Below the pieces are notes generated by a model. That model did no database searches. It had not been told where the DNA came from and saw only the letters and a list, made by a program, of their open reading frames with translations. This document shows, piece after piece, positions 1-41,358 of a DNA stretch of 41,358 bases. Positions within the stretch are counted from its first letter, which is position 1; each line of letters starts with the position of its first letter. Both the position numbers and the translations under genes were made by a program. Origin of the DNA: Candidatus Coprenecus stercoravium. GTDB taxonomy: Bacteria > Bacteroidota > Bacteroidia > Bacteroidales > UBA932. The stretch lies in assembly GCA_019116865.1 (NCBI GenBank), contig DXAW01000043.1, positions 1 through 41,358 on the forward strand, read 5' to 3'.

Positions 1-660
1 TTCAACCGGAGAGACAAATAAGGGCGAGGCCTTCTCCCAACGTTCCTTTCCGAAGTAACAGAATCTTACCTCTTTTGTCTTTCCTCCTTCAAGCGAAACC
101 AGACCGTTTTTGCTCAACCAACGCAAAGAACGGTTGACGGTTGAATATGAAACTTGAAAGATTTTCATCAGAGCCTTTGCCCCGCACCCGTCGATGGAAG
201 CCACCTCCAGATGGTAAAGCAGCAGGCATTGTGCTATGGGAGGTATGACTCCCTTTATATCCGTCCCTTTGGTTCTTGCTTTTTTAAGGTCAATCAAAAG
301 CGATGGGATGAACATCTGCTTCCTCGGAATGATAAAATTCAATCTCTGCGCTGTCAATCTTCCTATATTGTAAGATGCTATGTTGTCTGCCACAAGTATA
401 ACCGGGCTTCCGCATCTGCTTTCTATCAGATTAAATGTCCGCTTCAACAAAGCCGGAGACATAGCATTTCCGTCATGAGTTAAGGCAAATATAACGGTAC
501 GATCGAATAATCCACCTTTGTAAAGTTTGAAATTCCGGGCTACAGCTATAGGCATCGTATCCGATAGCCGTTTCTCTAACGGGGAAAGAGAAACCTTTTC
601 ATTCAACACAGAGTAAATATAGGCTGCTGTCCCTTTTATAAATTCATCACTTTTGCACAT
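1..660 (-). CDS. Winged-helix/MarR-like DNA-binding protein, 3' part runs off the window edge
   Basis: My own minus-strand translation from ATG at 660..658 is open for 220 codons to position 1: MCKSDEFIKGTAAYIYSVLNEKVSLSPLEKRLSDTMPIAVARNFKLYKGG...IIPRKQMFIPSLLIDLKKARTKG...GCGAKALMKIFQVSYSTVNRSLRWLSKNGLVSLEGGKTKEVRFCYFGKERWEKASPLFVSPVE. C-terminal wHTH-like segment. Absent from the ORF track because it has no stop in the window. Confidence 0.75.
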   Translation of the reverse strand, partial: MCKSDEFIKGTAAYIYSVLNEKVSLSPLEKRLSDTMPIAVARNFKLYKGGLFDRTVIFALTHDGNAMSPALLKRTFNLIESRCGSPVILVADNIASYNIGRLTAQRLNFIIPRKQMFIPSLLIDLKKARTKGTDIKGVIPPIAQCLLLYHLEVASIDGCGAKALMKIFQVSYSTVNRSLRWLSKNGLVSLEGGKTKEVRFCYFGKERWEKASPLFVSPVE

Positions 661-683
661 AATCTCAAAGTTTTGATTATATG

Positions 684-714
684 CAAAAATAATGATTGTA
701 TTTTGAAATACAAA
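684..714 (-). promoter_or_regulatory. Bacteroidota-type promoter for the winged-helix gene
   Basis: Minus strand TTTG (714-711), 19 nt spacer, TATTTTTG (691-684); matches TTTG-N19-TAnnTTTG about 25 nt upstream of the ATG at 660. Confidence 0.6.
696..713. promoter_or_regulatory. Near-perfect inverted repeat, candidate operator
   Basis: TTGTATTTTGAAATACAA, 8 of 9 positions symmetric, lies in the promoter spacer and overlaps the -33 element. Confidence 0.5.
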
Positions 715-758
715 AGGATGAACACTTTTAGTGCTTTGATTTAACATCTGTTCTTACA

Positions 759-2291
759 TTAATTATCGGGAAAGCGGTACTGGGCGGCTTCCGAGATGTG
801 CTCCGGCCTGATATCCTCTGAGCCGGACATATCCGCTATGGTACGCGCCACTTTGAGTATCCGGACATATCCGCGAGCCGAAAGACGATAACTGTCCATC
901 AGTCTTTGCAACAGAGACGCCGTATCGGAAGACACCTTGCAGTAACGGTCGACATGCCGGGGAAGCATCTGGGCATTGGTCATAATACCGTCGCAGGCCA
1001 GCCTGCGCTTCTGGACCTCCCTGGCCGCCGCCACCCTCTCAGCCACAGCCGCACTGCTTTCTCCGCCCGGCGCAGTGGACATACTGTGACCGTCAACCGG
1101 CCGGACGTTGATATTCAGATCTATGCGGTCCATCAACGGACCTGACAGACGGGAACGGTAACGGTGAATCATTGACGGAGAACAAGTACACCGTCCGCTC
1201 TTATCCCCGGCATAGCCGCACGGACATGGATTCATGGACGCCACAAGCATGAACGATGCCGGGAAATCCACCTTGTACCTTGCCCTGGACACTGTAATAC
1301 TCCTTTCCTCCAGCGGCTGTCTCAGGACTTCCAGAGTCGCCGGAGAGAACTGCGCCACCTCATCAAGATACAGAACTCCGTTATGAGCCAGCGATATCTC
1401 TCCGGGCATGGCCTTGTTGCCTCCTCCCACAACAGCTACGGTACTGGCCGTATGATGCGGAGCTCTGAAAGGACGGCGCATCACCAGTCCGCTGCCGTCA
1501 TCCAGCATCCCGGCCACCGAATACACCATACTCGTCTCCAACGCCTCCTCCAGGCTCATAGGCGGCAGTATCGAAGCCACGCACTTGGACATCATACTTT
1601 TACCGGAACCAGGCGGGCCGAAAAGAAGCACATTATGCCCTCCGGAAGCCGCTATTTCCAGGCCACGCTTTGCAAAATGCTGCCCGGCCACCTCCGAAAA
1701 ATCGAAAGACGACTCAGCCTGCACCGGAAGATATTTACGTCTGCGAACTTCAAAGCGGCCAGCTTCTTCCTGTTCTCCGAGAACAACAGCCATTTCCTGC
1801 AAGTCTGACACCCCGTAGACCCTGATGTTCTCCGCCCACGAGGCCTCCGCAGCAGACTCCCTCGGAAGGACCACCGCCTCATAACCCATCGATGCGGCCT
1901 TCACCGCCACCGGAAGAGCTCCACGTACCTTCCTCATACTGCCGTCCAAGGCCAACTCTCCCATTATCAGAAACTTCTCCGGATCAGGAAAGAACATCTG
2001 TCCGGAAGCGGCAAGCATCGCCACAGCTATGGCCGCATCATAACCGGAGCCTTCCTTCTTGATATCTGCCGGAGCCATATTGACCACCGTCTTACGTCCC
2101 GGAATCGAGTAGCCGTTGCGCTGCATGGCCGTAGTGACCCGAAGCAAAGACTCCCGCACCGCATTGTCCGGCAGGCCGACCAGAAAAACACCCACTCCGG
2201 GACTGATGGATACTTCCACCGTCACCACTACCACGTCCAGTCCGACACACGTAGCACTGAACGTTCTGTACAAAGATCCGCTGTCACTCAT
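759..2291 (-). CDS. comM: YifB/ComM family Mg-chelatase-like AAA+ ATPase
   Basis: 510 aa; GVGVFLVGLPDNAVRES, GHNVLLFGPPGSGKSMM Walker A, NPCPCGYAGDKSGRCTCSPSMIHRYRSRLSGPLMDRIDL. Confidence 0.93.
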   Translation of the reverse strand: MSDSGSLYRTFSATCVGLDVVVVTVEVSISPGVGVFLVGLPDNAVRESLLRVTTAMQRNGYSIPGRKTVVNMAPADIKKEGSGYDAAIAVAMLAASGQMFFPDPEKFLIMGELALDGSMRKVRGALPVAVKAASMGYEAVVLPRESAAEASWAENIRVYGVSDLQEMAVVLGEQEEAGRFEVRRRKYLPVQAESSFDFSEVAGQHFAKRGLEIAASGGHNVLLFGPPGSGKSMMSKCVASILPPMSLEEALETSMVYSVAGMLDDGSGLVMRRPFRAPHHTASTVAVVGGGNKAMPGEISLAHNGVLYLDEVAQFSPATLEVLRQPLEERSITVSRARYKVDFPASFMLVASMNPCPCGYAGDKSGRCTCSPSMIHRYRSRLSGPLMDRIDLNINVRPVDGHSMSTAPGGESSAAVAERVAAAREVQKRRLACDGIMTNAQMLPRHVDRYCKVSSDTASLLQRLMDSYRLSARGYVRILKVARTIADMSGSEDIRPEHISEAAQYRFPDN

Positions 2292-2391
2292 ATCCTAACT
2301 TGCTTGTCAGAGGCTAAATTACCTCCTTTCCGACACTGCGGCAAGTCCGGACACCGATGTTTTTTACTGTTTTGGTAAAAGTAAAAAAAGA

Positions 2392-3660
2392 TTATCTGTT
2401 TTTAAAAATGCGCTCCATTATCATATCCGAAGCGCCGAGATGGCTTTCAATATAGTCCGTGCAGACTTTGGACGGAACGGACAGAGCATCAGGCACACCG
2501 GTCCATTTCTCCAATATAGGATGAAGCTGTCCGGATGAAGTCACGCTGAAAGCTCCTCCCAAAGCCACGAGATCCCTGGCCTCCTGAAACTTGGAATAAT
2601 GAGGCCCGAACACTACAGGGCATCCGTATGTGGCCGCCTCCAGGATATTGTGTATGCCGCTGGGATTGAAACCACCTCCTATATATGCGAATGAACCGTA
2701 TTTGTATATTTTGGACAATATCCCCACGCAGTCAATCACCAGGATATCCGCTTCCTGAACTTTCCGTCTGTACTCCTCCACATCCTTGCCCTCGCACTCT
2801 GAATACAACACCACCGAATACTCCGAGAACCTGCGCTGAATGTCACTTATGCGCTGAGGCCCCACTTCATGCGGAACCAGAACCAGACGATTATCAGACA
2901 GGCCTTTCAATGCGCCGCAGATTACAGCCTCATCTCCGTCCCACGTACTTCCGGCCACCCATGTCATCCTGTCTCCAGCAAATGTCTCCACCACCTCATT
3001 ACGGACGTTATTAGTATCGCATATCTCCTTCACTCTGTCAAAGCGGGTGTCCCCGGCTATGACCACATTGTCTATGCCTAGCCCGGCAAGCAGCCTGCTG
3101 GATTCCTCATTCTGCACAAACAGAAGATTGTAGCACCTCAGAGCCTCACGCATAAACGCTCCGTACCACTTGAAGAATATCTGATCGGGACGGAAAATAG
3201 CGGAAATAATATATGTGGGCACCCCGCTCTTCCTCAGAGATATGAGGTAATTGTACCAGAATTCATATTTTACGAAAACGGCTACGGACGGACGCACTAT
3301 ATCCAGGAACCTCCGCACATTGCGTCTGGTGTCCATCGGAAGATATGCCACGGCATCAGCCACATCGTAGTTTTTCCTGAGCTCGTATCCTGACGGAGAG
3401 AAGAATGTCAGGAAAATAAAGGTCTGCGGATAATCCCTTCTGAGCTTTTCAATGACCGGACGGGCCTGCTCGAACTCACCCACAGACGAGCAGTGAAACC
3501 ACGCCGTATTCCTATCTCCACGGTCTTTCAGCTTCTCTTCCAGAGATTTCACAAGGCCTTTCCTGCCCGATATAAAAAGAGCGGCCTTTCTGTTGAAAAG
3601 AGCCGCCACTGATGCGGCAAGATAGTACAAATATATGCCTGTATTATATAATGGTCTCAC
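2392..3660 (-). CDS. waaA: 3-deoxy-D-manno-octulosonic acid transferase
   Basis: KDO transferase motifs (WFHCSSVGEFEQARPVIEKLR, FVKYEFWYN, AGSTWDGDE, GGGFNPSGIHNILEAATYGCPVVFGP). The track start at 3693 carries a promoter-like TACATTTG within its first codons; GTG at 3660 (VRPLYNTGIYLYYL) is a likelier start. Confidence 0.9.
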   Translation of the reverse strand: MRPLYNTGIYLYYLAASVAALFNRKAALFISGRKGLVKSLEEKLKDRGDRNTAWFHCSSVGEFEQARPVIEKLRRDYPQTFIFLTFFSPSGYELRKNYDVADAVAYLPMDTRRNVRRFLDIVRPSVAVFVKYEFWYNYLISLRKSGVPTYIISAIFRPDQIFFKWYGAFMREALRCYNLLFVQNEESSRLLAGLGIDNVVIAGDTRFDRVKEICDTNNVRNEVVETFAGDRMTWVAGSTWDGDEAVICGALKGLSDNRLVLVPHEVGPQRISDIQRRFSEYSVVLYSECEGKDVEEYRRKVQEADILVIDCVGILSKIYKYGSFAYIGGGFNPSGIHNILEAATYGCPVVFGPHYSKFQEARDLVALGGAFSVTSSGQLHPILEKWTGVPDALSVPSKVCTDYIESHLGASDMIMERIFKNR

Positions 3661-3728
3661 AAATCTCAATTTTGGGCGCAAATGTATAAACAAAAACCGA
3701 AATTTCGTACCTTTGAGGCCACTTATCT

Positions 3729-4472
3729 ATGATTAGGGGATTTTTATACGAAACCGGGCAGTATTTCCTGTTTCTGAGGAGAGTTTTCACCAAGCCCGAG
3801 AGATGGAGATTGTCGGTGAAGCAGTTCTTCATAGAGGCTGACAAGCTGGTAATCAACTCCATTCCGCTGATTGCGCTCATATCGGTATTTATCGGAGCAG
3901 TACTGGTGATTCAGACCGCCAACAATATGACCTCCCCCTTCCTGCCCAAAATGTACATCGGCTATATGGCCAGGGAATCACTTGTCCTGGAATTCTGCTC
4001 CACTATGGTGTGCCTGATTCTTGCCGGCAAGATAGGCTCCAACATCTCTTCCGAGACAGGCACCATGAGAATCACAGAGCAGATAGACGCCATGGAGATG
4101 ATGGGCATCAACTCCGCCAACTTCCTGGTTCTTCCTAAAATCCTGTCCACTACGATACTCAATCCTCTGCTGACCATGATGAGCGTCATAATGGGACTTC
4201 TGGGAGGATATCTGATAGTGGACCTCACGGGCATGATAAAGACAGCCGACTACATCACCGGAATAAAGTTCGCTTTCAACGGATACTACATAACCTACAG
4301 TCTGGTCAAGACAGCTGTTTTCAGCTTTATAATCAGCTCCATCTCTTCATACTACGGTTACTACGCCAAGGGCGGTTCCCTCGGAGTGGGCAAGTCATCC
4401 ACCAAGGCCATCGTAGTCGCCAGCGCCCTTATATTGATTTCCAATCTTGTGCTTACAAGGATAATGCTATGA
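3729..4472 (+). CDS. MlaE family ABC transporter permease
   Basis: 247 aa; MlaE-type sequence (LVLEFCSTMVCLILAGKIGSNISSETGTMRITEQIDAMEMMGINSANFLVLPKI). Confidence 0.92.
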   Translation: MIRGFLYETGQYFLFLRRVFTKPERWRLSVKQFFIEADKLVINSIPLIALISVFIGAVLVIQTANNMTSPFLPKMYIGYMARESLVLEFCSTMVCLILAGKIGSNISSETGTMRITEQIDAMEMMGINSANFLVLPKILSTTILNPLLTMMSVIMGLLGGYLIVDLTGMIKTADYITGIKFAFNGYYITYSLVKTAVFSFIISSISSYYGYYAKGGSLGVGKSSTKAIVVASALILISNLVLTRIML

Positions 4473-5245
4473 TCACTGTCAACCATCTGACTAAATATTT
4501 TGACGGGAAGCCGGCCATAAGTGACATCTCCGTCCAGTACAAGCCCGGTGAATGTTCCCTGGTCATAGGTGCCAGCGGCTCCGGAAAGACCGTCCTGCTC
4601 AAATCAGTAGTAGGACTTCTGGAGCCTGACGAGGGAGAGGTGCTTTTCGACGGAACAGTTTTCAACAAGCTCCCCTTCAAAGAAAAGAAAGTGATGCGCA
4701 GCAAGATAGGTATGCTTTTCCAGGGCAGTGCGCTGTTCGATTTCGCCACGGCGCTTGAGAACGTAATGTTCCCTCTCAATTTCTTCTCGGAGATGAGCCG
4801 CAGCGAGAAACTGGACAGGGCCAATTTCTGCCTCAGAAGAGTGGGTCTGGAAAACGTGGAAAGGAAATATCCGTCAGAGCTGTCAGGCGGTATGCAGAAA
4901 AGAGTGGGCATTGCAAGGGCCATAGTCCTCAATCCCCGGTATCTGTTCTGCGACGAGCCCAACTCGGGCCTCGATCCGCAGACTTCGGTAATGATAGACA
5001 GGCTTATACAGGAAATCACACAGGAATACGGCATCACCACAGTCATAAACACCCACGACATGAATTCTGTCATGGAAATCGGGGACAATGTGGCATTTAT
5101 CTACAACGGCAGGAAATTGTGGGAAGGTTCGGGAAGCGACATCATGCTGTCGGACTGCAAGGAACTTGAGGACTTCATCTTCGCCTCACGTATGGCAAAG
5201 GAGCTCAAGCTCAGATATGGAAACGGAAGCCAAGTTCGAGGTTGA
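4469..5245 (+). CDS. ABC transporter ATP-binding protein, MlaF-like
   Basis: 258 aa; Walker A GASGSGKT, LSGGMQKRVGIARAIVLNPRYLFCDEPNSGLDP; overlaps the permease gene by 4 nt. Confidence 0.93.
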   Translation: MITVNHLTKYFDGKPAISDISVQYKPGECSLVIGASGSGKTVLLKSVVGLLEPDEGEVLFDGTVFNKLPFKEKKVMRSKIGMLFQGSALFDFATALENVMFPLNFFSEMSRSEKLDRANFCLRRVGLENVERKYPSELSGGMQKRVGIARAIVLNPRYLFCDEPNSGLDPQTSVMIDRLIQEITQEYGITTVINTHDMNSVMEIGDNVAFIYNGRKLWEGSGSDIMLSDCKELEDFIFASRMAKELKLRYGNGSQVRG

Positions 5246-6392
5246 ACTGGAAAGGCTGCTCTGTACGTACCGAGTAAGGCTGGCCGCAGTCAAAGAAATA
5301 AGTGAGTCTCGGGTCCACGTATATTCCAAGAAAGTCCAGGAAACGGTACTCCAGTCCGAGTCCCACGTTGGCCGACCACTGCACTCCATCGGTATCCATG
5401 TCCTTACGATACACGGTACCGTATAAGTCCGTAATCTCATATGAGGCCTTCACAGCCTTTTCCATCGTTCCTCCCACACTGGCATAGAATGACAGTTTCT
5501 TTCCGGACAATATATTGACGTAGAAATTCAAAGGCACACCTATATAATGTATGGACTGATCGACCTTGCCCTGATATCTGTAACTTGAGCCTACAGTATT
5601 TATAAGCGCCTCGTAATCACTTATAAGGAACGTATAATTGACTCCCAGTCCCACTCCGAGTCTGTCATTAAGGAACGAATATTTCAATTCAAGCCCGGCG
5701 GAGACAGGGAAACGATGATGTATTCCGTAAATGGGCACTATTTCAGAATACTGAGCGGCACTGCCGGTGCCCCATGTATAACTGGGCTGCGAGAAATCCA
5801 CATTGCCGGAAGCGTTGGTGGGGGAAAGATCTCCGCTTGCCGCTATCGACAAAGAGGGACGCCTGCGGCCTGACTTAGACACTTCCTCCCCTTGATGCAT
5901 CGCTATATAGTCATTCTGAACCGTTTCATCATAGATAGAGGGAAGCGGGGAATTGTTCTCCAAAGGAGTCTCTTCAGTCTCAGACAGTCCGGAGACGTCA
6001 GGCACACTGGACGGACGGACCTTGACTGACGGGACATCGCCGGATGTCAGAGGAACGGCACAGGCCGTCACATTACGGACAGACCTCAATCCCGGCATCT
6101 GAGGCACCGACCGATGCACAGGAACTTCTGTACTGATTGCCGCTGACGGTGCCGGAGCTTCCGCAAGGACATCCACGGACAGTTCCCGGGGTGTCTGATG
6201 CAGCAGCGCCGCAACAGACAAAACCGCCGCCACAACCGCAGCCGCCGACCAATAAGCCAGTCTACGGCGCCATACTGCTTTCATATTACGGTCAAGACCG
6301 GCCTCCACCCTATCCCACAACTCCATATCAGGAGCCTCCGAATAGGAGTCCGCCAGTTCCTTAACTTTCTTATCAAACAATTCTTCGTTCAT
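5211..6392 (-). CDS. Putative dual-membrane anti-sigma factor: cytosolic N-terminus, one TM helix, linker, C-terminal outer-membrane beta-barrel
   Basis: From ATG at 6392 (MNEELFDKKVKELADSYSEAPDMELWDRVEAGL); TM RRLAYWSAAAVVAAVLSVAALL; Pro/Ser-rich linker; alternating beta-barrel sequence to FRFHI. TGATG overlap with the upstream sigma gene. Confidence 0.75.
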   Translation of the reverse strand: MNEELFDKKVKELADSYSEAPDMELWDRVEAGLDRNMKAVWRRRLAYWSAAAVVAAVLSVAALLHQTPRELSVDVLAEAPAPSAAISTEVPVHRSVPQMPGLRSVRNVTACAVPLTSGDVPSVKVRPSSVPDVSGLSETEETPLENNSPLPSIYDETVQNDYIAMHQGEEVSKSGRRRPSLSIAASGDLSPTNASGNVDFSQPSYTWGTGSAAQYSEIVPIYGIHHRFPVSAGLELKYSFLNDRLGVGLGVNYTFLISDYEALINTVGSSYRYQGKVDQSIHYIGVPLNFYVNILSGKKLSFYASVGGTMEKAVKASYEITDLYGTVYRKDMDTDGVQWSANVGLGLEYRFLDFLGIYVDPRLTYFFDCGQPYSVRTEQPFQFNLELGFRFHI

Positions 6393-6952
6393 CACCTGTT
6401 CCTCTTTTCCAGCAGTCTTTCCTGCAGCCATGTCCTCGCCCTGCTGAGCTGGGATCTCGACGTTCCCTCGGAAATACCCAGAGCCTGAGCTATCTCCTGA
6501 TGGGAATATCCTTCTATCACACTCATATTGAACACCACCCTGAATCCGTCCGGCATTGCCGATATCAGCTTCATAATATCCTTCCCGCTTACTCCGGAAA
6601 GGACGTCATCCACATCCGGCACTCTTGCGGCCGCCGCACCATCCACATCGGCGGCATCTCTCAGAATATCCGCCTTACGCAGTTTCATCAGCGCAGTATT
6701 GACAAAGATACGGCGCATCCAGCCTTCGAGAGAACCCGCTGAGTTGAATGTGCCTATCTTGGTGAAAACAGTCACAAATCCCTCCTGAAGCAGGTCCTTG
6801 GCGTCATCCCTGTCCCTGGCATACCTCAAGCAAACAGAAAACATACGGGAAGAATACTTCTCGTACAAAGCTCTCTGAGCCCTTCTATCCTGTTTTAGGC
6901 AGCCCTGAAGCAGTATTTCATCACTTACCGGACTGATTACGCCTGATGACAT
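6392..6952 (-). CDS. ECF RNA polymerase sigma factor
   Basis: Sigma-70 r2/r4 signatures: ALYEKYSSRMFSVCLRYARDRDDAKDLLQEGFVTVFTKIGTF...VFNMSVIEGYSHQEIAQALGISEGTSRSQLSRARTWLQERL. Likely start at MSSGVISP (6952); track start 6997. Confidence 0.92.
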   Translation of the reverse strand: MSSGVISPVSDEILLQGCLKQDRRAQRALYEKYSSRMFSVCLRYARDRDDAKDLLQEGFVTVFTKIGTFNSAGSLEGWMRRIFVNTALMKLRKADILRDAADVDGAAAARVPDVDDVLSGVSGKDIMKLISAMPDGFRVVFNMSVIEGYSHQEIAQALGISEGTSRSQLSRARTWLQERLLEKRNR

Positions 6953-6987
6953 TCTTTGTCTTTTTAGTAGATGCAAAAATAATTCAA

Positions 6988-7022
6988 TTTGCTGCATCTT
7001 CGGCTTGAATATTGTATATTTG
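6988..7022 (+). promoter_or_regulatory. Candidate promoter for the TPR gene
   Basis: TTTG (6988-6991), 23 nt, TATATTTG (7015-7022), 21 nt upstream of ATG at 7044. Confidence 0.4.
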
Positions 7023-7043
7023 CTTTCATATTTCCACCTTTTT

Positions 7044-8747
7044 ATGAACAGATTTTTTCTCAGACTATCACTGTCAGTCCTGATTCTGTCCTTTCCGCCA
7101 GCGGTTTTTGCCGCCGCAGTGCAGAAAGACTCAGTCAGTGCTGACGACTACTTTATAGAAGGAGTGCGTCTGTACTGTGCCGGAGAGGACAAGGAAGCTG
7201 CCGAAATGTTCTCCCGCTGTCTGGAGCTGGAGCCTGACAACGACGCAGCCCTTTACTATACGGCCATGCTCAGCCTCTCCGCCGACAGTTCCGTGGAAGC
7301 GTCGGCTTATCTGGACAAAGCCATCAGCCTGTCTCCTGAGAACCAATGGTACAGACTCATGCTGGCCAGACTGTATGCCGGCACAGGAGACATCGGACCT
7401 GCTGTAAGCATATACGACAGCCTCATAGCCGGAAATCCCGGAAAAAGTGATTACTACTACGAGCTCATCGAGCTTTACGTAAAGAACAGCGAACTGGACA
7501 AAGCCCTTGAGACACTGGACCAGGTGGAGCTGCTGAAAGGAGCCACGGAGCTTACAGGCAACGCAAGATACGAGATACTGGGCATGCAGGGCCGGTACGA
7601 CGAGGCAAAGGACGTCCTGAAAAAAATGGACGAGGATTTTCCGTCCTCCAGGACAGCAATGATACTCGGCGACCTGTACAAGGCCAAGTACGACGACTCG
7701 ACAGCACTGCACTACTATAACAGGTCCATAGAGCTGAATCCGGATTTCACTCCGGCATATTTCGGCATGGCGGAAATATACAGGATACGGCGGGACTTCT
7801 ACAATTTCTTCAAGTACCTCAACAAGTTCCTCTGCGACCCTATGATGGATCCCCAGCTGAAGACCAACTACATAGAGGAAATCATATTCGCATCCGGCCT
7901 TGTGCCTGTATTCAGACCGCAAGTCGACACTCTGGTGGAAAACACCATGGCGGCCAATCCTGCGGACACGTCGGTACTGACGATGGCCGGACTGTATTTC
8001 ATAGCAGTGGACAGCGTGGACAAAGGGATGGAGATACTGCGCGTGAATATAGAGCACAATCCTGACGCCAAGTCACCCAGAGCAGCCTACATGGGACAGC
8101 TGTACGGCCGGCAGAAATGGGATGAGCTGGCAGCGGCGGCGGAGGAGACCATCGAAAAATTCCCCCAGGACTTCATGCTCAGGGAATTCCTGGCCATAGC
8201 ATACTGGCGTCAGGACAAAGCCAAGGAAGCGGTTGAGGTATACAATGACATCCTGCGGCTGATTCCTTCCGGACATCCGATGCTCATCAACTGCTATGCG
8301 GCGATGGGCGACCTGTACTACGAGACCGGTAACAGACGCAAAGCATACTCATGCTACGAGAAAGGGCTTCGTATAGACGACAGTTTCTGTCCGATACTCA
8401 ACAACTACGCATATTTCCTCAGCGAGGAGGGACGCAATCTGAAAAAAGCCCTGGAGATGAGTCGGAAAACGATTATCAGCGAACCGGAGAACGCCACATA
8501 CCTCGACACATACGGATGGCTGCTCTACCTTACAGGTGATTATGAGGAGGCCAGGGACTACCTGAAAAAAGCCATGATCTACGGCGGCAAGGAAAGTGCG
8601 GTGATACTCGACCACTACGCCGAGGCCCTGTTTGCCCTTAAGGACTACAATCTGGCTTTTCTCTACTGGAGCAATGCACAAAAGCTGGATCCGGACTCCG
8701 GGCTCAGCGAAAAAATAGCACTTAGGAGAAAGCAATGCGGAAGATAA
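7044..8747 (+). CDS. Tetratricopeptide repeat protein with signal peptide
   Basis: Signal peptide MNRFFLRLSLSVLILSFPPAVFAAA; repeated TPR motifs (DNDAALYYTAMLSLSADSSVEASAYLDKAISLSP; ATYLDTYGWLLYLTGDYEEARDYLKKAM). Confidence 0.88.
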   Translation: MNRFFLRLSLSVLILSFPPAVFAAAVQKDSVSADDYFIEGVRLYCAGEDKEAAEMFSRCLELEPDNDAALYYTAMLSLSADSSVEASAYLDKAISLSPENQWYRLMLARLYAGTGDIGPAVSIYDSLIAGNPGKSDYYYELIELYVKNSELDKALETLDQVELLKGATELTGNARYEILGMQGRYDEAKDVLKKMDEDFPSSRTAMILGDLYKAKYDDSTALHYYNRSIELNPDFTPAYFGMAEIYRIRRDFYNFFKYLNKFLCDPMMDPQLKTNYIEEIIFASGLVPVFRPQVDTLVENTMAANPADTSVLTMAGLYFIAVDSVDKGMEILRVNIEHNPDAKSPRAAYMGQLYGRQKWDELAAAAEETIEKFPQDFMLREFLAIAYWRQDKAKEAVEVYNDILRLIPSGHPMLINCYAAMGDLYYETGNRRKAYSCYEKGLRIDDSFCPILNNYAYFLSEEGRNLKKALEMSRKTIISEPENATYLDTYGWLLYLTGDYEEARDYLKKAMIYGGKESAVILDHYAEALFALKDYNLAFLYWSNAQKLDPDSGLSEKIALRRKQCGR

Positions 8748-9925
8748 TGAAACGTGCGGTCCTCCTTGTGGTTATGGCTACATGCCTGTCCGTCCTGTCC
8801 TCACAGGCCCAGGACATCAGCCGCCAACAGGAGCAGAAGAAACAAATCGAGCAGGAGATAGCCCTGATCGACAAGCAGCTTGACGCCAACGCCGACAAGC
8901 GCAAGAAAAGTCTCAACACGCTCATTCTGACAAGGAGGAAACTAGAGGCCAGAAAAAAGCTGATAGAGCAGATTGACAGGGATATCACCGGCTATGACCA
9001 CAATATCGCTGTCACTAACTCACAGATCGACCGTCTTAACGACAGACTCGACACTCTGAGGAAATATCATGAGGCCCTGGTCATGGGGACATACAAGACC
9101 CGGGACAACAAAGTGTGGTTCATGTATATACTCTCCAGCAAGGACATCAACCAAGGACTCAGGCGGTGGTCATATCTCAAGAACATATCCCGCTCTGTAC
9201 GGAGACAGGCGGAACAAATCCGGACGACAGAAGAGGAACTCCGCACCGAAAACGCAAGACTTGAAGAGCTCAGGGACGGTTCTGTAAAAGCCAAGGCAGA
9301 GCGTGAACGGGAGAAAGAAGCGCTCAGCGCTGAGGAGAAAAAGATGAACAGCCTCGTGGTCCAGCTGACCAAGGAGGAGAAATCCATGAGGAAAGAGCTG
9401 AAACAAAAGCAGAAGCAGGTGGAACAGCTCAACAAGGAGATAGAGAGGATACTGGCAGAGGCTGTCCGCCGGCAGCAGGCAGGAAAAGGTGCGGAAATCG
9501 ACTACGCCCTGTCGGCCAGATTCGGAGAGAACAAGGGGAAACTGCCCTGGCCTGTCCGGGGAGGCATCATAATACAGAAATTCGGGCAAACGTTCCATCC
9601 TATATTCAAGAATCTCAAAATGCCGTACAACAACGGCGTCAACATATCCGCCCCGGCCGGAAGCAAGGCCACCGCAGTATTCAACGGAGTTGTCAAACAG
9701 ATTCTGGTAATGCCGGGTTACGACCAGTGCGTGCTCGTACAGCATGGTGAATACTTCACATTCTACTGCAAGCTGCGCCAAGTCTATGTCAAGAGCGGAG
9801 ACAGTATAGACACAGGGGACGCCATCGGTGAGATAAGCCTCAACGACGACGGAAACTCCGAACTGCATTTCCAGCTCTGGAAAGGCACCGAGAAACAGAA
9901 TCCGGAGACCTGGCTCAGAAAATAA
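8735..9925 (+). CDS. EnvC-like murein hydrolase activator, coiled coil plus M23 domain
   Basis: 396 aa; N-terminal signal, long coiled coil, C-terminal LPWPVRGGIIIQKFGQTFHPIFKNLKMPYNNGVNISAPAGSKATAVFNGVVKQI...ELHFQLWKGTEKQNPETWL. Confidence 0.9.
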   Translation: MRKIMKRAVLLVVMATCLSVLSSQAQDISRQQEQKKQIEQEIALIDKQLDANADKRKKSLNTLILTRRKLEARKKLIEQIDRDITGYDHNIAVTNSQIDRLNDRLDTLRKYHEALVMGTYKTRDNKVWFMYILSSKDINQGLRRWSYLKNISRSVRRQAEQIRTTEEELRTENARLEELRDGSVKAKAEREREKEALSAEEKKMNSLVVQLTKEEKSMRKELKQKQKQVEQLNKEIERILAEAVRRQQAGKGAEIDYALSARFGENKGKLPWPVRGGIIIQKFGQTFHPIFKNLKMPYNNGVNISAPAGSKATAVFNGVVKQILVMPGYDQCVLVQHGEYFTFYCKLRQVYVKSGDSIDTGDAIGEISLNDDGNSELHFQLWKGTEKQNPETWLRK

Positions 9926-9949
9926 CAGTTTTCTTGCTATTTTTGCTTT

Positions 9950-10613
9950 ATGATTCAGACATTCTATTTCAACGACCTGCGCACATGCTGCTACGTGCTC
10001 TACGACGGGACTGGCGAATGTGCTATTATAGACCCGGGCTGCATCAAGCAGTCCGAGCGTGACAGACTTGTCAAATTCATAACAGAAAACCATTTGAAGC
10101 CCCGGATGATACTCCAGACCCACGGTCACTTCGACCATGTGATGGGCAACGCCTTTGTGGCCGGCAAATGGGACATCCCTACATATCTGGCCGCTGCCGA
10201 CATACCCCAGATCCGCAGGGCCAGCTCCTACGGAGGATATTTCGGTTACGAATTTGAACAACCTTCGGAGAACATCGTGGAGATTAACGACGGAGACATA
10301 ATAAAAGTAGGCGATATCCGGCTGAAAGTACTGGCATCACCCGGACACACCGCCGGGGGCGTGCTGTTCTATGACGAACAGGGCGGATACGTCTTCACCG
10401 GTGACACGCTCTTCTGCGGCAGCATAGGCCGTACCGACCTTCCTGCCGGAGACTACGACAAATTATGCGAAAGTATCCGCACCAAGATACTCCCCCTGCC
10501 TTCCGACACCGTGGTCTATCCCGGACACGGCCCGGCAACCGACATAGGCCGTGAGAAGATGACCAATCCATTTCTAGAAGACATCATAGCCAATGAGATA
10601 GACAGGCAACAGA

Positions 10614-10621
<8 letters not shown>
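9950..10621 (+). CDS. MBL-fold metallo-hydrolase, glyoxalase II-like
   Basis: THGHFDHVMG, SPGHTAGGVLFYDEQGGYVFTGDTLF, YPGHGPAT. Confidence 0.92.
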
Positions 10622-13466
<2,845 letters not shown>

Positions 13467-13476
13467 AAGTCGGAAT

Positions 13477-15165
13477 ATGATTACAATATACTGCGACAGC
13501 CTGAACGGCTTCTACGACTGCACTCCAGGAATGACAGTAGGTGAACTGTCCAGAAAGATCGACACCGGATGCAAGTACCCGGTAGTGGCGGCTCTGGTGG
13601 ACAATATGCTCAAAGAACTGTCATTCAAAATCTATGCGCCGCACACCATAAAATTCATTGACTGCACCCACTCGGACGGACGGAGAACCTACTCCAGGTC
13701 TCTGTCATTCGTACTCCAGAAAGCGGCAGTGGATCTGTATCCGGAATACAGCCTCTTCCTGGACTACACCCTGCCCAACGGGCTGTACGGGGAGCTGCGG
13801 AAGAAAACAGAAGACGGCAACTATGTGACCGAACCGGCCGGAGCCGACAAGGCCGGTGCTCTGCGCAAACGCATGACAGAGCTTATAGAAGCCGACCTGC
13901 CTTTCGAGAAGACCAAGATGCCCAACAACGAGGCCGTGGCACTGTTCCGCAAAAACGGACGCAGTGAGAAAGCCTCCCTGGTTGCCGATATGGAGAAGTT
14001 CTTCGTCTCGGTATACTGGCTCGACGGTTACCCCGACACATTCTACGGACCGCTTCTGGAGCGCACCGGAGACATCAGCGTATTCGACCTGATACCCTAT
14101 GGAGAGGGATTCTGCCTCCAGGCACCGTCAGCCGGAGACCCGACGGTAATCTCGCCCTACAAATACCAGGACAAGCTCAGCAGCGTCTTCAAGGAGAACG
14201 CCGACTGGTGCTCCATCCTGGGTGCGCACGGTATCGGCTCGGTCAACGAGGCCATACGCAACGGGGAAGCCCGCAATCTGATAGCTTTGGCCGAATCACT
14301 GCACGAAAGGAAATACGTCAAGATAGCCGACATGATATACGAGCGCAGGGACAAGGTTAAACTCGTACTTATCGCCGGACCGTCCAGCAGCGGCAAGACC
14401 ACCACGTCCAAACGCATCGCCCTCCAATGCAAGGTGCTGGGTATGCGTCCTCTGGTAATCGCCATGGACGACTATTTCCTCAACAGGGACAAAACCCCGA
14501 AAGACGCCAACGGAGAATATGACTTCGAAAGTATCTACGCCCTTGACCTGCCCTTCCTCGGCACACAGCTCAACGACCTGTTCGACGGCAAGGAAGTGGA
14601 TATGCCCAAATACGATTTCGTAAAAGGCGAACGGCACTTCGACGGACGGAAGATGAGAATGAAAGAGGGCGACATCCTGATTATGGAAGGCATCCACGCC
14701 CTCAATCCCGAGCTGACCAAGCACATCGACGGGGAGAAAGTATTCCGGGTATTCGCATCAGCCCTGACATCCCTTTCCGTGGACGAGAACAACTATATCT
14801 CCACGGCCGACAACCGCCTGCTGCGCCGTATAGTAAGGGACAATTTTACCCGAGGCATCACTCCCGAAGATACTATCCTGCGCTGGAAAAGCGTCAGAAG
14901 CGGAGAAGAGAGAAACATCTTTCCGTTCCAGGAAAACGCCGACGTGATGTTCAACTCCGCCCTGCTGTTCGAGCTGCCGCTGCTGCGTTACTATGCGGAG
15001 CCTCTGCTTGAGCGCATACCTCCCCTGTCCGAGGCCTATGCCGAAAGCGTGCGACTGCTCAAATTCCTGTCATATATCACGCCCCTGACACCCGACGAGA
15101 CTGACAGCGTACCGCCTACATCCGTCATGAGAGAGTTCATCGGAGGGAGCACTTTCGAATATTAA
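13477..15165 (+). CDS. Nucleoside kinase with N-terminal TGS-like region (uridine kinase-like)
   Basis: 562 aa; Walker A LIAGPSSSGKTTTSKRIALQ, AMDDYFLNRDKTPKD, EGIHALNPELT. Confidence 0.87.
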   Translation: MITIYCDSLNGFYDCTPGMTVGELSRKIDTGCKYPVVAALVDNMLKELSFKIYAPHTIKFIDCTHSDGRRTYSRSLSFVLQKAAVDLYPEYSLFLDYTLPNGLYGELRKKTEDGNYVTEPAGADKAGALRKRMTELIEADLPFEKTKMPNNEAVALFRKNGRSEKASLVADMEKFFVSVYWLDGYPDTFYGPLLERTGDISVFDLIPYGEGFCLQAPSAGDPTVISPYKYQDKLSSVFKENADWCSILGAHGIGSVNEAIRNGEARNLIALAESLHERKYVKIADMIYERRDKVKLVLIAGPSSSGKTTTSKRIALQCKVLGMRPLVIAMDDYFLNRDKTPKDANGEYDFESIYALDLPFLGTQLNDLFDGKEVDMPKYDFVKGERHFDGRKMRMKEGDILIMEGIHALNPELTKHIDGEKVFRVFASALTSLSVDENNYISTADNRLLRRIVRDNFTRGITPEDTILRWKSVRSGEERNIFPFQENADVMFNSALLFELPLLRYYAEPLLERIPPLSEAYAESVRLLKFLSYITPLTPDETDSVPPTSVMREFIGGSTFEY

Positions 15166-15183
15166 CAAATAAACCGGATTATT

Positions 15184-15816
15184 ATGCACATAGCTGTTGC
15201 TGGAAATATAGGAAGCGGCAAGACCACGCTGACCGGACTTCTCGCCGGACATTACGGATGGGAACCTCATTATGAGTCGGTGGATTTCAATCCATATCTG
15301 GTGGATTTCTACAACGACATGAGGAAATGGTCTTTCAACCTCCAGGTCTACTTCCTGAACAAAAGACTTCAGGACATCGTGGAGTTCCAGGATTCAGGCC
15401 GCAACGTCATACAGGACCGCACCATATATGAGGATGCCATGATATTCGCCCCCAACCTGCACGACATGGGCCTGATGGACTCCCGGGACTTTGACAACTA
15501 TTCCTCGCTGTTCTCACTGATGCAGAGAATGGTACGTTATCCGGACCTGCTCATCTACCTGCGCTCGTCCATCCCCAATCTTGTGGAGCAGATACGCAAG
15601 CGCGGACGCGGATATGAGAGCAGCATCCGCATAGACTATCTGAGCGGGCTCAACGACAGATACGAGCAATGGATTACGGACTACAAGGGAGTGCTGCTTA
15701 TCGTCGATGTGGACACATGCAGGTTCGAAGAGCGCAAGGAGGACTTCAAGTACATCACTGACAGGATAGACGCTCAGATCTTTATCGACAGCCCCACGTT
15801 GACGAGTCCCCGGTAG
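15184..15816 (+). CDS. Deoxynucleoside kinase
   Basis: 210 aa; IAVAGNIGSGKTTLTGLLAGHYGW, QDRTIYEDAMIFA, LIYLRSSIPNLVEQIRKRGRGYE. Confidence 0.92.
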   Translation: MHIAVAGNIGSGKTTLTGLLAGHYGWEPHYESVDFNPYLVDFYNDMRKWSFNLQVYFLNKRLQDIVEFQDSGRNVIQDRTIYEDAMIFAPNLHDMGLMDSRDFDNYSSLFSLMQRMVRYPDLLIYLRSSIPNLVEQIRKRGRGYESSIRIDYLSGLNDRYEQWITDYKGVLLIVDVDTCRFEERKEDFKYITDRIDAQIFIDSPTLTSPR

Positions 15817-16418
15817 CCGAAGCCCAGCTCGGCGAAACCGCCGACCGTCTCTCCGTAACGGAACTTGACAGCCGTGATATGGAAAGAGAATCTCAGGCGG
15901 TCATTGGCCTCGGGAATGAAAAAATCCTCATTGCCGCGTACTATCGACTCGTCCTGCCAGCTTACGCCCAGATACAGCGAGCCGGAACACTCCATGGGTC
16001 CGTACTGCCAGTAGACATACGTCGCCGACAGATGGGTTACGTAGCTTTGGACTGTGGAGCGGCATACAAATATCGGCTCATCCACCGGCATCATATCCGA
16101 ATCCGTGATATACATATCCGCACTGCCATATCCGTAACCGAAGTCAAGACCGACAGACACCCTCGGATGCAGGAAAAAGCTGTAGCCTACCGCAGCTATG
16201 CCGGAAAACTTATGATTACGTGAGTCTCCGTCATATCCCTCGGAACGGTACTCGGAATTGAGAATCGTCGTAAGCTCCACTACGGATGGGGTACCGTACT
16301 GAAGATATATCTCGCTGCGGGGAAAATAATCCGCATCCCTGACCCTGCCTGTCTGGGCGGATACAGAGGTACAGAGCAGCAGAAGAAAAGCTATGGATAT
16401 GACTGTCTGACGTTTCAT
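15774..16418 (-). CDS. Small outer-membrane beta-barrel protein
   Basis: 214 aa with signal peptide MKRQTVISIAFLLLLCTSVSAQ and alternating beta-barrel sequence; no specific family recognised. Confidence 0.65.
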   Translation of the reverse strand: MKRQTVISIAFLLLLCTSVSAQTGRVRDADYFPRSEIYLQYGTPSVVELTTILNSEYRSEGYDGDSRNHKFSGIAAVGYSFFLHPRVSVGLDFGYGYGSADMYITDSDMMPVDEPIFVCRSTVQSYVTHLSATYVYWQYGPMECSGSLYLGVSWQDESIVRGNEDFFIPEANDRLRFSFHITAVKFRYGETVGGFAELGFGYRGLVNVGLSIKI

Positions 16419-16422
16419 AAAG

Positions 16423-17439
16423 TTACTGTGTTTTCCGGTTTTTACGTTTTTTAAGATATATTGAGAACACTGAGACAGCTCCGCACAGGAGCATTGTCAG
16501 AGCCTGGCTCTCATGAGATATAGTAGCAAAAATCACGCCTGAGGTCTGCGGTATCGAATATATGGAGGCCATCGCCAGCGACAGGATGAAATGGTATGCG
16601 CCAATACCTCCCTGAACCGGAACTATCCAGCCAAGACTGCCTACGACCATCAGGAACAGGGCATCCGCCCAGTTGAGACCGGACACCTGCGGAAATGCCA
16701 GTATAGTGGTATAGCTCATGAGCCAGTAGCAGGACCACAGCAGCAGGGTATAGAGCAGGAATCTCCATTTGTGCTTCATCCTCAGACCAGCCGCCAATCC
16801 TCCGGCCAGACCCGAGACTATCCCGAACAATTTGTCGAAAAACCGGTATCTGCGGAGCCGTTCCCTGTACACATACATCAGGACACATGCGGCGACAGCC
16901 AATACAGACACCATGACGACAACCCATAAGAAATTGAATGACATGGAATCCACAGCCGGCTTCCAGACCTGATCGCTCACGAACTGGCGGAAAGAGCTTT
17001 CCCCCATAATCAGCACCGCCAGCAGAATGACTATATAGGTGAGCATGTCCCAGCTGCGTTCCAGCACTACCGTTCCCAGTACCGACTCGAAAGATGCCTT
17101 GCCGGTGGCCGATATGACACCGCATCTGGCCAGCTCGCCAGCCCTGGGCAGTGCAAAATTGGTCAGATAAGCCACTGTGACTCCGTCATACGCCTCCCGC
17201 ACCGTAATGGTCGGATTGAGCGGAAGCATCACCAGACGCCAGCGCATGCCGCGTATCTCAAACGCCGCCACACTGGCCAGCATGGACACCACTATCCACC
17301 TGAAATCGCAGCTTTTTACCCCGGAGATAAAATCCTCCCACTTGACGCCTCTGAAGGCGAAATACAGAAGCACTGCGGCAAGCAGCAGCATAAGTATCCA
17401 CTGCATTACCTTTTTGACACGCTTCCCCACCGCCATCAC
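16423..17439 (-). CDS. Lysylphosphatidylglycerol synthase TM-domain/YbhN-like integral membrane protein
   Basis: 338 aa, multiple TM helices, [70 protein letters not shown]. Confidence 0.85.
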
Positions 17440-17789
17440 TTCACCAGTTTGTTGGTTCTGGTATCAGGGAAGACCACCTTCGGACGCAGAGTCTCCGCCT
17501 CCTCTGGAGTAACTATCGCATAAGACATTATGATTATTATGTCACCTTCCGAGAACAGATGTGCGGCCGCTCCGTTAAGTTCTATGCAGCCGCTTCCCTC
17601 CTCTCCGGGGATGACATATGTCTCCACCCTGTTGCCGTTGGACACGTTGACCACAGAAACCTTCTCACCCTCAAAAAGACCGGCGGCCTTCATGAGGCTT
17701 CTGTCCACAGTAATACTGCCGATATAGTCCAGATTGGCCCTGGTTACGGTCACTCTGTGGATTTTAGACTTGATTACCTGAATATACAT
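17436..17789 (-). CDS. panD: Aspartate 1-decarboxylase
   Basis: 117 aa; [72 protein letters not shown]. Confidence 0.96.
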
Positions 17790-17790
17790 G

Positions 17791-18636
17791 CTACTTAAGC
17801 GCTATATTGTCAATAAGACGTACCTGACCGGCATACACGGCGCAGGTCAGCCGGAGATGCCCTGCCTCGTTCCAGTCAGCCACCGGACGAAGAGTCGAGG
17901 CATCCACTATCTCCACATACTCGGTCCTGAGCCGGCTGTCCGAGTCAATAAGTTCCGTAACCGCCTTCACAGCCTCTTTCACCGACATTTTACCCACCAT
18001 ATCCACTGCCTTGCTGATAGAGCGGTAGATATTAGGAGCCGCCTCACGCTGCGCCGGAGTAAGCAGTTTGTTGCGGGAACTGAGCGCCAGACCGTCCGCC
18101 CCCCTTGCTATGGGGCAACGCACTATCTTTATACCGTAGCCCAGTTTCTTCACGAAATATTCTATGATGGCAAGCTGCTGATAATCTTTCTCCCCGAAAT
18201 ACGCCATGTCCGGACGGACAATGTCGAAAAGACGTGTCACTACCTGAGCCATACCATTGAAATGCCCCGGTCTGCGCGGCCCCTCCCCGTACTTGTCCAG
18301 ACCGCCGAGGTCGAAGACTTTTTTATCGTAATCCGTCCCGGCCGGATACATCTCCTCCACAGAGGGTGCGAACAGCACGGCGGCTCCGAGAGCCTTCACG
18401 AAAGCGCTGTCCTCTTCCAGAACCCTGGGATATGTGTTGAAATCGTTTTTATTGTTGAACTGTGTGGGATTTACAAAATCAGACACCACCACCGCTCCGC
18501 ACTCGGATACGGCCCTGCGGATCAGAGACGCATGGCCCTCATGCAGGGCACCCATCGTAGGCACAAAACCTATGGTTTTATCGCCCAATGTCTTACGGAC
18601 GGAATCAAATTCCGCCAAAGTTTTCACTACTTTCAT
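17791..18636 (-). CDS. panC: Pantoate--beta-alanine ligase
   Basis: [46 protein letters not shown]; likely start [10 protein letters not shown] at 18636 rather than 18687. Confidence 0.95.
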
Positions 18637-18673
18637 CTCAAGTATAAAATTGGGGGCAAACATACGTAAAAAT

Positions 18674-18704
18674 TTTGTCTTTTGCATTATTCATTATAAT
18701 TTTG
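18674..18704 (+). promoter_or_regulatory. Promoter for iorAB
   Basis: TTTG (18674-18677), 19 nt, TAATTTTG (18697-18704), 44 nt upstream of the ATG. Confidence 0.55.
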
Positions 18705-18748
18705 AAGTTATTGAATTTTCACACATAAAAGCATAAAGTAACTGCATT

Positions 18749-20353
18749 ATGAAATTATTGTTATTAGGAGACGAAGCCATCGCATTGGCTGCTATCCATT
18801 CGGGCATCTCCGGAGTATACGCCTATCCCGGCACTCCCTCAACCGAGATTACCGAATACATACAGAACAGCCAGAAAGCAGACCCGGCTTCTGAACGGAT
18901 ATTCTGCAGATGGTGTACCAACGAGAAGACCGCCATGGAGGCAGCCCTAGGCATGTCCTACATGGGAAAACGCGCGTTGGTGTGCATGAAACACGTAGGC
19001 ATGAACGTGGCCGCCGACGCCTTTGTCAACTCGGCCATGACCGGAGCCAACGGAGGACTGGTAGTAGTGGCAGCGGACGACCCCTCGATGCACTCGTCAC
19101 AGAACGAACAGGACTCCCGTTTCTACGGCAAGTTCGCCATGATACCTGTGTTCGAGCCTTCGTCGCAGCAGGAAGCATACGACATGGTCCGCGACGCATT
19201 CGATTATTCCGAAAAGCGCAGGATACCGGTGCTGCTGAGAATCACCACACGTATGGCGCACTCCAGGGCGGAAGTGGAGACATGGCACAGCACATTGTCC
19301 CAGAAACAGATGTCCTACCCTGAGAACCCCCGCCAGTGGGTGCTGCTTCCGGCCAACTCGAAAGTACGCAACGACAAGCTCGTCGAGGAGCAGTCCCTGT
19401 TTGAGAAAGAGTCCGGAGAGGATCCCCGCAACAGATTCATACCCGGAGAGGACAAGAGCCTTGCCATCGTCACCTGCGGTATCGCATACAACTACCTGAT
19501 GGAGAATTTCCCCGGAGGAGTTCCCTGCGGAGTACTTAAAATCTCCCGCTATCCTCTGCCGCGCACATTGGTCAAGACAATGGAGGCGGAGGGCATCAAC
19601 CGCATAATAGTGATGGAAGAGGGACAGCCCCTTGTGGAGGAGAGCATAAGAGGCATGATAAGCTCCGACATACAGGTGGACGGACGGCTCACCGGAGTAC
19701 TTCCCCGCACCGGAGAGCTTTCCCCGGACAGCGTTCGTAACGCCGTAAGACTTGCCCCCCACAAGACATTCCCCAAAGACGACATAGTGGTGCCCAGACC
19801 GCCCGCCCTCTGCCAGGGATGCGGTCACCGCGACATGTACGCCGCACTCAACGAAGTAGCGGCCGAATATGAGCATTCCAGAGTATTCAGCGATATCGGA
19901 TGCTACACGCTAGGCGCTCTCCCTCCCTTCAGAGCCATACATACATGCGTCGACATGGGCGCATCCATAACCATGGCCAAAGGAGCGGCCGACGCAGGTC
20001 AGTTCCCTTCGTTCGCAGTCATCGGTGACTCCACATTCACCCACTCGGGCATGACCGGACTTCTCGACTGCGTCAACAGCAACGCCAATGTCGTCATTAT
20101 CATCTCCGACAACCTGACTACCGGCATGACCGGAGGACAGGATTCAGCCGGCACCGGCAGACTTGAGAGCATATGCGCGGGCATAGGTGTGGATCCCGCC
20201 CACATCAGAGTAGTGGTGCCCCTGCCCAAGAACATGGAGGAAATCAAGAACACCATTCGTGAGGAAGTAGAATACAAAGGCGTCTCTGTCGTCATCCCCC
20301 GCAGGGAGTGCATACAGACATTCAAACGCCACGCAAAAGCGAAAAAACAATAA
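18749..20353 (+). CDS. iorA: Indolepyruvate ferredoxin oxidoreductase, alpha subunit
   Basis: 534 aa; YPGTPSTEITEYI, PRPPALCQGCGHRDMYAALNE, TPP site GDSTFTHSGMTGLLDCVNSNANVVIIISDNLTTGMTG. Confidence 0.92.
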   Translation: MKLLLLGDEAIALAAIHSGISGVYAYPGTPSTEITEYIQNSQKADPASERIFCRWCTNEKTAMEAALGMSYMGKRALVCMKHVGMNVAADAFVNSAMTGANGGLVVVAADDPSMHSSQNEQDSRFYGKFAMIPVFEPSSQQEAYDMVRDAFDYSEKRRIPVLLRITTRMAHSRAEVETWHSTLSQKQMSYPENPRQWVLLPANSKVRNDKLVEEQSLFEKESGEDPRNRFIPGEDKSLAIVTCGIAYNYLMENFPGGVPCGVLKISRYPLPRTLVKTMEAEGINRIIVMEEGQPLVEESIRGMISSDIQVDGRLTGVLPRTGELSPDSVRNAVRLAPHKTFPKDDIVVPRPPALCQGCGHRDMYAALNEVAAEYEHSRVFSDIGCYTLGALPPFRAIHTCVDMGASITMAKGAADAGQFPSFAVIGDSTFTHSGMTGLLDCVNSNANVVIIISDNLTTGMTGGQDSAGTGRLESICAGIGVDPAHIRVVVPLPKNMEEIKNTIREEVEYKGVSVVIPRRECIQTFKRHAKAKKQ

Positions 20354-20371
20354 TTTAAACTGCAAACCGAT

Positions 20372-20953
20372 ATGAAACAAGATATCATCTTAGCCGGAGT
20401 GGGAGGACAGGGTATCCTCTCGATAGCCACAGTTCTCGGGGAAGCGGCCCTGACTGGCGGTCTCCATATCAAACAGGCTGAAGTTCACGGCATGAGCCAG
20501 AGAGGCGGAGACGTGCAGAGCAACCTGCGTATCTCTTCCGACCCCATAGCCAGCGACCTTATTCCCTTCGGACAGGTAGACATGATCATGTCCCTGGAGC
20601 CGATGGAAGCGCTCAGATACGTGCAAGAACTTTCCACTGACGGATGGATAGTGACCTCCTCCGTACCTTTTGTCAACATCAGCAACTACCCCGCCGTCGA
20701 GGATCTGTACCGCCACCTCAACGCCATGCCGCACGCCGTAATGCTCGATGTGGAGCAGATAGCCAAGGAGGCAGGCGCACCTTCGCAGGCGGCCAACATG
20801 GTGCTTCTCGGAGCAGCCGTGCCCATGCTCGACATCAGCTTCAACGCCATCCGCGATGCGGTAGCCAAAGTGTTCGCCCGCAAAGGCGAGGAAGTGGTGG
20901 CGAAGAATATCGCAGCCCTTGAGGCCGGATACCGCCACAGTTCAGGCAGGTAA
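20372..20953 (+). CDS. iorB: Indolepyruvate oxidoreductase, beta subunit
   Basis: 193 aa; GVGGQGILSIATVLGEAAL, AEVHGMSQRGGDVQSNLRI. Confidence 0.92.
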   Translation: MKQDIILAGVGGQGILSIATVLGEAALTGGLHIKQAEVHGMSQRGGDVQSNLRISSDPIASDLIPFGQVDMIMSLEPMEALRYVQELSTDGWIVTSSVPFVNISNYPAVEDLYRHLNAMPHAVMLDVEQIAKEAGAPSQAANMVLLGAAVPMLDISFNAIRDAVAKVFARKGEEVVAKNIAALEAGYRHSSGR

Positions 20954-20965
20954 ACTGCAATTTAT

Positions 20966-20996
20966 TTTGTACGACAGATAAAAAAGGCTAGATTTG
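20966..20996 (+). promoter_or_regulatory. Promoter of the polysaccharide operon
   Basis: TTTG (20966-20969), exactly 19 nt, TAGATTTG (20989-20996); predicted start about 21000-21003. Confidence 0.65.
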
Positions 20997-21005
20997 CATT
21001 TAATA

Positions 21006-21034
21006 AGAGTCCATGGCAAAACGTCATGGACTCT
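21006..21034 (+). promoter_or_regulatory. Perfect stem-loop at the predicted 5' end of the upxY transcript
   Basis: AGAGTCCATG (21006-21015), 9-nt loop GCAAAACGT, CATGGACTCT (21025-21034). Confidence 0.65.
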
Positions 21035-21054
21035 ATGTAACTAATTAAAGCACT

Positions 21055-21075
21055 GTCGATTACATACTTATCGAC
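21055..21075 (+). promoter_or_regulatory. Second leader stem-loop
   Basis: GTCGAT (21055-21060), 9-nt loop TACATACTT, ATCGAC (21070-21075). Confidence 0.4.
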
Positions 21076-21106
21076 GTCCCTTTGTATTGATTGAGCCTGA
21101 ACTTGA

Positions 21107-21649
21107 ATGGATGATAACAGCCAGAAGCTATGGTTTGTAATGCGCGTCACCTACCAGCGGGAAGTGGCCGCTAAAGAGAAGCTCGACACTCTGGGACTGG
21201 AATGCTTTCTGCCGGTCAGAACATTCAGAAAACGCGGGACCGACGGCAGATTCTGCAAGGTCAGGGAGCCGCTTATCCACAATTACATTTTCATCCATTC
21301 AGACAAACAGACTATCGACAGGCTGAAAACTTTCACGCTCCCCTACCTGAGATACGCCACGTCCACTATAGACGGACAGAAGGTAATAATGACTGTCCCG
21401 GAGCGTCAGATGAAAAGTTTTATAGCCGTAGCCGGAAATGAGGAGCAGCGCGCTGTTTTTCTTGACCCGGCCACCATCGACCTCACGAAAGGAGACAAGG
21501 TACGGATTACCGGAGGACCGTTTGAGGGCGTCGAAGGCACATTCATGAGGCTTCAGGGAGGCCGCGGCAAAAGGGTGGTCGTAAAAATAGACTCCATAGC
21601 CGCTGTCGCAACCACCGAACTTCAGCCTCATCTCGTCACCAAGATATGA
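21107..21649 (+). CDS. UpxY-family NusG-like transcription antiterminator
   Basis: 180 aa; [34 protein letters not shown] and KOW-like [33 protein letters not shown]; first gene of the polysaccharide cluster. Confidence 0.9.
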
Positions 21650-22956
21650 GAAAACACAAAATAGCCGTAGCAGGCACCGGATATGTGGGCCTGAGTCTTG
21701 CGACCCTGCTCGCACAGCACCATCACGTGACAGCCGTGGACGTCATCCCTGAGAAAGTGGACCTGCTCAACAGACGAAAGTCCCCCATTCAGGACGAATA
21801 TATAGAAAGATACCTGACAGAGAAACCGCTGGACCTGACGGCCACAGTGGACGGCCGGAAGGCTTATGCCGATGCGGAGCTTGTCATAGTAGCGGCTCCC
21901 ACCAACTACGACCCGGTCAAGAACTACTTCGACACCACGCACGTCGAGGAAGTCATAGACCTGGTGCTCGATGTCAATCCGGACGCTGTTATCGTCATCA
22001 AGTCCACAATCCCTGTAGGATACTGCCGCAGTCTGTACGTCAAGTACTGGAAACAGGGGCTGAAAAGTCTACGTCTGCTGTTCGCCCCGGAATTCCTGCG
22101 CGAGAGCAAGGCCCTATATGACAACCTCTACCCCAGCCGTATCATTGTCGGCATTCCGAAACTTCTCCCCGGAGATGAGTTCTCTGACGAAAACGAGGCA
22201 ATCAAGGCCCTGGCCGACATACCGTTTTTGGAGAAAGCCGCGCATGAGTTCTCCGCAATGCTACAGGAAGGAGCGATAAAGCAGGACATCCCTACCCTGT
22301 TCATGGGCCTGAAAGAAGCGGAGGCCGTCAAGCTGTTCGCCAACACATATCTGGCTCTTCGAGTCAGTTACTTCAACGAGCTGGACACATACGCCGAGGT
22401 CAAGGGGCTTGACTCGGCAGCCATCATTCAGGGCGTGGGGCTGGACCCCAGAATCGGCACCCACTACAACAACCCGTCGTTCGGCTACGGCGGCTACTGT
22501 CTGCCAAAGGACACCAAGCAGCTGCTGGCCAACTACGAGAACGTACCCCAGAACATGATGACCGCCATCGTCGAGAGCAACCGCACCCGAAAGGACTTCA
22601 TCGCCGGACAGGTACTCAAAATGGCCGGAGCCCATGAGTACGACGGAAGCTGGGACGCATCCAAAGAGCACGAGACGGTAATCGGAGTCTACCGCCTTAC
22701 AATGAAAATCGGCAGCGACAACTTCCGTCAGAGCAGCATTCAGGGCGTGATGAAGCGAATCAAGGCCAAGGGTGTCACGCTGATTATCTACGAGCCTGCA
22801 CTGGAAGACGGCAGCACCTTCTTCGGCAGCCGTGTCGTCAACGACCTGACCGAATTCAAACGCCGCTCGCAGGCCATCATCGCCAACCGCTACGACTCCT
22901 GCCTCGACGACGTCAAGACTAAAGTCTACACCCGCGACCTCTTCCACCGTGACTGA
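21646..22956 (+). CDS. UDP-glucose 6-dehydrogenase family
   Basis: 436 aa; [75 protein letters not shown]-type active site ([16 protein letters not shown]). Overlaps upxY by 4 nt. Confidence 0.92.
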
Positions 22957-22992
22957 AACAATTAAATATCGAATATATACTTTAAATATTTT

Positions 22993-23958
22993 ATGAAAAA
23001 TTTTGCATTAATCGGAGCTGCCGGGTATATTGCGCCACGTCATCTTAGAGCGATTAAAGATACCGGTAACAATTTAATTGCTGCATACGATAAGTTTGAC
23101 AGCGTCGGTATCATGGACAGTTATTTCCCGGAAGCATCATTTTTTACAGAGAATGAGCAGTTTGACAGATATCTCTCCAAGATAAAAGGAACTGATAACC
23201 AGATAGACTGGCTGTCGATATGTACGCCAAATCATACTCACGATGCGTTTATAAGGTACGGCCTCAGACTTGGCACGGATGTAATCTGCGAGAAACCGGT
23301 TGTCCTGAATCCTTATAACATAGATGAATTGATGAAAGTTGAGGAAGAGACCGGACATAAGGCATACAATATTCTTCAGCTCAGACTGCATGATTCTATA
23401 GTCGCATTAAAGAAAAAAATAGATGAAGGCCCTGAAAATAAGATTTATGATGTGGATTTGACATACATCACATCACGTGGAAAATGGTACTATGCCAGTT
23501 GGAAGGGAGATGTTCATAAAAGCGGAGGTGTCGCGACAAATATCGGAGTTCACTTCTATGATATGCTGCAGTGGATATTTGGGCCCGTACAGGAAAACAT
23601 CGTACACGTAATGAGTCATGACAGAGTTGCGGGATTTTTGGGACTGAAAAAAGCAAGGGTGCGTTATTTCTTGAGCATCAACGCTGACAATCTTCCTGAG
23701 AACGCAGTACAGGGAGAAAAGAGAACATACCGCACAATTATGATTGACGGAGATGAATTCGAGTTCAGCAAAGGATTTACAGAACTGCACACCAAGAGCT
23801 ATCAGGAGATTCTCGCAGGACGCGGATTCAGAATATCAGAAGCGCGGAACTGCATACAGATAGTAAGTGACATCCGGCATTCTACTCCTATAGGACTTAA
23901 GGGAGATTATCATCCTCTTGCAAAACTTCCTTTGGCAAAACATCCTTTCGGTTGGTAA
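22993..23958 (+). CDS. Gfo/Idh/MocA oxidoreductase, WbpB/WlbA-like (UDP-GlcNAcA 3-dehydrogenase)
   Basis: 321 aa; FALIGAAGYIAPRHLRAIKDTGNNLIAAYD, DWLSICTPNHTHDAFIRYGLRLGTDVICEKPVVLN; genomic neighbours are WbpE- and WbpD-like. Confidence 0.88.
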   Translation: MKNFALIGAAGYIAPRHLRAIKDTGNNLIAAYDKFDSVGIMDSYFPEASFFTENEQFDRYLSKIKGTDNQIDWLSICTPNHTHDAFIRYGLRLGTDVICEKPVVLNPYNIDELMKVEEETGHKAYNILQLRLHDSIVALKKKIDEGPENKIYDVDLTYITSRGKWYYASWKGDVHKSGGVATNIGVHFYDMLQWIFGPVQENIVHVMSHDRVAGFLGLKKARVRYFLSINADNLPENAVQGEKRTYRTIMIDGDEFEFSKGFTELHTKSYQEILAGRGFRISEARNCIQIVSDIRHSTPIGLKGDYHPLAKLPLAKHPFGW

Positions 23959-23967
23959 TATGATAAA

Positions 23968-25098
23968 ATGAATATGAAACTACAGATGGTGGATCTTCAC
24001 GGGCAGTACATGAAGATCAAAGATGAGGTGGATGCCGGTATCCGTCAGGTGATAGAAAGCTCGGCTTTTATCAACGGTCCTCAAGTAAAGGAATTTGCCG
24101 GCAAACTGGCGGATTACGTTCACTGCAAGTACGTAATAACATGCGGAAACGGTACGGATGCGCTGCAGATAGCCCTAATGGCTCTTGACCTGAAACCCGG
24201 AGACGAGGTGATAGTACCGGCTTTCACGTACGTGGCCTCGGCGGAAGTTATCGGACTGCTCGGACTTACTCCGGTTATGGTGGACGTTGATTACAACACT
24301 TTCAATGTAACCCTAAAGAACATAGAGAAGGCGTTAAGTCCTAAGACAAAAGCCATTATTCCGGTGCATCTTTTCGGGCAGTCATGCGACATGGCACCTA
24401 TTATGGAATTTGCAAATAGACATAAACTCTATGTTGTAGAAGACAATGCACAGGCAATCGGGGCACGCTATACTTTCCCGGACGGTTCCGCCAAATTCAC
24501 CGGCACAATCGGTCACATCGGATGTACCTCCTTCTTCCCTTCCAAGAATTTAGGATGCTATGGAGACGGAGGCGCCATATTTACAGATGATGATGTTCTT
24601 GGAGAGCGTCTTAAAATGATTGCCAATCATGGACAGCAGGTTAAATATCACCACAAGGTTATAGGCTGCAACTCCAGACTGGACACCATTCAGGCAGTTG
24701 TGCTGAACGCAAAACTTCCTCACTTGAATGAATATTGTAGATCACGCTATGCTGCAGCGCAATATTATACTTCGGCCCTGAAAGACATTGATGGTATCAT
24801 CACGCCTGTTGAGCAGCCGAACAGTACTCATGTCTACCACCAGTACACATTGAAAGTCCTCAACGGGAAACGCAATGCTCTTAAACAATATATGGCTGAC
24901 AACGGGATACCAAGTATGATTTACTATCCGCTTCCCCTTCAGCAACAGGAAGCCTTCAGTAACATTACACGTGCGGCAGAAAGTCTTGACACCGCAGCAG
25001 AGCTGGCGGCCTCAGTTCTTTCGCTGCCAATCCATACTGAGATAAGCCATGAACAACAAGACATGGTGATCGATGCGATTAAAAGTTTTTTCAAATAA
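23968..25098 (+). CDS. DegT/DnrJ/EryC1 PLP aminotransferase, WbpE/WlbC-like
   Basis: 376 aa; [80 protein letters not shown]. Confidence 0.92.
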
Positions 25099-25106
25099 AA
25101 TTAATA

Positions 25107-25682
25107 ATGGCAGAATATTTTGCACATGAGACAGCAGTCGTGGATGACGGCTGCGTAATAGGAGCAGGCACTAAAATCTGGCATTTTACACATATTATGG
25201 CCGGTTGCAGGATAGGAAAAAAGTGCAATATCGGGCAGAACGTCGTTATTTCACCGGATGTGGTTCTAGGCAATAACGTTAAAATACAAAACAACGTATC
25301 AGTATATACAGGTGTGACCTGTGATGACGATGTATTCCTCGGGCCTTCATGTGTGTTTACCAATGTAATAAATCCACGAAGCGCAGTAAACCGCAAGTCA
25401 GAGTATGCAAAAACCCATGTTGGACGTGGCGCGACTATAGGCGCAAATGCCACCATTGTCTGTGGGCATGACATCGGTGAATATGCCTTTATCGGAGCCG
25501 GCGCTGTAGTCACCAAAACAGTTGCACCATATGCTTTAATGGTCGGGAACCCTGCCCGGCAAACCGGCTGGATGAGTGAATTCGGATGTAAACTGAGGTT
25601 CGATGCAGACGGATTCGCCACCTGCCCTCAGAGTGGAGATAAATATCAACTTAAAAATGGAATAGTAAATAAACTTAAATAA
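25107..25682 (+). CDS. Left-handed beta-helix N-acetyltransferase, WbpD-like
   Basis: 191 aa; hexapeptide repeats ([57 protein letters not shown]). Confidence 0.91.
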
Positions 25683-25698
25683 TCAAAAATTTAGAATT

Positions 25699-26994
25699 AT
25701 GGACATGTACAACAGACTCGTAAATAAAGAGGCAAAGCTGGCGCTGGTCGGCCTCGGATATGTAGGACTCCCTATCGCACTGGAGTTCGCAAAGAAGATA
25801 TCGGTTATCGGTTTTGATATCAATGAGGCACGCCTGGCTAAAATGAGACAGGGCATTGACCCCTGCGGCGAGCTTGATTCTTCAGCATTTGAGAATGTTG
25901 ATATAGAATTCACATCCTCCATCGACAAACTGCGTGAGGCCTCTTTCTTCATTGTAGCGGTGCCTACGCCTATCGATAAGTACAACAAGCCCGACCTTAC
26001 CCCCCTGCTTGGAGCTTCCAGGTCCGTAGGAAAGGCCCTTAAACCCGGAGACTATGTCGTATATGAGTCCACAGTGTATCCGGGATGTACGGAAGAAGAC
26101 TGCCTGCCTATATTGGAAGAGGTAAGCGGTCTCAAAGCATATAAACAGTTCAAATTCGGATATTCTCCTGAGCGGATCAATCCGGGTGAAAAAGTACATA
26201 CGCTGCCAAATACTGTAAAAATCGTATCAGGATGCGACCCGGAAGCACTTGATGTTATTGCAAAAGTCTATGAACTGGTCGTTAAGCCCGGTGTGCACCG
26301 TGCCCCGAACGTAAAAGTAGCCGAGGCTGCAAAGATTATTGAGAACACTCAGAGGGACGTCAATATCGCTCTGATGAACGAACTGTCCATCATATTCAGC
26401 CGCATCGGTATCAACACCTACGATGTACTGGAGGCAGCCGGCACAAAATGGAACTTCTTGAAATTCTATCCCGGTCTTGTCGGCGGCCACTGTATCGGAG
26501 TCGATCCTTACTATTTGGTGCACAAGGCCAGCGAGCTGAAATATCACTGCCAGATAATCAGTGCCGGACGGTTCATCAACGACAGCATGGGCGGATACAT
26601 CGCCAAAAAGCTAGTAAAAAGGCTCATTTCATTGGGAAAGGGAGTGCTCGGTGCCCGCATCCTGGTAATGGGCGTTACCTTCAAGGAAAATGTCTCTGAC
26701 ATCCGCAACTCAAAGGTAGTGGACATCATCAACGAACTCAAGGACTTCGGCTGCGACGTGGATGTCATGGACCCTCATGCGGACAGTGACGAGGTCATGC
26801 ACGAGTACGGCTTCCGGCTTGTCGAGAAACCCCGTGACAGTTATGATGGCGTAGTAGTAGCCGTGGCCCATGACCAATACAAGGACCTTACCGAGGACTA
26901 CTTCAAGTCACTTACATACGAGCATGCAGTGCTTGTAGACATTAAAGGTATGTACCGCGGCAAGATACATTCGCTCAAGTACTGGAGCCTGTAA
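25699..26994 (+). CDS. UDP-N-acetylhexosamine 6-dehydrogenase, WbpA/WbpO/TviB family
   Basis: 431 aa; LALVGLGYVGLPIALEFAKKISVIGFDI, VYESTVYPGCTEEDCLPILEE, FKFGYSPERINPGEK, LVGGHCIGVDPYYLVHKA. Confidence 0.92.
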   Translation: MDMYNRLVNKEAKLALVGLGYVGLPIALEFAKKISVIGFDINEARLAKMRQGIDPCGELDSSAFENVDIEFTSSIDKLREASFFIVAVPTPIDKYNKPDLTPLLGASRSVGKALKPGDYVVYESTVYPGCTEEDCLPILEEVSGLKAYKQFKFGYSPERINPGEKVHTLPNTVKIVSGCDPEALDVIAKVYELVVKPGVHRAPNVKVAEAAKIIENTQRDVNIALMNELSIIFSRIGINTYDVLEAAGTKWNFLKFYPGLVGGHCIGVDPYYLVHKASELKYHCQIISAGRFINDSMGGYIAKKLVKRLISLGKGVLGARILVMGVTFKENVSDIRNSKVVDIINELKDFGCDVDVMDPHADSDEVMHEYGFRLVEKPRDSYDGVVVAVAHDQYKDLTEDYFKSLTYEHAVLVDIKGMYRGKIHSLKYWSL

Positions 26995-27010
26995 ATTTTA
27001 CCAACGACTA

Positions 27011-27041
27011 AGAAGTCATACTTACGGACAGTATGACTTCT
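27011..27041 (+). terminator. Perfect intraoperonic stem-loop, possible attenuator/terminator
   Basis: AGAAGTCATACT (27011-27022), loop TACGGAC, AGTATGACTTCT (27030-27041), followed by T-rich ATTTATTTATCTT. Confidence 0.5.
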
Positions 27042-27056
27042 ATTTATTTATCTTCA

Positions 27057-28181
27057 ATGAAAATATGCCATCTTACGAGTGTCCACAGCAGTTCTGACAC
27101 ACGAATTTTTTATAAGGAGTGCATATCTCTTGCTCAAGCCGGGAACAATGTACTGCTGATTGCTCCCGGAATATCGAGAACAGAGAGAGGTGTCAACGTA
27201 ATTGGCATTGGTATGCAGCCTAAAAGCCGTATGGCTCGAATGCTACTGACGACAAAAAGAATCTATAAAAAATCCTTGGAACAAGATGCGGACATCTATC
27301 ACCTGCACGATCCGGAATTGCTACCGTACGCTTTAAAATTAAAACGGAAAAGCAAATGTGTCATTTTCGATTCACACGAAAACATACTGGAATATATGGA
27401 GTCAAAATCATATATTCCCAAACCTGCCAGAAAAATCGTATCATCACTATTTAAAAGATATGCGACCCGTATACTGCGTAAAATAGATGGCATTATTTCT
27501 GTAACCCCCTCATTCTGTAATGACTTCAAGGCCATCAATCCAAATACGGCCTTAATAACCAATTATCCTTTTTCCCCCGATACCTCTGACAATTCCGAGA
27601 CAATCAAAAAGCAACGGCAATTATGTTTTACCGGGGGAATCAGCGAACAATGGTGCATAGATTTAATACTTAAAGTCATAGATGATATTCCAGAGACAAA
27701 TATCGTTCTTTGCGGCTCATTTGACAATGATGAATACGAACGGAAACTGAAAGACATGCCTGCCTGGTCAAAATGTGATTATTTAGGAATCCTGCCCTTC
27801 AACAAGGTAAAAGCCACTCAACAATCTTCAAGTATCGGGTTGTGTATATTGAAATACTCACAAAATACGAATTTTAAAGAAGGCACATTGGGAAACACAA
27901 AACTTTTTGAGTACATGTCTTCTGGTACGGCCGTAGTCTGCACCGACTTCAATATCTGGTCTGAAATAATCGACAGATATCATTGCGGAATAGTCGTGTC
28001 TCCTAATGACCCAGATGCAATAAGTAATGCCATAAATTATTTATTGTCCCACCCAGAAAAATGTATAGAGATGGGTAAAAACGGGAAAAATGCAGTCACC
28101 CTTGAATTCAATTGGGAGACGCAGGCAGATTCTCTTGTGAAATTCTACAAGCAAATCACGGACAATGCTGCGCTCAAATAA
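27057..28181 (+). CDS. Glycosyltransferase family 4-like
   Basis: MKICHLTSVHSSSDTRIFYKECISLAQAGNNV, ADIYHLHDPELLPYALKLK, NTKLFEYMSSGTAVVCTDFNIWSEII; track start 27033 lies inside the stem-loop, ATG 27057 is likelier. Confidence 0.88.
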   Translation: MKICHLTSVHSSSDTRIFYKECISLAQAGNNVLLIAPGISRTERGVNVIGIGMQPKSRMARMLLTTKRIYKKSLEQDADIYHLHDPELLPYALKLKRKSKCVIFDSHENILEYMESKSYIPKPARKIVSSLFKRYATRILRKIDGIISVTPSFCNDFKAINPNTALITNYPFSPDTSDNSETIKKQRQLCFTGGISEQWCIDLILKVIDDIPETNIVLCGSFDNDEYERKLKDMPAWSKCDYLGILPFNKVKATQQSSSIGLCILKYSQNTNFKEGTLGNTKLFEYMSSGTAVVCTDFNIWSEIIDRYHCGIVVSPNDPDAISNAINYLLSHPEKCIEMGKNGKNAVTLEFNWETQADSLVKFYKQITDNAALK

Positions 28182-29520
28182 AACATCAAAAATTTTCAAT
28201 GTAATATCATTCTCATACCTGGCGTATGTGGTAATACTATTTTATGTTGCAATACAGTATTTCCCGACTGCCTTCAAAACCAGTTATAACGGGTTGCTAT
28301 TTCCGGCCGAACTGAATTTATTCCGTCTTATAACATCCATTATTCTTTGTCTGATTCTGTTACTTATAATAAGGCGACGTTATTGCAAACCGAAAAAAGT
28401 ATCAGAAATGACAGTCTTATTACTTCTTATCCTTTATTTTATTCCAGGTCTGGTTATTTATAGCGTCACAACAATAAGCAATGTATATTATTTCGCATAT
28501 ATTGTTTTTATGGCAATGATGCTCATATCTGACCGTATAGTCAGGCGTCCCAAAGTCGGAATCCATATTAAAGGGATAAACAATAACATTGTCTTAAAAG
28601 TTCTGATAGCGGTCAGTCTGTTAACCACGGTCTATTTATCATTTGTATTCAAACAAGTATTTTCCTTTTCAAAATTACTGATAGTTCTCACTGATGTATA
28701 TGAGACAAGAGCCACCGCACTGCAGGTACACTGGCTGATCATCACATTACAACAATGGGCCGTTTACTTTTGTGCATTTATGATTACATATTCGCTGCTA
28801 AATAAAAAATACCTGCTCACTGTCGTTTTTATTTTCTGTGAATTATTTTTCTTTATACTGCAAGGGAACCGCATAGGCCTATTCGTTACCGTATTGGCTA
28901 TTGTCTTTGGATGTTTTAAAAATATAAGTCCAAAAATAGTTTCTATTGGAACATTAAGTATTATTGTACTGATTTTAATCGAGTGCATCATATGGGAGAA
29001 CGGTGGGATAATCACTAACATCTTCAGAAGATTCAGCATTGTTCCTAACAGAATTGCATACCATTATTTTGATTTTTTTCAATCCAACACTCCTGACCTA
29101 CTTCGTTCCACATTCCCAAGAATCTCAGAGACAATGCTTGGATTACCGTCACCATACGCCAACATCGCTCACACAATTGGAGAGACATACTTTCACGCCG
29201 AAATGGGCGCAAATACCGGAATGATGGGCTCCGCAATGTTTACTTTCGGCATCTTCGGATTGGTAATCGAACCGATTTGCATCGTACTATTCACACGTAT
29301 ATTGGACAAATGCACGATGCACATAACCAATAAATCCTTGCTGTTTTCCATCGCCGCGGTATTCTGCTCATTACTTATAAACGCACCAAACGCCCTTGCC
29401 AACTGTCTTAGTCTATCCTACTACCTACTTTTGATCCTATCCCTATTATTTGTCACTCTTGACAAGAACAATGACAATTCAATAAAAGCCAAAACGACTG
29501 CCATACTACCCTCGTTATGA
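28165..29520 (+). CDS. O-antigen/capsule polymerase, Wzy-like
   Basis: 451 aa polytopic membrane protein in a GT/Wzx neighbourhood; no Wzy-wide sequence motif, so call rests on topology and context. Confidence 0.65.
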   Translation: MLRSNKTSKIFNVISFSYLAYVVILFYVAIQYFPTAFKTSYNGLLFPAELNLFRLITSIILCLILLLIIRRRYCKPKKVSEMTVLLLLILYFIPGLVIYSVTTISNVYYFAYIVFMAMMLISDRIVRRPKVGIHIKGINNNIVLKVLIAVSLLTTVYLSFVFKQVFSFSKLLIVLTDVYETRATALQVHWLIITLQQWAVYFCAFMITYSLLNKKYLLTVVFIFCELFFFILQGNRIGLFVTVLAIVFGCFKNISPKIVSIGTLSIIVLILIECIIWENGGIITNIFRRFSIVPNRIAYHYFDFFQSNTPDLLRSTFPRISETMLGLPSPYANIAHTIGETYFHAEMGANTGMMGSAMFTFGIFGLVIEPICIVLFTRILDKCTMHITNKSLLFSIAAVFCSLLINAPNALANCLSLSYYLLLILSLLFVTLDKNNDNSIKAKTTAILPSL

Positions 29521-30602
29521 AAATCCTGTATATCACATATATCGACTTAAATGCTCCTCAAACCTCCGGATCCAGTGTAAGACCGAACAAAATGCTTCAC
29601 GCATTTCTTGAATCGGGGCATACAGTTAAGCTTTTAAGCGGCAGTACAGAATATATACATAGAACACAACGCAAACATTCCATAAAAGAGATTCTTTCAT
29701 GGCTAGAAAACGAAACGCCTGATATATGCTATATTGAATCCAGTACCTATCCAATAATATTCCATGCAGACAGGAAACTTATCAAGCGAATACATAAGCT
29801 AGGCATCCCCATTGGATATTTCTACCGTGATTTCTACAGAAAATTCCCCAAGCTGTTTCCTCGGAGAAAAGGGTTTGTTAATTTCATTAAAGAATCATTT
29901 CTAAATATCCTACAATATAAAACAGACAAAATACTGAATTATGCAGATATAATATACCTGCCGAGCATTCAAGCAAAACGTCTGTTCGATTATAAGGATA
30001 TGAGAGCGCTGCCTCCCGCCGGTGACAACAAATTAATACCACACCCCTATAATAAAACGATAATCTACGTAGGCGGCATATCAAAGCACTATGGCGGAGA
30101 TTTGTTGATAGAAGCATTCAAATTACTGAACAGTGATGCATCCGAATATAAGCTAATGCTTGTATGCCGTGAAAATGAATGGAGCAAAGTGCCGGAAGAG
30201 GATAAGCATTATCCATGGTTACAATGCTTTCATGCATCAGGAGAAGCACTCGCACAATTATACGCAGCAGCAGCAGCAGCAATCATAACAAAACCGGACA
30301 ATGAGTATAACAACCTTGCAATATCCGTGAAACTCTTCGAATACATGAGTTATGGCCTACCTGTCATATCTACTGATAATGATGCCATGTCCGATATTAT
30401 AAGGCATTACGGACTTGGACTCATCGCTTCGTCAGCAGAAGAATTAGCGGATGCAGTCAAATCGATGCTTAACAATAAGGACCTCTACGACAATTTCTGC
30501 CAAAACACTGCAACTGCTCTAAATAACAATAATTTATGGGCCAACAGGGCAGAACAGGTTGTTAAGGATCTGAGCGCACTTAAATCTAACAAACAGCATT
30601 GA
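29517..30602 (+). CDS. Glycosyltransferase, GT4-like
   Basis: 361 aa; KILYITYIDLNAPQTSGSSVRPNKMLHAFLESGHTVKLLSG, IIYVGGISKHYGGDLLIEAFKLL, ISVKLFEYMSYGLPVISTDNDAMSDII. Confidence 0.85.
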   Translation: MKILYITYIDLNAPQTSGSSVRPNKMLHAFLESGHTVKLLSGSTEYIHRTQRKHSIKEILSWLENETPDICYIESSTYPIIFHADRKLIKRIHKLGIPIGYFYRDFYRKFPKLFPRRKGFVNFIKESFLNILQYKTDKILNYADIIYLPSIQAKRLFDYKDMRALPPAGDNKLIPHPYNKTIIYVGGISKHYGGDLLIEAFKLLNSDASEYKLMLVCRENEWSKVPEEDKHYPWLQCFHASGEALAQLYAAAAAAIITKPDNEYNNLAISVKLFEYMSYGLPVISTDNDAMSDIIRHYGLGLIASSAEELADAVKSMLNNKDLYDNFCQNTATALNNNNLWANRAEQVVKDLSALKSNKQH

Positions 30603-31903
30603 CGCCTATATCAAAACAGATGTCAAACATTTGCGCAAGAATAGCATCTCTGCTGAAAAACGGATTTGGCCACGTATTCATCGGTACCTTCCTGAACAAA
30701 GGTATTGCGATGATATCATCCGTAATCGTCGCAAGGATTATTGACAAGACAGAATACGCATACCTAAGTTATTCTGAAACACTTTACGGTTATTTAATTT
30801 TATTCGCCGGATTAGGTATGTCTTCCGGACTGTTGAAAGTATGCTCCGGAAAAACGGCAGGACCACAAGACAAAGCATATCTATCTTATGCCGCAAAATG
30901 GGGCGCCGGCTTTGAGGCATTAATCACAATATGTCTCATCATAATATGCTTAGCCGTGACGCTACCCTTTCCAGAAGCCAGATTCTATATCATTTCCACC
31001 GCTTTGTATCCGGCTGTTTATTCCATATATGACACTCTTGTCTGCTATATCAGGGCAAAACAAAAAAACATACTATTTGCCCGACTCAATGTTCTATACT
31101 CCCTATTGACATGCGTATTCAGCATTATTCTGGTTCTTTGGATCAATGCTATCGGTATAGTCATTGCACGGTATCTCGTTTTAATTTGCGTTGGTGCCAT
31201 TGCGTTGTTCTCCATTAAAAACTCTTTCACCACTCAAGACTGCTCCACCATCAGCAAATCCGAGAAACGCTCATTTTGGATTATGTCCTTATCGTTGATG
31301 GCCGCCAATATTTTCTCAGGAATGATGCCGTTCAACGAAAACCTTCTAATTAGTAATCTTATTGCCGACGAAGTTACAACTGCAAATTTCAGAGTGGCCA
31401 GTCTGTTTCCTCAATTGCTGCTCTTGGTATCGCAGGCTCTCATGATTTACTTCTTTCCCATTGTGTCAGAAATGGACAATCATGGAGCAGACACTGTAAC
31501 AATAAAAAAATACATCATTAAAATCGGCATCCTTAATTTTGTATTGGTTATTTTCTCTTTACTAATCGGTATTGTGCTGACACCATTTCTTATATCTTTT
31601 TTCTATACTCAGAAATATGCTGACGCTATCCCTATCGCTTACTTATTATGGATAATGCGAGGGATAAACGCAGCGATAAGAATTGTTCCAATGAATATGC
31701 TTATAGCAGTCAGGGCTTACAAGTTTAATTTAATTATGTCTGCCTTCTCAGCGTTTATCCAACTATTGCTGGACTGGTATTTCATAAAACATTTTGGAAT
31801 AGTCGGAGTAGCCTATGGGACAATTGCCGTTTATCTGATAAGCGGTATCATCTACTGGGTATTCCTACTCAACCGTCTAAAAACAAACAAAACTCTTTTA
31901 TGA
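30599..31903 (+). CDS. Polysaccharide flippase, Wzx/MATE-like
   Basis: 434 aa polytopic; FIGTFLNKGIAMISSVIVARIIDKTEYAYLSYSETLYGYLILFAGLGMSSGLLK. Confidence 0.85.
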   Translation: MTPISKQMSNICARIASLLKNGFGHVFIGTFLNKGIAMISSVIVARIIDKTEYAYLSYSETLYGYLILFAGLGMSSGLLKVCSGKTAGPQDKAYLSYAAKWGAGFEALITICLIIICLAVTLPFPEARFYIISTALYPAVYSIYDTLVCYIRAKQKNILFARLNVLYSLLTCVFSIILVLWINAIGIVIARYLVLICVGAIALFSIKNSFTTQDCSTISKSEKRSFWIMSLSLMAANIFSGMMPFNENLLISNLIADEVTTANFRVASLFPQLLLLVSQALMIYFFPIVSEMDNHGADTVTIKKYIIKIGILNFVLVIFSLLIGIVLTPFLISFFYTQKYADAIPIAYLLWIMRGINAAIRIVPMNMLIAVRAYKFNLIMSAFSAFIQLLLDWYFIKHFGIVGVAYGTIAVYLISGIIYWVFLLNRLKTNKTLL

Positions 31904-32886
31904 ATAAATTATGTAAAAAGGTCTTAAAAAAGCCTTATACTTACTTAATGTTCTGCAAAAACACCATTAAAGGCGCATACTGTCAATTCATCACGAAGCA
32001 TTTTCCCCAATTGAACGCCATGACCGAGATGAAACGCCAAAAACAAACCGAACTTCTACGACCGGTGAATATAAAAGAACCGATTTATTTTAATGAGAAA
32101 ATGCTTTGGTTGAAATACTATTTATATAATCAGAGTCCCGTCGTCGCACAATGCTACAACAAATATACAGTAAGAAAATACGTAGAAAGCAAAGGCCTCG
32201 GCTATATCCTCAATGATTTATATGGTGTCTGGAATAATATTGATGACATCCCGTGGACAAATCTTCCTGAAGAATTTGTCATCAAACTCTCCAACGGTTA
32301 CTATGGCCATGTATTTAAACATAAAGATAATGAACTCGATATTGCCGCCGCAAAAAAGACTTTGGAAGACACACGGCGACGCTGTAAATACGCATTTAAA
32401 ATATCCGGTGACTTATTTGCATATGGAACAACTCCTGTATATATATGCGAACGCCTTCTGCACTCTGATTATGGCTATTCTTCTCCTGAGGACTATAAAT
32501 TCTATTGTTTCAATGGCGTTCCGGTTCTATTAAATTATTTTGTAAATCGCAGATATGTTAATGGGCAAATGTCCTATGATATGGTCCATCTTGACTTGAG
32601 GAATTTCTCTTTCAGACCAGACATAGAACTCGGCTGCTCTGAGAATGTCAAAGAATTTCCTAAAAGTCTTAATCAAATGATAGAAATAGCAAAAATCCTT
32701 TCTCGGGACTTTCCATTTGTCAGAGTTGACCTATACGAGGAAAACGGCAAGCCTGTTTTTGGAGAACTTACATTTACACCATACCATTCACAAACCAAGA
32801 CGTCCCTTATCGAATTAGGGAATCTGCTAGATCTCAGCAATATAGATAAATATTACAAAATTCTTTTACCTGATACTACTGCATAA
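31900..32886 (+). CDS. TupA-like ATP-grasp protein
   Basis: 328 aa; MLWLKYYLYNQSPVVAQCYNKYTVRKYVESKGLGYILNDLYGVWNNIDDIPWTNLPEEFVIKLSNGYYGHVF, FPFVRVDLYEENGKPVFGELTFTPYH. Confidence 0.82.
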   Translation: MNKLCKKVLKKPYTYLMFCKNTIKGAYCQFITKHFPQLNAMTEMKRQKQTELLRPVNIKEPIYFNEKMLWLKYYLYNQSPVVAQCYNKYTVRKYVESKGLGYILNDLYGVWNNIDDIPWTNLPEEFVIKLSNGYYGHVFKHKDNELDIAAAKKTLEDTRRRCKYAFKISGDLFAYGTTPVYICERLLHSDYGYSSPEDYKFYCFNGVPVLLNYFVNRRYVNGQMSYDMVHLDLRNFSFRPDIELGCSENVKEFPKSLNQMIEIAKILSRDFPFVRVDLYEENGKPVFGELTFTPYHSQTKTSLIELGNLLDLSNIDKYYKILLPDTTA

Positions 32887-34028
32887 TGCATATTCTTTTT
32901 GTCACACGGGGTTGTCGTTCTCAAGCCTACCCTCTTTTAGGTATTTTTGAGACGGACCAAGCCAAGGCTCTTTGTTCGCTTGGTCTCAAAATCTCCTATC
33001 TGGCAATTGATCTGCGCTCCATACGCAGACGTAGAAAATTAGGATACCATTTCTATAATAAAGATGGCTTTGATGTATTTGAATTGTCATTACCTATAGG
33101 AGCTGTCCCAATAAAGCTGTTTACATTCATCGGACGCCTATGCGCCCTTTTCCTATATCGTAAAGTCGTAAAAAAGAATGGCGTCCCTGACATAATACAC
33201 TCTCATTTTGCCAATATAGGAACCATAGCGTCTGTTTTAAAACGTAAATACAATGTCCCTTTAGTCCATACCGAACACTCTTCTGAAATTATATACAACA
33301 AGATAGACTCGATAAAGAAAAGACTTTATGGTAAAGTCTATACAGATGCCGATGCTGTTATCGCCGTCTCTCCTGCTCTCCAAAAAGCATTGAGGGACAC
33401 TTTTAAAGTTGATGCCTTGATGATTTTCAACATCATTGACTTTAATACTTTTACCAATATCAGAAATATCAACGGCAACAATACTTTCACTTTCGTATCT
33501 GTTGGAGGTCTCATTTATAGAAAAGGTTTTGATTTACTGATTACCGCTTTCGCTGAATTAAGTAAAGATATAAACGCCAACCTGGTAATAGTAGGTCAAG
33601 GCCCATTACTGCCATCACTTCAAGACCTCAGCCGCGAATTGAATGTCGCAGACAAAATCATATTCACCGGGAATATGGACAGAGAGAGTATTGCAGCGAT
33701 AATGAGTAAGTCACAAGCCTTCGTCCTTGCATCCAGAGGAGAAACCTTCGGTGTCGTATATGCTGAAGCAATGGCCGCCGGCCTGCCTGTAATCGCCACA
33801 AAATGTGGCGGTCCTGAATCGTTTGTGAATAGCGGCAATGGCATCTTGGCTCCTACAGACAATATTCAAGGACTCGTAAAAGCAATGAAATACATATACA
33901 ATAACATTGGGCAATATGATAGTATGAAATTAAGAAATCAGGCCTATCTTATGTTTTCCTATCAGAGTATCGGACAAAAAATCATCAATCTATACAAAAC
34001 TATCATAAATCATAATATGACAAAATGA
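32886..34028 (+). CDS. Glycosyltransferase family 4
   Basis: 380 aa; DIIHSHFANIGTIASVLKRKYNVPLVHTEHSSE, FVSVGGLIYRKGFDLLITAFAEL, GETFGVVYAEAMAAGLPVIATKCGGPESFV. Confidence 0.92.
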   Translation: MHILFVTRGCRSQAYPLLGIFETDQAKALCSLGLKISYLAIDLRSIRRRRKLGYHFYNKDGFDVFELSLPIGAVPIKLFTFIGRLCALFLYRKVVKKNGVPDIIHSHFANIGTIASVLKRKYNVPLVHTEHSSEIIYNKIDSIKKRLYGKVYTDADAVIAVSPALQKALRDTFKVDALMIFNIIDFNTFTNIRNINGNNTFTFVSVGGLIYRKGFDLLITAFAELSKDINANLVIVGQGPLLPSLQDLSRELNVADKIIFTGNMDRESIAAIMSKSQAFVLASRGETFGVVYAEAMAAGLPVIATKCGGPESFVNSGNGILAPTDNIQGLVKAMKYIYNNIGQYDSMKLRNQAYLMFSYQSIGQKIINLYKTIINHNMTK

Positions 34029-35251
34029 AAATACTGCTGATTAATCATTATGCCGGAGCTCCGGAACTGGGTATGGAGTTCCGGCCATTCTATATGGCCA
34101 AGGAATGGGGAAAACTTGGACATGAGACTCTTATCATCGGAGGCAGTTTTTCTCATCTGAGACGAAGACAGCCGTCAGATGATGAAAGGGTTATAGATGG
34201 AGTGCATTATTCCTGGGTTAAGGTGAACAAATATGCCGGAAATGGTATAGGAAGAATCATTTCGATATTCCTTTTTATTCTTAAGTTATTTTTTAGATTC
34301 CGACATTACTTGGGAGATTTTCAGCCTGACATAGTTATCGCTTCTTCTACCTACCCCATGGACATCTATCCTGCACGAAAGATTGCAAGACATTATCATG
34401 CCAAGTTGATATATGAGGTTCATGACTTATGGCCTCTGTCTCCGATGGAGTTGGGCGGCTATTCAAAGAATCATCCTTTTATCAGAGTTGTGCAACGTGC
34501 GGAGAATTACTGCTACCGTCATGCAGATGCTGTAGTATCCATGTTGCCTGCAGCAGAGCAGCACATGATTGAACATGGGTTGGAAAAAGGTAAATTTAAT
34601 TATGTGCCGAATGGCATAGACCTGACAGAATGGAATACTTCAGATGATATAGACAATCCGTACGCAGAGGACTTACAAAAATTCAAGGACGATGGTTGCT
34701 TCATTTTATGTTATACAGGAGGTCATGCCATATCCAATGCTTTGGACGTTCTTTTAGATGCATTAAAAATAATTGCAGATACAGATATTAAATGTCTGCT
34801 AGTCGGTAATGGACAAGAAAAATTACGTTTAATGAAACGTGTGGAACAAGAAGGGATAAGGAATGTGTTTTTTTATAATCCGGTTCCTAAAAGCAAAATA
34901 CCACCGTTACTCAAATCAGTAGATGCGCTGTATATCGGATGGCATAAAAGCCCACTTTATCAATATGGCATTTCACCTAATAAATTATTGGATTATATGA
35001 TGGCCGGCAAACCAATCATTCACTCTGTATGCGCAGCAAATGATTGGGTAAAAGATGCAGAATGCGGAATCTCAGTTGACGTTGAAAATCCGCAAGCTAT
35101 CAGTGATGCCATAATAGCACTTAAAAACATGCCTGAAATAGATAGGGAGAGACTTGGAGAAAATGGACGTAGATACGTTCTTGCAAATCACACGTATGGA
35201 GTTCTAGCAAAGCGTTTTGCAGATGTAATGACAAATATTCTGAAGAAATGA
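34025..35251 (+). CDS. Glycosyltransferase family 4 (WbuB-like)
   Basis: 408 aa; KILLINHYAGAPELGMEFRPFYMAKEWGKLGHETLIIGGSFSH, IYEVHDLWPLSPMELGGYSKNHPFI, SPNKLLDYMMAGKPIIHSV. Confidence 0.92.
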   Translation: MKILLINHYAGAPELGMEFRPFYMAKEWGKLGHETLIIGGSFSHLRRRQPSDDERVIDGVHYSWVKVNKYAGNGIGRIISIFLFILKLFFRFRHYLGDFQPDIVIASSTYPMDIYPARKIARHYHAKLIYEVHDLWPLSPMELGGYSKNHPFIRVVQRAENYCYRHADAVVSMLPAAEQHMIEHGLEKGKFNYVPNGIDLTEWNTSDDIDNPYAEDLQKFKDDGCFILCYTGGHAISNALDVLLDALKIIADTDIKCLLVGNGQEKLRLMKRVEQEGIRNVFFYNPVPKSKIPPLLKSVDALYIGWHKSPLYQYGISPNKLLDYMMAGKPIIHSVCAANDWVKDAECGISVDVENPQAISDAIIALKNMPEIDRERLGENGRRYVLANHTYGVLAKRFADVMTNILKK

Positions 35252-36318
35252 AAATAGTAACAGTTATCGGGGCGCGTCCCCAGTTCATCAAGGCAGCTGT
35301 AGTAAGCAGAGCGATAGCTGCGCATAAGGATATCAAGGAAGTGATTGTCCACACCGGGCAGCACTTCGATGCCAATATGAGCGACATCTTTTTCGAGGAG
35401 ATGTGCATTCCGAAGCCGGACTACAACCTGAATATAAACGGTCTCGGCCACGGTGCCATGACCGGACAGATGCTGGAGAAGATAGAGACGGTGCTTCTTC
35501 AGGAAAAGCCGGATTGGGTTCTGGTGTACGGAGATACGAACTCGACCATCGCAGGAGCACTTGCCGCAAAGAAGCTCCACATCAAGGTGGCCCATGTGGA
35601 GGCAGGACTCCGCTCATTCAACATGGACATGCCCGAGGAGATAAACAGAATCCTTACAGACCGCATCAGCGACATACTTTTCTGCCCGACAGAGACAGCT
35701 GTGAATAACTTGAAAAAGGAGGGCTATGAGAATATAAACTGCCGGATAATCCGCAATGGCGATGTGATGCAGGATGCCGCTTTGTTTTATGCTGGCAGAG
35801 CAGTGCGTCCCAAAACTGACATACCTGAAGACTTTGTACTGTGTACAGTTCACCGTGCCGAGAACACCGATGATCCGGAACGCCTCAGGAACATTTTCTC
35901 CGCCCTTGAGGAGATATCAAAAACCTGCCGGGTAGTCTTGCCTCTGCATCCCAGAACTAAAGGCAAACTCTCCGCCATCGGATACGACACCAACAACTCG
36001 CACATACTCTTCATCGAACCGGTCGGCTATCTTGAAATGGTATGGATGCTCAAGCACTGCCGCCTGGTCATGACCGACAGCGGCGGACTGCAAAAAGAAG
36101 CCTACTTCTTCGACAAATACTGCATAACCTTAAGGGATGAAACGGAATGGGTGGAATTGGTTAAATACGGATACAATTTTCTGGCAGGAGATGATAAGGG
36201 AAAAATTATTTCACTTTACAACCATATATCGGATAAAAACAATATAGAACAAAAAACACCGTTATATGGGAATGGAAATGCAGGCGATTTAATCGTTGAA
36301 ACATTAAGAAATTACTAA
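35248..36318 (+). CDS. UDP-HexNAc 2-epimerase, WecB/WbpI family
   Basis: 356 aa; KIVTVIGARPQFIKAAVVSRAI, VHTGQHFDANMSDIFFEEM, VLVYGDTNSTIAGALAAKKLHIKVAHVEAGLRSFNMDMPEEINR, MTDSGGLQKEAYF. Confidence 0.94.
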   Translation: MKIVTVIGARPQFIKAAVVSRAIAAHKDIKEVIVHTGQHFDANMSDIFFEEMCIPKPDYNLNINGLGHGAMTGQMLEKIETVLLQEKPDWVLVYGDTNSTIAGALAAKKLHIKVAHVEAGLRSFNMDMPEEINRILTDRISDILFCPTETAVNNLKKEGYENINCRIIRNGDVMQDAALFYAGRAVRPKTDIPEDFVLCTVHRAENTDDPERLRNIFSALEEISKTCRVVLPLHPRTKGKLSAIGYDTNNSHILFIEPVGYLEMVWMLKHCRLVMTDSGGLQKEAYFFDKYCITLRDETEWVELVKYGYNFLAGDDKGKIISLYNHISDKNNIEQKTPLYGNGNAGDLIVETLRNY

Positions 36319-39195
36319 ATGTCCATTGTTGATTCATTGCATATTGACGGTGATATTCATGAAGACCGCCATTATCGTATCATATATGCTACGGACGCAT
36401 CAGCATATCGTGAGATGCCGGATGCTGTGGCATTCCCGAAGCATGAGGAGGACATCAAGGCGCTTGTACGATATGCATCCGGGAATCATCTGAATCTGAT
36501 ACCGCGTGCGGCAGGGACATCTCTTGCCGGACAGGTAGTGGGTAAGGGTATTGTCGTAGATGTTTCCAGGTACATGAACAATATCCTGGAGATAAATCCT
36601 GAACAGCGGTGGGTAAGGGTACAGCCGGGTGTGGTGCTGGACGAACTGAACGAATATTGCAGCCACTACGGCCTGTTCTTTGCCCCTGAGACATCCACGT
36701 CCAGCAGATGTTGTATTGGAGGCATGGCCGGCAATAATTCATGCGGCTCGCACTCCCTGGTGTATGGAAGTACTAGAGACCATGTAATTGAAGCCAGGGT
36801 CGTACTCAGTGATGGCTCGACGGCAGTTTTCGGTCCTCTTTCAGATAATGAGTTGGAGAATAAATGCAGCGGGGATACATTGGAAGGCCGGATATATATG
36901 GAGATGCTGGCGATGCTTAATGATGAGGGCAATAGAAAAGACATTAAGGATAATTTCCCGGAACCTTCTATACGGCGCAGAAATTCTGGATATGCGATAG
37001 ATGAGCTGTTGAACAGCAGACCCTTTAATTTCTGTAAACTGATAATCGGCTCCGAAGGGACATTAGCCTTTATTACGGAACTTAAACTTCACCTTGAGCC
37101 GTTGCCGCCGAAAGAAAAGGCAGTGGTCTGTGTGCACTGTGCAAGTCTCGAAGAGGCATGTAATGCGAATTTGGCAGCACTGAAGCATGAACCGCGGGCC
37201 ATAGAGCTTATGGACGATCAGGTCCTCCAACTGAGTAAGAAAAACATTGCCCAGAATAAGAACCGCTTCTTTATCCAAGGAGATCCGGCAGCAATCCTTA
37301 TAGTAGAGATAGCAAAGGACTCATTGGATGAAGTGAACCATGAGGCTGATCTTTTGGAGAATGATTTGAGGAGACAAAACTTAGGATATCATTACTCGAG
37401 AGTCTATGGAAAAGACATCAGCAGAGTATGGGCTCTTAGAAAAGCCGGCCTTGGTTTGTTGTCAGGAATGCCGGGCAGTGCGAAACCAGTGTCGTTGATT
37501 GAGGATACGGCTATTAATCCTGAAAAACTGTTCGCTTTCCTGACCGACTTGAAAGTTGTACTCGACAGTTACGGACTTAGTTGTGTTTATCATGGCCATA
37601 TCAGTACCGGAGAATTGCATCTGAGACCTATTCTCAATCTGAAGGAAGAACATGACAGACGGCTTTTCAGAGTAGTGGCTACTGAAACGGCACGGTTGGT
37701 TAAAAAGTACCGTGGTTCGCTGAGCGGAGAGCACGGTGACGGAAGACTGAGGGGAGAATTTTTGCCATTGATGTTTGGAAAGAAAGTATATGCCCTGTTC
37801 AAGAATGTAAAGCATATTTGGGATGAGAACGGGATATTCAATATGGGGAAGATAGTCGATACTCCGCCGATGGATTCTTGCCTTAGATATGAGGTCTGCC
37901 ATGGTATTGAAAATACCTATTTCGATTTTTCAAGACAAAAAGGATATTTGTGTGCTGTCGAGCAGTGCAACGGCTCAGGAGACTGCAGGAAGTCCTATCT
38001 GTTCGGAGGAACTATGTGTCCTGTCTACAGGGCTACACGAGATGAGAAAAATTCCACAAGAGCGAGGTCGAACATACTCCGTGAACTACTAATTCATCCG
38101 GAAGGAAACAAGATGTTCAGCCAGCCGGAAGTGCTGTCGGCGCTTGATTCCTGTTTGTCCTGCAAGGCATGCAAAGCGGAATGTCCGTCCAATGTGGATA
38201 TGGCCAGATATAAGGCAGAGTACCTGCAGCATCATTATGATGAGACCAGCATCCCGTTGCGCAGTTTCCTTATCGCCAATCTGACCAGGATACAGAAGAT
38301 AGCAATGGCATTCCCTGCTGCGTACAATGCGGTAGTGTCCTCAAAAATATTTTCCTCTATTTTAAAAAAGGTACTGCGGTTCGCACCTCAAAGAGCCATC
38401 CCGAAGATTTACAGATTTACTTTAAAGCATTGGCTAAGAACGCATCCTGATAGCACCTCTTACGACCGTAAAGTTTATCTGTTTGCTGACGAGTTTTCCA
38501 ATTACATGGATGTGGAAATCGGTATCACCTTTATCAAGCTGTTGAGAGCACTGGGATATCAAGTAACAATACCGGAGCATGTAGAGAGCGGCAGGACAGA
38601 ACTTTCCAAGGGACTGGTGAAAAAGGCTAAAAAGATTGCCCGCAAAAATGTCATGTTTCTCAAAGACATTGTGAACGAGCAGATACCGCTTGTAGGAATA
38701 GAGCCTTCGTGTATACTGTCTTTCAGGGATGAGTATCCTGATCTGGTAGGGGAAGACTTAAAGGAGACGGCTGTATCATTGGCCCGTAACTGCCTGCTTT
38801 ACGATGAGTTCATAGTCCGTGAAGTACAGAAAGGGAATATAACGTCAGAACAGTTTATTGCCAAGGAACAAAAAATAAAACTGCACGGGCACTGTCATCA
38901 GAAAGCCCTGATATCTATAGAGCCTTCAAAGAAAATGTTGTCTTTACCGGCAAATTATCATGTGGAAGTTATACCGTCAGGATGCTGCGGCATGGCCGGA
39001 GCATTCGGCTATGAAAAGGAACATTACAGCTTGTCTATGCAGATTGGAGAGCAGGTTCTTTTCACAGCCGTGCGTTCGGCTGTCCAAGGAACATTGATTG
39101 CAGCACCGGGCACAAGTTGCCGTCAGCAGATAATGGACGGGACCGGCGTTAAGGCATATCACCCTATCGAGATTCTATATCAAGCACTAATTTAA
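36319..39195 (+). CDS. FAD-binding and 4Fe-4S-binding oxidase, GlcD/GlpC-like fusion (YdiJ-type)
   Basis: 958 aa; PRAAGTSLAGQVVGKGIVVDVSRYMN, GSEGTLAFITELKLHLEPLP, GEHGDGRLRGEFLPLMFG, CLSCKACKAECPSNVDMARYKAE, SGCCGMAGAFGYEKEHYSLS. Confidence 0.9.
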   Translation: MSIVDSLHIDGDIHEDRHYRIIYATDASAYREMPDAVAFPKHEEDIKALVRYASGNHLNLIPRAAGTSLAGQVVGKGIVVDVSRYMNNILEINPEQRWVRVQPGVVLDELNEYCSHYGLFFAPETSTSSRCCIGGMAGNNSCGSHSLVYGSTRDHVIEARVVLSDGSTAVFGPLSDNELENKCSGDTLEGRIYMEMLAMLNDEGNRKDIKDNFPEPSIRRRNSGYAIDELLNSRPFNFCKLIIGSEGTLAFITELKLHLEPLPPKEKAVVCVHCASLEEACNANLAALKHEPRAIELMDDQVLQLSKKNIAQNKNRFFIQGDPAAILIVEIAKDSLDEVNHEADLLENDLRRQNLGYHYSRVYGKDISRVWALRKAGLGLLSGMPGSAKPVSLIEDTAINPEKLFAFLTDLKVVLDSYGLSCVYHGHISTGELHLRPILNLKEEHDRRLFRVVATETARLVKKYRGSLSGEHGDGRLRGEFLPLMFGKKVYALFKNVKHIWDENGIFNMGKIVDTPPMDSCLRYEVCHGIENTYFDFSRQKGYLCAVEQCNGSGDCRKSYLFGGTMCPVYRATRDEKNSTRARSNILRELLIHPEGNKMFSQPEVLSALDSCLSCKACKAECPSNVDMARYKAEYLQHHYDETSIPLRSFLIANLTRIQKIAMAFPAAYNAVVSSKIFSSILKKVLRFAPQRAIPKIYRFTLKHWLRTHPDSTSYDRKVYLFADEFSNYMDVEIGITFIKLLRALGYQVTIPEHVESGRTELSKGLVKKAKKIARKNVMFLKDIVNEQIPLVGIEPSCILSFRDEYPDLVGEDLKETAVSLARNCLLYDEFIVREVQKGNITSEQFIAKEQKIKLHGHCHQKALISIEPSKKMLSLPANYHVEVIPSGCCGMAGAFGYEKEHYSLSMQIGEQVLFTAVRSAVQGTLIAAPGTSCRQQIMDGTGVKAYHPIEILYQALI

Positions 39196-39212
39196 TAAAA
39201 AGTATTCTCTAT

Positions 39213-40421
39213 ATGCGTAAAATACCTTTTTCGCCTCCAGATATGACGGAGGCCGAGTTCGCGATGGTAAAAGAAGTACTGGCTTCTGGATGGATTACCA
39301 CCGGACCGAAAACTAAGGAATTTGAACATCTGATAGCGACCTATTGCAATACACAACAAGCTGTATGTCTCAATTCTGCCACTGCTTGCATGGAGATGGC
39401 GCTGCGGGTGCTGGGCATAGGTACTGGTGACGAAGTAATCGTACCGGCCTATACCTATACGGCTACGGCCAGTTCAGTGTGCCATGTGGGTGCAAGACCT
39501 GTGATGGTGGATTGTACTCCTGGGAGTTATGAGATGGATTACACCAAAGTAGCAGAAGCGATAAATGAAAAAACCAAGGCAGTGATGCCGGTGGATCTTG
39601 GCGGAGTGGTTTGTGACTACGACAGGATATATGAGGCGGTCGAGTCTAAAAAAGCACTCTTCAGACCGGCGAATGATATCCAGAAGGCATACGGAAGGCC
39701 AGCGGTGATAGCCGATGCAGCCCATGCTTTCGGGGCCAGGCGGCACGGGAAGATGTGCGGTTCGATAGCAGACTTTACCTCGTTCTCGTTCCATGCGGTG
39801 AAGAATCTGACTACGACTGAGGGTGGGGCGCTGACATGGCGCTCTCATGAAGGACTGGACGACGACGCGGTCTATAAGCAGATTCAGTTGCTGTCGCTGC
39901 ACGGTCAGAGCAAGGATGCGCTGGCCAAGACTCAGCTAGGTGCCTGGGAGTACGACATCGTCGCGCCGTACTACAAGTGCAACATGACAGACATCATGGC
40001 CGGTATCGGTCTAGCTCAATTCAAAAGATACCCGGAACTGCTGCACCGCCGCCGTCAGATTATTGAGGCGTATAATAAAAGATTACATGACTACGATGTG
40101 AATGTATTGAATCATTTCGGACCGAATCATTCATCCTCCGGGCACTTGTATTTGGTGCGTCTCCTCGGCAAGGATGTGGACTACCGAAACGATGTGATAG
40201 TCAGGATGGCCGAGCGCGGCATCGCCTGCAACGTGCACTATAAGCCGCTTCCGATGATGACAGCCTACAAGGACCTCGGCTACGACATCAAATATTTTCC
40301 CAATGCCTACGACCAGTACCGCTGCGAGGTAACACTCCCGCTGCACACCCATCTGAACGACGAAGACGTGCAGTATGTCATGGACAATTTTACAGACATA
40401 ATCTCAACACTAAAAAGGTGA
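39213..40421 (+). CDS. Second DegT/DnrJ/EryC1 aminotransferase
   Basis: 402 aa; [89 protein letters not shown]. Confidence 0.92.
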   Translation: MRKIPFSPPDMTEAEFAMVKEVLASGWITTGPKTKEFEHLIATYCNTQQAVCLNSATACMEMALRVLGIGTGDEVIVPAYTYTATASSVCHVGARPVMVDCTPGSYEMDYTKVAEAINEKTKAVMPVDLGGVVCDYDRIYEAVESKKALFRPANDIQKAYGRPAVIADAAHAFGARRHGKMCGSIADFTSFSFHAVKNLTTTEGGALTWRSHEGLDDDAVYKQIQLLSLHGQSKDALAKTQLGAWEYDIVAPYYKCNMTDIMAGIGLAQFKRYPELLHRRRQIIEAYNKRLHDYDVNVLNHFGPNHSSSGHLYLVRLLGKDVDYRNDVIVRMAERGIACNVHYKPLPMMTAYKDLGYDIKYFPNAYDQYRCEVTLPLHTHLNDEDVQYVMDNFTDIISTLKR

Positions 40422-41008
40422 AACGGATTTTCGACATCATAATTAGCGGATTAGGACTACTTATTCTTAGTCCGCTTTTTTTAATTCTTGCTATTTGGAT
40501 TAAATACGACTCTCCTGGACCTGTTTTCTATCGTCAAACCAGAGTCGGAAAAAACAACAAAGACTTTCGTATATTCAAATTCCGGTCTATGAAAATTGGC
40601 TCTGACAAATTGGGTCTAATCACTGTCGGCGGCCACGATCCACGAGTAACAACGTCGGGATATTACATAAGAAAATACAAACTTGATGAACTACCACAAC
40701 TCATAAACGTATTCATCGGTGATATGAGCCTGGTGGGTCCCAGACCTGAAGTTCGTAAATATGTTGACATGTATAACTCCGAACAACTTCACGTCCTAGA
40801 CGTCCGTCCCGGTATTACCGACATGGCTTCAATCCGATATAGAAATGAAAATGAGATTCTTGAGCAAGCAAAGAATCCCGAAAAATACTACTGCGATGTC
40901 ATCATGCAAGACAAACTTCGCATCAATCTTGAATACGTATCCCACCACACATTCTTAGGAGACATAAAAATTATAGTGCAAACTCTGAAAACAATAATCA
41001 CAAAATAA
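40418..41008 (+). CDS. Initiating phosphoglycosyl transferase, PglC/WcaJ catalytic-domain type
   Basis: 196 aa; KRIFDIIISGLGLLILSPLFLILAIWIKYDSPGPVFYRQTRVGKNNKDFRIFKFRSM, KYKLDELPQLINVFIGDMSLVGPRPEV, RPGITDMASIRY. Confidence 0.93.
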   Translation: MKRIFDIIISGLGLLILSPLFLILAIWIKYDSPGPVFYRQTRVGKNNKDFRIFKFRSMKIGSDKLGLITVGGHDPRVTTSGYYIRKYKLDELPQLINVFIGDMSLVGPRPEVRKYVDMYNSEQLHVLDVRPGITDMASIRYRNENEILEQAKNPEKYYCDVIMQDKLRINLEYVSHHTFLGDIKIIVQTLKTIITK

Positions 41009-41024
41009 GAAAGGTGATAAAACG

Positions 41025-41055
41025 AAAAAAGACCAGCGGAAAACTGGTCTTTTTT
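41025..41055. terminator. Bidirectional intrinsic terminator between the polysaccharide operon and tRNA-Ala
   Basis: AAAAAAGACCAG (41025-41036), loop CGGAAAA, CTGGTCTTTTTT (41044-41055); 12 bp perfect stem with A- and T-tracts. Confidence 0.85.
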
Positions 41056-41059
41056 GTTG

Positions 41060-41133
41060 TGGAGAGCAAGGGAGTCGAACCCTTGACCTCCTGCTTGCAA
41101 GGCAGGCGCTCTAGCCAACTGAGCTAGCCCCCC
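41060..41133 (-). tRNA. tRNA-Ala (TGC)
   Basis: Reverse complement GGGGGGCTAGCTCAGTTGGCTAGAGCGCCTGCCTTGCAAGCAGGAGGTCAAGGGTTCGACTCCCTTGCTCTCCA; anticodon loop CTTGCAA, G3-U70 pair in the acceptor stem. Confidence 0.95.
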
Positions 41134-41165
41134 AATAAAAAAATTCAGCCCTTTGACACTGAATG

Positions 41166-41239
41166 TAGTCCCGAGCGGACTTGAACCGCTGACCCCTACA
41201 TTATCAGTGTAGTGCTCTAACCAACTGAGCTACGGGACT
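41166..41239 (-). tRNA. tRNA-Ile (GAT)
   Basis: Reverse complement AGTCCCGTAGCTCAGTTGGTTAGAGCACTACACTGATAATGTAGGGGTCAGCGGTTCAAGTCCGCTCGGGACTA; anticodon GAT. Confidence 0.95.
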
Positions 41240-41315
41240 GAATAATATTACAAAAAATAATAGCATCCGGGTGAAAAAGGAGAGAAATAATCTCCAACCG
41301 ATCGGAAAGCTCCAA

Positions 41316-41358
41316 AAAGGAGGTGTTCCAGCCACACCTTCCGGTACGGCTACCTTGT
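41316..41358 (-). rRNA. 16S rRNA, 3' end only (gene continues past the window)
   Basis: Reverse complement ACAAGGTAGCCGTACCGGAAGGTGTGGCTGGAACACCTCCTTT is the conserved 16S 3' terminus with anti-SD. Confidence 0.95.

Follow-up and report, generated by a model that had tools for sequence, protein, structure and literature searches.

The gene at 36319-39195 of the window, the whole 41,358-nucleotide stretch of Candidatus Coprenecus stercoravium DNA analyzed here, very probably encodes a YdiJ-type D-2-hydroxyglutarate (D-2-HG) dehydrogenase serving the WbpB step of its own polysaccharide locus. In the mechanism we propose, WbpB would oxidize UDP-GlcNAcA at C3 with a tightly bound NAD and would re-oxidize the NADH by reducing 2-ketoglutarate to D-2-HG, a reaction shown in P. 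aeruginosa and expected here from the 57% identity of the two WbpB proteins. The 958-aa protein would then use its FAD domain to return D-2-HG to 2-ketoglutarate, and the electrons would leave through the 4Fe-4S region and the GlpC-like part, with menaquinone as the probable membrane acceptor. As a net result, a product that inhibits WbpB would be cleared, 2-ketoglutarate regained, and sugar oxidation tied to the membrane electron chain. It is well supported that this finding represents a new version of a known coupling. The production of D-2-HG by WbpB and the support of O-antigen by a D-2-HG dehydrogenase are already known from P. aeruginosa, a member of another phylum; the new part is the YdiJ-type version inside Bacteroidales sugar loci and its WbpB-specific co-occurrence.

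The chemistry on which this proposal builds has been described in several bacteria. WbpB of P. aeruginosa holds its NADH tightly and converts 2-ketoglutarate by reduction to D-2-HG, which in turn inhibits the enzyme, and deletion of PA0317, which encodes a D-2-HG dehydrogenase, leads to less O-antigen (PMC8651671). Of the acids assayed, the YdiJ proteins of E. coli and P. ananatis accept D-2-HG alone, and in E. coli the enzyme handles D-2-HG derived from SerA (PMC9504171). Both premises of the first-pass annotation, that P. aeruginosa WbpB uses alpha-ketoglutarate and yields 2-HG and that YdiJ is linked to D-2-HG oxidation, agree with these studies, the former for the D enantiomer (PMC8651671) and the latter for the E. 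coli and P. ananatis enzymes (PMC9504171). A further enzyme, HglS (DUF1338), converts 2-oxoadipate to D-2-HG (PMC7286885). The YdiJ type and the D2HGDH type are weakly related, at about 23-25% identity. Our literature search found no paper on WbpB together with Bacteroidales FAD proteins and none on an operon-embedded D-2-HG dehydrogenase.

As contig C28, the window belongs to a 1.83-Mb genome, 82% complete, with its nearest relatives among the Bacteroidales. Genes on one strand form a block from 21107 to 41008, opened by a UpxY antiterminator of the kind that marks capsule loci in Bacteroidales. Its relevant features, and the domains of the YdiJ-type protein, are as follows.

21107..21649, + strand: UpxY-family antiterminator, first gene of the locus (NF033644, above cut-off)
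21646..22956, + strand: Ugd, UDP-glucose 6-dehydrogenase-like
22993..23958, + strand: WbpB-type UDP-GlcNAcA 3-dehydrogenase, 57% identical to P. aeruginosa WbpB, proposed D-2-HG source
23968..25098, + strand: WbpE-like DegT aminotransferase, presumably converting glutamate to 2-ketoglutarate
25107..25682, + strand: WbpD-like hexapeptide N-acetyltransferase
25699..26994, + strand: TviB/WbpA/WbpO-like UDP-HexNAc 6-dehydrogenase
35248..36318, + strand: WbpI/WecB-type UDP-GlcNAc 2-epimerase, directly upstream of the YdiJ-type gene (TIGR00236, above cut-off)
36319..39195, + strand: YdiJ-type FAD/4Fe-4S fusion oxidoreductase, 958 aa, proposed D-2-HG dehydrogenase
36418..36822, + strand: its FAD_binding_4 domain (residues 34-168, Pfam E 1.5e-40)
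37108..37854, + strand: its FAD-oxidase_C substrate domain (residues 264-512, Pfam E 4e-41)
37957..38196, + strand: its Fer4_8 dicluster region (residues 547-626, Pfam E 2.4e-8)
38122..39189, + strand: its GlpC-like C-terminal part (residues 602-957, NF008369 at 221 bits, below the 278 cut-off), the proposed electron exit toward the quinone pool
39213..40421, + strand: second DegT aminotransferase, PseC-like
40418..41008, + strand: initiating sugar-phosphate transferase (Bac_transf)

Pfam, NCBIfam and PDB matches confirmed the WbpA/O-, WbpB-, WbpE-, WbpD- and WbpI/WecB-like genes that the first-pass annotation had read in this cluster, and the 6-dehydrogenase, WbpB, WbpE, WbpD and WbpI of the UDP-ManNAc3NAcA pathway are all encoded together; we infer that UDP-ManNAc3NAcA is the exact sugar. 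The product of 22993-23958 resembles WbpB over its full length in preference to other Gfo/Idh proteins (best PDB match 3oa2, P. aeruginosa WbpB, E 1e-113; best non-WbpB match, 1e-12). The locus also holds glycosyltransferases, a TupA-like ATP-grasp protein (31900-32886) and, judged by eye, a putative polymerase and flippase among its membrane proteins. The position of the PseC-like DegT gene (39213-40421) beside the initiating transferase hints that an amino sugar is the first residue of the repeat. WbpB and the YdiJ-type gene lie 12.4 kb apart. An inverted repeat with 12-bp arms and a T-rich tail (27011-27041), possibly a terminator or a recombination site, separates the 6-dehydrogenase gene from the glycosyltransferase gene that follows; it also falls between WbpB and the YdiJ-type gene, and we count both this repeat and the 12.4-kb distance against their coupling. 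Scanning for promoters and terminators gave counts near those of shuffled sequence.

The YdiJ-type gene has an intact reading frame with an ATG start and, as the first-pass annotation had noted, abuts the 2-epimerase gene: the TAA stop of the latter ends at 36318 and the ATG begins at the very next base. The protein has the complete YdiJ architecture over its full length (FAD_binding_4, FAD-oxidase_C, 4Fe-4S and GlpC-like parts) and aligns collinearly with E. coli YdiJ from end to end. Its best NCBIfam match is NF049975 YdiJ, at 658 bits under an equivalog cut-off of 1350 bits, and by sequence we regard it as a YdiJ-type homologue outside the curated equivalog. The initial reading of a YdiJ-like FAD/Fe-S protein thus stands on the intact frame, the Pfam domains, the NF049975 match and this collinearity. 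We found a single YdiJ-type copy in the genome, as represented in the 82% complete assembly.

Residues R374, K389, H427, H434, R436, E471 and H472 of the FAD-oxidase_C domain are invariant in a 14-row alignment (A2) that includes E. coli YdiJ, with which the window protein shares these active-site residues. Five of them, R374, H427, H434, E471 and H472, correspond to R386, H434, H441, E475 and H476 of human D2HGDH. R436 occupies the position of human Asn443, a distal-carboxylate ligand, and this position is uncharged in solved D-lactate dehydrogenase (D-LDH) and glycolate-oxidase-type sequences. Nothing corresponds directly to Lys401, which binds the C5 carboxylate in the human enzyme, the register inferred through 3pm9 placing I394 there in the window protein and alanine in E. 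coli YdiJ; in place of the Lys401/Asn443 ligands of canonical D2HGDH (the human and PA0317 type), the window protein thus has I394 and R436. This residue pattern would fit a dicarboxylic substrate, and might also occur in a D-lactate enzyme of this architecture. On a model whose active-site loops are weak, fold comparison ranks solved D-lactate dehydrogenases closest and D2HGDH after them; we count this ranking, and the missing Lys401 counterpart, against the D-2-HG assignment.

We then asked whether WbpB and YdiJ are physically linked elsewhere. A WbpB-alignment scan yielded 80 loci, which are the nearest WbpB relatives rather than a random draw and are Bacteroidales wherever the record was named to that level. 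In at least 17 of the 80, a YdiJ-like gene lay on the WbpB strand at a distance of 10 kb or less; the true number may be higher, as several contigs were short. Gene order varied among linked loci (WbpB-WbpE-WbpI-YdiJ, WbpI-YdiJ, WbpB-YdiJ, YdiJ-WbpB and WbpE-YdiJ-WbpD); Sanguibacteroides has WbpB-YdiJ, with a YdiJ 66% identical to the window protein, and the window's family includes four genomes in which YdiJ directly follows WbpD, with WbpB elsewhere in the genome. We also analyzed a sample of 295 Bacteroidales genomes chosen regardless of linkage, in 113 of which both genes could be placed. Besides the window, six genomes from three families carried WbpB and YdiJ 51-988 bp apart on one strand; by an arithmetic estimate, about 0.03 pairs within 1 kb would be expected by chance. 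At 20 kb the raw count was modest, with 6 pairs observed besides the window versus 1.4 expected. Taken over the whole set, chance linkage was rejected on the gaps below 1 kb on one strand plus co-occurrence, and not on the 20-kb count alone.

In most WbpB genomes YdiJ sits away from WbpB. When the order sample was searched with a wbp-linked YdiJ, G245, the window and G224 ranked first, all in or next to wbp genes, and a phylogenetic tree joined 17 wbp-linked rows and two others in one group of 19, with support of 96/88; because linked rows were mostly gathered via WbpB, the tree speaks to clustering and not to frequency. One wbp-linked pair (L036/L037) falls outside this group. Within about 8 kb each way of 20 YdiJ loci outside the wbp-linked clade, WbpB, WbpD, WbpE or WbpI was found in 0/20. 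Three further features of these loci deserve mention: in family f79, a FemAB/GNAT-like gene between WbpB and YdiJ (L038, 9489-10412), the same two genes being separated by an equally large gap in L039 and L040; in genus g3 of the family to which the window belongs, two tandem WbpB genes that share about 61-67% identity with the window WbpB (L052, 8772-10764; L169, 8841-10844); and, outside any wbp locus, a YdiJ-type protein of 1055 aa, which exceeds its relatives by about 100 aa (L161, 7699-10866).

Presence of the two genes was associated genome-wide. YdiJ occurred in 156/177 genomes with WbpB and 36/118 without it (295 Bacteroidales; OR 17, p = 9e-25), and in a subset with essentially one genome per family (G001-G119) the counts were 65/75 and 13/44 (OR 15.5, p = 3e-10); these statistics are uncorrected for the species tree, and genome incompleteness may by itself raise the correlation somewhat. 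Among genomes with a UDP-HexNAc 6-dehydrogenase, YdiJ was present in 136/151 with WbpB versus 17/48 without (OR 16.5), and in WbpB-less genomes the 6-dehydrogenase showed no link to YdiJ (p = 0.42). Since the 6-dehydrogenase fails to predict YdiJ in the absence of WbpB, the association belongs to WbpB and not to this class of sugar locus. The co-occurrence beyond chance in polysaccharide loci that the first-pass annotation had called for was therefore seen both as gene linkage and, with this pathway-gene control, as genome-wide presence.

In the window's own family (60 genomes), YdiJ was found in 9/60 and WbpB in 19/60, with both in 7 (p = 0.003); YdiJ was absent from the two other genomes sampled in the window's genus. 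Across the order sample, 21/177 WbpB genomes had no YdiJ, and we found no recurrent candidate for a substitute D-2-HG oxidase among the neighbors of WbpB in YdiJ-lacking genomes. Such genomes include G126, G338, G008, G001, G290, G101, G286, G120, G218 and G122 (L043-L051, L162). Given these genomes, with no substitute near WbpB, the recycling enzyme is either helpful rather than obligatory or replaced by something else.

Beside YdiJ copies unlinked to wbp genes we identified another gene, that for HglS (PF07063). HglS was present in 61/295 Bacteroidales genomes, 61/61 of which also encoded YdiJ, and in 26 genomes it lay within 1.6 kb of YdiJ on the same strand. A Paraburkholderia plasmid also carries a DUF1338 gene directly 5′ of an FAD/Fe-S fusion that is a distant relative. 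HglS was seen together with WbpB in no fetched locus and was not found in the window's genome. This independent second partner points to D-2-HG as the substrate, and the pairing of one enzyme with two unrelated D-2-HG producers is the strongest substrate argument. A same-strand set of LplA (lipoate-protein ligase), HglS and YdiJ-type genes recurs in Bacteroidales (L210, L211, L214, L215 and L217) and is also present in L009, L015, L021, L022, L023 and L028, which suggests a 2-oxoadipate/lysine catabolic cassette.

These partners bear directly on other possible roles of the protein. It could be a D-lactate dehydrogenase (or one for glycolate or another 2-hydroxyacid), similar to Shewanella Dld-II, that came to lie in polysaccharide loci by happenstance. 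We take Dld-II to share the domain architecture of the window protein, and both the nearest solved folds and the PDB sequence matches are D-lactate/glycolate enzymes; however, no lactate-utilization gene was recognized among the recurrent neighbors of 29 YdiJ copies, the recurring partners are the D-2-HG producers WbpB and HglS, and we know of no D-lactate step in a UDP-ManNAc3NAcA-type pathway. On balance, we consider this role quite unlikely. A general D-2-HG dehydrogenase for SerA in serine synthesis, placed in the sugar operon incidentally, would resemble E. coli YdiJ, which serves SerA-derived D-2-HG (PMC9504171), and the window's genome does contain a short SerA-like gene. Yet almost every genome of the family (59/60) has SerA-like genes, while YdiJ is rare there (9/60) and tracks WbpB, so serine synthesis fails to explain the YdiJ distribution; together with the repeated linkage of YdiJ to wbp genes in different orders, this makes such a role very improbable.

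The position of the gene inside the locus, beside sugar enzymes, would also suit a flavoenzyme that modifies the UDP-sugar or polysaccharide directly rather than D-2-HG, and related VAO-family enzymes such as DprE1, among the weak PDB matches, do use sugars. We find this barely credible, as the same family adjoins HglS outside any sugar locus and the protein has the His/His/Glu metal site and the Arg that are conserved in 2-hydroxyacid dehydrogenases. The 2-HG recycling by a YdiJ-type enzyme that the first-pass annotation had suggested is thus favored by the linkage, the WbpB-specific co-occurrence and the HglS pairing. It is a role that we infer from sequence, at 30% identity to a characterized YdiJ and with some WbpB genomes lacking YdiJ.

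If the D-2-HG assignment is correct, WbpB-dependent sugar synthesis in Bacteroidales gains a likely partner enzyme that accounts for the fate of D-2-HG, and a widespread Bacteroidales "FAD-binding and (Fe-S)-binding" protein gains a probable substrate. The two unrelated partners suggest a rule: where a YdiJ-type protein is found, a D-2-HG producer should be sought. D-2-HG is a host-active metabolite, which makes bacteria that produce and clear it of wider interest. Tentatively, and with some doubt, we further propose a dedicated Bacteroidales YdiJ-type clade in diaminouronate loci, in which a 2-ketoglutarate/D-2-HG shuttle feeds electrons from sugar oxidation to anaerobic respiration; if true, surface-polysaccharide synthesis would contribute electrons to that respiration.

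Known systems share parts of this arrangement. The E. coli and P. ananatis YdiJ proteins have the FAD domain, 4Fe-4S and GlpC-like part and the invariant active-site residues in common with the window protein, which is shorter than E. coli YdiJ (958 versus 1018 aa) and 30% identical to it; E. coli ydiJ adjoins menI and ydiK, whereas the window gene lies inside a sugar locus. GlcDEF, Dld-II and anaerobic GlpC systems likewise couple a flavin hydroxyacid dehydrogenase to a CCG/Fe-S electron exit but act on different substrates, and solved D-LDH/glycolate-oxidase-type sequences are uncharged where the window protein has R436. HglS and YdiJ-type pairs place the same enzyme family beside a D-2-HG producer, as in the window, although there the producer is an oxygenase of 2-oxoadipate (lysine) catabolism and the context is not a sugar locus. 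Finally, P. aeruginosa WbpB and PA0317 follow the logic proposed here, the dehydrogenase giving 2-ketoglutarate back; however, PA0317 is a short D2HGDH-type enzyme not described within the wbp cluster, whereas the window enzyme is a YdiJ-type Fe-S fusion encoded inside the locus.

Follow-up and report, generated by a model that had tools for sequence, protein, structure and literature searches.

Does the rRNA unit at the end of this DNA truly stop after its second tRNA gene, or is the missing 23S gene the product of a faulty assembly? The window, the whole stretch of DNA analysed (41,358 bp), is the entire contig C28 of assembly G000, a Candidatus Coprenecus stercoravium MAG of 149 contigs and 82% completeness. 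As the window is the whole contig and ends inside 16S, only the 3' terminal 43 nt of the 16S rRNA gene are present (41316-41358, minus strand, ACAAGGTAGCCGTACCGGAAGGTGTGGCTGGAACACCTCCTTT), the remainder lying beyond the contig end. The cut 16S 3' end reads ...GGCTGGAACACCTCCTTT. It is followed on the minus strand by the 16S trailer (41244-41315), the predicted 3' arm of the 16S processing stem given its pairing with the solitary-type 16S leaders described below. A tRNA-Ile(GAU) gene (41165-41239, minus strand) and a tRNA-Ala(UGC) gene (41059-41133, minus strand) come next, both identified by ARAGORN and by Rfam RF00005 (73.3 and 68.6 bits, respectively). The tRNA-Ala gene is the last of the unit. 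Three nucleotides after it lies a predicted intrinsic terminator with a 12-bp stem (41025-41055, minus strand), whose hairpin is AAAAAAGACCAG-TTTTCCG-CTGGTCTTTTTT. This stretch folded at -17.1 kcal/mol compared to a shuffle mean of -4.2 (z = -7.2) and 0 of 200 shuffles were as good. With an A run as well as a T run, the terminator can act for the convergent gene too. That gene marks the boundary and is outside the unit; it encodes a phosphoglycosyl transferase (bacterial sugar transferase; 40418-41008, plus strand; PF02397 Bac_transf, E 2.7e-60). A sequence-only reading had described 16S 3' end, tRNA-Ile, tRNA-Ala and a 12-bp terminator within 4 nt, in that minus-strand order, and a convergent phosphoglycosyl transferase gene with its 3' end at 41008. 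ARAGORN, Rfam and folding agreed on the former and the PF02397 match bore out the latter.

No rRNA gene was found at the Rfam threshold anywhere in the 41-kb window, the 43-nt 16S stub being too short to match. In a standard linked Bacteroidales operon the 23S gene begins within about 0.1-0.5 kb of tRNA-Ala, whereas the window has a terminator 3 nt after that gene and no 23S. rRNA genes are classed as unlinked when more than 1500 bp separates 16S and 23S or when no 23S lies within 1500 bp (PMC7761764, PMC8178347). In the window 23S is absent over 41.3 kb downstream.

Such a junction could arise as an assembly chimera, if a repeat had caused a false join between the 16S-Ile-Ala end and an unrelated polysaccharide locus while the 23S gene really followed tRNA-Ala. 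The MAG is fragmented, its contig ends in 16S and rRNA regions are common points of misassembly. The sequence-only reading had countered that a repeat-induced misassembly would more likely break inside 16S. This argument is weak because contig C28 itself ends inside 16S, and it is the comparative evidence that decides. NCBI assigns the genus to Bacteroidales, and its GTDB family is UBA932. The family (f1 in the sampling) comprised 26 genera among 150 genomes sampled. In 49 family genomes from 13 genera a tRNA-bearing 16S end ((Ile)-Ala) was followed by 1.5 kb or more of sequence lacking 23S. A simple terminator scan gave a hit behind the last tRNA in 44 of the 48 family genomes scanned, some of these hits being weak or 30-85 nt away. 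Among tRNA-bearing linked loci from other families it gave a hit in 1 of 23. Nine other Coprenecus genomes have a hairpin-T-run terminator after the Ile-Ala pair, followed by protein genes which mostly differ between species. Terminators at this place in relatives are not identical in sequence. The MAGs of most relatives are likewise fragmented and break at the same point, but the junction was also present in two single-contig genomes (G028 and G092). A misjoin would not be expected to recur with non-identical terminators and different neighbours in many independent assemblies, and the chimera is left with hardly any probability. The comparison of the locus in related genomes that had been proposed thus came down on the side of a genuine unlinked unit, as the earlier reading had favoured. 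The 16S-Ile-Ala end is a genuine operon end and an inherited gene layout, not an assembly error, and the split-operon layout is old and common to the family.

Outside the family, a 23S gene was found within 1.5 kb of the 16S end at 24 of 30 Bacteroidales loci, in keeping with the earlier statement that typical Bacteroidota operons continue to 23S. Four of the remaining loci were cut by contig ends and two were without 23S. Chance was rejected as an explanation for the layout by the order-level control. The two loci without 23S (G246:C5, L262, and G175:C5, L272) have 16S-tRNA-Ile with no 23S within 1.5 kb, and unlinked rRNA may have had more than one origin within Bacteroidales. The G246 genome is only 1.2 Mb. 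A number of other variants were seen among the rRNA loci. Several species have two tRNA-Ala genes on the solitary 16S unit (L202, L230, L231, L233, and L017). A linked operon on G231:C119 (L288:834-1147) has, in the spacer separating its tRNA-Ala and 23S genes, three tRNA-like copies that score equally and recur every 119 nt. In G019:C78:12276-12307 (L193) the 16S 3' end reads GGTTGGAATATCTCC, not GGCTGGAACACCTCC, beside the anti-Shine-Dalgarno region, which may reflect a pseudogene, an error or a real variant.

The 23S genes of the genus were then located with a degenerate 23S 5'-end pattern. A 23S 5' end was present in 8 of 19 genus genomes, including contig C78 of the window's own assembly, where Rfam confirmed it (region 1-494). 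Rfam family searches of the own genome for 16S and 23S had returned nothing, RF02541 missing this 5' end, which was found by the pattern search and cmscan; a negative rRNA result of that search on partial genes is not safe. No 16S or tRNA gene was found upstream of the eight copies in the stretch examined. The 23S search of the own genome, also suggested by the earlier reading, therefore yielded a 23S gene elsewhere, with an upstream region of its own. Promoters of Bacteroidota carry a -33 TTTG element. Upstream of the 23S on C78 were a promoter, TTTG-N19-TATATTTG, and protein genes, not the tRNA-Ala that a misjoined window would require. The promoter form described for Bacteroidota is TAnnTTTG (PMC6414381). 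In 36 of the 38 family genomes with enough upstream sequence, counted by hand from a regular-expression table, a promoter of this kind stood 160-450 nt ahead of the solitary 23S copy. Six linked copies (G028, G092, and G022) had no such promoter between 16S and 23S. A complete leader-23S-5S-terminator unit is present in a congener (G014:C24). In the window's species, a fragmented MAG whose contig ends in 16S, no single contig spans promoter to terminator. Two family genomes with tRNA-Ala before tRNA-Ile upstream of 23S (L153 and L165) were set aside as probable contaminant contigs, since they depart from the rest in tRNA order as well as in the start of 23S.

Both halves of the split lie on one contig in 13 genomes, always 16S then 23S and on the same strand. 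The gaps are 7.5, 7.7, 12.2, 12.6, 15.7, 16.2, 16.5, 29.4, 30.5, 46.6, 105, 109, and 112 kb, those of 7.5 and 7.7 kb (G153 and G094) belonging to a tRNA-free second split of genus g15. The gap genes in G049, G066, G052, G069, and G083 encode a GT2 glycosyltransferase, a SpoIID-domain protein, an AmpG-like permease, NamZ, PepT, and OPT. AlaX-like and ZIP genes are sometimes also held in this block. Other genera, and Coprenecus too, carry genes of the block ahead of their solitary 23S. On contig C78 most of it lies next to the 23S, on the upstream side (GT, SIMPL, AlaX-like, PepT, ZIP, and OPT). As several genera share this block, separate insertions in the individual species were rejected. The Coprenecus halves are farther apart. 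In G005 the contig with the 23S includes 238 kb of upstream sequence, and none of the reported 16S-Ile-Ala matches falls on that contig. The second split of genus g15 (L239, G094:C14 1-7884; L260, G153:C5; L238, G032:C36) has a tRNA-free 16S end with a terminator directly after it, which reads GGCCGAAGAAGTGATTTCTTCGGCCTTTTTTT in L239. Five genes separate this terminator from a 23S about 7.5 kb on in G094 and G153. A promoter is present upstream of that 23S in L239 (G094:C14).

The single contigs G028 and G092 each encode three 16S and three 23S genes, arranged as two linked tRNA-free operons, one solitary 16S-Ile-Ala-terminator unit, and one solitary 23S-5S unit. These relatives thus combine linked and unlinked copies in one genome. 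Their linked spacers are tRNA-free and about 250-300 nt long, and tRNA-Ile(GAU) was found at high identity only on the solitary 16S unit. A GGTTCAAGTCCC stretch resembling a tRNA T arm is retained in the linked spacers (L173:18004-18298 and L176), possibly the scar of a deleted tRNA. Their 16S leaders are of two classes, solitary (GTTCTTTGATAGCAT...GGTAGAGG) and linked (GGAAGACAAGTACAA...GAGTAGAGCGTT). Both leader classes are present in Coprenecus genomes. In the window's own assembly C65 ends in a solitary-type promoter and on C93 a leader of the linked type runs into 16S, with no contig spanning 16S to 23S. The promoters of solitary 16S and solitary 23S are nearly identical in Coprenecus.

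All rRNA operons of the species could instead be unlinked, with no linked copy, as in Buchnera or Wolbachia. Among the 19 genomes of the genus, none of the contigs showed a 16S joined to a 23S, and the second split in genus g15 would fit such a state. Against this, the second 16S leader on C93 belongs to the class that precedes the linked operons in G028 and G092. The collapsed 23S contig of G014 begins at the point at which, in the closed genomes, the solitary leader and the linked spacer part ways, and congeners have several 5S flanks per genome, up to three. An entirely unlinked set is therefore considered unlikely. From the C93 leader class, the 5S flanks, and the start of the G014 contig, the window's own species likely also has linked, tRNA-free operons. 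The window unit is probably one split operon among others and not a sign of a general loss of linkage.

A further possibility is that the unit is a decaying rRNA remnant retained only for its tRNAs. G022, a single contig with two linked operons, shows that the 16S of the unit can be lost. Here the Ile-Ala pair stands alone without 16S and is followed by the conserved GT-to-OPT block and then a linked 16S-23S (G022:C1:994826-1014500; L311:9827-10042 and L312), an apparent secondary loss of the solitary 16S. The solitary 16S genes of G028 and G092, however, are full length and score like the linked copies (1508.4 and 1513.4 bits compared to 1506.7 and 1513.4, respectively), and promoter and processing stem are conserved. 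Decay is accordingly very unlikely.

The processing stems were assessed by pairing tests in which the shuffles preserved base composition only. By this measure the window 16S trailer pairs with solitary-type leaders from five congeners at -55 to -62 kcal/mol (z -5.7 to -7.3). It showed no pairing with two leaders from its own assembly, the linked-type leader on G000:C93 (z 0.5) and that of the 23S (z 0.7). Pairing in G014 was confined to each half, at z -7.8 between the leader and trailer of the solitary 16S and at z -3.8 between those of the 23S, and none occurred across the halves. The G004 trailer failed to pair with a leader located on a different contig. The predicted folds indicate that each half would keep a closed processing stem of its own. 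The leader motif GTTCWTTGA may be read as boxA-like.

We are highly confident that the window holds the end of the 16S half of a split rRNA operon, with 23S-5S forming a separate transcription unit elsewhere in the genome. The 16S half would consist of promoter, 16S, tRNA-Ile, tRNA-Ala, and terminator. The other half would consist of a Bacteroidota-type promoter, leader, 23S, 5S, and terminator, with its 5' part on C78 and a complete copy in G014. Each half would have its own promoter, boxA-like GTTCWTTGA leader motif, processing stem, and terminator, so that neither would need the other in cis. Subunit balance would be kept in trans by the similar promoters. In the family ancestor the block GT2 glycosyltransferase-SpoIID-AmpG-like permease-NamZ-PepT-OPT probably came between tRNA-Ala and 23S, and the gap would later have grown or shrunk. 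The other operon copies would stay linked as 16S-23S-5S without spacer tRNAs, which would make the 16S half the only evident source of tRNA-Ile(GAU). The anatomy, conservation, partner unit, promoters, predicted pairing, and same-strand split pairs are all read from DNA sequence. Separate transcription of the two units is predicted from the promoter and terminator of each, and termination and processing in the cell likewise stand as predictions. The split may also be functional. As both tRNAs are only on the solitary 16S unit, which has its own leader type, the cell might set 16S with tRNA-Ile(GAU)/tRNA-Ala(UGC), 23S-5S, and whole operons separately, as a family-wide form of rRNA control. This suggestion is tentative and rather doubtful.

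A conserved split beside linked operons extends unlinked rRNA to ordinary-sized gut genomes and to a gut Bacteroidales family. The family offers a natural series of states, namely a split beside linked copies, a second split, and, in closed genomes, re-lost forms. Amplicon methods based on 16S-ITS-23S would miss the solitary unit. Binned 16S genes that carry tRNAs but lack 23S should not be thrown out as misassemblies.

Unlinked rRNA genes are known, with 574 unlinked and 270 mixed genomes among 15,521 (PMC7761764) and further accounts available (PMC8172020, PMC8178347). They have been tied mainly to symbionts with reduced genomes (PMC7761764). Unlinked rRNA is reported as not detected in the human gut (cited in PMC8178347), and the word Bacteroidetes is absent from the main text of PMC7761764. 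In the searchable literature, with the main ISME J 2020 survey lying outside the search, no report of unlinked or split rRNA in this family was found. The taxon and layout appear to be unreported there. By its sequence features the unit would belong with unlinked rRNA genes, in a lineage of mixed type whose layout is distinctive and inherited. It shares the 16S end, the two tRNAs, and their order with the standard Bacteroidales 16S-Ile-Ala-23S-5S operon but has a terminator after tRNA-Ala and no 23S. Like the unlinked genes of Buchnera and Wolbachia (PMC7761764, PMC8172020), 16S and 23S-5S are separate units more than 1500 bp apart. Unlike those, the split falls after tRNA-Ala, the halves keep order and strand, linked copies coexist, and one gene block lies in the gap across the genera of the family. 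The family genomes are mostly those of gut bacteria of 1.5-3.6 Mb, unlike the reduced symbionts. The 'mixed' genome of Cellulosilyticum lentocellum (PMC8178347) likewise has linked and unlinked copies in one genome. In the family, by contrast, the tRNAs are only on the solitary 16S unit, the linked spacers are tRNA-free, the 16S leader types are distinct, and the pattern is common to a whole family.
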